Virus record (IMG/VR): IMGVR_UViG_3300030104_002795 | Coordinates: 1-45,719 of that record | DNA: 45,719 nt | Origin: a virus | Reading direction: 5' to 3' (one strand) | In this document: one piece after another, positions 1-45,719 of the stretch | Position numbering within the stretch: position 1 is the first letter of the stretch | Layout: each line of letters opens with the position of its first letter | Made by a program: the position numbers and the translations under genes | The notes under the pieces: model-generated | Databases searched by the model: none | The model's input: only the letters and a program-made list of their open reading frames with translations | What the model was told of the DNA's origin: nothing

Positions 1-3000
1 AAAGTTTCTGTAGGTACTGGTCTTGATGCTCAGTTTTATCATAGTGGTTCTCATACGTACATAGAAAATAGTACTGGTAATTTAGAGCTCATACAAAATA
101 CAGATAGTGGAGATATTATATTTAAGTCTGATGACGGATCTGGTGGAACTACTGAATATTACAGACTTGACGGTGGTGATAATATAAATTATTTCTCTAA
201 ACATATTAAAGTGCCAGACAGTGTAAAAATGTATCTAGGTAGCTCTCAAGATCTTCAATTATATCATGATGGTAGTCATGGTTATATTTCAGATCAAGGA
301 ACAGGTGAATTAAGACTTCTTAGTTCAGGTTTATCAATAATGAGCGCAAATGGTGCTGAATATATTGCTTATTTTGCAGGCACTGGGGGTCAGACTGCAA
401 GTTTATATGCAGGTAATTCAAAGAAATTCGAAACGACAAGTGCGGGGGTTAAAATCACAGGTATACCTACTATTGAAACAGCTACCGCTTCTGGTACAGC
501 TATGTACATCCACAATACAACTGATTCTATTGCAGATACAAAAACGCTTATTGATTTTAGAGCACACGCTAGTGACAACAGTACTTTCTATGTGTCGGGT
601 CAAATGGGTAGTAAAGCAGAAGGAACTTGGACAAGTACAAGTAGTACAAGAGACGCTTCATTAATATTTAACACTGTATTAAATGGTAATAATGAACTTG
701 CATTAACATTAAGAAGTGATAAGTTAGCTGCTTTTCAAGGTGATGTTACAATACCTGCAGCAAAAGCGTTGTATTTAGATGGTGGTGGTGGAACTTATAT
801 AATTCAAGCTACTGATGGTGTTATAGATTTTTATGGTGATACTGTGCATCTAGTTTCAATGAAACAAAATGGAACACAAAATGAGGTTGTAGTAAACGAA
901 GGTAGTGGAGATGTTGATTTTAGAGTAGAAGCAAATAATCAAACTCATCTTCTCTTTGCTGAAGCAGAAGGAGTTGGAAAAGTAGGAATTGGAACTGCCG
1001 TACCACCATTCCAAAAATTAACTGTTACAGGTGTAAGCGGTGCTGCGGATGGTAATTTAGAAAATGGAATTTTAGCTTTAACAACTGGAACTGGTGTTGT
1101 TGCTGATACAAGATTATTATTTGGTATAGTTGATGATACGTACGCTTGGATACAAGCAGCAGATTACGGGGTAGCTTATAGAGATATATCTTTAAATCCT
1201 AATGGAGGAAACGTTAGTATAAAAGTAGCAGGAGCTGCTAAAGCTAAATTACACGTTAAAAATGATGCTAATGCTTGGGAAGACGGTGTTTTATTAGAAC
1301 ATCACACTGGTAATACTGGTTGGAATATACACCCTGAAGATAATTCAGATAACGCATTGTGGTTTGGTTATAATGCTGACACATCAGTGGCGTTAACCTC
1401 ACAAGCAGCAACCGCCGCTTTAAAACTAAATAGTGATTTAAGTGCAACTTTTGCAGGTAGTATAGAAGTAAGTGGTACAAATACTATTTTTGGCGCATCA
1501 GGCGCTTCAATGACAGGTATAGAGTTTGGGGCAAATCAAGTAAAAATTAGACCTAAAGGTAGTTTAGCAAATGGTAGAATATGGAGAGAAAGTAATTACT
1601 TGATTTATGATTCACCTAGCGCTGGTCATAAATTTGCAGTAGCAGGCAGTGCTACAAGTAATGTGGCTTTAACTATAGATTCCTCACAAAATGCAACTTT
1701 TGCAGGGGCAATTGATGTGAGAGGCGCTGGATATAATCAAATAAAAATAGCAACTAATCTTACCGCTGACACAAATAAACAATCAGGAATTATAACAGAA
1801 AATTATGAGGGAAATAATGTAAGTATTTTCCAAACGTTTCAACAAAATAATAGTAATGCTATTTATTATGGTAGCGCCGATAGTGCTTACGCGGGAATAC
1901 AAACCCATTATTTTATGGTTAATGCTGATTCTGATACTGCTGGAAGTGGTCACACAACAGCTTTAACTATTACAAGTAATACAAACGCAACTTTTGCAGG
2001 TAGTGTTGCGTTAGCTGATGAAAAACAAATCCAGTTAGGTAATTTATCAGCTGGAGATTTAAAACTTTATCATGATGCTACTGATAGTATTATTGTAAAT
2101 AAAACTGGTGATTTAAAAATAATGAACCAAGCTGATGATAAGGATATTATATTAATGTCAGATAATGGTAGTGGTGGTGATACAGCTTACATAACTTTAG
2201 ATGGAAGTGAATCTAGTATAGTAATTAGTAAAAATACTTTCCACGCTGATAATGTTGCTACTTATTTTGGCAGTTCTAATGATATGTACATTAGGCACGA
2301 TGGTACTAATAATCAAATTCTCAGCAGCACTGGTAATCTTGATTTTGAACAACATGCTGATGATGGGAATATAAGATTTTATAATGACAATGGATCAGGA
2401 GGCGTTACGTTATATTTTTACTTAGATGGAGCAGGAGCTGCAACAAATGACTATTACACTGTATTTCAAGATTATGTGAGAGCAGCGTTTGGTACTGGAA
2501 AAGATTTAAAAATATGGCACGATGCTACTAGTAGTTATATTCGCAACGAAACTGGTTCTCTTTATCTGATGAGTGCAGCAGACGATAATGATATGTATTT
2601 CCAATGTGATGACGGAGCTGGAGGTTTAAGAAACTACTTTTATTTTGATGGTAGTATGGCAGCAAGTGGTGGTCTCTGTTATACAATATTTCCTGATAAT
2701 AGTGTATTATCTATTGGAGATAGTTCAGATTTAAAAATATCACATCAAAGTGGTCATAGTTATATAGAAAATGGTACTGGAGTTTTAAATATTACTAACA
2801 GCGGTGGTGATCTTAATTTTGATGTTTCTGCAGATATAATTTTAGATGCTGATGGTGGGGATATAAAACTTAAAGATGGTGGCACAGCAAGGCATACTAT
2901 TTCTATGCAAGCAAATGGAGATACTTATTTTGTAAATGAAACTGCTGATGCTGATATAATGATTAGAGGTGTAGATGGTTCTTCAACAATAACTGCCCTT

Positions 3001-4443
3001 ACCTTAGATATGTCAAACGCTGGTTCAGCAACATTTAACGATGATGTTGATGTGAACGGTAATATTTACGTTGGTGTTGGCACGGAGGCTGGTATGGTGG
3101 GAATAACATATTCAGATATTAGTACGGGTGAAAATAGAGGGTTAAGAATAATTAATACTAGTGGAACTGATCAACAGTGGAATATCACAGCAGGAATTAC
3201 AGGGCAAGAAAATGAATCTTTCTGTATCAGAGATGCAACTGCTAACGTGAATGCTCTTACAATGGCTATATCATCTGGTAATGCAACTTTTGCAGGTACA
3301 ATAACAAGCACTAAAGCTCTTACAAGTGGGTATATAAACGAACATATAAATACTAGTAATCACAGCAATGCTTACGCTTCTATGAAGTGGAAAAACGATG
3401 ATGCTGGTTTTGGTGAAATATGGAGAAATAGCTCAGCTAGGTCAAGTACTGGACAAGGCGTGAAGTCTTTCAACATGTATAATAGTAATGATATAAACTT
3501 CTGGTCTGGTAGCACTCATACTTTACTTTTAAGCGGTAATGACGCAACTTTTGCAGGTAATGTTATTTTAGAAAATGCTAGTAGTCCAAAGATAGAATTA
3601 AAAGACACTACTAATAATTGTTATTTATATATGTATGCGCAAGATAGTAATGCTATTATGGGTACATACAGCAATCACGCGTTAAAATTATTTTCAAACA
3701 GCACTGAGGCATTAGAATTTGATACATCACAAAATGCAACTTTTGCAGGGATGATTACCACTGGTGATGCTGGCAATAGTTTCTATGCGACTGGTTATAG
3801 AAGAAGCGGTAGTGGTACAGATACAGTACCAGATATTTGGGGTGATAGTAACAATTTAGTTTTAGGTTATGATTCTAATAATTACGGTATTGCCATAAGA
3901 GATGAAGGTGTTGTTGTAAACGATACACTCGTATTACAATCTGGTTCACCTGAAATGTATTTTTATAGCACAGGTAATCACCATAATTGGATGGTTGCTG
4001 CTCAAGAAAATGTAGATACTTGCTTGGAATTTAGTGTAACAGGTTCAACGTCAACAAGTTTAGATTACGACGCTAGTAATTATACTAGAATATTAACATT
4101 ATATCAAAATGGTAATGCAACTCTTGCTGGTACGTTTACCGCATCTGGTGACGTTGTAGCATACTCTGATGAAAGATTAAAAACAGATATTAAAACGTTA
4201 GATGGATCTAAGGTTTATGAAATGAGAGGGGTAGGTTTTACTAAAGATGATAAAAAAGGTAGTGGTGTTATAGCACAAGAGTTAGAAAAAATAGCCCCTG
4301 AATTGGTAAACAATGATAGTGAATATAAAGCTGTAGCTTATGGTAATATAACAGGTTATTTAATTGAAGCTATTAAAGATTTAAAAGCTGAAATTGAAGA
4401 ATTAAAAAAATGTAATAAGTGTAACGATTGTGATTGTAAATAA
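1..4443 (+). CDS. Tail fibre/spike with C-terminal S74 chaperone (5' partial)
   Basis: The frame is open from the first base of the window, so the true start lies to the left and an internal GTG at 211 is not the start. At least 1480 residues are encoded. The body is built of imperfect beta-rich repeats: units of the kind LKLYHD...TGDLKI...GSGG...LDG (about 70 residues) and spacer units ending ATFAG. The last 92 residues form a peptidase S74 intramolecular chaperone: motif SDERLKTDI with the Ser at 4165 and the Lys at 4180 (the Ser/Lys self-cleavage dyad of the family), followed by GVIAQELEKIAPELV and a terminal coiled coil ending in KCNKCNDCDCK. Members of this family trimerise fibres and are released by autoproteolysis. 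It likely forms the host-receptor-binding fibre. The Cys-rich tail after the coiled coil is unusual. Confidence 0.9.
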   Translation, partial: KVSVGTGLDAQFYHSGSHTYIENSTGNLELIQNTDSGDIIFKSDDGSGGTTEYYRLDGGDNINYFSKHIKVPDSVKMYLGSSQDLQLYHDGSHGYISDQGTGELRLLSSGLSIMSANGAEYIAYFAGTGGQTASLYAGNSKKFETTSAGVKITGIPTIETATASGTAMYIHNTTDSIADTKTLIDFRAHASDNSTFYVSGQMGSKAEGTWTSTSSTRDASLIFNTVLNGNNELALTLRSDKLAAFQGDVTIPAAKALYLDGGGGTYIIQATDGVIDFYGDTVHLVSMKQNGTQNEVVVNEGSGDVDFRVEANNQTHLLFAEAEGVGKVGIGTAVPPFQKLTVTGVSGAADGNLENGILALTTGTGVVADTRLLFGIVDDTYAWIQAADYGVAYRDISLNPNGGNVSIKVAGAAKAKLHVKNDANAWEDGVLLEHHTGNTGWNIHPEDNSDNALWFGYNADTSVALTSQAATAALKLNSDLSATFAGSIEVSGTNTIFGASGASMTGIEFGANQVKIRPKGSLANGRIWRESNYLIYDSPSAGHKFAVAGSATSNVALTIDSSQNATFAGAIDVRGAGYNQIKIATNLTADTNKQSGIITENYEGNNVSIFQTFQQNNSNAIYYGSADSAYAGIQTHYFMVNADSDTAGSGHTTALTITSNTNATFAGSVALADEKQIQLGNLSAGDLKLYHDATDSIIVNKTGDLKIMNQADDKDIILMSDNGSGGDTAYITLDGSESSIVISKNTFHADNVATYFGSSNDMYIRHDGTNNQILSSTGNLDFEQHADDGNIRFYNDNGSGGVTLYFYLDGAGAATNDYYTVFQDYVRAAFGTGKDLKIWHDATSSYIRNETGSLYLMSAADDNDMYFQCDDGAGGLRNYFYFDGSMAASGGLCYTIFPDNSVLSIGDSSDLKISHQSGHSYIENGTGVLNITNSGGDLNFDVSADIILDADGGDIKLKDGGTARHTISMQANGDTYFVNETADADIMIRGVDGSSTITALTLDMSNAGSATFNDDVDVNGNIYVGVGTEAGMVGITYSDISTGENRGLRIINTSGTDQQWNITAGITGQENESFCIRDATANVNALTMAISSGNATFAGTITSTKALTSGYINEHINTSNHSNAYASMKWKNDDAGFGEIWRNSSARSSTGQGVKSFNMYNSNDINFWSGSTHTLLLSGNDATFAGNVILENASSPKIELKDTTNNCYLYMYAQDSNAIMGTYSNHALKLFSNSTEALEFDTSQNATFAGMITTGDAGNSFYATGYRRSGSGTDTVPDIWGDSNNLVLGYDSNNYGIAIRDEGVVVNDTLVLQSGSPEMYFYSTGNHHNWMVAAQENVDTCLEFSVTGSTSTSLDYDASNYTRILTLYQNGNATLAGTFTASGDVVAYSDERLKTDIKTLDGSKVYEMRGVGFTKDDKKGSGVIAQELEKIAPELVNNDSEYKAVAYGNITGYLIEAIKDLKAEIEELKKCNKCNDCDCK
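1444..3749 (+). repeat. Dispersed 14-bp repeat GCAACTTTTGCAGG in fibre gene
   Basis: Six identical copies in the same reading frame (coding ATFAG) start at 1444, 1693, 1987, 3283, 3544 and 3736; a seventh at 4117 differs at two bases. Each lies at the junction between two different beta-rich modules. The core TGCAA-CTT-TTGCA, present in most copies, is itself an inverted repeat. Identity at the nucleotide level, including third codon positions, exceeds what amino acid conservation needs. Confidence 0.85.
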
Positions 4444-4445
4444 AT

Positions 4446-5036
4446 ATGGGAACATTTGCAGAAAACTACATTAAGGCGGATATAATATTTGAAGATGATG
4501 GTTATTACTGGGTTGATCCAACTAATAGTAAAAAAGAACCTGTTATGATGGAGTGGGAAACACCAATAATGCAAAAAATGGCAGATGTTTCTGTAGATAA
4601 AAATGATAATGTCTTAGAGTTAGGTTTTGGTATGGGTATTTTATCAGATATGATACAGGCTAAAAAACCAAAAACACACACAATTGCAGAGTGTCATAAA
4701 GATATTATACCTAAATTAAAAGAGTGGGCAAAAGATAAACCTAACGTTATAGTTAAAGAAACTAGATGGATAGAGTTATTGAAAGAAGATACAAAATACG
4801 AATCAATAATACTTGATACGTACGCTGATACTGATCGTATAAATTTTTGTGATTTTGCAGTAAGAAAAGCAAGTCTTAATAACACAAAAGTTACATGGTG
4901 GAATCCAAAGGATACCGCTCTTGGTTTTGATGATTACAGGTTTACAAAACATAGTATAGACATAAGCCCACCTAATATACAAGATTATTATACAAAAAAC
5001 ACATTCAATGTTCCACTTAAAATATTAGCACAATGA
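4446..5036 (+). CDS. Guanidinoacetate-methyltransferase-like SAM methyltransferase
   Basis: A 196-residue class I SAM-dependent methyltransferase. Motif I is VLELGFGMGI (residues 57-66), the acidic ribose-binding position is E82 in AECH, and the post-IV motif is LDTYAD (123-128). The combination of MMEWETPIM (34-42), GFGMG, EC and DTY is the signature of guanidinoacetate N-methyltransferase and the arginine delta-N-methyltransferase (RMT2) group; E38 and D124 correspond to the guanidino-binding Glu and Asp of GAMT as I recall them. The family methylates guanidino nitrogens; the phage substrate is unknown and could be free arginine-like metabolites or a virion protein. The gene starts two bases after the fibre stop and overlaps the next gene by ATGA, so it is co-translated with structural genes. 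Confidence 0.75.
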   Translation: MGTFAENYIKADIIFEDDGYYWVDPTNSKKEPVMMEWETPIMQKMADVSVDKNDNVLELGFGMGILSDMIQAKKPKTHTIAECHKDIIPKLKEWAKDKPNVIVKETRWIELLKEDTKYESIILDTYADTDRINFCDFAVRKASLNNTKVTWWNPKDTALGFDDYRFTKHSIDISPPNIQDYYTKNTFNVPLKILAQ

Positions 5037-5629
5037 CTATCGGGGCATCAGGAGCAATATCTATAGGTAATGGTGGCGCAGGCTCTAATACAATAAATAG
5101 TGAAATGGGAAGGTCTGCTAACACCGCAAACACATCACTAAAAGAACTATCAGATGGTACTAATGGAACTATAAATGTTACAAACCTAAACGCAAATAAA
5201 CCAGACACATCAACACCGCACGCGATGAGTGAGTTTTACAAGTATGAACATAGTGTAACTTTAAACACAACACCTGGTAGTGTAAGTGTTGGTAGTAGTG
5301 GAGTAACTGGAAATACAATATCAGTAACACACGCTACATATTCAACTTGGTATGTATCATCTAAACCATCTTGGGTTACTATAACCGGTGGTTCAACATC
5401 TAGTGGTAGTCCAAATACAGGAGATGGGACAGTCACATATAACGCTTCGTCAAACTCAGGAAGTTCAAGGAGTGGTAGTCTTGTCGTAACTTTAGCAGTA
5501 GGAACAACAGGTGGTGGTGTAGGTGATTCTGATTCATCTACAACTAGAACTACAACAATATCACAGTCAGCAGGTTCTGGTGGTGGTGGTGGTGGTGGCC
5601 GCGGTGGAGGTGGTGATGATAGCCCATAG
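5033..5629 (+). CDS. BACON/Ig-like domain virion protein with poly-Gly tail
   Basis: A 198-residue protein. Residues 1-70 are a Gly/Ser/Asn-rich segment ending MSEFYKY, a type common in phage tail-associated proteins. Residues about 71-178 resemble a BACON domain: VSSKPSWVTITGG, then GDGTVTYNASSNSG, SSRSGSLVVTLA and TTTISQSAG, the order of strands expected for this all-beta, putative glycan-binding fold. The C-terminus is GGGGGGGRGGGGDDSP, encoded by a GGT run. The start ATG overlaps the methyltransferase stop. BACON domains are typical of Bacteroidota proteins and of crAss-like phage tail proteins, so an accessory adhesion role is likely. Signal peptide and membrane segment are absent. Confidence 0.7.
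   Translation: MTIGASGAISIGNGGAGSNTINSEMGRSANTANTSLKELSDGTNGTINVTNLNANKPDTSTPHAMSEFYKYEHSVTLNTTPGSVSVGSSGVTGNTISVTHATYSTWYVSSKPSWVTITGGSTSSGSPNTGDGTVTYNASSNSGSSRSGSLVVTLAVGTTGGGVGDSDSSTTRTTTISQSAGSGGGGGGGRGGGGDDSP
5579..5612 (+). repeat. GGT trinucleotide run coding poly-Gly
   Basis: About seven consecutive GGT units followed by a GGC-CGC-GGT-GGA-GGT-GGT tract in an otherwise AT-rich sequence. The unit length preserves the reading frame, so slippage would vary the length of the glycine tail without frameshifting. Confidence 0.8.
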
Positions 5630-5657
5630 AAAGAAAGTATTTAATTATACTAAAAAC

Positions 5658-5672
5658 AGTGTAATTATAAAA
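5658..5672 (+). promoter_or_regulatory. Candidate late-promoter motif (copy 1)
   Basis: AGTGTAATTATAAAA lies 32 bases before the next start. The 13-mer AGTGTAATTATAA recurs exactly at 24992 and in variant form at 12493, 13735, 35036 and 39734, always in a gap before a rightward gene. A Bacteroidota-like -7 box TAAATTTG follows at 5674-5681 but no convincing -33 box is seen. Confidence 0.4.
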
Positions 5673-5704
5673 CTAAATTTGTTTAACATTTTAAATTTAA
5701 AAAC

Positions 5705-6076
5705 ATGGCATTAAAAGGAAGTTATGATTACAAAGGTATCACTGTAAGTGATGCGTATGTAAAAATATCAAGTGTAAATTGGAGTTGCAATAGCAATTCT
5801 GAAAATTACGTAAAGACTGCAGCTGTGTACAATTCTGACGGTACAGTAAAAACCCCTGAAGTAACAGCTACTAGATGGGTACAAAATACAGTTGGAAATT
5901 GGCACGCAAATGTTTATAAAGATAAAGCAGCTAGGGATGCAAATCCAAATAACCAAATCTGTTCGGTCAGTGGGTCATTTGATATGGATCTTAAAGATAG
6001 TGCAAAAAATCCTGTAAAACAGGCTTATATTGCAGCTAAAACTGTTGATACTTATAAAAGCATGGCAGACGCTTAG
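5705..6076 (+). CDS. Hypothetical small virion protein
   Basis: A 123-residue protein of unknown function. No signal peptide, membrane segment or catalytic motif is visible; it begins MALKGSYDYKGI, is rich in Val, Ser, Asn and Lys, and has alternating polar and hydrophobic residues suggesting beta strands. Its position between the fibre module and the terminase module, with its own candidate promoter and an A-rich leader, fits a minor structural or assembly protein. The assignment as virion protein is inference from context only. Confidence 0.65.
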   Translation: MALKGSYDYKGITVSDAYVKISSVNWSCNSNSENYVKTAAVYNSDGTVKTPEVTATRWVQNTVGNWHANVYKDKAARDANPNNQICSVSGSFDMDLKDSAKNPVKQAYIAAKTVDTYKSMADA

Positions 6077-6103
6077 TAGACTATGACAATAGGTTATTAA
6101 GAA

Positions 6104-6125
6104 TACTATTATTTGTGTAATAGTA
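6104..6125 (+). other. AT-rich perfect inverted repeat (hairpin)
   Basis: TACTATTA-TTTGTG-TAATAGTA: an 8-bp perfect stem with a 6-base loop in the gap between two genes. Only two pairs are G-C and no uridine tract follows directly, so it could be a weak terminator, an mRNA end or a protein-binding operator. Confidence 0.5.
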
Positions 6126-6159
6126 ATAAAGTACAATTTTAACTAAAATTTAATTAATT

Positions 6160-6426
6160 ATGAATAAAAAAGTAGAAAAAATCACTGACGAGCAATTACA
6201 AGAATTGCAAGGGTATGTTAATAAGATTAATCAAGCCCAATTACAGTTAGGTCAACTAGAATCACAAAAGTTTTCTCTTGTTGGCGTAATACCTCAACTT
6301 CAAAAAGAACTGAAAGATTTTCAGGATAAACTTGAAGAAGAGTATGGTAAAGTTAGTGTAAATATTCAGGATGGTACAATACAAGAAATACCAGTAGAAG
6401 ATGAGCAAGCTGATACGCAAAATTAG
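6160..6426 (+). CDS. Small coiled-coil protein
   Basis: An 88-residue, Gln/Glu/Lys-rich protein predicted to be a long helix or coiled coil over residues 8-67 (heptad-like ITDEQLQELQGYVNKI and LQKELKDFQDKLEEEYG), followed by an acidic tail. Proteins of this type, roughly 80-90 residues with an N-terminal KIT-x-EQLxxLQ start, are frequent near structural genes of environmental phages as I recall, but have no known role. The leader is A/T-only, without a Shine-Dalgarno sequence. The last 26 bases overlap the next gene. Confidence 0.75.
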   Translation: MNKKVEKITDEQLQELQGYVNKINQAQLQLGQLESQKFSLVGVIPQLQKELKDFQDKLEEEYGKVSVNIQDGTIQEIPVEDEQADTQN

Positions 6427-6622
6427 TATTGGCAAAGATTATAAAAATGAAGCTATGCATTACTCCGTGGGTCAAGAGGTCTACGGAGGGCATACAATAT
6501 GTAACATAATTGAGGAAGATACTAAATACAGTATTTATATTAGAAAAGAAAAGGACGTTTTACCTTGGAAAGACTTTAATAAAAATATGGCTGTTTCAGT
6601 AGAATACAACCTTGAATATTAA
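6401..6622 (+). CDS. Hypothetical protein, 73 residues
   Basis: A short, probably all-beta protein (YSVGQEVYGGHTICNIIEED, then KYSIYIRKEKDVLPWKDF). It starts inside the preceding gene and its stop overlaps the ATG of the next gene by one base, so it is part of a coupled run leading into the terminase. An internal ATG at 6455, 18 codons downstream, would avoid the 26-base overlap with the upstream gene and is an alternative start. No family is recognised. Confidence 0.65.
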   Translation: MSKLIRKISIGKDYKNEAMHYSVGQEVYGGHTICNIIEEDTKYSIYIRKEKDVLPWKDFNKNMAVSVEYNLEY

Positions 6623-7221
6623 TGCAAACCTTATATAATTTTATAATCAAGCCAATAGGTAATAGGTACAATAATGCTAAAAAAATTGGTGATAAAGAAC
6701 TTATATTAAACACAGAAATATTTAACCATCAGTATGTTAATAGAGAGGCTAAAGTTATTGCTTTGCCCAAACTATTAGATACTGATATATCTGTTAATGA
6801 TACTGTACTAGTTCATCATAATATATTTAGAAGGTGGCATGATGTCAAGGGTATAGAAAAAAATAGTAGAGATTATATAGGAAATAATTTATATAGCGCT
6901 AATCAAGATCAAGTGTTTGCTTACAAAAAAAATAACGAGTGGAAAGCTTTACCTGGTTATTGTTTTGTACAACCAATTGAATCGCAAGATAGTTTTAGTG
7001 TTGATAAAGAAAAACCTTTAATTGGCATTATTAAATATATAAGCGATGATATTGACGGTATTAAAGTTAATGATACTATTGGTTTTATACCTTATAGCGA
7101 ATATGAATTTGTTTTAAACGGTAAAAGATTATATAGAGTATTAACAAAATTTATTACAATTAAATATGAATATAAAGGAAACCAAAAAGAATATAATCCA
7201 CGCTGGGCGCAAAGCAGTTGA
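6622..7221 (+). CDS. GroES-like co-chaperonin candidate
   Basis: A 199-residue protein that reads as two chaperonin-10-like halves. Half one: YNFIIKPIGNRY, then AKVIALP and ISVNDTVLVHHNIF, ending in a FAYK edge. Half two: GYCFVQPIES, then GIIKYIS, GIKVNDTIGFIP, and a closing ...LYRVLTKFITIKYE. The order 'basic first strand, turn, V-x-x-x-x, VxVxDxVxF' is that of GroES and phage gp31-type co-chaperonins, which cap GroEL so that capsid proteins fold. Length is twice that of GroES. Sequence similarity is weak, so this is a fold-level call; the position just upstream of the terminase and capsid genes supports a role in capsid folding. Confidence 0.45.
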   Translation: MQTLYNFIIKPIGNRYNNAKKIGDKELILNTEIFNHQYVNREAKVIALPKLLDTDISVNDTVLVHHNIFRRWHDVKGIEKNSRDYIGNNLYSANQDQVFAYKKNNEWKALPGYCFVQPIESQDSFSVDKEKPLIGIIKYISDDIDGIKVNDTIGFIPYSEYEFVLNGKRLYRVLTKFITIKYEYKGNQKEYNPRWAQSS

Positions 7222-7438
7222 TGAGTTAATTAAAGTTGCAAAAGAACCTATTGTTGATTCAGATGATGATATATCAGCAGATAGATTAAAAAACGCGGCA
7301 GCTACAAAAAAGCTAGCTATATTTGATGCTTTTGAAATATTAAATCGTATAGAAGAAGAAAAAAATATATTAGAAGATAAGCCAACAACGCAAAAAGAAA
7401 ATACATTTCAAGGCTTTGCTGAAAAAAGATCTAAATAA
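7166..7438 (+). CDS. Putative small terminase subunit
   Basis: A 90-residue, mostly helical, charged protein (AGRKAVDELIKV, then DRLKNAAATKKLAIFDAFEI and LNRIEEEKNIL). It begins 56 bases inside the preceding gene and its TAATG overlap joins it directly to the large terminase. Size, helicity and location immediately upstream of terL are what is expected of a DNA-recognition terminase small subunit, though no helix-turn-helix can be proven by eye and the protein is shorter than most. In-frame alternatives to the 7166 ATG were not found. Confidence 0.5.
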   Translation: MNIKETKKNIIHAGRKAVDELIKVAKEPIVDSDDDISADRLKNAAATKKLAIFDAFEILNRIEEEKNILEDKPTTQKENTFQGFAEKRSK

Positions 7439-9660
7439 TGTATAAACAAACATTATATAAAATTATTGAGCCAATAAGAATTAATACGCTTAAGAGGCTT
7501 AATAAAAGTAAGAAATGGAAATATGGCTACAACAAAGAACATGATATTGTAGTTATAAGTAAAACAGGGCAAATAGGTGATATATACGAAATACAAAACC
7601 TTAAAATAGCGCTGCCCTTACCTACAAAAATTTATAGTAGGTCAAAAAAGAAACAAGAACAATATTGGGAGCAATTTGATTATCCAAAAGCATTAAAAAA
7701 TGTAAAAACCATTTTTGATTGGAGAGATTACCCAAATGAACACAAGGATAAATGGTTTGATTACATAAATGAAGAATTCAATCGTAGGGATAATGGTTTT
7801 TGGTTTAATAATAATGGTAAGCCTACTTACGTTACCGGTACTCACTATATGTATCTTCAGTGGTCAAAAATTGATGTGGGTGCTCCTGAGTTTAGAGAAT
7901 CTAACAGATTATTCTATATATTTTGGGAAGCTTGCAAAGCAGATAAACGTGCTTACGGAATATGTTACCTTAAAAATAGAAGATCTGGTTTCTCGTTTAT
8001 GGCAAGCGCGGAGACAGTTAACGCTGCTACTATCTCGAGTGATGCAAGATATGGTATTTTATCAAAATCTGGTTGGGATGCTAAAAAGATGTTTACAGAT
8101 AAGGTTGTACCAATATCTGTTAATTACCCGTTTTTCTTTAAACCGATTCAGGATGGTATGGATCGACCAAAGACTGAACTTGCGTATAGGGTTCCGGCTC
8201 AAAAGTTTACTCGCAAGAAACTTCAAACAAACGAACAACTTGAAGAAATTGTAGGTTTAGATACAACTATTGATTGGAAAAACACTGGTGATAATAGTTA
8301 TGATGGAGAAAAGCTTAATCTATTAGTTCACGATGAAAGTGGAAAGTGGGAAAGACCTGATAATATATTAAACAATTGGAGAGTAACAAAAACATGTTTA
8401 CGATTAGGTAGTAGGGTTATTGGTAAATGCATGATGGGAAGTACATCGAACGCGTTAGATAAAGGTGGGGATAATTTCAAAAAACTATTTAGAGATTCTG
8501 ACGTAACAAAAAGAAATAAAAATGGGCAAACTAAGTCTGGGTTATATAGTTTGTTTATACCAATGGAATGGAATTATGAAGGTTTTATGAATAAACACGG
8601 TATTCCAGTTTTTGACACACCTGAAAATGAAGTTTACGATCACTATGGTGAATTAATAGATACCGGCGTTATAGATCATTGGGAAAATGAAGTTGATGGC
8701 TTAAAGAACGATCAAGATGCTTTAAATGAATTTTATCGTCAATTTCCAAGGACTGAAGAACACGCATTTAGAGATGAGGCAAATAACAGTATATTTAATC
8801 TTGTTAAAATATATGAACAAATAGACTTTAACGAAGAATTAAGTAGTTCTGTTGGAATATCAACTGGTAATTTTCAATGGATTAATGGTATTAAAGATTC
8901 AAATGTTATGTTTTATCCTGATATGAAGGGTAGATTTAATGTATCTTGGGTTCCACCAACACATTTACAAAATAATATTATTGAAAAAAACGGTAGAAAA
9001 TACCCTGGTAATGAGCATATGGGCGCTTTTGGTTGTGATAGCTATGATATATCAGGTACAGTTGACAATAAAGGATCAAAAGGCGCTTTACATGGTTTAA
9101 CTAAATTTAGCATGGAAGACGCACCACCTAGTCAATTCTTTTTAGAATATGTAGCTAGACCTGCAACGGCCGAAATGTTTTTTGAAGATGTTTTAATGGC
9201 TTTAATATTTTATGGTATGCCAATACTCGCGGAAAATAATAAACCGAGGTTGTTGTATTACCTTAGAAGAAGAGGTTATAGGGGATATTCAATGAACAGA
9301 CCCGATAAATTATGGAATAAATTATCAGTGGCAGAAAAAGAAGTTGGTGGTATACCAAACTCTAGCGAAGATATTAAACAAGCTCACGCGGCAGCAATTG
9401 AAATGTATATACAAGAACACGTGGGCACAAAGCACGATGGTTCACATGGTAACATGTATTTTAATAAAACATTAAATGATTGGGCTAGATTTGATATAAA
9501 CAAAAGAACAAAGTTTGATGCAACGATAAGTTCTGGTTTAGCAATAATGGCATGTAATAGACATTTATATGCTCCAAACGCTAAAATAGAAAAACAAAAA
9601 CTAAATATAAGTATTGCTAAATATAGAAATAGTGGTACAACATCTAAATTAATAGAGTAA
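7438..9660 (+). CDS. terL: Terminase large subunit
   Basis: A 740-residue packaging motor. The ATPase has a Walker A-like loop NRRSGFS (residues 180-186, the deviant R-x-G-x-S form common in terminases) and Walker B LLVHDE with D299 and catalytic E300; a coupling motif follows around GKCMMGSTSN. The RNase H-like nuclease begins with GAFGCDSYD (first metal-binding D534) and ends with TKFDATISSGLAIM (D694). The length near 740 and the motif ALDKGGDNFKKLF are features I associate with terminases of crAss-like and related phages. It translocates DNA into the prohead and cuts concatemers. Translationally coupled to the genes on both sides (start overlaps, next start two bases after the stop). Confidence 0.93.
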   Translation: MYKQTLYKIIEPIRINTLKRLNKSKKWKYGYNKEHDIVVISKTGQIGDIYEIQNLKIALPLPTKIYSRSKKKQEQYWEQFDYPKALKNVKTIFDWRDYPNEHKDKWFDYINEEFNRRDNGFWFNNNGKPTYVTGTHYMYLQWSKIDVGAPEFRESNRLFYIFWEACKADKRAYGICYLKNRRSGFSFMASAETVNAATISSDARYGILSKSGWDAKKMFTDKVVPISVNYPFFFKPIQDGMDRPKTELAYRVPAQKFTRKKLQTNEQLEEIVGLDTTIDWKNTGDNSYDGEKLNLLVHDESGKWERPDNILNNWRVTKTCLRLGSRVIGKCMMGSTSNALDKGGDNFKKLFRDSDVTKRNKNGQTKSGLYSLFIPMEWNYEGFMNKHGIPVFDTPENEVYDHYGELIDTGVIDHWENEVDGLKNDQDALNEFYRQFPRTEEHAFRDEANNSIFNLVKIYEQIDFNEELSSSVGISTGNFQWINGIKDSNVMFYPDMKGRFNVSWVPPTHLQNNIIEKNGRKYPGNEHMGAFGCDSYDISGTVDNKGSKGALHGLTKFSMEDAPPSQFFLEYVARPATAEMFFEDVLMALIFYGMPILAENNKPRLLYYLRRRGYRGYSMNRPDKLWNKLSVAEKEVGGIPNSSEDIKQAHAAAIEMYIQEHVGTKHDGSHGNMYFNKTLNDWARFDINKRTKFDATISSGLAIMACNRHLYAPNAKIEKQKLNISIAKYRNSGTTSKLIE

Positions 9661-9661
9661 T

Positions 9662-12079
9662 ATGGCTGATACAGTTAGAAAAGCAAATTTTCCAAGTCAA
9701 ATAGTAAGTGATTCAGAAAAGGCTAGTAAAGAATATGGATTAAAGATAGCTAAAGCAATTGAACACGAATGGTTTGGCGTTAGTAGTAGTATAAATAAAT
9801 TTCAATCAAACGAAAATGAATTTCATAAATTAAGATTATATGCTAGAGGTGAACAGTCAATACAAAAATACAAGGATGAATTATCGATTAATGGTGATTT
9901 ATCTTATCTTAATTTAGACTGGAAACCAGTACCTATCATACCTAAGTTTGTAGACATAGTAGTTAATGGTATAGCGGAAAGAACTTATGATATAAAGGTA
10001 TATTCTCAGGATAAAACAGGCATGACACAGAGAACGGAGTATATGGATTCAATGCTTCGTGATATGCGTAATAAAGATGTGAATCAATTTATAGCACAAG
10101 CATTTGGTAGAAACATGGCAGAAAACGATCCTGAAACGTTACCACAAAGTGAAGAAGAATTACAATTACATATGCAACTAGATTATAAACAATCTATTGA
10201 AATAGCAGAAGAGCAAGCACTAAATACTTTGTTTAATAATAATAAATACGAAAACACAAAAAAGAGATTATATTATGATCTTGCTGTTATTGGTATTGGT
10301 TGTATAAAAAATACTTTTGACACCGCTAGAGGTATTACTATTGAATATGTAGATCCCGCACATTTAGTTTGGTCACATACTGATTCTCCGTATTTTGATG
10401 ATATATATTATATAGGTGAGGTTAAAACATTACCAATAAACGAGCTTAAAAAACAATTTCCTGATCTTACAGAAGAAGATTTAAAAGAAGCTTCAGAATC
10501 AGGTGTACATATGTCACCTATGAATAGAAACTCATACTATAATAATACAAGTATAGATGTTAATACTGTTCAGGTTTTATATTTTAATTATAAAACATTT
10601 CACAATGAGGTTTATAAAGTAAAAGAAATTAGCAGTGGTGCTGATAAAGCTATTGAAAAAGATGATAACTTTAATCCGCCAGAAGAAACTAACTTTAGCA
10701 AAATATCTAAATCAAATGAGGTATTATACGAAGGTGCTGTAGTTTTAGGTACAAACCAACTTTTAAAGTGGGAAATGGCTAAAAATATGATGCGCCCTAA
10801 AAGCGATACATCAAAAGTTAAAATGAATTATAGTTTATGTGCACCTAGAATGTATAAAGGTAAAATTGAATCATTGGTTAGTAGATGCACTGGTTTTGCT
10901 GATATGATACAGTTAACACACTTGAAATTACAACAAGTTTTATCAAGAATGGTTCCTGATGGTGTTTATCTTGACGCGGATGGTTTAGCAGAAGTTGATT
11001 TAGGTAATGGTACAAATTATAATCCACAAGAAGCGTTAAACATGTTCTTTCAAACTGGTAGTATAATTGGTAGATCATTAACGCAAGAAGGTGACATGAA
11101 CCCTGGTAAAGTACCTATACAAGAAATTGCTAGTAACTCTGGTGGTGCTAAACTACAAAGTTTAATTACTACATATAATTATTATTTACAAATGATAAGA
11201 GATGTAACTGGGTTAAATGAAGCTAGAGATGGTAGTACGCCTGATAAAAATGCTTTAGTTGGAATACAAAAAATGGCTGCCGCTAATAGTAACACAGCGA
11301 CAAGACATATATTACAGTCTGGTTTATTTGTTACAGTAGAAACAGCTGAATGTTTATCGCTAAGGGTATCAGATATATTAGAATATTCACCTACTAAAGA
11401 TGCTTTTATACAGCAGATCGGAGCACATAACGTGGGTACATTAGAAGAAATGAATAACTTACATTTGCATGATTTTGGTATATTTATTGAATTAGCACCT
11501 GATGAAGAAGAAAAACAAATGCTTGAAAATAATATACAACAAGCATTAGCTAAAAATAGTATTGAACTAGAAGATGCTATTGATGTTAGAGAAATAAAAA
11601 ATGTAAAACTTGCTAATCAATTATTAAAAGTAAGAAGAAAAAAGAAAGTAGAACTAGATCAACAAATAGCACAAAGAAATATACAAGCGCAAGCTCAAGC
11701 AAACGCACAAACACAACAAGTTGCAGCTCAAGCTGAGATACAAAAAAATCAAGCTATCACACAGCAAAAAGCGCAGCTTGAACAAGTTGAATCACAACTA
11801 GACATGCAAAAGCTGGACAAGGAGGCTGAATTGAAGAAGACATTAATGGATCATGAGTTTATGATCAACATGAGGTTAAAGCAAATGGAGATTGATGCTT
11901 TAAAAACAAAAGAAACTAATAAGGAAGATCGTAAAGATGAAAGAACTAGAATTCAAGCATCACAACAGTCTGAATTAATAGACCAAAGAAAAACAGGTAA
12001 AGCACCTAAAACATTTGAATCAACAAGTAATGATATATTAAGTGGTGATTTTGACTTAGGTATGTTTGATCCTAGTTAA
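9662..12079 (+). CDS. Portal protein
   Basis: An 805-residue protein directly after terL. Residues 1-560 carry the portal features: SYLNLDWKPVPIIPKFVDIVVNGI near the N-terminus, IEYVDPAHLVW, and the long helix region MIRDVTGLNEARDGS followed by NALVGIQKMAAANSNTATRH, typical of portal families of large podoviruses. Residues about 625-760 form a Gln/Ala/Lys-rich coiled coil, and the C-terminus ends in a Gly/Asp-rich tail. Twelve copies would form the DNA channel at one capsid vertex and dock the terminase. Lack of a recognisable fused protease or MuF domain agrees with a simple portal. Confidence 0.88.
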   Translation: MADTVRKANFPSQIVSDSEKASKEYGLKIAKAIEHEWFGVSSSINKFQSNENEFHKLRLYARGEQSIQKYKDELSINGDLSYLNLDWKPVPIIPKFVDIVVNGIAERTYDIKVYSQDKTGMTQRTEYMDSMLRDMRNKDVNQFIAQAFGRNMAENDPETLPQSEEELQLHMQLDYKQSIEIAEEQALNTLFNNNKYENTKKRLYYDLAVIGIGCIKNTFDTARGITIEYVDPAHLVWSHTDSPYFDDIYYIGEVKTLPINELKKQFPDLTEEDLKEASESGVHMSPMNRNSYYNNTSIDVNTVQVLYFNYKTFHNEVYKVKEISSGADKAIEKDDNFNPPEETNFSKISKSNEVLYEGAVVLGTNQLLKWEMAKNMMRPKSDTSKVKMNYSLCAPRMYKGKIESLVSRCTGFADMIQLTHLKLQQVLSRMVPDGVYLDADGLAEVDLGNGTNYNPQEALNMFFQTGSIIGRSLTQEGDMNPGKVPIQEIASNSGGAKLQSLITTYNYYLQMIRDVTGLNEARDGSTPDKNALVGIQKMAAANSNTATRHILQSGLFVTVETAECLSLRVSDILEYSPTKDAFIQQIGAHNVGTLEEMNNLHLHDFGIFIELAPDEEEKQMLENNIQQALAKNSIELEDAIDVREIKNVKLANQLLKVRRKKKVELDQQIAQRNIQAQAQANAQTQQVAAQAEIQKNQAITQQKAQLEQVESQLDMQKLDKEAELKKTLMDHEFMINMRLKQMEIDALKTKETNKEDRKDERTRIQASQQSELIDQRKTGKAPKTFESTSNDILSGDFDLGMFDPS

Positions 12080-12105
12080 TATGTTTAACAAATAAATAAG
12101 TAATA

Positions 12106-12468
12106 ATGGCAAAAATGAATATATGCACAGACTCAATTGTAGCTTCAAGATGGGTTGATGATGGTAACGCTGAAACTCCTGGAAGAGGAAATTACTTTTG
12201 CGCTATAGAAGTAATTGCAGCAGCTACATTTGATCAGCTAATATCTAAAAAAATTGCTGAATACGATACTGATACCGATAGTAGTGGTTCTATTAACGCT
12301 TCTGATGTACCATCTGATAATAGTATTTGGATGAATACTGAAGACTCAGACGCTGGTAATACAGTGGTAAGTGGCGATAGTTTTCCAGCTGGGACAATAT
12401 TGTATGGTAAATGGACCAAGTTTGAATTAGCTGGTGGAAAAGTTATAGCATACGAGTCTTACGACTAA
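12106..12468 (+). CDS. Hypothetical small capsid-region protein
   Basis: A 120-residue acidic protein (ISKKIAEYDTDTDSSGS) ending in a beta-hairpin-like GTILYGKWTKFELAGGKVIAYESYD. It is placed between portal and scaffold; proteins with this closing motif (ILYGKWTKF...GKVIAY) occur in head regions of environmental phages in my recollection and may be head decoration, head-fibre or connector components. No signal peptide and no catalytic motif. The leader is ATAAATAAGTAATA, without a Shine-Dalgarno box. Confidence 0.7.
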   Translation: MAKMNICTDSIVASRWVDDGNAETPGRGNYFCAIEVIAAATFDQLISKKIAEYDTDTDSSGSINASDVPSDNSIWMNTEDSDAGNTVVSGDSFPAGTILYGKWTKFELAGGKVIAYESYD

Positions 12469-12475
12469 AAAAAAT

Positions 12476-12489
12476 TGTACGAGAGTACA
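12476..12489 (+). other. Small hairpin with GAGA (GNRA) loop
   Basis: TGTAC-GAGA-GTACA directly after an A8-type run that follows the stop codon. The stem is only 5 bp but closed by a stable GNRA-type loop; no U-tract follows, so an mRNA end-stabilising or processing element is as likely as a terminator. Confidence 0.4.
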
Positions 12490-12492
12490 TTA

Positions 12493-12507
12493 TGTTTAAT
12501 TATATAA
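12493..12507 (+). promoter_or_regulatory. Candidate late-promoter motif (variant)
   Basis: TGTTTAATTATATAA, 9 bases before the scaffold-like gene, shares the TAATTATA core with copies at 5658 and 24992. A similar TTTAATTATATTA stands at 15261 before the gene downstream of the capsid gene. Support is weaker than for the exact copies because the region is almost all A and T. Confidence 0.3.
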
Positions 12508-12516
12508 TATTATATT

Positions 12517-13734
12517 ATGGCTAAAAATGAAAAACAAGCTACAGTTAAAGAAACTGTAGAAGCTCCCATGGGAGATGAGGTTAAGGTTAAAGAAACACCT
12601 AAACCAAAAAGAATGAAAAATTTAGGAAAGCGAGATGAAGCAATTAAAGTAAACTTAGCTGAACCTAAAGAAGAAAAGGTAGAAGAACCTAAAGATGTTC
12701 AACTTGAAGAAGAAAAAGATGATAAAGTTGTTGAAGAGATTAAAGAGAAAGTGGAAGAAGAAAAAGTTGAAGAAAAACAAGAAGAAACTGAACAACCAGT
12801 TTTGGAAGAAATCACAGAGGAAGAAGAAGTTAATGAGGATGTTGAAGATAAAATTGATGCTTTTGAAGAGACAGTTGAAAAGGCTGTAGAAGAAGCAGAA
12901 AAAACTGGTCAAGACTTACCAGAAAACATTCAAAAAGTTGTAGACTTTATGAATGAAACTGGTGGTGATCTTGAGGACTACGTAAAGTTAAATCAAGATT
13001 ACAGTAAGTATGATGATATGTCTATACTTCGCGAGTACTATAAACAAACTAAATCACATTTAACAGACGATGAGGTTAGTTTTTTAATAGAAGATTCATT
13101 TACATATGATGAAGAACTCGATGAATCAAGAGATATCAAGAGAAAGAAATTGGCTTTTAAGGAGCAAGTTGCTAACGCTAAAAGCCATTTGGATAAATTA
13201 AAATCCAATTATTATGAAGAAATCAAAAGTGGTGTTAAGTTAACGCCTGAGCAACAAAAAGCTATTGATTTTTTTAATAGATATGAAAAAGAGGATAAAG
13301 AATCAAAAGCAGAAGCGCAAAAGAATAGATCAATATTTGATAATAAAACTAGTCAATTATTCAATGATAAATTTAAAGGATTTGAATATAGTGTTGGTGA
13401 TAAAAAATATAGATTTAACGTTAAAGATGTAAATCAAGTAAAGACAACGCAAAGCGACATTAATAATTTTATCGGAAAGTTTCTTGATAAAAATAGATCA
13501 ATGAAAGACGCTAAAGGTTATCACAAAAGCTTATTTACCGCTATGAACGCTGATGCTATCGCGAACCATTTTTATGAGCAAGGCAAAGCTGATGCTTTAA
13601 AAAATAGTGTAACAACTTCTAAAAATGTCGATATGACACCTAGACAGGGACACCAAGAAGTAAGTACTGGTGGATTCAAGTACAAGGTAGTTGGCGATGA
13701 TTCAAGTAAACTTCGTTTCAAAATTAAAAAATAA
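12517..13734 (+). CDS. Scaffolding-protein candidate
   Basis: A 405-residue protein between portal and major capsid protein. Residues 10-135 are extremely rich in Glu and Lys (KEEKVEEPKDVQLEEEKDD and similar), giving a disordered or helical low-complexity region; residues 135-330 are charged helices, and the C-terminus (about 370-405) is a compact basic segment ending SKLRFKIKK. Acidic helical proteins with a basic C-terminal capsid-binding end, encoded immediately before the coat gene, are classic prohead scaffolds. No protease motif was recognised, so the scaffold may be released intact. Function rests on position and composition. Confidence 0.65.
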   Translation: MAKNEKQATVKETVEAPMGDEVKVKETPKPKRMKNLGKRDEAIKVNLAEPKEEKVEEPKDVQLEEEKDDKVVEEIKEKVEEEKVEEKQEETEQPVLEEITEEEEVNEDVEDKIDAFEETVEKAVEEAEKTGQDLPENIQKVVDFMNETGGDLEDYVKLNQDYSKYDDMSILREYYKQTKSHLTDDEVSFLIEDSFTYDEELDESRDIKRKKLAFKEQVANAKSHLDKLKSNYYEEIKSGVKLTPEQQKAIDFFNRYEKEDKESKAEAQKNRSIFDNKTSQLFNDKFKGFEYSVGDKKYRFNVKDVNQVKTTQSDINNFIGKFLDKNRSMKDAKGYHKSLFTAMNADAIANHFYEQGKADALKNSVTTSKNVDMTPRQGHQEVSTGGFKYKVVGDDSSKLRFKIKK

Positions 13735-13749
13735 AGTTTAACTATAAAA
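13735..13749 (+). promoter_or_regulatory. Candidate late-promoter motif before capsid gene
   Basis: AGTTTAACTATAAAA differs from the copy at 5658 (AGTGTAATTATAAAA) at two positions and lies 10 bases upstream of the major capsid start, beginning at the stop codon of the scaffold gene. A promoter here would give the coat gene extra transcript, which then ends at the terminator at 15223. Confidence 0.4.
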
Positions 13750-13759
13750 TTAAAAACAA

Positions 13760-15199
13760 ATGGCAAATCCAGTAGCGGGAAGTGGATTAAATGTAACTAA
13801 CCCACTCCCAACACAACAAACTGCTTCGGCTAACTATTTAGATTTTTCTACAGGTTGGGCGCAGCAATATCTACCAGAGCTTTATGAAGCAGAGGTAGAG
13901 AGATACGGTAACAGAATGTTATCAGGCTTCTTGTCTCAAGTAGGCGCAGAAGAAGCTATGGCTTCAGATCAAGTTGTTTGGTCAGAGCAAGGAAGATTGC
14001 ACATCTCCGCAGAAAGTACTGCTTGTGATGCTTCGGCAAACAAAGTTAGATTTAGCGCGGCAGATGCAGCATTATTTAGATTACACGATACAGTATTATT
14101 ATACGGTATAGGTGGTGCTTCAAGTGGTAAAACAATCAAAGCTATTGTAACAGTTGTAGCGGATGGTAGTAACGATGTAGTTATGAAGCCTTATACGCAA
14201 GCAACATTAGATGCAACTGGCACTGGCGAAATAACTTTTGCTGATAACTCTTTATTTAGAGCTATGGTATATGGTTCTGAGCATAAAAAAGGTACTAGCT
14301 TAGATAGACCAGCTTTAAATCCAGGTTTCAACAAATATGACAACAAACCAGTTATAATCAGAGACAGATTCATTATCAATGGTTCTGACACTGCTCAAAT
14401 CGGTTGGGTTGAAGTATCTGGTGAAGAAGGACAAAGCGGTTATATGTGGTATTTAAAAGCAGAAGGTGACACTAGAGCTCGTTTCAATGATTATCTTGAA
14501 ATGACAGTTCTTGAATCAGTTAAAAAATCTGGTAATGGGGCTCCTGGTGTTGATGGTACTCAAGGTATGTTCGATGCAATCGAAACTAGAGGACATGTAA
14601 CAACAGACGCTTTCACAGGTGAGTATACTTCTGATATTGCAACTTTTGACAACATCTTAATTAAGTTTGACGGACAAGGAGCTATTGAAGAGAATATGTT
14701 ATATTTAGATAGACATACAACTTTGAAAATAGATGACATGTTAGGAAATCTTAACTCAGGTGTAGCAAGTGCAGCGTCTCCAACGTCAGCTTCGTTTGGT
14801 GTATTTAATAACTCTGCTGATATGGCGGTTAATTTAGGTTTCTCTGGTTTCAGAAGAGGTTCTTATGACTTCTACAAAACTGACTGGAAATACTTAAATG
14901 ATCTTCATGGTCATGGTTCTAACACGCCAGGTGCAGGTAACACTAAAATTGCAGGTGCAATTATACCAGCAGGTGTAAGTTCTGTGTATGATGAAGGAAT
15001 GGGTAAAAACATTAAGAGACCTTTCCTACACGTTAGATACAGAAAGTCTGATACAGAAGATAGAAAATTAAAATCTTGGATCACAGGTTCAGTAGGTGGT
15101 AATATCACTTCTGACGAGGATGCAATGGTTGTTAATTATCTATCAGAAAGATGTTTAGTTGTTCAAGCAGCTAACAACTTTATGTTATTAAAAAGATAA
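13760..15199 (+). CDS. Major capsid protein
   Basis: A 479-residue protein following the scaffold gene. It opens with TNPLPTQQTASANYLDFSTGWAQQYLPELYE-type sequence, has a central beta-rich domain (VVWSEQGRLHISA; DAALFRLHDTVLLYG), a helical YGNRMLSGFLSQVGAEEAMA segment, and ends with a domain containing RPFLHVRYRKSDTEDRKLKSW and VNYLSERCLVVQAANNFMLLKR. Length, place, and the long helix plus peripheral-domain layout agree with an HK97-fold coat protein of crAss-like-type phages. It has its own candidate promoter, and is the only virion gene in the window immediately followed by a strong terminator, as expected for the most abundant product. Confidence 0.88.
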   Translation: MANPVAGSGLNVTNPLPTQQTASANYLDFSTGWAQQYLPELYEAEVERYGNRMLSGFLSQVGAEEAMASDQVVWSEQGRLHISAESTACDASANKVRFSAADAALFRLHDTVLLYGIGGASSGKTIKAIVTVVADGSNDVVMKPYTQATLDATGTGEITFADNSLFRAMVYGSEHKKGTSLDRPALNPGFNKYDNKPVIIRDRFIINGSDTAQIGWVEVSGEEGQSGYMWYLKAEGDTRARFNDYLEMTVLESVKKSGNGAPGVDGTQGMFDAIETRGHVTTDAFTGEYTSDIATFDNILIKFDGQGAIEENMLYLDRHTTLKIDDMLGNLNSGVASAASPTSASFGVFNNSADMAVNLGFSGFRRGSYDFYKTDWKYLNDLHGHGSNTPGAGNTKIAGAIIPAGVSSVYDEGMGKNIKRPFLHVRYRKSDTEDRKLKSWITGSVGGNITSDEDAMVVNYLSERCLVVQAANNFMLLKR

Positions 15200-15222
15200 T
15201 AACATTATTATTTATATAAAGA

Positions 15223-15250
15223 GTTAGGTGCTTCGGCACCTAGCACTTTA
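15223..15250 (+). terminator. Intrinsic terminator after capsid gene
   Basis: TAGGTGC-TTCG-GCACCTA (15225-15242): a 7-bp perfect stem, extendable to 9 with a G-U pair, closed by the extra-stable TTCG tetraloop and followed by CACTTTATTTT. It is by far the most G+C-rich hairpin of the rightward region. Confidence 0.85.
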
Positions 15251-15277
15251 TTTTAACTTATTTAATTATATTATATT

Positions 15278-16039
15278 ATGAAAAAAGTAAAAGAAACAGC
15301 TGCTCCTAACGCTGAACAAAATTGGGAAATTAAAGATAGGATATATACGTTAATAGGTAACAACACACCATTAACGCATATGATACCTTCAAGAAATATA
15401 TTTTATTTTGATGAAGAGCAAAAGGCTCAAAGAGAATTAAAATATACAACAAATCAAAAAACACCTTTTGTTGATGAATTTAAGGGTGATGCTAGATTAG
15501 CACATATTACATTTGAAGATGGAGTACTTAGAGTACCAAGAGAAGAACAAACTTTACAAAAGTTACTCTCATTATATCATCCAGCTTTAGATCAAATATA
15601 TGCAGAGTTTAATCCAGTTGAGGTAGCACGTGATGAGCTAGCTGATATTGAATTAGAAATAGAAGCTTTAAATATAGCTAAAAATCTAGAAATAGATCAC
15701 GTTGAAGCTATATTAAGGGTGGAACAAGGTAGCACTGTTAATGAATTAACATCAAAAGAGTTAAAGAGGGACATTTTAGTTATGGCTAAACAAAACCCAC
15801 AATTACTCATTGATTTAGCAAAAGATGAAAACGTTGAGCTTAGAAATTATGGTATAAAAGCTGTTGAAGCTGGATTACTAGATCTTTCAGATGATCAACG
15901 AACATTTACATGGGGTAAAAACAAAAGAAAGGTTATGACCGTTCCTTTTGATGAACATCCATATTCTGCATTAGCAGCATTTTTCAAAACTGATGAAGGT
16001 TTGGAAATCTATAAAAACATAGAAAAAAGATTAAAATAA
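15278..16039 (+). CDS. Hypothetical protein downstream of capsid
   Basis: A 253-residue protein. The N-terminal half contains NWEIKDRIYTLIGNNTPLT and MIPSRNIFYFDEE, followed by TFEDGVLRVPREEQTLQKLL; the middle (115-200) is strongly helical and acidic; the C-terminus has FTWGKNKRKVMTVP. Homologues with the GNNTPLTHMIPSR...LLYFD pattern sit next to capsid or tail genes in many marine phages in my recollection, but none has an assigned role. A head-completion or neck function is plausible from position. It begins after the capsid terminator, behind an A/T-only leader. Confidence 0.7.
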   Translation: MKKVKETAAPNAEQNWEIKDRIYTLIGNNTPLTHMIPSRNIFYFDEEQKAQRELKYTTNQKTPFVDEFKGDARLAHITFEDGVLRVPREEQTLQKLLSLYHPALDQIYAEFNPVEVARDELADIELEIEALNIAKNLEIDHVEAILRVEQGSTVNELTSKELKRDILVMAKQNPQLLIDLAKDENVELRNYGIKAVEAGLLDLSDDQRTFTWGKNKRKVMTVPFDEHPYSALAAFFKTDEGLEIYKNIEKRLK

Positions 16040-16049
16040 TTAATCACTT

Positions 16050-16086
16050 TATAGAGTAGTCATCTCTATGGGGTGACTACACTATA
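16050..16086 (+). other. Imperfect long hairpin before connector gene
   Basis: TATAG-A-GTAGTCA pairs with TGACTAC-A-CTATA across an 11-base loop: 12 base pairs interrupted by one A-A mismatch. It starts 10 bases after the upstream stop and ends 13 bases before the ATG at 16100. The next bases are TAAAAAAG, not a U-tract, so it is more likely an RNA processing or translation-control element than a terminator. Confidence 0.6.
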
Positions 16087-16099
16087 TAAAAAAGAAATT

Positions 16100-16801
16100 A
16101 TGGCAGTAACAATAGATACAGTATATCAAAGAGTATTAAGTATTCTCAATAAAGAACAGAGGGGATATATCACACCGCAGGAGTTTAATCTATTAGCCAA
16201 TCAAGCTCAAATGGAGATCTTTGAGCAATACTTCTACGATCTCAATCAATTCCTAAGACTTCCTGGTAATGACACTGAATATTCAGATATGATAAATATA
16301 TTGAATGAAAAAATATCTTTATTTGAAGTTCCAGGAATTATTATAACTGGGACATCAACAATGACTTTACCTACAAATGTATATAAATTAGGTAGTATAT
16401 TGTACAAAGGTGTTATTGCTGAAAGAATTACTCAAAAAGATATTTTGTTATTAAAACAAACACCATTAGCTGCTCCAACCGCTGATAGGCCTATATACGT
16501 AAAGGAAGGTTCAAAAATTGAAGTATACATTGATAATACATTTGTTAAAACTGAAGATCAAGCTAACGTAAAAGTAAATTATATTAAAAAACCAGCTGAA
16601 GTTGAGTGGACATATACTGATGTAGGTGGGACAGCTTTATATAACGCTACAAATGCAACTGATTTTGAATTACATGAGTCAGAAGAAACAAAACTAGTTG
16701 TTAATATATTAGCATTAGCAGGTGTTGTTATTAAAGATCCAAACGTATATCAAATAGCAACAAACGAAGAAATAAAAACTATACAACAAGAAAAACAATA
16801 A
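16100..16801 (+). CDS. Head-tail connector/tail tubular-like protein
   Basis: A 233-residue protein starting at ATG 16100 (MAVTIDTVYQ); an in-frame GTG at 16073 lies inside the hairpin and is rejected. The N-terminal third is helical (VYQRVLSILNKEQRGYITPQ, then FNLLANQAQMEIFEQYFYDL), the centre is beta-rich (STMTLPTNVYKLGSILYKG), and a terminal helix LVVNILALAGVVIKDPNVYQ closes it. This helix-beta-helix order resembles adaptor proteins of short-tailed phages (P22 gp4/T7 gp11 type), and the following gene has a related plan. It is placed between capsid and tail hub, as a connector should be. Confidence 0.6.
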   Translation: MAVTIDTVYQRVLSILNKEQRGYITPQEFNLLANQAQMEIFEQYFYDLNQFLRLPGNDTEYSDMINILNEKISLFEVPGIIITGTSTMTLPTNVYKLGSILYKGVIAERITQKDILLLKQTPLAAPTADRPIYVKEGSKIEVYIDNTFVKTEDQANVKVNYIKKPAEVEWTYTDVGGTALYNATNATDFELHESEETKLVVNILALAGVVIKDPNVYQIATNEEIKTIQQEKQ

Positions 16802-16805
16802 ATAA

Positions 16806-17957
16806 ATGGCATTATTTACAGGATCACAAGAGAAATATTATTTAAGAAGTCAAAGTTTTACTGGAAACGGTACTAACAGAGACTTTATTTTATTGGAATC
16901 AGCTTTTGGTGTTGGCCAAAGACCTACAGCAGAAAGTGAAATAAAAATATTTGTTAATAATGTTGAGATTGATAAATCTAATTATACATATCCAAAGGGT
17001 AGTGGTGGTGATGCTTACACAGTTAATTTCACAGGTTATGCAAATAATACAGCTGAATTAGAAAGTAATGGGGCACCTAAAAATGGTTTAACTGTAAGAG
17101 TTGAACAAATTGCAGCTGAAGAAGAGTGGGGTAATTATCAGTTTGTAAAAATAAAAGATATTATAAATAACTTTTTAATATCATACGTTGGTGAAAATAA
17201 ATTAATATCAAAGATTAGTAGAACAGATGTTGCTTTTCATGCGCAGAGAGGTTTAGCAGAAATGAGTTACGATACATTTAGATCTGAAAAATCACAAGAA
17301 ATAGATGTGCCACCATCGCTAACAATGATACTCCCACATGATTATGTTAATTATGTAAAATTATCCTATATAGATAACGCTGGTTTAGAATACATATTAT
17401 ATCCAGCTAGAAAAACAAGTAATCCACAATCTATATTACAAGATGATAATTATGATTATATATTTGATTCGTCTACAAATGAATTTTTAACATCAGCAGA
17501 TTCTCAAACATGGACAAAGTATAAAGCTAATGATACTTTTTCAGATGAAAACTTAGATGCAGATACAGATGAACTAGAAGCGTTACATACTGGCGGTAGA
17601 TTTGGTATTAGTCCAGAGCACGCACAAATTAACGGTACATTTTATATTGATAACACTAAAGGTAAAATATATTTCAGTTCTAATCTAAGTGATAAAACTG
17701 TTATACTAAAATACATATCTGATAGTTTAGGTACTGATGGTGAAATGCAAGTACATAAATTAGCTGAAGAAGCATTATATAAACATATTGCTTGTGCTAT
17801 AATGTCAACAAGAGCAAACGTGCCTGAGTATATAGTAAGAAGATTAAAAAAAGAAAAATATGCTGAGATGAGAAAAGCTAAATTAAGATTATCAAATATT
17901 AAGTTAGAAGAGCTAACTCAGGTAATGAGAGATAAATCGAAACAGATTAAACATTAA
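16806..17957 (+). CDS. Tail adaptor protein with fibre-like N-terminal domain
   Basis: A 383-residue protein. Residues 12-100 (SQSFTGNGTNRDFIL...IKIFVNNVEIDKSNYTY...GLTVRVEQ) look like the 'FTGDGTTTxF' beta domain found at the N-terminus of podovirus tail fibres and tail tube proteins. The rest matches an adaptor layout: LISYVGENKLISKISRTDVAFHAQRGLAEMS helical region, IDVPPSLTMILPHDYVNYV beta entry, and a C-terminal helix pair with HKLAEEALYKHIACAIMSTR. The motif 'RxxVxFxAQRGLxExSYD' recurs in connector proteins of crAss-like and related phages. It likely forms the ring between portal and tail hub. Confidence 0.65.
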   Translation: MALFTGSQEKYYLRSQSFTGNGTNRDFILLESAFGVGQRPTAESEIKIFVNNVEIDKSNYTYPKGSGGDAYTVNFTGYANNTAELESNGAPKNGLTVRVEQIAAEEEWGNYQFVKIKDIINNFLISYVGENKLISKISRTDVAFHAQRGLAEMSYDTFRSEKSQEIDVPPSLTMILPHDYVNYVKLSYIDNAGLEYILYPARKTSNPQSILQDDNYDYIFDSSTNEFLTSADSQTWTKYKANDTFSDENLDADTDELEALHTGGRFGISPEHAQINGTFYIDNTKGKIYFSSNLSDKTVILKYISDSLGTDGEMQVHKLAEEALYKHIACAIMSTRANVPEYIVRRLKKEKYAEMRKAKLRLSNIKLEELTQVMRDKSKQIKH

Positions 17958-17963
17958 TAAGAG

Positions 17964-20900
17964 ATGCCAGAGATTAAAAATATATTTACATCTGGTCGAA
18001 TGAACAAAGACTTAGATGAAAGAATTATTTCAAAAAACGAATACAGAGACGCTTTAAATGTTGATATTGTTACTTCTGAAGGATCTAATGTTGGTTCTTT
18101 ACAAAATATTCGTGGTAATAAAAAAGTAGCAGAATTTAAAAACGACGATGGTGGTGTTGCTATTGCGGGCCAACAGTGTATAGGATCAGTCAGAAATACA
18201 AGAACAGATAAGATTTATTGGTTTATAGCAGGTACAGACAGAGATGCTATTGTAGAGTATGATCCTGTAATAAACAATCACGTACCAGTTTTAATTTCAG
18301 TTAAAGCAACACAAGATGTTTTAAAGTTTGATACAAACTACTTAATTACAGGTGTTAATATTATAGATGATTTAATGTTTTTTACTGATGATAAAAACGA
18401 ACCTAAATGTATTAATATAGAGCAATGTAAAAAAGGATGCGCGTCAAGTAATCCATACTCAACGCACACAAACTTTCATGTTGATAACGTTTCACAGGGT
18501 GTTATGAAGGAAGAGTATATAACCACTATTAAAAAGTATCCTCTTAATGCGCCAACACTTACTATGGCTAGAACAAAAGATGCTAATAGAACTGGTGTAT
18601 CAACATGTACTATGAAAGATTCAGCAGGTGATTTTGTTAGTGGAACTGATCAAAGACCTTCTGGTTACGTAACTGGTTATTTAAAGTTTCAACCAGCACC
18701 ACATTTTAAAACTGGTGATATAGTAAAATTAACAGCACCAACAGATGATGTTAATAACGATGATGAACTTGTTGTAAGAATTAAACTAACAGGTGCACCA
18801 GATAAGCATAGCGGCGGTACGTATGTAAGATTTAAGGCTATAATTCTAAGTATGTCATCAGAACTAGCAAACACTGGTATAGTTTGGACAGCAGCATTAG
18901 AAAAAGAAGATCCAATATTTGAACTACAATTTTCTAGGTTTGCATATAGATGGAAGTATAGTGATGGTGAGTATTCAGCTTTTTCACCATTTTCTGAAGT
19001 AGCATTTTTACCAGACCATGACGTTGAAGGTAATATTTTTGATGCTAAAGATGGTTATAATCTAACCATGACAAATCAATTAAGAAGTTTGATATTAAGC
19101 AATTTTGATGAAAGACCTAAAGGCTGTATAGAAGTTGATATATTAATAAAACAAGTAAATGATACTAATGTATATACTATTAAAACACTAACTAATAAAG
19201 GTGCTAAAGAAGAGTTAGATACTGTTGAAAGTGGTGGTAGTGGTTTTGAGGTTGTTTCAGAGCAAGTACATGCAGTATTACCTAGCAACCAGTTATTAAG
19301 ACCTTATGATAATGTTCCAAGAAAAGCAAAGGCGCAAGAAGTTACAGCTAATAGGGTTGTTTATGGTAATTATTTACAAAATTTTGATTTAGAAGGTGCA
19401 CAGCCTATATTTGAACCTTATATTACACCAAATAAATTTGATGACGCAGATATTAATAAGGCAAAACCATCATTAAAATCAATAAGAACATATCAAGTTG
19501 GTGTTGTACTTTTAGATGAATATGGTAGACAAACGCCTGTGTTAACAGATGATTCAGCTATTGTAAAAATCTCACAAGCCGACAGTGACAAACAAAACAC
19601 ATTAAAATGTAATATAAAAGGTGTTAAACAAACCACGTTTAATGCGCCTAGCTGGGCAACGCATTTTAAGTATTTTATAAAAGAAAATTCAAATGAATAT
19701 TATAATTTACCACTTGATAGATTTTATAAATCTGAAGATGGTAATATGTGGTTAAGTTTTGTGTCATCTGACAGAAGCAAAGTTGATGAAGAAACGTATT
19801 TAATACTTAAAAAATCACACACAGAAAACGTCGCAACAAAACATGACAACGAAGAAAAAACATTAAAGTATAAAATTATTTTTATTAGCGATACTGTTCC
19901 TACCTTTTTAGTCAAAAGAAAAGTATCTTTAGGCAAGATAACAACGGTATTTGGTGTTTCTACAACAGCAAATAAAGGTGATAGAACTGGTTTTCCACAA
20001 GAATCATTTTTATCATTTAACGTGCCTGGTATTGAAATATCAGGAGATCATAGCCCTTTTAAAGACGTAGCTACAGATGGTGTTGGAGACAAATATATAC
20101 AAATTTCAACTGGAACAAGTGTATCTGATGTTTATAAAATACAAAGTATAGAGCCTGTTAACGCCGCTAAGCTAGATACTGTTATAGATTATTCTAGCAC
20201 GTATCCCGTTGCATCAACTGGCGTAGCTGATCCAGATGATACCGACACTAAAGATGAAGGTGATTTTTGGACAATAACATTAACTAAAGCTTTTGGTGAA
20301 GATATTAATTTTGTTGGTGAAAAAGGAGAAAGTGAAGTATCTAATTTATCATTAGAATTATTTAAAGAAGAAGACGAAGATAAAAAACCTGAATTTGATG
20401 GAAAGTTTTTTGTTAAAGTTAATAGAGATAAATATCTTGAAGAATATTTAGTTGCCAATAAAGTAGAAAAGAAATGGATAACATTATACGAGCAGAATAT
20501 TAGCTATATAACATTAGGTGGTTCAGCAGTAGGCGCAGCAGCACAAAGAACCGCATTATCAGGAAGACAAGATTATTTTAAAGGTTCAAGTGATGAGGCT
20601 GGTGAAGGATGGAGTATAGATAAAGGCGCGTTTATATTTAATCACCCAGCTGGAATAGCAGGAAAACCTGCCGATATGCACGCAATAGGAAAAGGTATAA
20701 GTGGAAAAACTCTTGAATTACGATTTACCGCGTTAGGTAAACCAAAAGATCCGCTTACAAAAGATCCTAGCCCTGGAGATTTTAGTAATCAATCAAAATA
20801 TGGTTTTCATGAAGCGTTAAAAAAAGACGGTACATATTTAAAGTTTGAGCATGATGATAGTGTGCCTGAAGATGATAGATACTATAAAATTGAAGGAACA

Positions 20901-23900
20901 CCAGTATTAACACCTGGTTATAACTGGTTAACTGGTCCAGGTAAATTAAAGCAAAAAGTTATTGATTCTCCATCTGCAAAGGGTATACGATATACAATAA
21001 AATTAGATAAACCTTTAAAGTGGAATCCATTAACAAGTACAACTACTTCAACACCATTAGTTGCTGTTCCTGAGTCTGTTGGAATCAATGATCATAGATT
21101 AACTTCAAAATCTAAAACATCACTACAGGTTGTTCAAGAAATTGAGGAAACAGAATCGTTTCACTCTTCAAGTCCAGCTGTATTTGAAACAGAACCAAAA
21201 GAAAAAATTGATTTAGACATATATTATGAAACACATCAAACGTTTCCTATAGCGCAAATTGGTGATGATAAAACATTAAAATGGCATAATTGCTTTGCTT
21301 TTGGTAATGGGTTAGAATCAAATAGAATAAGAGATGATTTTAATCAGGTGTTTGTAGATAAAGGAGCTAAAGCTTCAACTGTATTTGCTGAGCAATATCA
21401 AGAAGAAAGAAGAGAAACAGGTATGATATATTCTGGTATATTTAATTCTACATCTGGTATTAATAGATTAAATCAATTTATACAAGCAGAAAAAATAACA
21501 AAAGATGTTAACCCTTCTTACGGTTCTATACAAAAACTACATGCTCGTGATTCTGATTTAGTTGTTTTATGTGAAGATAAATGTTTAAAAGTATTAGCTA
21601 ATAAAGATGCGTTATTTAATGCTGATGGTAATACTAATGTAACAGCAACGTCAAATGTGTTAGGTCAGTCAATACCTTTTGTAGGTGATTATGGTATATC
21701 AAAAAATCCAGAATCATTTGCTTGTTATGCTTTTAGATCATATTGGGCTGATAAAGCAAGAGGTGCTGTAATAAGATTATCAAGAGATGGAATAACAAAC
21801 ATATCAGATAAAGGTATGAGAGATTATTTTGCTGATAATTTAAAAGGTGACAAGTATGAAGTATTGCCAGGTGGTTACGATGAAGATAAAGATATTTATA
21901 ATTTAACATTAAAGAAGACTAATAATTCTACAACTGGTGAAACAATTAGTTACTCTGAGTTTGCTAATGGTTGGACAAGTAGAAAATCATTTACACCACA
22001 GTCCAGTTTATCAATCAACGGAACGTATTATAGTATGTACGTTGGTAATTTATGGAGACATAATGATTCTAGTATAGATTATAGTAAATTTTATGATAGT
22101 GCTAGCCATGCTAGTGTTAAGTTTATATTTAATGACCAACCGTCATCAATTAAAAATTTCAAAACGTTAAATTACGAAGGTACTGACCCACAGCAAACAA
22201 AATACGCGGGTACTATAGCTGGTGTTAGTGGTTATGCTGGATTAACTATTGATGAGGTAATTGCTAAAAAACCTACATTAACTGAAAGTGATGCGCTTAC
22301 AACAAGTATAACAAAAGGTTGGTATTGTGATTCAATAACAACAAGCGAACAAACAGGTGAAGTAAAAGAATTTAAAGATAAAGAAGGTAAATGGTTTAGT
22401 AGCATTAGAAACAAATCAATTACAGCTACAGACTTACAAACAGGTGATGCTGCAAAAGAGTTTGCGATACAAGGTATTGGTAATGCTTCATCAAACTCAA
22501 CAGATTCACAAAATGTTAGTGGCGGAACAATAACATTATCACTAAATAAAGCAACTGGTGGCGCTACTTATGAAGTAAGTACGTTAGCACCGTTTATAAG
22601 AGAAAATGGCGCTGTAGATGAATCATTCACATTTGTTATATCACCATCAGATGGTAAAGTAGTTACAGCTGCAGATTTTGACTGCACAGGGGAAACAAGT
22701 TCACCTGTAAATGACGCTTTTAATCACGTTAATGTTACATTTGCTAATCAAAGTGAGGCTGATAGTTGTGGTAATTTTGGAACAGATAATACAGTACTAG
22801 TTACTGTGCCTTTAGACTTTACACATGGTGACGCGGCACAAAGTATTGTGGCTAACATAACAGGCAATGAACATAAAAGAAAATATACTGTTAAAGGTAC
22901 ATATACTACTAATGTAGAAAATGCAACACCTTCTAGTCAAAGTGGGGTAGCATATACAGCTACTGGTGAAGTTGGTGAAGACGTGTCAATATCATTTGAT
23001 CCATCTGATACTACCGCGACAACAAAAACATTTACAGTTACAGCAGGTAATAATTTTAAAGACCTTCCACCATTAGTACAGGTAAACACAACTGTAAAAG
23101 GTTTTCGTAGGCTAGCAAATAACTATACTTTTACTACATCTGATACTGGCACTCCGGGTAATGTAAATCATACCGCTAGAGCATTTACTGCAAAGGTAAA
23201 AATACCAAATGAAAATGCAGAAGATGATTTAATGTTTTTTTACGCAAAAGGTGAACCAACAGTAACAGCATCTTCAAATCAACTATATGAGTTTAATCTT
23301 GATCAAACATCGATACACCAAAATGGTGAAACAAGAACATTAACAGTATCCGGTGACACAAACGCACAAGTTATAGTTGATGTTAAAAACGCTGCTGATA
23401 GTAGTATAATAAGTGGTCCAGTGACTTTAACAATGGTAAATGGTCAAGCAACACAAGATATAGTATTTCCATTATCAAGTAGCTCAACAACATATACTGT
23501 AACAATAACAGAAACAGGTGCTAATAGATTTGATATGAGTGGTAGTTTTTCAGGTGCATCAGGCTCAGCTGGATCAAGAGTAAAAACACTAACTTTAAAT
23601 CAAAGAGCTGATGTTACTGTAACCTTTTCAGCAACAACATCAAGCAGTGATTTAACTATTGATGGTAACGCAACAACATCAAATATAACATCTACTGGTA
23701 AAGCGGAAACTGAAGAATATGAAGAAGTAACATTAACTTATGTGGTTGAATCAGGCAATAATGGCTCTATAACAGCTAATAGTGCAACAACTACATACAG
23801 CTTTGATCACACTAAATGGACAGGCACGTTGAGTGGTCTTGAGAAAACATTATCAAACGGTAGTATTGTTTCGTTTAGCGCATTGCAAGTTAGTATGAAT

Positions 23901-24599
23901 GATAACACAGCAACAATAACAGGTAAAGCAACAGTTGTAAAGTATGGTACAGCTAATGATACAACAACACTAGATGTTGATAACTTTTTAAGTGTAGTTG
24001 CTACTGCTCCTAGCGCTACATTACAAAGTGTAACGGTAGGCTTTAATACAGCTAAAACAATTACTATAGCTGGAACAGATCCACAGGGAGGTACAGACTT
24101 AGTGTTTGCTATTCACACTCAGCCAAACAACGGTACATTAAGTAGTATAACAGAGGGTAGTGGTTTAACATCAACTGTTGTTTACACGCCTAACAGTACG
24201 TTTAGCGGTGCTGATTCGTTTAAGTTTACCGTTAGTGATGGCACAACAACAAGTTCACCTGCGAGGGTATTAATTACCGTTAATGGTCAATCATTCCAGT
24301 GGTCTGTTGACAATAGAGGTGGTGCTGATGCTAACGCTGTTTGTAATCAACCTTGGGGTACAGGTAGTCAAATTGACACTGTTTACGCAGCTGCTAATCA
24401 CGCTTTTGCTCCTGGTTTACGTTTTTACACTGACGCTACATTAACAACACCATATAACCCCGCGACAAATGGAACATCATCTGCGCCAAATGATTCACAT
24501 AGATTTACATTAGGTGCTGCTGGTGGAAACTGTGGTTACCACGGTATAATAGGATCAATAGGTCATGTGAGTATAGTATATGACTGCTGTAACACTTAA
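17964..24599 (+). CDS. Giant tail hub (P22 gp10-like) with Ig/cadherin-like C-terminus
   Basis: A 2211-residue protein. Residues 1-60 (FTSGRMNKDLDERIISKNEY, then RDALNVDIVTSEGSNVGSLQ, NIRGN) are the signature start of the tail 'stabilisation' proteins of crAss-like and other short-tailed phages, followed by a long beta-rich region consistent with the propeller/needle-hub fold. From about residue 1450 the sequence turns Thr/Ser-rich with repeated Ig-like strands, and residues about 2015-2106 form a cadherin-like module (TVVYTPNSTFSGADSFKFTV, then SDGTTTSSP). The last 100 residues include several Cys and His (GNCGYHGIIG, YDCCNT). N-terminal part: tail assembly plug; C-terminal part: probably surface-exposed adhesin modules fused to the hub. 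Confidence 0.75.
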   Translation: MPEIKNIFTSGRMNKDLDERIISKNEYRDALNVDIVTSEGSNVGSLQNIRGNKKVAEFKNDDGGVAIAGQQCIGSVRNTRTDKIYWFIAGTDRDAIVEYDPVINNHVPVLISVKATQDVLKFDTNYLITGVNIIDDLMFFTDDKNEPKCINIEQCKKGCASSNPYSTHTNFHVDNVSQGVMKEEYITTIKKYPLNAPTLTMARTKDANRTGVSTCTMKDSAGDFVSGTDQRPSGYVTGYLKFQPAPHFKTGDIVKLTAPTDDVNNDDELVVRIKLTGAPDKHSGGTYVRFKAIILSMSSELANTGIVWTAALEKEDPIFELQFSRFAYRWKYSDGEYSAFSPFSEVAFLPDHDVEGNIFDAKDGYNLTMTNQLRSLILSNFDERPKGCIEVDILIKQVNDTNVYTIKTLTNKGAKEELDTVESGGSGFEVVSEQVHAVLPSNQLLRPYDNVPRKAKAQEVTANRVVYGNYLQNFDLEGAQPIFEPYITPNKFDDADINKAKPSLKSIRTYQVGVVLLDEYGRQTPVLTDDSAIVKISQADSDKQNTLKCNIKGVKQTTFNAPSWATHFKYFIKENSNEYYNLPLDRFYKSEDGNMWLSFVSSDRSKVDEETYLILKKSHTENVATKHDNEEKTLKYKIIFISDTVPTFLVKRKVSLGKITTVFGVSTTANKGDRTGFPQESFLSFNVPGIEISGDHSPFKDVATDGVGDKYIQISTGTSVSDVYKIQSIEPVNAAKLDTVIDYSSTYPVASTGVADPDDTDTKDEGDFWTITLTKAFGEDINFVGEKGESEVSNLSLELFKEEDEDKKPEFDGKFFVKVNRDKYLEEYLVANKVEKKWITLYEQNISYITLGGSAVGAAAQRTALSGRQDYFKGSSDEAGEGWSIDKGAFIFNHPAGIAGKPADMHAIGKGISGKTLELRFTALGKPKDPLTKDPSPGDFSNQSKYGFHEALKKDGTYLKFEHDDSVPEDDRYYKIEGTPVLTPGYNWLTGPGKLKQKVIDSPSAKGIRYTIKLDKPLKWNPLTSTTTSTPLVAVPESVGINDHRLTSKSKTSLQVVQEIEETESFHSSSPAVFETEPKEKIDLDIYYETHQTFPIAQIGDDKTLKWHNCFAFGNGLESNRIRDDFNQVFVDKGAKASTVFAEQYQEERRETGMIYSGIFNSTSGINRLNQFIQAEKITKDVNPSYGSIQKLHARDSDLVVLCEDKCLKVLANKDALFNADGNTNVTATSNVLGQSIPFVGDYGISKNPESFACYAFRSYWADKARGAVIRLSRDGITNISDKGMRDYFADNLKGDKYEVLPGGYDEDKDIYNLTLKKTNNSTTGETISYSEFANGWTSRKSFTPQSSLSINGTYYSMYVGNLWRHNDSSIDYSKFYDSASHASVKFIFNDQPSSIKNFKTLNYEGTDPQQTKYAGTIAGVSGYAGLTIDEVIAKKPTLTESDALTTSITKGWYCDSITTSEQTGEVKEFKDKEGKWFSSIRNKSITATDLQTGDAAKEFAIQGIGNASSNSTDSQNVSGGTITLSLNKATGGATYEVSTLAPFIRENGAVDESFTFVISPSDGKVVTAADFDCTGETSSPVNDAFNHVNVTFANQSEADSCGNFGTDNTVLVTVPLDFTHGDAAQSIVANITGNEHKRKYTVKGTYTTNVENATPSSQSGVAYTATGEVGEDVSISFDPSDTTATTKTFTVTAGNNFKDLPPLVQVNTTVKGFRRLANNYTFTTSDTGTPGNVNHTARAFTAKVKIPNENAEDDLMFFYAKGEPTVTASSNQLYEFNLDQTSIHQNGETRTLTVSGDTNAQVIVDVKNAADSSIISGPVTLTMVNGQATQDIVFPLSSSSTTYTVTITETGANRFDMSGSFSGASGSAGSRVKTLTLNQRADVTVTFSATTSSSDLTIDGNATTSNITSTGKAETEEYEEVTLTYVVESGNNGSITANSATTTYSFDHTKWTGTLSGLEKTLSNGSIVSFSALQVSMNDNTATITGKATVVKYGTANDTTTLDVDNFLSVVATAPSATLQSVTVGFNTAKTITIAGTDPQGGTDLVFAIHTQPNNGTLSSITEGSGLTSTVVYTPNSTFSGADSFKFTVSDGTTTSSPARVLITVNGQSFQWSVDNRGGADANAVCNQPWGTGSQIDTVYAAANHAFAPGLRFYTDATLTTPYNPATNGTSSAPNDSHRFTLGAAGGNCGYHGIIGSIGHVSIVYDCCNT

Positions 24600-24610
24600 A
24601 ATAAATAAAT

Positions 24611-24982
24611 ATGGCTACAAGAATAATAACAATACCTTTTGCGAAATCATTAAATGTTTCATTACACGCAACAAAAGCATTTGTTGCTGGTGAAGATAGA
24701 GCTCATGATCAGGTTTATAAAAAGGCATCAAATGGAACAGTTACTCACTTAGGTGATTTAGTTGCTGTTAATAAAACAGCAAAAACTATAGACGTTAGTG
24801 TTGACTCTAGTTTAACAAAACCGGTTGTAAGTAGTGGTGAGTTTATATTTTTTGGTAAAAATCAAACAACAGGAACATCAGGTATGACTGGTTATTACGC
24901 AGAAGTAGAAATGAAAAACGACTCAACAAGTTACGCAGAATTATTTGCCGTAAGCTCTGAAGTTTTTGAGAGTAGTAAATAA
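24611..24982 (+). CDS. Hypothetical small tail protein
   Basis: A 123-residue beta-rich protein (RIITIPFAKSLNVSLHATKA, then FVAGEDRAHDQVYKK and EFIFFGKNQTTGTSGMTGYY). It follows the giant hub by 11 bases and precedes the ejection proteins. No signal or catalytic motif is seen. Thr/Ser-rich strands and placement suggest a minor virion component, perhaps attached to the hub; the function is unknown. Confidence 0.65.
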   Translation: MATRIITIPFAKSLNVSLHATKAFVAGEDRAHDQVYKKASNGTVTHLGDLVAVNKTAKTIDVSVDSSLTKPVVSSGEFIFFGKNQTTGTSGMTGYYAEVEMKNDSTSYAELFAVSSEVFESSK

Positions 24983-24991
24983 TAGTAAAAA

Positions 24992-25006
24992 AGTGTAATT
25001 ATAATA
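24992..25006 (+). promoter_or_regulatory. Candidate late-promoter motif (copy 2)
   Basis: AGTGTAATTATAATA repeats the 13-mer found at 5658 exactly and lies 24 bases upstream of the first ejection-protein gene, in one of the few gaps of this region. Confidence 0.4.
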
Positions 25007-25030
25007 TGTATAAAATAAAAAATTAAAAAT

Positions 25031-25819
25031 ATGCCACATCATTATTTCGATAATTTAAAACCAAAGGAACTTCAGCCTTTAGATATATCTGTACCGCCGG
25101 TGACATCGTACTTGCCAAGCAACACGCTGTCTTACAGGAGTACTGCACAAGTACAACAAATTGATCCTCCAAAACCTAGCGGTGGTGGTTTGTCGGCAGG
25201 TGGCGCTGGTTTAATAGGTACAGGCGCTGGCATGATGGGGCAGGGAGCAGGTCAAATTGCTGCGTGGACACAAAGAAAATCAAAATATGCAGAGCAAAGA
25301 AAAGCAAACGATGAGCACACGCAAATGAGACAAAGATACATGTCTTTAGATGTAGGTGATCCATATAGAGATATGACAAACCCATTTGAAAATATGACTG
25401 TAAATCAACAGCAAGCTCAATTTGAAGCACAACAGCAGCAACAAGGGATGGCAAATATGATGAGTGCGTTGCAGGGTGCAGCTGGTGGTAGTGGTATTGC
25501 TAGTTTAGCACAAATGATGGCTAATCAACAAACAAGAAACTTATCAAGAGCATCAGCTAGTATAGGTATGCAAGAACAACAAATAGGTATGATGGCCGCT
25601 CAAACAGAAGCTAGAAGACAAGAACAAGGAGCTATGATAGCTAGAAAAGATGCGCGTGATTCAGCAGGTACATTACTAGGTATAAGTATGGAAAGAAAAG
25701 GTGCGGCAGATAAAGCAGCAGAAGAAGCAAGAATGGGGTTAGGCATGGGAATATTTAACACGATACAAGGCGCTGGATTAGTAGCCGCTGGAGCTATGAC
25801 AGGTGGTGCAAGTGGTTAA
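25031..25819 (+). CDS. Internal virion (ejection) protein, Gly/Ala/Gln-rich
   Basis: A 262-residue protein. A Pro-rich start is followed by GAGLIGTGAGMMGQGAGQIA (glycine-zipper-like), a Gln/Met-rich helix (MTVNQQQAQFEAQQQQQGMA, then NMMSALQGAAGGSGIASLAQ) and a second amphipathic Gly/Ala helix at the C-terminus. The pattern 'YRDMTNPFENMTVNQQQAQF...' is common to small internal proteins of many marine tailed phages. Amphipathic Gly/Ala helices suit proteins that are ejected ahead of the genome and form a channel through the cell envelope. First gene of a three-gene ejection block of rising size. Confidence 0.7.
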   Translation: MPHHYFDNLKPKELQPLDISVPPVTSYLPSNTLSYRSTAQVQQIDPPKPSGGGLSAGGAGLIGTGAGMMGQGAGQIAAWTQRKSKYAEQRKANDEHTQMRQRYMSLDVGDPYRDMTNPFENMTVNQQQAQFEAQQQQQGMANMMSALQGAAGGSGIASLAQMMANQQTRNLSRASASIGMQEQQIGMMAAQTEARRQEQGAMIARKDARDSAGTLLGISMERKGAADKAAEEARMGLGMGIFNTIQGAGLVAAGAMTGGASG

Positions 25820-25836
25820 TAAATAAATAAATAAAA

Positions 25837-28020
25837 ATGGCAGATAAAGGATTAATAGAATCAGCAAGACGTATGTATGGCGCTAAAGACGCCGCAAGAC
25901 AAGAAGCTAAAAAAGATATGCTTCGCTCAGGTGAAATACTATATAGAGGTTTACGTGACTTTGGCGCTATGCAGCAAAGAGAAAAAATGATGAAAGAATC
26001 TATGGCTTTTCGTGAAAAAAGTCTTCAAGAATCTATGAGATTTCGTCAAGAGCAAATGGACTGGCAGAAATTAAAGTACGATGAAATGCAGCAACAAAGA
26101 GAATATGATCGTATAGCTCAAAATTCAGCTCAGTTACAATATAATTTAGGAAAAGTAAATGAAGATCCAGCTGTATTAGTGGGTCCCTCATTAAACTTTT
26201 ATAAAGATGAAATATCAAAATTAAGTGATATGATTGCTAAAAGAGAGGGAGATCCAAAGCAACTAACAGAACAAAGACAAAAATTACTTAATGAACTATC
26301 TACAGCGTCAGGTCAGTACACTACGTTTTTAGATGGCGCTAGACAGATTATGGGTATGAATCTTAGCGATCCTAATGCTTTACCTGATTTCGATATGATG
26401 TCTAACGATCCAAAGTCTTTAAAAGCAAAAAAAATGTGGACAACTGTTATAAATGGTATGCAAGATGGCACTGCTAAATTTAACTTTGATGGTGGAGACT
26501 TTACTATTACAGCTAATTTTGATGGTAAAGAACCAAGCACAGTAAAGCTTAATGAATCTGGTATGTTAGATTACAACCTTAAAAACAGTGGCAAAGGTAA
26601 TGAGTTGTTTGGTATATATGGTAATAGTGTAAACGCCGCAATAACTGGTACTCAAGCAAATGCTCAACTATTAGCAACAAACTACGCTGCTAGTTTAAGT
26701 TATAACGATGTTGTTTCTTTATCAAGAGACTATGATCCCAACTGGAACGGCACTGATACATCAACGTTTAAATATAATAGATTTATAGGTGAAGATGGTA
26801 AAAGAGTAGAGATGATAAACAACACATGGATGGATGCGCAAAATATATGGTGGGACGAAATAAGAAATACAATGGGTGTTTCAGGTAATGAGCAAGAGTG
26901 GAAAGATAATGAGGGTAATACATATAAACGTAGCGGCGAAGGAGCAGATATGAGATGGACTAAAACAGATGCTAATGGTAATATGTCAGAACATGAGTGG
27001 TGGAATGATAAAGGTTGGTCTGGAGATAACGGTACTGGGGTAAAACTTAGAGATGCTTTTTCTAACTGGTTAGGTGATATAAGTGCTGACTACATAAACA
27101 AAACACATTATAAACCAAAACCACCAACAGGAAGTAGATTTAAACCACCTGCTGATTTAGGAAGCACATTTGCTCAGGTACAAGACATTATTGATAATGG
27201 TCAATTAAATAGATTAAAAGGTATAAAGTTTGGAGATCAACGAATAAATCAAATTGAACAACAAGAAGATGGAACATTTAACTTGCTGTTCTCAAGTGTT
27301 ATGGGAGGTGATTATGAGTCTGGTGCTATAGTTAATATAGATCTTACAAAGAAAGGTACCGCTAAAGAAACATTATTTAATTATATCGGAGATGTAGACT
27401 CTGGAAATGTTTATACAGCGCCAAGGTACGCAAAATTGAACTTAAGCATTGATAATGAAGTTGTAGAAACAGAAACACCAGAAACACCACTACCAGATCC
27501 AGAAAATTTAACGTTAGAAGATGCAAAAGCAATGCTTAAATTACATCAGGACACCATGAATAGTGAAGGGAACTTAGGAGCAAGTGGTTATCCTACTTTA
27601 GAAAATCTAAACAAGGAAACTGAATTACAAAACATGGTTGATGATCTTCAAGATAAAGAAAATGCTAAAACAGCAAAAAGTGTAGTGAGAGTACAAGACA
27701 ATAAAAACGCTCTAGCTAGTGCAAAAAAGATTATAGCTAATTTTGAAAAGATAAAAGCTAATGATTTCTTTACCCCGCGAACGATGAACCTTGTAAAAAG
27801 ATTTGCTGAAGCAAGTGATGTTATAATTGATCCAGAAAAAGGTATTACCAAAGAACAGAGAGACAAAATCGCGGAAGACCGAGGGTTTGATAAAAACGCT
27901 ATGTATAGTGATGTAATGAAAATGTTTTATAATCAGTTTGATAACTTACTACAATCTAAAAACATTTCTGAAGAAACAAGGAAAAAAATTGAAGAGTTAA
28001 AAAATAGTCTTGAAAATTAA
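25837..28020 (+). CDS. Internal virion protein, 727 residues
   Basis: Second gene of the ejection block. Residues 1-100 form a highly charged coiled coil (MLRSGEILYRGLRDFGAMQQ, REKMMKESMAFREKSLQE, SMRFRQEQMDW); the middle (200-560) contains beta-rich and Trp/Asn/Gly-rich segments (DAQNIWWDEIRNTMGVSGNE; HEWWNDKGWSGDNGTGVKL); residues 570-727 are helical and acidic. No enzyme motif is recognised. Its length, coiled coil and place between two other internal proteins suggest a structural role in the ejection apparatus. The leader upstream is a TAAATAAATAAATAAAA tract. Confidence 0.65.
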   Translation: MADKGLIESARRMYGAKDAARQEAKKDMLRSGEILYRGLRDFGAMQQREKMMKESMAFREKSLQESMRFRQEQMDWQKLKYDEMQQQREYDRIAQNSAQLQYNLGKVNEDPAVLVGPSLNFYKDEISKLSDMIAKREGDPKQLTEQRQKLLNELSTASGQYTTFLDGARQIMGMNLSDPNALPDFDMMSNDPKSLKAKKMWTTVINGMQDGTAKFNFDGGDFTITANFDGKEPSTVKLNESGMLDYNLKNSGKGNELFGIYGNSVNAAITGTQANAQLLATNYAASLSYNDVVSLSRDYDPNWNGTDTSTFKYNRFIGEDGKRVEMINNTWMDAQNIWWDEIRNTMGVSGNEQEWKDNEGNTYKRSGEGADMRWTKTDANGNMSEHEWWNDKGWSGDNGTGVKLRDAFSNWLGDISADYINKTHYKPKPPTGSRFKPPADLGSTFAQVQDIIDNGQLNRLKGIKFGDQRINQIEQQEDGTFNLLFSSVMGGDYESGAIVNIDLTKKGTAKETLFNYIGDVDSGNVYTAPRYAKLNLSIDNEVVETETPETPLPDPENLTLEDAKAMLKLHQDTMNSEGNLGASGYPTLENLNKETELQNMVDDLQDKENAKTAKSVVRVQDNKNALASAKKIIANFEKIKANDFFTPRTMNLVKRFAEASDVIIDPEKGITKEQRDKIAEDRGFDKNAMYSDVMKMFYNQFDNLLQSKNISEETRKKIEELKNSLEN

Positions 28021-28024
28021 ATAG

Positions 28025-31000
28025 ATGGAAAATCTAAACAATAATGATAGAATTCAACAGCTGTATAACCAGTTTATTGAAGTAGGTATTAAACCAACCG
28101 AACCAGAAGAATCAGCATGGGAGAGAGAGTTTCGTGAGTCAGGGGAAAATATATTAAACGCAATTGGTAATATAAGTACAGATATTAAATCACAATTCAA
28201 ATCATTTCAGGTTAGTACTGTTGATTTCTTAAAAAAAACCGCTGGTGAGGGTTCAGTAGATGCATTGCTTGGTGATTACGATGATTGGATGGATGAAAAA
28301 TACAAAGAAATTGCCGAATTAAATTTAAAAAGAAAGTCAACTGGTGAAGGTATAGTTAGAGGTGTAAAGCAAGGTGATGTTTCTGATATTGTGGGTGGTG
28401 TTGCCAATGTTTTCGGCAGTCTTACAACAACATTAGTCCCTATGTTTTTAACAAGGGGTATGTCTTTAATACCACAAATTGCCTCACCTTTTGTTACAGA
28501 TTTTAATGTTGAAAAAGCTAAAACTTTATATGGCGATGATCCAGATGCCATGAAAAAATTAATAGAAAATGATGAGACAGATTTTTTCAAACCAGCAGCA
28601 ATGGGTATTGTGGCTGGTTTATTTGAAAGAGCTGGTATAAAAGGTATAACAAAGTATATTACACAAAACGCAACAAAAGGAAGAGGAGCTTTAATGCTTT
28701 TAAACACAGGGGTTAGAGAAGCTAATACTGAGTTAATACAATACGCTATGGAAAACACAAATAAAAGCGTAGCTCAGGGTAACAGTGCAGCTAAAGCCGC
28801 TGCAGATGGTTTTTTATCAATAAATAGCGAAGAGGGTTTAGAATCTTGGGTGCAGGGTTTTGTTGGTGGAACTGGATTTGGGGCTGGTGGAAGATTAATT
28901 AACAGAGCTTTAAGAAGCGACACAGACGGGCAGAAATTTGTAGCACAAAGCTTGAGGGATTTATCTAAAATAAATGAACGAAAACTTTTACCTGGCACAA
29001 CTAAATCAGAAATTGATGCGCTGGAAATTGAATCAAAAAACATAGAAAATAATCTTAGAACATACTTATTAGATAATCAAAAAATTGGCAATTTATTAGA
29101 CAATGAACAAAAAACAGAATTACAAGATTTAATAATAGAAAAAGATAAAATAAGAAATACATTAAAAGGTTTAAAATCTGATTTTGAAGCTGGTAAGATT
29201 ACACAGCAATCATATGGTGGTAGAGTTAGAGGTGTTGTAAATAGATATAGTAAAATTAACGAAAGAATATCTGATATAAAAAGCTCAGTTGATATAACTC
29301 AATATGAAACACAAAAACAAGCAGTAGAAGAAGGCGCTAAAGAAGCGGGTCAAAAAGTACAGGAAATAGGTAAGGTTGAAAAAACAAAATTATTAAAAGA
29401 GCAAGGCTATAAAGGTCAAGAGCTTAAATCATTAACAGATGATGTTGCTGGTATGTATAACCCAAAAGATAAAACATTATACTTAGATAAAGAAACCGCG
29501 TTAGAGGTTGGTGAGATTAATGTTGCAGGTCATGAGTTATTACATCCTGTGTTTAATAAACTTATAGGTGATGATGCTGCTCAAGGTAAAATTGTTGAAG
29601 ATTTTAAAAAGCAATTAACACAAGATGATCTTGATACGATGGAAGTTGAGATGGCATCAAGGGGTTATGGTATAAATAGTGGTAAATATAATACAGAATA
29701 TATAAATGTATTTTCTGATAGCATAACAAAAAACAAAGTTAAATTTAACGATACTGTGTATAGCAAAATTGGTGATGTTATAACTGGTTTATTTAAAGGT
29801 GTTGGATTTAAAAATATATCGTTTGACTCTGGTAGAGGTGTTTATAACTTTTTAAAAGCATATCATCAAGGTTTAGATACTGGTAAGTTTGATCAAGATG
29901 TTTTAACTATCTTGGAAAAAACTAAAGGCATGAAAGATAAACTTGCTGGTAAAGGTCAGTTGTCTAGAGCTACACCATTAGAGGAAATAAATACTTTAGT
30001 ACCCAATACAATAAAAACAAAAACAGATTATGAGGGATTTCTTGATAACCGAAGAAATAGTGCTAAGCTGTTTGAGTCTATATATAGCCCAGGCGGTGTA
30101 ATAAACAACTATATAAGAAAAAGACAAACATCGCAACAAGAGGGAGACAAAACAATTGAAAATACAATTGATAGAATATTAAACTTTAACCCTGAGGCAA
30201 CGAGAGCTGACGGATCTGTTGTTGGTATTGAAGGTTTTGGTGAGGCTATATTTGCTAACACAAGGTTTGGTAAGCTTGATGCTAGAAAAGATTTAGCTAT
30301 TGAAAATGAAAGAAGAAAAATCGAAGGTGGTGATATGGAAGTAGCAGCTAAAGTTGTTGCTCAAGAAAAAGCAGATGATATAATTGAGACAACTAAAGAA
30401 ACTAAACCAACACAAGTTAAATCAGACCCTACTAAATTTGATGGTGTTCCTAAGGGTATATCATTAAAATCAAAGCCAGATAAAGATTTAAATGTAAAAG
30501 ACATTGACAAGAAATACACAGGTGAAGTTGGTGAACAAATATTTAATATACCATCTAGTAAAATAACAAAACCAGCAAATAACTTAACGTTACCAGAAGC
30601 GAGAACAATACAACAATTTTTTGGTAAGTCAGATAATTTAAATAGGTTTATTAAAATATTACCTGAATTTAATGTTGCGACTAACATAACACAAATTGGT
30701 TTGGAAAAACTAGATGTGCCAAAAGATGTTAGGGGTGTATCACTTGGTATAACAAAAACTATACAAGATTTATTTTATGAAAATTATGTAGATCCAAAAG
30801 GTGAAATGACTACACCAAAAGGTAGAAGCAAAGGAGCAACAAGTCAAACACCAGTAAAAAGACTAAAACCTGAGTTTAGAGGTACAATCACAAAGGAGAC
30901 ATTAGACGCAGTAAGATCTAAAATAGGTATAACACCTAGTGGTGAGCTTAATGTGCTCCCTAAGGGCGCAGAAAGATCCTCTATTGGACAGTCATTAAAG

Positions 31001-34000
31001 GGTATGGCTAAGTTGTTTAGCCAGTTAACAGCAACTACACTTGTAAGAAAAGCATTACCAAAAGCAACAGCAAAAGAATTAGTACCAAGTAAAGCTGGAA
31101 CAAGAGACATACAGTTAAGTGTGGGGTATAATGAAATTTCTAATATACGTGATATAAAAACGGTTGTAAAAAAATTAGGTATAAAAGACTTGAACAATCT
31201 AACTATAGAACAAGTTAAAGACAAAATTAAAAAAGCAAAACTACCTAGTACTGTAATTAAGTATGGTAATTTAGCAAATTTTGGTGCTAAAAGAGTTGCT
31301 TTAAAAAACAAAGGAATTAAATCTAGAGCCGCTGATATTGCTTCTCTTGAAAACTTTTTAAAAGAAAATAAATTAAAAGAGCCTAATAAAAATCAATATT
31401 ATTATAAATTAAATGATGGTACTTGGGTAAAAGGTGATAAAGGAAGTAAACCAGGTACTTACGTACAGCCAAAAGCATATTTAGATAAACTAACACCAGC
31501 TAGAGGCGGTATGTTTTATAGTGCAAAACATGATCCAAATTACCTAGAAATAATAAAAGAAGCAGAAAAAAATGATGCAAAATTTAATTTTACAAAAGTA
31601 AAAAGAATAAAAATAAAACCAGGTCAAAAATTAACAAAAAAGGATAAAATAAAAAACAAACAACAGGAGGTTGATAACATGAACAACTTTGAATTGTGGG
31701 TTAAAGCGTTAAATGATGCTCATAATAAAAATGGTTTACCTATGGAAATAGTGTCAGCAATAATATTAGGCGCTTATCAATCAACTAATGGTATAATAAA
31801 AATAGCAGCTCCATTTAAATATGTGTCTGATAAATTTGAATACTCATCTAAAAGTAAAAAAGGACCTAAATACGTAGAAGAACACGCTCCACCTGCGTCT
31901 GTAATTGGGGCAGATATAATTAAAGCCATACAGAGCAATGATGTTGAAAATAGACTTCCTAAAATAAGAAAAAACTTTTATCAAACACAATTATCTAAAA
32001 AAGATGACGCGCTTTTTAGAGCAGCAAAACTTGACGCAACTTTACCTGAAGGCACTAGTGTAGAATCAGATCTAGCTGGAGCTTTTAGAATGTCAGAAGC
32101 TGGTATAGACTTAAATACTATACGTAACATACAAACTGGTAAAACAATAGCGGAAGAAATTGGTGTGCAATTACCTAAAGGAGTAAAAATGACACCTGAA
32201 TTATTACAAACAACAAAAGAGGTTGTTAGAAAAATTGTAAAAGATGGGGAAAAACCTAGTAAATTAATTAAAGAAATACAAGCTGAATCTAAATTAGTTA
32301 ATCAGTTTAGTAGAGCAAGAAAACTTAATGTTAAAGACTTTAATTTCTTAAAAGAAAACATGACTACTGAGGAGCAAGTTAAAATGCTTGATGTTTATGA
32401 TAAAGCAATGGAAGTTTCAAGAGATCCAAATGCTAGTGAAAAGGGTATAAGTGTTTTTGATTTTGATCAAACATTAGCTAACACAACAGAAAATGTTATA
32501 GTTAACATGCTTGATGGTACCTCAAAAGAAATAACAGCAGCGGAGTTTGCAAACACAGCTTCAGATTTAGAGGCAGAAGGTGCTACGTTTGATTTTTCTC
32601 AATTTGAAAATGTAAAAGGTGCAACTAAAGGCCCGTTTTTTGAATTGGCTCAAAAAATTAACGACAAGTTTGGAAGTAAGGATATATTTGTATTAACAGC
32701 AAGACCTCAGTCTGCTGATGTTGCGATACACGCATATTTAAAAGGTGTTGGGTTAGAAATACCTATAGAAAATATAACAGGTTTAGAAGATGGTAGACCA
32801 GAATCTAAAGCAAATTTTGTTGTACAAAAAGTAGCTGACGGTTATAATAACTTTTTCTTTGGTGATGACGCATATAAAAATGTAAAAGCTGTACAAAAAG
32901 TTTTAGATATAGTTGATGTAAAAAGAGATGTACAACAAGCTAAAATACAATTTAGTAAATCTGCTAGCAATGAATTTAATAAAATATTAGAACAAACAGC
33001 TGGTATGAAAGCTGAAGCTAGATTTTCAGATGCAGCAGCTAAAACAAGAGGTGCTAAATCTTTACCATGGTACAAAAGGTGGTTTATACCACCATCAGCA
33101 GAAGATTTTACAGGTTTATTATATCACTTTGTAGGTAAAGGTAAACAAGGTGAAGCGCAGATGAAATTTTTTAAAGATAAATTAATTGATCCATTTGCAA
33201 GAGCATATAAAAATATAAACGCAGCTAAACAGTTGTTAGCTAATGAGTTTGATACTTTACAAAAACAATATCCACAGGTAAAAAAATTATTTAAGAAAGA
33301 CTCTGGGTATAATAATTTTACCAATGAGCAAGCTATAAGAGTTTATTTGTGGGATAAAAATGGTATTGAAATACCTGGTATATCTAAAAAAGACTTAAAA
33401 AATTTAACTAAAATAGTTAAAGACAACGCTGATATGAAAGTTTTTGCTGATAAATTAGGTAGCATAACTAAATTACCAGATGGTTATATAGCACCTAGTG
33501 ACAGTTGGACCGGTGAAACTATTGGCTCTGATATTATTAATGTAAGTAATAAAGAAAATAGAGCTAAATACATGAAAGAATTTATTGACAATAAAGAGTT
33601 AATATTTTCTAAAGAAAACTTAAATAAAATACAAGCTATATACGGAACTGATTTTAGATCATCGTTAGAAGATATATTATGGAGAATGGAAAATGGAACT
33701 AATAGAAGAACTGGTCAAAGTAAATTAGTTAATCAATGGACGGAGTGGGTTAATAATTCTGTTGGTGCAATAATGTTCTTTAATTTTAGATCAGCTGTAC
33801 TACAAACTATATCAGCTGTTAACTTTGTTAATTGGAGTGACAATAACCCATTAAAAGCAGGTGCTGCAATAGCAAACTTTCCACAGTATGCAAAAGACTT
33901 TGCCACTTTATTTAACTCAGACATGTTAAAACAAAGAAGGGCGGGATTACAAACAGATGTTAACGCGTCTGAAATGGCTGAATCTGTAGCTGGATCTAAA

Positions 34001-35008
34001 AACAAAGTAAATGCAATGATAGCATATTTACTTAAAAAAGGGTTTTTACCCACACAGATTGCTGATAGTTTTGCAATATCTTCAGGTGGTGCTACGTTTT
34101 ATAGAAATAGAATAAACACATATAAAAAACAAGGGTTATCAGATAAAGAAGCTGAGTCAAAAGCTTTTAAAGATTTTCAAGAAATATCTGAGGTATCACA
34201 ACAGTCAAGTAGACCAGACCTTATATCACAACAACAAGCTGGTCCACTAGGTAGATTAATATTAGCTTTTCAAAACACACCTATGCAGTACACGAGGTTA
34301 ATGAAAAAAGCAGCGTTAGATTTAAAAAATGGTAGAGGTGATACAAAAACTAACATATCTAAGATATTATATTATGGTGCTGTACAAAACATTCTATTCT
34401 CAGCATTACAAAATGCTATGTTTGGGTTAATGTTTGAAGATGAAGAAGATGAGAAAGTTAAAGAAAAATATGATAAGAAAATGTCAAGAATGTTAAATAA
34501 CATGTCTGACACTATATTACGTGGTATTGGTGTTTATGGTGCTGCTGTATCAACAATTAAAAATGTAGCCCTTAAATTTATACAAGAAGAAAAAGAAGGT
34601 TATAGAGCAGATCATGCTTATACTATAATTGAAGCAATTAATTTATCACCACCAATTGGTAGTAAAATTAGAAAAGTATATTCAGCTACACAAACATATA
34701 AATTTAATAGAGATGAAATAAAAGAAAAAGGTTTATCTCTTGACAGTCCAGCTTATGGTGCTGTTGGTAATGTTATATCAGCTGGTACAAATATACCTAC
34801 AGATAGAGTATATAATATAGTAAACAATGCTCAAGCAGCGTTAGATAAAAACAACGCGGCGTGGCAAAGAATTTCTGTTGCGTTAGGTTGGAACAAATGG
34901 GATGTTGGTATTAAAGATCAAAAAGATCTTGAGAAAACCAAAAAAGAAGATAAAAAACAAAACAGAAAAAATGGCTTTGGTGCAAATAAAGGATTTGGAA
35001 AGAATTAA
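28025..35008 (+). CDS. Giant polyvalent virion protein: zincin and HAD phosphatase-like domains
   Basis: A 2327-residue protein, last and largest of the ejection block. Residues 95-270 carry hydrophobic Gly/Ala helices. Residues about 440-560 contain a zincin motif HELLH (H503, E504, H507) after a YNPKDKTLYLDKETALEVG segment, as in phage-borne metallopeptidase domains. Residues about 1470-1625 form a HAD-like domain: DFDQTLANT (nucleophile D1479, D1481), LTARP (T1558), K1595 and FFFGDDAYK (D1614, D1615). The C-terminus contains LILAFQNTPMQYTRLM (about 2078-2093) and LFSALQNAMFGLMF, resembling large polyvalent-protein-associated domains of phages and conjugative elements. Such proteins enter the host with the DNA and act on host targets. 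No DxDxD RNA-polymerase motif was found. Confidence 0.8.
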   Translation: MENLNNNDRIQQLYNQFIEVGIKPTEPEESAWEREFRESGENILNAIGNISTDIKSQFKSFQVSTVDFLKKTAGEGSVDALLGDYDDWMDEKYKEIAELNLKRKSTGEGIVRGVKQGDVSDIVGGVANVFGSLTTTLVPMFLTRGMSLIPQIASPFVTDFNVEKAKTLYGDDPDAMKKLIENDETDFFKPAAMGIVAGLFERAGIKGITKYITQNATKGRGALMLLNTGVREANTELIQYAMENTNKSVAQGNSAAKAAADGFLSINSEEGLESWVQGFVGGTGFGAGGRLINRALRSDTDGQKFVAQSLRDLSKINERKLLPGTTKSEIDALEIESKNIENNLRTYLLDNQKIGNLLDNEQKTELQDLIIEKDKIRNTLKGLKSDFEAGKITQQSYGGRVRGVVNRYSKINERISDIKSSVDITQYETQKQAVEEGAKEAGQKVQEIGKVEKTKLLKEQGYKGQELKSLTDDVAGMYNPKDKTLYLDKETALEVGEINVAGHELLHPVFNKLIGDDAAQGKIVEDFKKQLTQDDLDTMEVEMASRGYGINSGKYNTEYINVFSDSITKNKVKFNDTVYSKIGDVITGLFKGVGFKNISFDSGRGVYNFLKAYHQGLDTGKFDQDVLTILEKTKGMKDKLAGKGQLSRATPLEEINTLVPNTIKTKTDYEGFLDNRRNSAKLFESIYSPGGVINNYIRKRQTSQQEGDKTIENTIDRILNFNPEATRADGSVVGIEGFGEAIFANTRFGKLDARKDLAIENERRKIEGGDMEVAAKVVAQEKADDIIETTKETKPTQVKSDPTKFDGVPKGISLKSKPDKDLNVKDIDKKYTGEVGEQIFNIPSSKITKPANNLTLPEARTIQQFFGKSDNLNRFIKILPEFNVATNITQIGLEKLDVPKDVRGVSLGITKTIQDLFYENYVDPKGEMTTPKGRSKGATSQTPVKRLKPEFRGTITKETLDAVRSKIGITPSGELNVLPKGAERSSIGQSLKGMAKLFSQLTATTLVRKALPKATAKELVPSKAGTRDIQLSVGYNEISNIRDIKTVVKKLGIKDLNNLTIEQVKDKIKKAKLPSTVIKYGNLANFGAKRVALKNKGIKSRAADIASLENFLKENKLKEPNKNQYYYKLNDGTWVKGDKGSKPGTYVQPKAYLDKLTPARGGMFYSAKHDPNYLEIIKEAEKNDAKFNFTKVKRIKIKPGQKLTKKDKIKNKQQEVDNMNNFELWVKALNDAHNKNGLPMEIVSAIILGAYQSTNGIIKIAAPFKYVSDKFEYSSKSKKGPKYVEEHAPPASVIGADIIKAIQSNDVENRLPKIRKNFYQTQLSKKDDALFRAAKLDATLPEGTSVESDLAGAFRMSEAGIDLNTIRNIQTGKTIAEEIGVQLPKGVKMTPELLQTTKEVVRKIVKDGEKPSKLIKEIQAESKLVNQFSRARKLNVKDFNFLKENMTTEEQVKMLDVYDKAMEVSRDPNASEKGISVFDFDQTLANTTENVIVNMLDGTSKEITAAEFANTASDLEAEGATFDFSQFENVKGATKGPFFELAQKINDKFGSKDIFVLTARPQSADVAIHAYLKGVGLEIPIENITGLEDGRPESKANFVVQKVADGYNNFFFGDDAYKNVKAVQKVLDIVDVKRDVQQAKIQFSKSASNEFNKILEQTAGMKAEARFSDAAAKTRGAKSLPWYKRWFIPPSAEDFTGLLYHFVGKGKQGEAQMKFFKDKLIDPFARAYKNINAAKQLLANEFDTLQKQYPQVKKLFKKDSGYNNFTNEQAIRVYLWDKNGIEIPGISKKDLKNLTKIVKDNADMKVFADKLGSITKLPDGYIAPSDSWTGETIGSDIINVSNKENRAKYMKEFIDNKELIFSKENLNKIQAIYGTDFRSSLEDILWRMENGTNRRTGQSKLVNQWTEWVNNSVGAIMFFNFRSAVLQTISAVNFVNWSDNNPLKAGAAIANFPQYAKDFATLFNSDMLKQRRAGLQTDVNASEMAESVAGSKNKVNAMIAYLLKKGFLPTQIADSFAISSGGATFYRNRINTYKKQGLSDKEAESKAFKDFQEISEVSQQSSRPDLISQQQAGPLGRLILAFQNTPMQYTRLMKKAALDLKNGRGDTKTNISKILYYGAVQNILFSALQNAMFGLMFEDEEDEKVKEKYDKKMSRMLNNMSDTILRGIGVYGAAVSTIKNVALKFIQEEKEGYRADHAYTIIEAINLSPPIGSKIRKVYSATQTYKFNRDEIKEKGLSLDSPAYGAVGNVISAGTNIPTDRVYNIVNNAQAALDKNNAAWQRISVALGWNKWDVGIKDQKDLEKTKKEDKKQNRKNGFGANKGFGKN

Positions 35009-35035
35009 AGTTAGTAGTAAAAAATAGTGAAAATA

Positions 35036-35049
35036 AGTGATTATAAATT
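35036..35049 (+). promoter_or_regulatory. Candidate late-promoter motif (variant)
   Basis: AGTGATTATAAATT, directly upstream of ATG 35050, equals the consensus AGTGTAATTATAA with a two-base deletion. It opens the envelope/lysis region after the giant ejection gene. Confidence 0.3.
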
Positions 35050-35352
35050 ATGGCAGCAAATAAAAATCAAACAACTAAAGAAATATTAAGGATAGTAGAA
35101 TATCAAATAGAACAAATATTTACTGAGGTTGAAAAAATCAAACAAGATAACAGGTCTGCCCATGACGAAGTCAAAGATGATCTTCGTTTTATCAAAAATA
35201 ATCTCTTTGATCCAAAAGAAGGTATATGGACAGAGGTAAAAGACAATTCAAATTTTAGAAAAGACACTACCAAATGGAGAAACGCGTTTGGATTAGGTTT
35301 TTTTAGCTTAATAGCAAAACATATTTGGGATTTTATAAAAGGAACACAATGA
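35050..35352 (+). CDS. Coiled-coil protein with hydrophobic C-terminus
   Basis: A 100-residue protein. Residues 10-65 are a charged helix (EILRIVEYQIEQIFTEVEKI), and residues 78-95 are a moderately hydrophobic helix (NAFGLGFFSLIAKHIWDFI) near the C-terminus. This is the plan of XhlA-like/haemolysin-type membrane-associated phage lysis accessory proteins, though similarity is only architectural. Its stop overlaps the ATG of the next, secreted protein. A holin accessory or ejection-related function are both possible. Confidence 0.6.
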   Translation: MAANKNQTTKEILRIVEYQIEQIFTEVEKIKQDNRSAHDEVKDDLRFIKNNLFDPKEGIWTEVKDNSNFRKDTTKWRNAFGLGFFSLIAKHIWDFIKGTQ

Positions 35353-36440
35353 AACAATTACTAACGCTACTGTTTTTAGTCATTAGTTTAAATGCTAATG
35401 CACAATTTTTTAAAAAAATATTTAAATATTCAACGGTGTATACATCGGGAAATATTTCCATGCCTTTAGTAGAGGATAAAAAAGAATTTTACGTAACACA
35501 AGAAGGTGAAGTAAGGGACATCACGAGAGAACCTAAGTTTGACTATCGTTATTCTATTGGTTGGAGAAAACTTGCTAGATTTGACTATGAAAATAGACAA
35601 AACGCTTTTTATGATGGAGGTGAAAAACAAGTTACATTATCAGCTGGTGTTGGTAATGTAGATAATTGGGAGTGGTTATTTAATTATGACTGGGCAAGAC
35701 GTATGGGTCGTGAATTTAATAATCAAAGATATTTCTTAAGATACTTAGGTCCTTGGTATATTATTAAAGGTGAGGTAAGAGAAGAGGGTGCAATTAATTT
35801 TAATTATTCAGCTGCTGATGTAAGAGTTAGAGCTAAATTAGGAGAAAAATTAAATTTATCCATGGGTGCAATTTATAGAACATCCGATAAGGTTTTTGGT
35901 TTAAATCCAATAGAAGAATATTTAGCTCCAGATAGTGTTAACTGGTGGGATTTAGCACGTGATTATGAATATTCTGATCATGGGTATTGGATTTATGGTG
36001 ATGAAGAAAGAGATTTTGATTGGTACTGGGAAGACAAAGATGGTAATAGAGTTGCTGAAACAGACGGTGAGTTTAGAAGGCACGTTTATAAGAATTTAGT
36101 AAACGATTATAATAGAGAAATATTTTCTGAGATAGGTAGAATGGGTTATTTATCAGCTGTTATAGGTTATGATTTTTATCACTACACTGATAAGTTCTGG
36201 TTTCACAACTATATAAGTGTAATGCCTTTTCACGCGCAAATATCGGGTGATAAAGATTTTGGTTACGAACAATACTACCAAAGAGATGGTGGTAAAAACT
36301 GGACAGATTATCAAGCTGGTTTAGTAATAGGATTAAAAATAAAAAAATGGTTTGGTTTATTTGCTGAAGGTGAATATTCTAAATTATGGGATAAGAAAAT
36401 TTACAACGCAAAAGTCGGATTTAACGTAAACTTTAGATAA
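35349..36440 (+). CDS. Secreted beta-rich, probable outer-membrane protein
   Basis: Start chosen at ATG 35349 because it overlaps the previous stop and opens a clear signal peptide: MKQLLTLLFLVISLNANA followed by Gln, the usual Flavobacteriia cleavage context. The mature part (about 345 residues) is rich in aromatic residues and alternating strands (YSIGWRKLARFDYENRQNAF; YFLRYLGPWYIIKGEV; RAKLGEKLNLSMGAIYRTSD) and ends VGFNVNFR, like the last strand of outer-membrane beta-barrels. A phage-made protein of this type would be inserted in the infected cell's envelope, possibly for receptor masking, superinfection exclusion, or outer-membrane disruption at lysis. Function is inference; export is well supported. 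Confidence 0.75.
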   Translation: MKQLLTLLFLVISLNANAQFFKKIFKYSTVYTSGNISMPLVEDKKEFYVTQEGEVRDITREPKFDYRYSIGWRKLARFDYENRQNAFYDGGEKQVTLSAGVGNVDNWEWLFNYDWARRMGREFNNQRYFLRYLGPWYIIKGEVREEGAINFNYSAADVRVRAKLGEKLNLSMGAIYRTSDKVFGLNPIEEYLAPDSVNWWDLARDYEYSDHGYWIYGDEERDFDWYWEDKDGNRVAETDGEFRRHVYKNLVNDYNREIFSEIGRMGYLSAVIGYDFYHYTDKFWFHNYISVMPFHAQISGDKDFGYEQYYQRDGGKNWTDYQAGLVIGLKIKKWFGLFAEGEYSKLWDKKIYNAKVGFNVNFR

Positions 36441-36820
36441 TGGCAAAAGATTTAACAACTTTAGGTGAAGATACTCAAATTGGTTTAGATGTTGATGGAG
36501 ACGGAAAACCAGATTTTAAAATTAATTTACGAGCAATTGGTATGGTTATTGCTGCTATTGTAGCTGGAACTATGTTTTATTATCAAATAATGGAAGAAAT
36601 ACAATTAGCTAAAGAACTTCCTAAGGTTGGTACAGGTACATATATTATTGATCAAGGCGATCCACAAGCCTTAAACACTTATCCACCAACAAGAGTTGAG
36701 TTTAATATGAAAGATCAAATGAGTAGAATGACATTAGATCAGCTTGTTAATAAGGTTGAAGAGATGGAAGAAGATATACAAGAAATTAAAATTGAATTAG
36801 CAAAAAAGAGAGACAGATGA
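36440..36820 (+). CDS. Single-span membrane protein with Ca-loop motif and coiled coil
   Basis: A 126-residue protein. Residues 17-25 (DVDGDGKPD) match the DxDxDGxxD calcium-binding loop of dockerin and related repeats; residues 31-49 (AIGMVIAAIVAGTMFYYQI) form one transmembrane helix; residues 84-126 form an acidic coiled coil (LDQLVNKVEEMEEDIQEIKI). TM plus coiled coil is the plan of inner-membrane spanin subunits, but the coiled coil is short. Start overlaps the previous stop by one base and the end overlaps the next gene by four, so it is co-translated with two exported proteins. Confidence 0.7.
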   Translation: MAKDLTTLGEDTQIGLDVDGDGKPDFKINLRAIGMVIAAIVAGTMFYYQIMEEIQLAKELPKVGTGTYIIDQGDPQALNTYPPTRVEFNMKDQMSRMTLDQLVNKVEEMEEDIQEIKIELAKKRDR

Positions 36821-37215
36821 AAATTAAAAAAGGAATTGTATTTAAAGCGTGCACTGCTATTTTAGGTATAATATTTATGTTAGTAGTAAACGCTAAATCA
36901 CAAGACTTTTTACATGAAGATGATTACGATAAAAAAACAAAACAAGGTATTGTATTAGTAGAATTTTGGGCTAGCTTTAATTCCGTAAATGAAGTTAACT
37001 TAAAAAAAATATATGATTGTAAAAAGTACAGGGTTGATATGTCACAGGACCCAAGCCTTATGGCGAAACATAGTGTTATGGCTGTGCCAACTGTTGTTAT
37101 ATACCACAACGGTAAAGAAGTAAAAAGATTTTTACCAGGTTTAATGTTAAAACTGGATGTTGATGTTAAAGAAATACAAGCTGTTATTGATGAGCTTGTA
37201 GGAGATAAATTTTAA
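36817..37215 (+). CDS. Exported thioredoxin-fold protein lacking CxxC
   Basis: A 132-residue protein. Residues 5-27 form a signal peptide or anchor (KGIVFKACTAILGIIFMLVV). The rest is a shortened thioredoxin fold: GIVLVEFWASFNSVNEV at the position of VLVDFWAxWCxPC, then YRVDMSQDPSLMAKHSVMAV, the cis-proline PTVVIYHNGKEV, and KRFLPGLM. Both active-site cysteines are replaced (S-F-N-S), so it cannot act as an oxidoreductase; only one Cys (in KKIYDCKKY) remains in the mature part. It is expected in the periplasm or membrane-bound. Role unknown; binding or chaperone functions are known for redox-dead thioredoxin folds. Confidence 0.75.
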   Translation: MKIKKGIVFKACTAILGIIFMLVVNAKSQDFLHEDDYDKKTKQGIVLVEFWASFNSVNEVNLKKIYDCKKYRVDMSQDPSLMAKHSVMAVPTVVIYHNGKEVKRFLPGLMLKLDVDVKEIQAVIDELVGDKF

Positions 37216-37219
37216 AATT

Positions 37220-37342
37220 ATGGCAAAGAAAAAAGGAAAAGGTTTAAAAAAAGCTTGTTGGAAAGGTTACGAAGCTATTGGTATGAAGAAAAAAGGTGGT
37301 AGAAAAGTACCTAATTGTGTTCCAATTAAGAAGAAAAAATAA
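37220..37342 (+). CDS. Basic micro-protein, 40 residues, two Cys
   Basis: ATG 37220 to TAA 37342. Sixteen of 40 residues are Lys or Arg. The core CWKGYEAIGMKKKGGRKVPN followed by CVP keeps two cysteines and a tryptophan, so it is not mere low complexity; closely similar short proteins recur in marine phage genomes as I recall. Part of a run of tiny genes separated by 5 bases or less. Function unknown; nucleic-acid binding or packaging with the genome is a guess. Confidence 0.7.
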   Translation: MAKKKGKGLKKACWKGYEAIGMKKKGGRKVPNCVPIKKKK

Positions 37343-37347
37343 ATATT

Positions 37348-37467
37348 ATGAATTTAAAGCAAATGAAAGAAGTTGTTAAGCAACTTAAAGGCGCTTCTAG
37401 GATGCATGCTCAACAGGCTGCAAAGATAGAACGTATGATTAAAAAAATGCCTAAAAAGAAAAAATAA
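37348..37467 (+). CDS. Basic micro-protein, 39 residues
   Basis: ATG 37348 to TAA 37467, five bases after the previous gene and overlapping the next by one base. A helical peptide (MNLKQMKEVVKQLKGASRMH, then AQQAAKIERMIKKM) with a Lys cluster at the C-terminus. Amphipathic, with Met and Leu on one face. No family assigned; could associate with DNA or membrane. Kept as a gene because of its tight coupling to genes on both sides. Confidence 0.65.
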   Translation: MNLKQMKEVVKQLKGASRMHAQQAAKIERMIKKMPKKKK

Positions 37468-37640
37468 TGAAAAGCAGAGGACTAGGTGACACTATACATA
37501 AATTTACTACAAAGACAGGTATAAAAAGCGCTGTAGATAGGGTGTCTAAGGGTTTAAATATACCATGTGGATGTGAAGCTAGAAGGCAAGCATTAAACAA
37601 CTTAGTACCTTATAATAAACAATTTAAATTAGGAGAATAA
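37467..37640 (+). CDS. Small protein with CGC motif, 57 residues
   Basis: ATG overlaps the previous TAA by one base. The sequence GLGDTIHKFTTKTGIKSAVD is followed by IPCGCEARRQALNNLVPYN. This 'D-T-I..K.T..TGIK..VD......CGC..R...LN...PY' pattern recurs in tiny proteins of many phages in my recollection and resembles a helical hairpin with a Cys pair, perhaps a metal site together with other ligands. Function unknown, but conservation of the pattern argues that it is a real gene. Confidence 0.75.
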   Translation: MKSRGLGDTIHKFTTKTGIKSAVDRVSKGLNIPCGCEARRQALNNLVPYNKQFKLGE

Positions 37641-37768
37641 TGGGATACGCAAGTGCAGCTCAACGTAAAGCAGTTTGGGCATCAAAAAACGAAAAGAAAA
37701 AAGGTAAAAAAAGAAAAGTAAAAAGAAAGAAAAATGCCAGCAAAAAGAAAAAGAAAACCAAACGTTAG
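37640..37768 (+). CDS. Extremely basic micro-protein, 42 residues
   Basis: Starts on the last base of the previous stop, behind AGGAG, one of the few Shine-Dalgarno-like boxes in the window. MGYASAAQRKAVWASKNEKK is followed by almost pure Lys/Arg; 21 of 42 residues are basic. The N-terminal AQRKAVWAS motif recurs in other phage micro-proteins. It overlaps the following gene by 35 bases in another frame. Composition suits a nucleic-acid-condensing peptide, but this is inference. Confidence 0.65.
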   Translation: MGYASAAQRKAVWASKNEKKKGKKRKVKRKKNASKKKKKTKR

Positions 37769-38006
37769 GAAAACTACAAAGGGTAAAAACAGAAACTTTA
37801 GATCAACTAAAGAAGGTGCTGGTATGACTAAAAAAGGAGTTGCTGCGTATAGACGTAAAAACCCTGGTAGTAAATTAAAAACCGCGGTTACTGGTAAAGT
37901 AAAAAAAGGTAGTAAAGCAGCTAAAAGAAGAAAATCATTTTGTGCTAGATCAAAAGGATGGACAGGTGAAAGAGGTAGAGCAGCAAGAAGAAGATGGAAA
38001 TGTTGA
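37734..38006 (+). CDS. Arg/Lys-rich 90-residue phage protein
   Basis: Thirty-five of 90 residues are Lys or Arg. The second half contains MTKKGVAAYRRKNPGSKLKT, AVTGKVKKGSKAAKRRKSFC and a closing ARRRWKC, a pattern shared by a widespread phage family of unknown function (possibly the one Pfam lists as DUF6321; from memory). The conserved Cys and Trp at the end argue for a folded core. Likely nucleic-acid-binding; it may be packaged with DNA. It overlaps the preceding micro-gene out of frame. Confidence 0.75.
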   Translation: MPAKRKRKPNVRKTTKGKNRNFRSTKEGAGMTKKGVAAYRRKNPGSKLKTAVTGKVKKGSKAAKRRKSFCARSKGWTGERGRAARRRWKC

Positions 38007-38024
38007 ACAATTAAAATAAAAATT

Positions 38025-38165
38025 ATGTGGAAATTAACTAAAGATTATTTTATTGATATGTGGACTTACATTTGGAGTAAGACAACTGTTGATGATATTA
38101 TTATGGCTAAAGCTGAAGAGGTTAAATCTAAAGCTAAAGAAATAAAGAAGATAATTAAAAAATAA
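38025..38165 (+). CDS. Small helical protein, 46 residues
   Basis: ATG 38025 to TAA 38165. An aromatic N-terminal half (MWKLTKDYFIDMWTYIWSKT) and a charged Lys/Glu helix in the second half (AKAEEVKSKAKEIKKIIKK). The stop overlaps the start of the M15 peptidase gene by one base, so it belongs to the lysis run. Amphipathic and perhaps membrane-associated; no family recognised. Confidence 0.6.
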   Translation: MWKLTKDYFIDMWTYIWSKTTVDDIIMAKAEEVKSKAKEIKKIIKK

Positions 38166-38626
38166 TGAATAAGATAAGTAAGCACGTAAGCTACAAAGAG
38201 GGTGTGTATAGCACAACAGCGTTACGACTTGGTTTAAATAATGAACCTACAGACGATCATTTACAAAATATGAAGTTGTTATCAGAAAAAATATTTGAAC
38301 CTCTTAGAATACACGTGGGAGGTCCTATAAAGATAAATTCATTTTATCGTGGGCCAGAACTAAATGCTACAATTGGCGGATCAGCTAAATCGCAACATTG
38401 CCATGGGCAAGCTATGGATATTGATGATACATATGGGCATATGTCTAACGCTGATATGTATAAATTTATTAAAGATAATTTAGATTTTGATCAGATGATT
38501 TGGGAGTTTGGTGATGATACTAATCCTAATTGGGTGCATGTTAGTTATGTAGACCCTGGATCAAACAGAAACAGATGTTTAAAAGCATTAAGAAAAAGTG
38601 GTAAAACCTCTTATGAGGTAATTTAA
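38165..38626 (+). CDS. Endolysin: M15-family D-Ala-D-Ala carboxypeptidase
   Basis: A 153-residue protein matching the single-domain M15 (VanY/peptidase M15_3) fold. The zinc site is in SQHCHGQAMDID (His79 or His81 with Asp86/88) and WVHVSY (C-terminal His), preceded by the substrate-shaping INSFYRGPELNATIGG segment and with the general-base WEFGDD region between. The family cleaves peptide bonds in peptidoglycan stems, and proteins of this length are common phage endolysins. There is no signal peptide, so release needs a holin; candidate membrane peptides follow directly. One-base overlaps on both sides show co-translation. Confidence 0.88.
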   Translation: MNKISKHVSYKEGVYSTTALRLGLNNEPTDDHLQNMKLLSEKIFEPLRIHVGGPIKINSFYRGPELNATIGGSAKSQHCHGQAMDIDDTYGHMSNADMYKFIKDNLDFDQMIWEFGDDTNPNWVHVSYVDPGSNRNRCLKALRKSGKTSYEVI

Positions 38627-38724
38627 TGTTTTTTGAATATCCTTATTTTACTGGAGTTTTTATATTTATAATATTAATATACTTTTATATTATTTTAAAA
38701 ATTTTTAACGATCAAAATAAATAA
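38626..38724 (+). CDS. Membrane micro-protein, 32 residues
   Basis: ATG shares a base with the endolysin stop. After MFFEYPYFTG the peptide is one long hydrophobic helix (VFIFIILIYFYIILKIF) and a short polar tail NDQNK. It could be a minimal holin or pinholin-like peptide given its place directly after the endolysin, or a membrane regulator of lysis. The AT-rich codons alone can produce hydrophobic peptides, so confidence is moderate. Confidence 0.5.
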   Translation: MFFEYPYFTGVFIFIILIYFYIILKIFNDQNK

Positions 38725-38727
38725 CAT

Positions 38728-38802
38728 ATGGAACAAGTGCTTGGAATATTAGGTGCTATAATAACATTATTAATTTTAAGATGGATAATAAAAGACGATT
38801 AA
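38728..38802 (+). CDS. Membrane micro-protein, 24 residues
   Basis: MEQVLGILGAIITLLILRWI followed by IKDD: a single transmembrane helix with an acidic start and a charged end. It lies 3 bases after the previous micro-gene and one base before the lipoprotein gene. A similar peptide plan (short N-terminus, one span, RW-x-x-K-D-D end) suggests a designed membrane insert rather than noise, but evidence is limited to spacing and composition. Confidence 0.4.
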   Translation: MEQVLGILGAIITLLILRWIIKDD

Positions 38803-38803
38803 C

Positions 38804-39268
38804 ATGACACAAGAACAAAAAGATTGGGGTAAAGTAATATCAATTGCAATAGTTACAGCAATACTATTAGTAGGTGCTCTATCTAGTTGTACGCCTTATA
38901 TGTACAAAAGCAATCAAATTAAAGTTACACACGTTTTAGCTTTAACTGAAAACGGAGACACTGTTAAAGTATCAATGAAAGATATTAAACCAACACAGAT
39001 ATATAACGTGATTGGTTATGATTTTATAAGAGGTTATAATAATCCTTATTATGATCCATGGAGACCATATCACATGTATGATAATCATTATAGATATTTT
39101 GGCAATGCCGCTGGTACTAATATCAACTTAATAAAACCAACATATCAACCTAATATAAAATCTTGGACACCGCCAGTTGTTAACAACAATGGTAGCAATA
39201 CTACGGGTGGTGGTAATGCACCAGTAGCTGTAAATCCAGCAAGAGTAAACGGTAAAAAAGTTAACTGA
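38804..39268 (+). CDS. Predicted lipoprotein, possible outer-membrane spanin
   Basis: A 154-residue protein. Residues 10-25 are hydrophobic (VISIAIVTAILLVGAL) and run into a lipobox LSSC (Cys29), so a lipid-modified, envelope-anchored product is expected. The mature part holds a Tyr/Asn/Pro-rich stretch (YDFIRGYNNPYYDPWRPYHM) and a Gly/Asn/Pro-rich disordered tail. Proline-rich lipoproteins beside an endolysin are typical outer-membrane spanins of phages of Gram-negative hosts; this one is longer than most, and its inner-membrane partner could be the protein at 36440-36820. Confidence 0.7.
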   Translation: MTQEQKDWGKVISIAIVTAILLVGALSSCTPYMYKSNQIKVTHVLALTENGDTVKVSMKDIKPTQIYNVIGYDFIRGYNNPYYDPWRPYHMYDNHYRYFGNAAGTNINLIKPTYQPNIKSWTPPVVNNNGSNTTGGGNAPVAVNPARVNGKKVN

Positions 39269-39504
39269 TGCCAAAGCAAAAATTATCAAAGAAAGCAGCT
39301 GCTGCTAAAAAGAAAAGAGATTTAGCGTTTGCAAAAACCTTTGCGAGAAAAAAGAAAAAAGCTGAAAATCAAAGATTACGTAGAGCTGCTAAAAAATCTG
39401 GAAAAAATATAAGAGGTAAAGATTACGATCATAAAAAGAAAAAATTCGTATCTGTTAAAAAAAATAGAGGAAACTACGGGAAAGGAACTAAAAAAGAAAA
39501 ATAA
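39268..39504 (+). CDS. Very basic 78-residue protein
   Basis: Thirty-three of 78 residues are Lys or Arg. A probable long helix (KKAAAAKKKRDLAFAKTFAR, continuing KKKKAENQRLRRAAKKSG) is followed by a Gly/Lys-rich tail. The start shares a base with the lipoprotein stop. With the micro-proteins at 37.2-38.0 kb it makes a basic-protein group embedded in the lysis region; nucleic-acid binding is likely, specific role unknown. Confidence 0.65.
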   Translation: MPKQKLSKKAAAAKKKRDLAFAKTFARKKKKAENQRLRRAAKKSGKNIRGKDYDHKKKKFVSVKKNRGNYGKGTKKEK

Positions 39505-39505
39505 T

Positions 39506-39721
39506 ATGTGGGCATTATTTAAAGATAAAAACGAGATAAACGAAAAAAACCTAGTTGGTTTTATATCATTTATAGTTATGGTATGTTTTGCTGTAGCTGA
39601 TTTGCTAACTAGTTTGATAGCTGATAAAGACTTAATTATAAATGAGGTTGTTTATAATTCATTTGTATGGGTTACATTAGGCTGCTTTGGTATTAGTTCG
39701 TTTGAAAAAATTAAGAAGTAA
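39506..39721 (+). CDS. Two-span membrane protein, holin candidate
   Basis: A 71-residue protein with a charged N-terminus (MWALFKDKNEINEKN), a first membrane segment LVGFISFIVMVCFAVADLLTSLI, a short loop with DKDLIINE, a second segment SFVWVTLGCFGISSF, and a Lys-rich end. This matches the plan of small class II holins (two spans, both ends charged, basic C-terminus). It is the best holin candidate of the region and lies downstream of endolysin and spanin candidates. No experimental support can be read from sequence. Confidence 0.65.
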   Translation: MWALFKDKNEINEKNLVGFISFIVMVCFAVADLLTSLIADKDLIINEVVYNSFVWVTLGCFGISSFEKIKK

Positions 39722-39733
39722 TATGATAACGAT

Positions 39734-39746
39734 AGTAATTATATAA
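39734..39746 (+). promoter_or_regulatory. Candidate promoter motif (variant)
   Basis: AGTAATTATATAA followed by TTTG lies 13 bases before the last rightward micro-gene. It resembles the AGTGTAATTATAA motif with two bases missing. Low support because of local AT-richness. Confidence 0.25.
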
Positions 39747-39759
39747 TTTGGAAAAATAA

Positions 39760-39885
39760 ATGAAGAAAAAATTTAAACCACACATGATGTACTGTAAAAA
39801 TGGTAAGGCTAAAAAAGCAATGACGATAAAAGAGCATTTATCTCTTAAAAAACAAGGATGTGGTCACACTAAACCTAAGAAATAA
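39760..39885 (+). CDS. Basic micro-protein, 41 residues, Cys/His
   Basis: ATG 39760 to TAA 39885, the last rightward gene. The sequence has MMYCKNGKAKKAMTIKEHLS and KKQGCGHTKPKK: two cysteines and three histidines among many lysines, which could form a small zinc-binding unit (YC...CGH). It ends five bases before the convergent terminator. Short size limits confidence, but the stop codon position just before the terminator and the non-random Cys/His spacing support it. Confidence 0.6.
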   Translation: MKKKFKPHMMYCKNGKAKKAMTIKEHLSLKKQGCGHTKPKK

Positions 39886-39889
39886 AAAA

Positions 39890-39909
39890 AAAGGGGCCGA
39901 AGCCCCTTT
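39890..39909. terminator. Bidirectional terminator between convergent operons
   Basis: AAA-GGGGC-CGAA-GCCCC-TTT: a GC-rich 5-bp stem extended by three A-T pairs, with a GNAA-like CGAA loop. On the minus strand it is followed by a long U-tract (complement of the A-run from 39884); on the plus strand by UUUA. It separates the last rightward gene from the 3' end of nrdA, two bases away. Confidence 0.9.
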
Positions 39910-39910
39910 A

Positions 39911-41647
39911 CTAACCATCACAACTTAAACAACTCTCTTGCATAGCTTGCTCAGCTATATCTCCTCTGAGAACTGATTCTGTTCTCATATAATATAAAGT
40001 TTTAATACCCTTCTTCCAAGCTTCTAAGTGTACTTTGTTAATAAACTTAGGATCAGCTTGAGCAGGAAACGCTAGATTTAAGCTAACAGCTTGATCTATA
40101 TACTGTTGTCTTATACCTGCTTGATTAACTAAATCTAGTTGATTAATCTCCTTAAACGTTTTATAAACTTCTTTTATAGGTATATCTCCTTCTGGACCTA
40201 CCTTAATCTTATCAAGTTCTTTTATTCCTTGAACAGATCCCCCATCAGTTAATATTTGATTCCATATTTTATCTGTATTTAAGTTATGTTCTTTTAATAC
40301 AGCTTCGAGCGTAGGGTTCCTACGTATGAAAGTCCCCTTAGCAGACTGATCAGTAAAAACGTTAGCGGCCCAAGGCTCAATGCCAGGGCTAATATTGCCG
40401 CTGAGCTTGCTATTACTAACAGTAGGAGCAATGGCACGAAGATGAGTGTTCCGCATACCAGTACCAACACACCAAAGAGGCTCACCAAATTCCTCAGCAA
40501 GCGCCATTGAGGCTCTTTCGCTTTCAATTTTAATCTGACTAAATATTCTTCTAGTTTCATATTGTGCTAATAATCCTTCGAAAGGAAAACCTTTCTGTTG
40601 TAAATATGTGTGCCAACCAAGAACTCCTAAACCTAAAGCTCTACCTTTTTCAGCAGACCTTATAGCGTTTTCAAATCCTCTTACATTTTTAGCTCTTTGT
40701 ATGAATTCTTCTAATACACCATCTAAAAACCATATACTATCATAGATTAAATTACTATCTTTCCACTCATGATATTTAGCTAGATTTAAACTAGATAAAC
40801 AACACACAAAACTATGTGATTCATCAGTGTGTAATACAATCTCTGAGCATATATTAGTCATAAAAACTTTTAATGCATTATCTTTATACATACTAGGGTT
40901 TTGTTTATTAACATTACCCTTGAACATTACATAAGGTTCTCCAGTTGCTTTACGTTTTTGTAATAACTTACTCCATTTACGTCTTGCAACTTTATCTCCA
41001 GCAGCTAATTTTCTCATAAACTTATCACTAATAACAGCACATTGATGCATGTTTAGTGATTGTCTATTTACATCACCTTTAGGTTCTCTAATTTCTAACC
41101 AGTCTTCCCAATCAGGATGATCTATATTCAAATTAACTGATGCGGCTCCTCGTCTTACACTTCCTTGATTTGTAGCTAATATAGTTGAATCATATATTTT
41201 ACAAAACGGTACAACACCATCTGATGTTCCATTGTTTGTAATTGTAGATCCAGCTGGTCTTATTTGATTTACACCAATACCAACTCCACCACCATGTTTA
41301 GCTAACAACATCATTTCTAAATTTTTGTTACCGATGTCATAGATTGAATCTGCAACATCAATACCAAAACAACTAATAGGAAAACCTCTATCAGTTCCCA
41401 TATTAGATAATACCGGAGAAGCTAAACATAACCATCCTTTCCAAATATATTCAAAGAATTTTTCTTCTAATTCAGGTTTGTTTAGTCTTTTTGCTGCAGC
41501 CTTAGCTACTCTTTCGTACGCTTCTTTAGGTGTTTCACCATTATAAAGGTATCCTCCAGTTATAGTTTTTTTATATACTTCAGCGTCTGCCCACTCTGGG
41601 TAATCAACGCCTTTTTTCCATCTATTACTCCACATCTCTAAAAACAA
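39911..41647 (-). CDS. nrdA: Ribonucleotide reductase class I alpha subunit, no ATP cone
   Basis: A 578-residue catalytic subunit reducing ribonucleoside diphosphates to deoxy forms. Active-site residues by family pattern: C93 in PISCFG, N265-x-C267-x-E269 in TNICSEI (radical cysteine C267), C282 in FVCCLSSLNL, the radical-transfer pair Y552-Y553 in LYYMRTES, and the C-terminal redox pair C573/C576 in ESCLSCDG. The N-terminal ATP cone of cellular NrdA is absent, consistent with a length near 580 rather than 760, so overall dATP inhibition is probably lost. Last gene of the leftward operon; its start overlaps the preceding small gene by 23 bases (ATG 41635 is an alternative start). Confidence 0.95.
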   Translation of the reverse strand: MFLEMWSNRWKKGVDYPEWADAEVYKKTITGGYLYNGETPKEAYERVAKAAAKRLNKPELEEKFFEYIWKGWLCLASPVLSNMGTDRGFPISCFGIDVADSIYDIGNKNLEMMLLAKHGGGVGIGVNQIRPAGSTITNNGTSDGVVPFCKIYDSTILATNQGSVRRGAASVNLNIDHPDWEDWLEIREPKGDVNRQSLNMHQCAVISDKFMRKLAAGDKVARRKWSKLLQKRKATGEPYVMFKGNVNKQNPSMYKDNALKVFMTNICSEIVLHTDESHSFVCCLSSLNLAKYHEWKDSNLIYDSIWFLDGVLEEFIQRAKNVRGFENAIRSAEKGRALGLGVLGWHTYLQQKGFPFEGLLAQYETRRIFSQIKIESERASMALAEEFGEPLWCVGTGMRNTHLRAIAPTVSNSKLSGNISPGIEPWAANVFTDQSAKGTFIRRNPTLEAVLKEHNLNTDKIWNQILTDGGSVQGIKELDKIKVGPEGDIPIKEVYKTFKEINQLDLVNQAGIRQQYIDQAVSLNLAFPAQADPKFINKVHLEAWKKGIKTLYYMRTESVLRGDIAEQAMQESCLSCDG

Positions 41648-41867
41648 CTTGTTTTACACGCATGTATTTTTGCATTTGTTTATATGTTGAGTCAGGTATA
41701 CTGTATAATTCTTCAGCCGTATAACTATATAAGTTGCCATTTTTGTCAACTAAAGTCCAGGCTAAAACATCATTAGTATCAATACACCAATCATTTGTTT
41801 TACGTAAGTCTACCTCTTTACTGTATAATAATGCAGTAAATAACGTAGTAATTAATATATATTTCAT
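41625..41867 (-). CDS. Small secreted protein between nrdB and nrdA
   Basis: An 80-residue protein starting with a short signal-like segment (MKYILITTLFTALLYSKEVD), followed by TNDWCIDTNDVLAWTLVDKN and YTAEELYSIPDSTYKQMQKY. It lies 18 bases after nrdB and overlaps nrdA, so it is translated with the reductase genes although it appears to be exported. It has one Cys in the mature part and is not a glutaredoxin or thioredoxin. The reading frame is preserved and has normal codon use; no family known to me beyond similar orphans in marine phages. Confidence 0.65.
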   Translation of the reverse strand: MKYILITTLFTALLYSKEVDLRKTNDWCIDTNDVLAWTLVDKNGNLYSYTAEELYSIPDSTYKQMQKYMRVKQVVFRDVE

Positions 41868-41885
41868 AATAATAAATTTTAATTG

Positions 41886-42845
41886 TTACCAGATATTCTC
41901 GAAATCTTCTCCCTCATTTGCTTTGCTGTAGTCGGTAGGCCTGATCGCAAAGAAGTCAGTGTGAGTGTGACCACCAGTAAGATGATAGAACCAGTCAAGA
42001 TTCTTAGCACCTTTGTCATCATATTCGAAGATCTCTTTATATCCGAGTTCTTTAAGTTTTTCATTTGTTCTCTTTCTAATAAATTGTTTTAAGTCATATT
42101 TAGTTAGATTTTCTAGATCACCCATTTCAAACATCTTGTCTATATATTTTTCTTCTAATTCTACCATTGTCATTGCTGCTTCTTCTATATGTGGCTTACA
42201 CGCCTTAAGTAATAAAGGTTTTTCTTCACACATATGTCTAAATAATCGACAACCCATTTTACTGTGTAGAGATTCATCCCTCACAGACCACTTCATTTGT
42301 TGTCCTACGCCTTTTAATAAGTTTCTTAGTTGAAAGCTATATAGCACTGCAAAAGCTGAATATAAACTTACTCCCTCTGCAAAAGCTGAAAATACAGCTA
42401 ATGACTTTCCAATCTCTACAGGATCTGTGCCATCATAACTTACTAAGTTATCGAACCTCTCCGCGGTGGCAGGTTCGTGTAAAAACGCTTCAAAGTTTTC
42501 CAACCCTAACGTTTCATTTAAATAGGAATATGCAACAGCGTGTATTGTTTCTTGTGATCCAAACATCATAGCCATTTGTTGTATTTCATGTTTAGGAAAC
42601 CAACCAACTACTTTTTGTGTCCAATAATCTGATACAGCACATTCAGTCTGTGCAAATCCTAATAATATATTACCAACTAAATTCTTCTCAGCTGGTTTTA
42701 ATTTTTCATTCCAGTCTTTAACATCACCACTCATTGGTATTTCAGTATGTAACCAAAATGCTTGAGCTTGCGGCAACCAACCTTCTGTGTAATATTCTGG
42801 ATATTCAAAAGGTTTATACGGTATTCTTTCATCAAATAGTCCCAT
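41886..42845 (-). CDS. nrdB: Ribonucleotide reductase class I beta subunit
   Basis: A 319-residue ferritin-like radical subunit. Metal ligands follow the R2 pattern: E68 (AQTECAV), E99 and H102 (QETIHAVAY), E157 (AFAEGVSLY), E191 and H194 (RDESLHSKMG). Y106, four residues after H102, is in the position of the stable tyrosyl radical (E. coli Y122), so a class Ia-like di-iron or di-metal tyrosyl radical enzyme is expected. The C-terminus ENEGEDFENIW-type tail carries the aromatic residues that dock R2 onto R1. Encoded two genes upstream of nrdA in transcription order, 13 bases overlapping the preceding micro-gene. Confidence 0.95.
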   Translation of the reverse strand: MGLFDERIPYKPFEYPEYYTEGWLPQAQAFWLHTEIPMSGDVKDWNEKLKPAEKNLVGNILLGFAQTECAVSDYWTQKVVGWFPKHEIQQMAMMFGSQETIHAVAYSYLNETLGLENFEAFLHEPATAERFDNLVSYDGTDPVEIGKSLAVFSAFAEGVSLYSAFAVLYSFQLRNLLKGVGQQMKWSVRDESLHSKMGCRLFRHMCEEKPLLLKACKPHIEEAAMTMVELEEKYIDKMFEMGDLENLTKYDLKQFIRKRTNEKLKELGYKEIFEYDDKGAKNLDWFYHLTGGHTHTDFFAIRPTDYSKANEGEDFENIW

Positions 42846-42996
42846 CGTAATCGTAAAATAATGTTAAACAACAATCAAATAACCCTAAATAGATTACATG
42901 ATCAACTTTTAATTCTGCTTCTTCTACATACTGTCTATATCCAAATAACAAGCCTGTAAATAATCCAAAACTTATTTCCCATCTAATTAATTTCAT
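42832..42996 (-). CDS. Small membrane-like protein, 54 residues
   Basis: ATG at 42996 overlaps the previous gene's TGA (ATGA) and the stop lies 14 bases inside nrdB. The sequence MKLIRWEISFGLFTGLLFGY, then RQYVEEAELKVDHVIYLGLF and DCCLTLFYD resembles a family of about 50-residue proteins with the core 'FGLxxGLLFGxRxY...DHVxYLxxxD' that I recall from many marine phages. Hydrophobic but not a standard transmembrane helix; function unknown. Overlaps on both sides support translation. Confidence 0.65.
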   Translation of the reverse strand: MKLIRWEISFGLFTGLLFGYRQYVEEAELKVDHVIYLGLFDCCLTLFYDYDGTI

Positions 42997-43139
42997 CTTC
43001 CTTGTCCTCTGTATTTAGTTCCACAATAATACTTACCATCTTTATTGTTGGTATGTTTGTTCTTTGAGTGAATTCCTGGGCGTTTTTTCTTTGGCTTTTC
43101 AAACCACATATTCATTCCAAATGTTTTTCTTTTAGCCAT
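42993..43139 (-). CDS. Basic micro-protein, 48 residues
   Basis: ATG at 43139, 8 bases inside the nuclease gene, and TGA at 42993. The sequence MAKRKTFGMNMWFEKPKKKR, then PGIHSKNKHTNNKDGKYYCG, TKYRGQGR is a type seen repeatedly in phages: the 'KKKRPGxHSKxK...KYRGQGR' core is conserved in my recollection. It contains a His/Cys set and an Arg-rich end, suggesting nucleic-acid binding. Found in the replication operon, unlike the other micro-proteins, which sit in the late region. Confidence 0.75.
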   Translation of the reverse strand: MAKRKTFGMNMWFEKPKKKRPGIHSKNKHTNNKDGKYYCGTKYRGQGR

Positions 43140-43572
43140 ATTTAATTAAATTTACAACGTCATCACATTCACTTTGTCTTTGGGGTTTGTATAATTTATA
43201 ATTTCTTAAATATCTAGAAACATATTTCTTAAACATTTTCCAACGTAAAGGAAACGTCTCATTTGGTCTACCTTTACATTCAATTATAAAATCCTTACCC
43301 TCAAAATCTGGTGTATACTTAATAGCTAAAACTTTTTTATTTCCTCTATTAACCATACTACCCTTACCGTTTGCTTGTCTTTCATAGGATTCATTTGTAA
43401 AATCAAATCCCTCAAAAATTTCAAACGTTCTTTTTTCATAGTCTGCTTTTATTTTAGCTCTCTTTAATGCTTTATACATATAAGCTTCAAGACCGCTAGC
43501 AAACTTAATCCCGTCAACAGTAATTTTCTTACTTACAACGGGACCTCGTTTTCTCTTAATTCTTCTTCTCAC
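43132..43572 (-). CDS. T7 endonuclease I-like Holliday junction resolvase
   Basis: A 146-residue PD-(D/E)xK nuclease. Catalytic residues by pattern: E29 in SGLEAYMYKAL, D89 in YTPDF, and E98-x-K100 in IIECKG, matching E20, D55, E65 and K67 of T7 endonuclease I in order and spacing. The family cuts four-way junctions and branched DNA to prepare replicated DNA for packaging. A basic N-terminus (MRRRIKRKRGP) may help DNA binding. Overlaps both neighbours by 8 to 17 bases in the leftward operon. Confidence 0.85.
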   Translation of the reverse strand: MRRRIKRKRGPVVSKKITVDGIKFASGLEAYMYKALKRAKIKADYEKRTFEIFEGFDFTNESYERQANGKGSMVNRGNKKVLAIKYTPDFEGKDFIIECKGRPNETFPLRWKMFKKYVSRYLRNYKLYKPQRQSECDDVVNLIKYG

Positions 43573-43816
43573 CTTTATCCATCATTTTTGCCATATATTG
43601 TATTTCATCTCGCAAACAATATTTTGCAGATTCTAAATACAATAAAGCATCCATTAACTCCTCTTGTACATCTTCCATAAAATGATAAAGAGTTTTTTGT
43701 CTTCTTTCTATTTCTGACTCCATAGTATCACCGTATTTACGCTGACCTATTAAGCTACGTTTGTCCATTTTCTTTAGGACTTTTCTAACTATTGCGTCTT
43801 TTGTTTTAATTTCCAT
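43556..43816 (-). CDS. Small MazG-like (all-alpha NTPase) protein
   Basis: An 86-residue helical protein. RSLIGQRKYGDT is followed by a long helix with EDVQEELMDALLYLESA (E52, E53, D56), the ExxD half-motif of all-alpha NTP pyrophosphohydrolases such as MazG. The first EExxE half is not evident, so either it dimerises to complete a site or is a regulatory relative. Phage proteins with 'VG.xKYG.TL...EELxDAxxYL' are very common in replication regions. It precedes a true MazG domain protein in transcription, overlapping the nuclease gene by 17 bases. Confidence 0.6.
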   Translation of the reverse strand: MEIKTKDAIVRKVLKKMDKRSLIGQRKYGDTMESEIERRQKTLYHFMEDVQEELMDALLYLESAKYCLRDEIQYMAKMMDKGEKKN

Positions 43817-44642
43817 TTGGTTCGTCCATTAATAATGTTATTTCTGCCTCTGATAAACCATCTGTTTTAACAAATGTACCGTTTATCATTTTGCCCTTGC
43901 GTTTACTTATAACGTTATATGCTTGTGCTATACACGTTTCAATATGTACGCCATTTAAATGAGCTAGGTTAGTTAGTACAACAACCATATCACCTATAGC
44001 ATCTTGTATTTCAGCATCATCTTTATTTAATAAAGCTTTTGCTAATTCACCTGCTTCTTCTTGTAATTTTATGTATTGAGTTTTAACATCACCTTTTTGA
44101 TATATACCTCTTTCATCCGCCCATTGCCTAATGTTTTCAAACATTTTCAAAGGCTTCTTAGAGCATTTAATTAAACTTCTTTTGTTTATAGGTTTATTAA
44201 TAAACACTGAAAAAGCTTTGTTATATATGTAAGATCTGTCGTGGTTATACATAGATGTTTTTACGTTTTTCATTATCCACTGTATTGTCTCACTGTCTAT
44301 TATAAATCGACCGTGATCTGTTTCCCACTCCATACCTATAACATCAAACAACCTGCCTTTTAATTTATCAACAGGCACTGGAAATGTTGTGGTTTGTTCT
44401 GTTACGTTTATTTTCATATTGGTTTTTGGTTTTAAATATTTATATAATCTATGGTCAACTTTATAACCATATTCCTTTTGTAATTCTACTTCTCTATCTG
44501 ATATATAATCTACATCACTAGAGACTTCTAATACTTCATATTCTTCTGGTGTGTAACCTTGTTGCATTGTGACCCGGTTATTAAGATCACAGGTGACACC
44601 TATTTTTTTACCAGGTATATGATATAAATAATACTTTGTCAT
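43806..44642 (-). CDS. GIY-YIG-like / MazG fusion protein
   Basis: A 278-residue protein with two recognisable ends. Residues 1-70 look like a degenerate GIY-YIG nuclease: KYYLYHIPGKKIGVTCDLNN, then a helix and a DREVELQKEYGYK segment; the canonical second YIG reads KIG and the catalytic Arg position is NRV. Residues 166-262 are a MazG pyrophosphohydrolase: LQEEAGELAKAL (E195, E196, E199), EIQDAIGDMVVVLTNLA (D214, D218) and a KGKMINGTFVKTDG end. The family hydrolyses non-canonical or all (d)NTPs to monophosphates and can lower (p)ppGpp. The middle (75-165) is unassigned. Start overlaps the upstream synthase-like gene by 4 bases. Confidence 0.75.
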   Translation of the reverse strand: MTKYYLYHIPGKKIGVTCDLNNRVTMQQGYTPEEYEVLEVSSDVDYISDREVELQKEYGYKVDHRLYKYLKPKTNMKINVTEQTTTFPVPVDKLKGRLFDVIGMEWETDHGRFIIDSETIQWIMKNVKTSMYNHDRSYIYNKAFSVFINKPINKRSLIKCSKKPLKMFENIRQWADERGIYQKGDVKTQYIKLQEEAGELAKALLNKDDAEIQDAIGDMVVVLTNLAHLNGVHIETCIAQAYNVISKRKGKMINGTFVKTDGLSEAEITLLMDEPNGN

Positions 44643-45298
44643 CGCTTATCTAATTTATCATTATAAATATGCATGTTATGCGCATGGTGATAATACCATC
44701 CCGTCTCCATAGACAATCTCTCTGCAATTATTTTATGTAACATACTAAAACAGTATTGATCATTACAAAAACCGTACCAGAGATCATTAGATCTCATGTA
44801 AACAGACATATTTAGTTTATCATCTAATATAGTAAATTGCACTGCGTAAGTACAGGGAGTATCAGTATTATATTTAGGGTATTCTTTACAATCATATATG
44901 CTTATAGCTGCATGTCTAGTATTAGGATTAGTTCTTAGTTTACCAACTACATAATCTATTTGATTATTTCGTTTCCACTGCCAACCATAATTACTATTAA
45001 CATTTCCATCCCTATCAGCCATACGTTGCCATATTGGAGGTATTTTACCGTATATCTCACCTAGTTTATCTATGTTCTGATCACCTGATAAATACCACTG
45101 CCATTCTGCTTTTGCATATTCTTCATTCCAACCTCTAAAATCTACATCTATTGTATTCTCCTCTGGGTGATGCATTGTAAAGCCACAATTAAATATAGCT
45201 TTTGTATTATCAAAATCTACACCATTGTCTTTAATGTAATCCCAAAGAAAATTAAATGCATGATTAGCATTATAAAAGTTTTGTTTTAAGCTTCCCAT
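44639..45298 (-). CDS. Thymidylate synthase-superfamily enzyme, dCMP hydroxymethylase-type
   Basis: A 219-residue ThyA-fold protein. Catalytic Cys149 is in DTPCTYAVQF; PPIWQRMADRDGNVNSNYGW and the MRSNDLWYGFCNDQ segment follow the fold. In thymidylate synthase the base-selecting residue is Asn (N177, in LPFN); here the aligned position is D180. In T4 gp42 dCMP hydroxymethylase, as I recall it, C148 and D179 lie in nearly the same surroundings (MRSNDVVFGFRND), so the enzyme probably acts on dCMP rather than dUMP. Product could be 5-hydroxymethyl- or 5-methyl-dCMP, or it may still be a divergent thymidylate synthase. It overlaps both neighbours in the leftward operon. GHIYxNH-type end reads MHIYNDKL. 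Confidence 0.8.
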   Translation of the reverse strand: MGSLKQNFYNANHAFNFLWDYIKDNGVDFDNTKAIFNCGFTMHHPEENTIDVDFRGWNEEYAKAEWQWYLSGDQNIDKLGEIYGKIPPIWQRMADRDGNVNSNYGWQWKRNNQIDYVVGKLRTNPNTRHAAISIYDCKEYPKYNTDTPCTYAVQFTILDDKLNMSVYMRSNDLWYGFCNDQYCFSMLHKIIAERLSMETGWYYHHAHNMHIYNDKLDKR

Positions 45299-45719
45299 GG
45301 TAAATCTTCTTTTTGTTGTTCTTCAATAATTTCAGGTATATAACAACCTGATTTTGGCTCCCAAGTAAAAAATGCTTCGGCTCCGTTTTCACCTAAGTTT
45401 TGAAATTTAACTTTTAATACTTTTACTTTAGTATTTTTTTGTTCATAATTTCTATGTACTAATAAACCGTGATAACTAGCATCATACCATTCACCACCAC
45501 CTTTAATGTTATACATCGTGGGTTCTTCCATTTTACCATCTTGTCCTTTATACATCTTAGTTGGATGTGCTACGATAAATGTTAATACATCATACTTCTT
45601 ACAAAATTGTTCGATCTTAGATAAATAATCCATTGTATAACGGTTTACATCATCTGACATTGCGTTTGTATCTCTAACTTTATTATATGGATCAATTACA
45701 AGGCATTTAATACCTTTAC
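45286..45719 (-). CDS. Replicative helicase (primase-helicase type), C-terminal part
   Basis: The frame is open to the right edge, so only the last 144 residues are present. It begins KGIKCLVIDPYNKVRDT, a Walker B strand as in DnaB/T7 gp4 family helicases, then LTFIVAHPTKM (motif H3-like, with the sensor His), YNIKGGGEWYDASYHGLLVH (motif H4 region) and a closing beta segment KVLKVKFQNLGENGAEAFFT. RecA-like hexameric helicases of this type unwind the phage fork; a toprim primase may be fused upstream but lies outside. It is the first gene of the leftward operon seen here and overlaps the next by 13 bases. Confidence 0.85.
   Translation of the reverse strand, partial: KGIKCLVIDPYNKVRDTNAMSDDVNRYTMDYLSKIEQFCKKYDVLTFIVAHPTKMYKGQDGKMEEPTMYNIKGGGEWYDASYHGLLVHRNYEQKNTKVKVLKVKFQNLGENGAEAFFTWEPKSGCYIPEIIEEQQKEDLPWEA

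Follow-up and report, generated by a model that had tools for sequence, protein, structure and literature searches.

A GAMT/RMT2-type methyltransferase gene in a viral tail operon covaries with the one arginine of the Gly-rich C terminus of a neighbouring BACON-like protein

Introduction

Guanidinoacetate methyltransferase (GAMT) is the creatine-making enzyme, and the methyl group it transfers goes onto the internal guanidino nitrogen. We take residues E45 and D134 of GAMT to be the acids that bind the guanidino group, with D134 also acting as the catalytic base. The catalytic domain of RMT2 is presumably GAMT-like and of the same kind as the phage enzyme described here. Protein arginine methyltransferases (PRMTs) prefer Gly-Arg-rich tails and, to our knowledge, delta-N-methylarginine has so far been described from eukaryotic proteins.

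Yeast RMT2, a type IV PRMT, forms delta-N-methylarginine on Arg67 of Rpl12 (PMC3365026, PMC4860837), and BlsL, an enzyme of blasticidin S biosynthesis, is GAMT-like with 33% identity to GAMT (PMC5572114). Phage proteins were first described as methylated in 2026, in a study of marine flavobacterial phages: virion proteins of the Cellulophaga phages phi18:1, phi38:1 and phi18:4, tail proteins included, contain methyl-Arg/Lys (PMC13288928). As methyltransferase genes are not known from these phages, the authors inferred that host enzymes are responsible (PMC13288928), whereas the phage analyzed here carries its own candidate methyltransferase. A search of the open literature for GAMT-like or arginine-methylating phage enzymes returned none. 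The BFVD entry A0A8D9CBY1, from an uncultured marine phage, shares the fold and family of the enzyme (TM 0.82, 27% identity), but its name, "putative guanidinoacetate methyltransferase," is automatic and comes with no description of substrate or context.

Locus and Operon Context

The window, i.e., the whole stretch of DNA analyzed, is a virus record of 45.7 kb. The methyltransferase gene has a tail fibre gene upstream and the gene of a BACON-like protein downstream:

211-4443, + strand: tail fibre, 1410 aa, with a C-terminal Peptidase_S74 intramolecular chaperone (PHROG tail fibre E 1e-27; Peptidase_S74 E 5e-10)
4446-5036, + strand: GAMT/RMT2-type class I SAM-dependent methyltransferase, 196 aa (phmmer, family profile, AlphaFold model)
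5033-5036, + strand: ATGA overlap of the methyltransferase stop and the start of the Gly-tail protein (direct sequence reading)
5033-5629, + strand: BACON-like tail protein with a Gly-rich C-terminal tail, 198 aa, the proposed substrate

The methyltransferase ORF is real and starts with ATG, and dN/dS values of 0.08-0.23 among its close relatives indicate that it is under purifying selection. The fibre stop codon lies 2 nt ahead of this ATG and the ATGA overlap follows at the other end, which bears out the gene context given in an earlier note on this DNA. The note had also called the downstream product a BACON protein, which stands in the weaker form "BACON-like," as the Pfam match (E 0.002, 18.5 of 25 bits) is below the cutoff. 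AlphaFold predicts a beta domain in this protein well (residues 78-178) and renders residues 181-198 as low-confidence coil. The protein has no match in a collection of 50,697 phage records.

Family and Active Site of the Enzyme

All motifs that had been claimed for the ORF are present, namely MMEWETP (M34-P40), GFGMG (60-64), EC (E82/C83) and DTY (124-126). In a phmmer search against all PDB chains, rat and human GAMT came out on top (E 1.7e-14 to 8e-13) and KsgA followed at only 3e-4, which puts the GAMT match far above chance. A profile built from 65 relatives matched GAMT in the PDB with an E of 5e-48 and the next family with 3e-7. The AlphaFold model of the enzyme (pLDDT 92.3) superimposes with its residues 1-195 on GAMT 12-235, giving a Z of 22.5 and an rmsd of 2.2 Å over 188 residues, and the best non-GAMT family in the same comparison reached a Z of 17.1. 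No PRMT is among the 50 structural matches listed, which has no bearing on excluding that class. With GAMT (PDB 1xcj, 1khh, 3orh) the phage enzyme has in common MExWETPxM, GFGM, E89, W116, DTY, the E45/D134 pair and the fold, and the relatives conserve the further GAMT positions M41, W44, G67, G69, E89 and W116; it differs in an identity of 22-28% and in the location of its gene in a tail operon with no AGAT partner found.

By both sequence and fold the family groups with GAMT, apart from DNA methyltransferases and from generic protein methyltransferases. Measured against GAMT sequences and fold, its membership of the GAMT/RMT2-type family is certain for practical purposes. As a candidate KsgA/Erm rRNA methyltransferase it gave weak matches to shared SAM motifs only, with RrnaAD/KsgA below threshold, and its identification as a DNA methyltransferase found no support. 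Generic DNA methyltransferase, PrmA/PrmC and rRNA methyltransferase families gave no match above threshold, and no PHROG family was matched by the methyltransferase.

Neither of the two observations that the earlier note had named as counting against its reading was made: the homologues do not group with generic phage methyltransferases, and the acids of a guanidino site are present. The two acids given in the note, E38 and D124, align with those of GAMT, and both are near-invariant in the family:

4557-4559, + strand: codon of E38, equivalent to the guanidino-binding E45 of GAMT; Glu in 64/64 family members
4815-4817, + strand: codon of D124, equivalent to D134 of GAMT (guanidino-binding, catalytic base); Asp in 63/64, Asn in L060

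On the acceptor side, the stretch that leads from strand 5 to the PP motif has 25 residues here versus 49 in rat GAMT. It is about half as long, and the L170/T171 loop of GAMT does not align with the phage enzyme. In GAMT, we take the post-strand-5 segment, i.e., this loop and the following helix, to cover the carboxylate end of guanidinoacetate. Judging from segment length, the acceptor side would be more open than in GAMT, and an acceptor-closing segment of about half the length fits a peptide substrate.

The shortened segment speaks against a small-molecule guanidino methyltransferase, either a true GAMT or an enzyme for another metabolite, whose gene would have come to lie in the tail module by chance as an auxiliary metabolic gene. 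Such an enzyme would agree with GAMT being the nearest solved relative, with the name that BFVD gives to one family member and with the precedent of BlsL, likewise a bacterial GAMT-like guanidino N-methyltransferase, which belongs to a natural-product cluster and acts on a small molecule (PMC5572114). However, an amidinotransferase of the AGAT superfamily (PF02274) was found in 0/18 gene-bearing records, which are partial and in which the control worked. Moreover, many viral groups that are not related to one another have the gene next to tail genes, and a metabolite as substrate leaves unexplained the covariation with a tail arginine described below. We therefore consider a small-molecule function very unlikely.

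Covariation of a Tail Arginine with the Gene

In the BACON-like protein, the Gly-rich tail has only one Arg, R190, located in GGGGGGGRGGGG:

5573-5626, + strand: Gly-rich C-terminal tail, residues 181-198, ending GGGGGGGRGGGGDDSP
5600-5602, + strand: CGC codon of Arg190, the single tail Arg and proposed methylation site (covariation with the methyltransferase gene)

We tallied the non-identical Gly-tailed homologues with visible flanks, with and without a methyltransferase gene. In 18/18 of those adjacent to the gene, the C-terminal 18 residues contain one Arg and no more, positioned beside Gly. Without the gene, this motif occurs in 0/23, with Lys, Met, Phe or nothing in its place, and any tail Arg in 2/23 (GGGGRP). 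The association of gene and motif gave a Fisher value of 5e-12, with kinship ignored. The definition of the motif drew on the first 45 tails; a prediction fixed before a further scan was borne out, with the motif in 1/1 with the gene and 0/9 without. The new observation here is that the single tail Arg of the adjacent BACON-like protein covaries with the methyltransferase gene. For the claim of the earlier note that an arginine of a virion protein may be methylated, as opposed to a metabolite, this provides support that is indirect but specific.

In a phylogeny built from the body of the protein, with the tail left out, gene and Arg each switch seven times and always together. Independent pairs are all concordant, four of them on well-supported branches and seven on the best tree, and none is discordant, although with only four well-supported pairs a sign test cannot reach 0.05. 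Close contrasts illustrate the switches: Arg in the window (GGGGGGGRGGGG) is opposed to Lys in L139 (GGGGGGGKGGGG, end GGGGGGGKGGGGEP), EGLRGG in L144 (GGNEGLRGGDGLP) to EGLGDG in L171 (GGNEGLGDGGGEDP), and ESGGGR in L227 to ESGGGFDP in L198.

The main non-functional rival to methylation of the tail Arg is co-inheritance, in which a protein methyltransferase acts on another tail target, be it the fibre or a different residue, and its gene and the Gly-Arg tail travel as one exchange cassette. The two genes adjoin and recombination could carry both. Yet in the window family the distance from the methyltransferase gene down to the tail is about 550 bp, and the variable body that lies in between makes co-inheritance less likely; the seven concordant switches on the body tree also speak against it. 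Furthermore, the single Arg is retained in tails that otherwise vary widely, and the methyltransferase gene is found on either side of the tail gene (upstream in 14 cases, downstream in 4) and next to two tail families.

Other Tail Families

The second of these families comprises proteins of 103-118 aa that end GGG(P)GR. With the methyltransferase gene, the terminal Arg is present in 22/22 (11 of them new), and in this family the gene was never seen without it. The reciprocal rule, "no gene, no Arg," which we had predicted in advance, failed, as 10/19 members without a detected gene still end Gly-Arg, and the Arg of this family is therefore not dependent on the enzyme. No methyltransferase was found elsewhere in 13 partial records of gene-less second-family tails. 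Gly-Pro-Gly-Arg ends without a detected methyltransferase occur in L309, L315, L318, L322, L325-L327, L329, L331, L333 and L336; several such tails are loosened (GSGPGR), and their relatives L330 and L335 have Gln for Arg. A third context is found in L020-L025, where the product of the upstream gene has the C terminus GGC[AS]RGCI, which supports the link between gene and tail Arg.

The gene-bearing groups B, C, G, J, K and L, as well as the Hint-tailed L203, have no adjacent Gly-Arg tail, so that such a tail cannot be the substrate in every member, and more than one substrate is probable for the methyltransferase family. In group B, the product of the upstream gene has a conserved [GS]GR[ST] about 22 residues before its end and was left out of the covariation count. 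Both the groups lacking a Gly-Arg tail and the second-family tails that keep Arg without the gene are in keeping with co-inheritance of gene and tail as a cassette; weighed together with the body tree, the variable spacing body and the two gene orders, we regard that explanation as unlikely.

Distribution of Relatives

Relatives of the methyltransferase were found in 82 viral contigs (best 80 kept), all of them uncultured, and in 48 genome contigs. Among the 50,697 phage records, the sole match was the uncultured LR745206, and no cultured phage was matched. In LR745206.1 (635 kb), the relative at 347921-348442 (L014:7953-8537) directly follows structural, fibre-like genes. The survey of homologue neighbours, which the earlier note had advised, showed tail genes recurrently adjoining the gene in many unrelated viral groups; in most of them a long fibre-like gene precedes the methyltransferase directly or a few genes off. 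In the methyltransferase tree, the tail-associated groups form several clades, among them that of the window group and the Hint-fused group (12 rows) and the GGR group, and bacterial homologues fall outside these clades or are basal. None of the bacterial homologues has a Gly-Arg tail next to it.

Two fusions occur among the relatives. The methyltransferase of L020-L025 (e.g., L021:5947-6999) continues at its C terminus into a Hint-like domain of the intein/hedgehog type, with similarity (E 2e-9) to the one in L203. Very long proteins with Ser/Thr/Phe/Asn repeats are encoded on both sides of this gene, and the upstream protein is that with the GGC[AS]RGCI end. In L077-L084 (e.g., L078:5965-6942), a divergent family methyltransferase has a DUF3310 domain (E 1e-13) as fusion partner, and its neighbours are kinase-like and nucleotidyltransferase-like genes, not tail genes. 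Within the family of the BACON-like protein itself, L188, L196, L203, L209, L230 and about 30 others end in a Hint-type domain (...TYTILTKNNNFYAGGVLVHSEI) instead of a Gly-rich tail, and the two look like alternative ends in this tail-protein family.

Proposed Reaction

Methylation of the tail Arg is the best-supported reading of these data, and we favor it with reasonable confidence. We think it fairly probable that the gene encodes a SAM-dependent protein methyltransferase, co-translated with its neighbours, that acts on R190 of the BACON-like tail, likely with a delta-N product. Translation would yield the enzyme along with the fibre and the BACON-like protein, and methylation of R190 in the flexible Gly-rich tail would take place before or during virion assembly. 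The BACON-like protein is presumably part of the virion, where the modification may serve adsorption or protection of the exposed tail. More tentatively, we put forward the broader possibility that uncultured marine phages have their own GAMT-derived protein-arginine methyltransferase for one Gly-tail Arg of a tail-associated, adhesin-like protein, probably modified at delta-N.

E38 and D124 sit where GAMT has its guanidino-binding acids, which makes delta-N-monomethylarginine the likely product, with the methyl group on the internal guanidino nitrogen. Methylation at an omega nitrogen, as by PRMTs, would accord with the preference of those enzymes for Gly-Arg-rich tails, and sequence cannot reveal the product. 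However, GAMT and yeast RMT2 (for RMT2, PMC3365026, PMC4860837), which presumably share this active site, methylate the internal nitrogen, which makes an omega product quite unlikely and delta-N-monomethylation of R190 the most likely reaction. With RMT2 the phage enzyme would share a protein arginine as substrate and a single dedicated protein site, although RMT2 is a eukaryotic enzyme with a ribosomal substrate.

If true, phage-made arginine methylation of a tail protein would be a protein edit unreported before in bacterial viruses and a parallel in these viruses to eukaryotic Gly-Arg methylation. The proposed link would explain why the tail Arg comes and goes with the gene, and it offers a phage-encoded candidate enzyme with a named, testable site where the 2026 study assumed host enzymes. 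It also re-labels a family that is currently named as creatine enzymes in virus databases.

Other Features of the Virus Record

The terminases nearest to that of the window are those of a Manatee Spring Podoviridae genome of 61 kb (63%) and of Flavobacterium, Cellulophaga and Tenacibaculum phages. In the stretches read of two terminase relatives, no methyltransferase is annotated near the terminase. A gene for a GroES-like co-chaperonin (6622-7221; PHROG E 6e-19) directly precedes the terminase region of the window, and GroEL/GroES are also found in relatives. At 39911-45298, ribonucleotide reductase-like genes, a thymidylate synthase (E 2.5e-28) and a MazG/PRA-PH-like gene are located on the minus strand.

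Follow-up and report, generated by a model that had tools for sequence, protein, structure and literature searches.

A giant polyvalent-type protein with predicted zincin and HAD phosphatase domains, a probable virion cargo of a flavobacterial-type podovirus

Genomic context of the giant gene

The window analyzed in this study represents an entire IMG/VR virus record of 45,719 bases, which is possibly a genome fragment itself. Its structural module is arranged in the order TerL (phrog_6681), portal (phrog_6547), capsid and ring-type virion proteins, muzzle, three smaller ORFs and the giant gene, the latter being encoded among the virion genes of the window. The 2327-residue protein described in an earlier note on this DNA corresponds to an uninterrupted ORF that starts with ATG, contains no internal stop codons and encodes a protein of 259 kDa. 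Genes and protein features considered below are summarized in Table 1.

Table 1. Coordinates of the giant gene, its domains and motifs, and the genes preceding it in the window.
Feature	Position	Strand	Basis
Muzzle protein, 2211 aa	17964..24599	+	crAss_MUZ_C PF25729 E 1e-7; phrog_14478 E 2.7e-129
123-aa ORF	24611..24982	+	resembles C-terminal end of other muzzles
262-aa ORF, slot of MS/MS-detected phi40:1 gp99	25031..25819	+	via L001 209-aa ORF, itself matching phi38:1 gp99
727-aa ORF, slot of MS/MS-detected phi40:1 gp100	25837..28020	+	gene order alone
Probable giant polyvalent-type cargo/ejection protein	28025..35008	+	ORF, translation, family of relatives
Conserved N-terminal domain, residues 103-454, likely packaging/ejection module	28331..29386	+	iterated HMM, leave-out controls
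Predicted gluzincin-type metallopeptidase domain, residues ~430-625	29312..29899	+	37-sequence alignment with HExxH+E invariant; AF2 pLDDT 88.2; weak gluzincin fold match
HELLH zinc/catalytic motif, residues 503-507	29531..29545	+	conservation
E558, predicted third zinc ligand	29696..29698	+	invariant 37/37 and 110/110
Hypervariable exchanged central region, residues ~640-1230	29942..31714	+	comparison of relatives; without family match
EHxxP-signature domain, residues ~1231-1400; E1286, H1287, P1290, D1328 invariant	31715..32224	+	alignment
Predicted HAD phosphatase domain, residues ~1470-1640, Pnkp-3'-phosphatase-like fold	32432..32944	+	alignment, Pfam by member, AF2 pLDDT 87.4, VIA-align Z 12.1 to T4 Pnkp
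HAD motif I, D1479-F-D1481	32459..32467	+	97/97
HAD motif II, T1558-A-R1560	32696..32704	+	97/97
HAD motif III, K1595	32807..32809	+	97/97
HAD motif IV, D1614-D1615	32864..32869	+	97/97
Conserved C-terminal domain, residues 1645-2300, family hallmark	32957..34924	+	37-sequence alignment; Gundel_1 gp74 match

The structural module is collinear with gp90-gp101 of Cellulophaga phage phi38:1. For the 727-aa ORF, a sequence match to the counterpart of phi40:1 gp100 was not found. In total, 87 records were matched by TerL at 1e-5, namely 68 Flavobacterium, 15 Cellulophaga, two Tenacibaculum and one Maribacter record as well as the environmental podovirus ctfjg026 (62.8%); Crassvirales records were absent from these 87 matches. 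TerL thus groups the phage with flavobacterial phages of the Elemovirus, Pervagoviridae and Pachyviridae type, and the C-domain of the muzzle is the only crAss model matched in this phage. Based on the affinities of TerL and the collinearity with phi38:1, the phage probably represents a crAss-related podovirus of the flavobacterial type located outside Crassvirales proper. Matches of the giant protein's C-terminal domain in a genome collection were confined to contigs from metagenome bins, approximately half of them Bacteroidota and the others scattered across phyla. This scatter is as expected of misbinned phage contigs, and the host assignment is a putative one.

Further features of the window were recorded. 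Muzzle residues 1628-2113 match a separate 691-aa gene in relative L001, the 123-aa ORF following the muzzle corresponds to the C-terminus of the phi38:1 and elemoE muzzles, and window positions 17964-24982 accordingly represent a rearrangement of the muzzle gene; the muzzle end in the window bears a Big_9/cadherin-like domain. At positions 211-4443, a tail fibre-like protein with a C-terminal Peptidase_S74 (endosialidase chaperone) domain is encoded. A small ORF extremely rich in Lys/Arg (37734-38006) stands between the giant gene and an endolysin-like gene, with other small basic ORFs around it. The block at 39911-45660 (-) encodes nucleotide-metabolism functions, comprising the large and small subunits of RNR, a Holliday junction resolvase-like protein, a MazG-like protein and thymidylate synthase, and a short ORF at the record end matches the C-terminal part only of DNA primase/helicase.

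A large family of mosaic relatives

No HAD, zincin or polymerase families were detected in the whole-protein Pfam/PHROG scan, and the case was therefore built from relatives. The giant protein likewise matched none of the LPD Pfam models, and in tblastn the full-length sequence matched no named phage at 1e-5. Two relatives were obtained in a single-sequence search. A profile of the C-terminal region detected 46 loci. In 27 of them, DFDxT was accompanied by LTAR and FADD at a spacing, and HExxH occurred before residue 1600 in 39. Furthermore, a HAD profile search of IMG/VR showed that at least 545 confirmed relatives or contigs encode the HAD of the giant protein. Among the best 80 of these at least 545, all HADs were located in giant ORFs, some of which are truncated where the contig stops, and the HMMs of the C-domain, the zincin and the N-domain matched 78, 70 and 59, respectively, in the same order; nearly all of these best 80 featured the architecture zincin, variable middle, HAD and C-domain. 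All HAD-bearing members found are uncultured. As judged from these sequence comparisons, the giant protein, which the earlier note had treated alone, is not a singleton but belongs to a large family of giant phage proteins that is uncatalogued; such a mosaic family is not visible from a single sequence. In the scans run, named Pfam/PHROG families of phage proteins were matched neither by the family as such nor by its N-domain, its C-domain or the HAD/kinase payload (see below).

C-domains in the 37-sequence alignment are 40-57% identical to that of the window protein, and six of the 37 weakly matched DUF885 (best 3e-4). Comparison with the PDB yielded marginal helical allergens only, which were taken as chance matches. 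The EHxxP domain, which immediately precedes the HAD and is common among relatives whether or not these have a HAD, did not match the PDB. In one relative, an SLT transglycosylase domain was observed at the N-terminus (2.2e-7). The giant protein of ctfjg026 (L052:741-12320, 3859 aa), named 'reticulocyte binding/rhoptry protein' in the public record, contains two HExxH segments (1615 and 2500), and the segment at 2500 matches the zincin profile at 7.8e-7.

The predicted zincin domain

The earlier note had drawn attention to an HELLH motif, which was located at residues 503-507. HExxH arises in 0.15% of shuffles of the 2327-aa protein. H503, E504, H507 and E558, the last of which had not been named before, are invariant in 37 aligned relatives. 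In a broader set of 110 sequences, E504, H507 and E558 occur without exception and H503 in 106, with the domain itself diverging to 10-28% identity. The predicted structure is a confident model (pLDDT 88.2). A Foldseek search with this model returned noise only, and a second structural comparison placed gluzincins at the head of the list with a best Z score of 5.9. Moreover, the Pfam families M78, SprT and DUF6782 were weakly matched by a few members, and a PDB profile search with the zincin alignment yielded no matches. Given the lack of a Foldseek match and Z scores not exceeding 5.9, the assignment of a zincin fold is tentative, drawn mainly from the ligand set and the weak M78/SprT/DUF6782 matches.

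The predicted HAD phosphatase domain

Residues D1479, D1481, T1558, K1595, D1614 and D1615, previously proposed as a complete set of HAD motifs, were each found at the position given. Together with R1560 and N1619 they are invariant in 97 distinct HAD sequences, all of which contain motifs I (DxD), II (T/S), III (K) and IV (DD) in this order; the catalytic residues were already invariant in a first alignment of 20 HADs. DUF2608 was matched by 18 of these 20 members (best 7.2e-7), and PF00702 and PF12710 were matched by single members. The HAD fold, whose presence in a predicted structure had been named as a check, was recovered with a pLDDT of 87.4. In structural alignments (VIA-align), T4 Pnkp 3'-phosphatase (5uj0) was the closest chain, with Z 12.1 and an rmsd of 2.2 over 126 aligned residues, and bacterial Pnkp1 (4xru) scored Z 11.9. 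T4 and bacterial Pnkp made up the top six chains (Z 10.7-12.1), other HADs reaching at most 9.8, and many HAD chains scored above Z 8, which indicates a Rossmannoid HAD core fold. At the profile level, a short weak match to the T4 PseT phosphatase was observed with hhalign (21 columns, E 0.002, probability 13%), and mammalian PNKP was matched in a PDB profile at E 0.71. Hence, both lines of the earlier proposal, a zincin and a HAD in one late-module protein, were borne out by conservation, family searches and structure prediction, with the structural match of the zincin being the modest part. The predicted HAD is very likely an active phosphatase.

Exchange of the central region and nested domains

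Comparison of close relatives revealed that the middle of the protein and the HAD are swapped between them. L016 and L019 share C-domains that are 97.7% identical and an N-terminal stretch of 91% identity, with most of the middle at 17-24%. Similarly, the C-domains of L006 and L007 are 99.2% identical and most of their N-terminal halves only 20-45%. On the C-domain tree, the presence of the HAD changed eight or more times, seven of these changes being forced by well-supported branches. As many relatives do without the HAD, the platform does not depend on it. Screening the middle regions of 41 relatives against Pfam yielded one DUF7125 match only.

In three relatives (L029, L030 and L046), unlike in the window protein, motifs I and II of the HAD are separated by an inserted P-loop kinase. 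These inserts match AAA_33 (best 1.3e-15) and also Zeta_toxin. Taken alone, the three kinase inserts align to the T4 PseT kinase over 151 columns (E 8e-6), and with two phage homologues added the match reached 1.8e-10; one homologue makes up the N-terminal part of a phage protein of 721 aa that bears the annotation RNA ligase. The nested kinases are located at residues ~2004 (L029), ~2124 (L030) and ~2581 (L046) and constitute an unusual kinase-phosphatase architecture. In L019, residues ~1636-1800 contain an ART-PolyVal-like ADP-ribosyltransferase domain apparently inserted in the HAD, the match (E 0.0086) being sub-threshold. Several unrelated catalytic domains are thus combined in one chain, namely zincin and HAD, joined in relatives by kinase, ART-like or SLT domains. 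As a separate observation, L024, L027, L031 and L048 contain inserts of 170-360 aa between HAD and C-domain that share ITGTGDA/ITGTGNA...SR..LY; the three scanned against Pfam were without match.

In the relatives, the domains combined with the HAD, above all the nested kinase, associate it with the chemistry of polynucleotide ends rather more than with that of small molecules. The removal of phosphates from nucleic acid ends, as suggested in the earlier note, therefore gains from T4 Pnkp as nearest fold and from the PNK-like kinase in the HAD of three relatives; for the window protein, a polynucleotide substrate is plausible at slightly under even chances.

Packaging into the virion

The N-domain is common to phi38:1 gp101, phi13:2 gp127, Gundel_1 gp74 and elemoE gp18. 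An HMM built from environmental relatives only matched these proteins at 2.7e-34, 1.2e-32, 3e-44 and 8.8e-40, respectively, and an HMM built without the window detected the window protein at 2.3e-17. The products gp97-gp101 of phage phi40:1 are annotated 'based on experimental MS/MS proteomics analysis', phi38:1 gp101 is the counterpart of phi40:1 gp101 by position and length, and the giant gene holds the slot of phi40:1 gp101. Furthermore, the crAss001 post-muzzle proteins gp45, gp46, gp47, gp49 and gp50 were identified as virion cargo by MS (PMC10172136). Because N-domain homology and slot agree with an MS/MS-detected protein, and post-muzzle proteins of crAss001 are cargo, packaging and ejection of the giant protein are well-founded inferences. 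The earlier designation as a virion protein was a guess; it now has a basis in a detected homologue, which is an indirect one for the window protein itself. Overall, the giant protein is likely virion cargo.

Proposed function and alternative readings

The reading proposed here, which we consider evenly balanced, is that the giant protein is an ejected polyvalent-type protein delivering two enzymes, a protease that processes itself and a phosphatase that heals polynucleotide ends. Its conserved N- and C-domains would serve as a platform by which the protein is packaged close to the portal and leaves through the tail with or before the genome. The gluzincin would then cut a polypeptide, most likely its own, in the capsid or on entry and thereby free the payload, consisting of the central cassette and the HAD domain. 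Self-processing by the zincin, although a little short of probable, is at least as likely as the inactivation of host proteins suggested in the earlier note. The HAD would act as a Mg-dependent aspartyl-phosphate phosphatase of the polynucleotide 3'-phosphatase sort and, within the first minutes of infection, heal the 3'-phosphate termini that host nucleases generate in RNA or DNA. An enzyme pre-made in the virion could help before phage genes are expressed, and the giant protein may in this respect be a ready-made kit for the first minutes of infection. According to the T4 record, PseT and RnlA repair tRNA in restrictive prr hosts.

The same ejected protein could instead carry a small-molecule phosphatase, i.e., a 5'/3'-nucleotidase acting on nucleotides or signalling nucleotides. 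Foldseek ranked class C acid phosphatases first (E ~1e-3), class B enzymes reached Z ~9, and the genome features the nucleotide-metabolism genes for RNR, MazG and thymidylate synthase. T4 Pnkp and bacterial Pnkp1, however, rank above the acid phosphatases in structural alignment, and the kinase nested in three relatives aligns to a polynucleotide kinase, leaving this alternative doubtful. Less likely still is that the HAD and/or the zincin target host proteins, as protein phosphatase or host-directed protease, and disable defences or physiology. Host-protein-cleaving gluzincins are among the weak zincin matches and secreted bacterial effector HADs among those at Z ~9, but middling scores of this kind are shared by many folds, the inserted kinase suggests nucleic acids, and Iyer et al. 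2017 (PMC5512222) treat autoprocessing as an equally open option.

In a third alternative, the protein would be the equivalent of crAss001 gp47, a subunit associated with a virion RNA polymerase, and its zincin and HAD would take part in starting transcription. The earlier note had placed the gene where crAss-like phages encode a virion polymerase; the slot after muzzle and cargo genes does match that of gp47, which is annotated as an RNA-polymerase subunit, is of comparable mass (259 vs 262.5 kDa) and also contains an HExxH segment, at its end. Homology to gp47 was nevertheless undetected, and the clade is without a detectable crAss-type polymerase. Profiles of the N-, zincin and C-domains produced nothing significant against crAss001 gp47, gp49 and gp50 or phi14:2 gp65-67, and kinship to these proteins was dropped. 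As also noted before, a polymerase motif is absent, DxDxD occurring nowhere in the giant protein. A search with the phi14:2 gp66 polymerase matched 145 records, with Crassvirales and F. psychrophilum phages among them, and among the matches listed there was no Pervagoviridae, Pachyviridae or Elemovirus host; 12 relative records were likewise without match, which is weak evidence as this search had no positive control. Taken together, a polymerase-associated role is very improbable. Even more remote is a purely structural ejection protein with enzyme-like domains as relics: the HAD is missing in many relatives and the zincin in a few, but the catalytic residues persist in 97/97 HAD and 106-110/110 zincin sequences despite divergence elsewhere.

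Extending the proposed reading of an ejected end-healing protein to the whole family, a widespread group of flavobacterial podoviruses might inject a polymorphic 'payload protein', in which a conserved packaging and processing chassis (N-domain, protease and C-domain) carries exchangeable central cassettes and an end-healing phosphatase or kinase-phosphatase for pre-emptive repair against RNA- or DNA-cleaving host defences at entry. This scenario is speculative and, at present, rather unlikely. If it is true, virions would also bring in, already made, end-healing enzymes of the kind with which T4 counters defence by tRNA cutting, and counter-defence cassettes could be read from the hypervariable middle of a family with at least 545 IMG/VR members. 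Moreover, a testable function would be available for the slot adjoining crAss-type cargo genes in phages without detectable virion RNA polymerase.

Comparison with known systems

The crAss001 cargo protein gp47 resembles the giant protein in position, size and the presence of an HExxH segment, but detectable homology between the two is absent. Towards the C-terminus of gp47 (L051:6120-13145, 'putative RNA-polymerase subunit'), HEAFH occurs at residue 2157, and residues 1703-1862 match an exonuclease (phrog_298, E 1e-6); instead of a polymerase subunit, gp47 may be another protein of the polyvalent type.

Among flavobacterial phages, gp101 of phi40:1 and phi38:1 (Pervagoviridae) likewise ends the collinear structural module and contains a homologous N-domain, the phi40:1 protein being detected in virions by MS/MS, whereas phi38:1 gp101, with 1691 aa, is devoid of zincin, HAD and a recognisable C-domain. 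Gp74 of Tenacibaculum phage Gundel_1 (Pachyviridae, 'structural protein') shares the N-domain, the HExxH domain and part of the C-domain (hhalign 7.8e-8), but lacks the HAD and features another middle. Similarly, gp18 of Flavobacterium phage elemoE (Elemovirus, 3694 aa, 'structural protein') shares the N-domain and the zincin (1.3e-14), but bears DUF3293 and neither HAD nor recognisable C-domain.

T4 Pnkp (PseT) is alike in the HAD fold and in a kinase alignable to that of L029, L030 and L046. In T4, the kinase is followed in tandem by the HAD within a small free enzyme, whereas the relatives nest the kinase inside the HAD of a giant late-module protein.

Concerning polyvalent proteins, their domain models were unmatched by the window protein, ART-PolyVal being sub-threshold in relative L019, and the main text describing them is without HAD phosphatases ('phosphatase' occurs 0 times; PMC5512222). 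Polyvalent proteins commonly carry zincins, combined with unrelated enzymes and encoded among late genes (PMC5512222). The giant protein agrees with them as a giant multi-domain product of a late gene with a zincin-like MPTase (HExxH+E), unrelated enzymes in one chain and domain shuffling. We rate it as working like a phage polyvalent protein and as a fresh version of such proteins.
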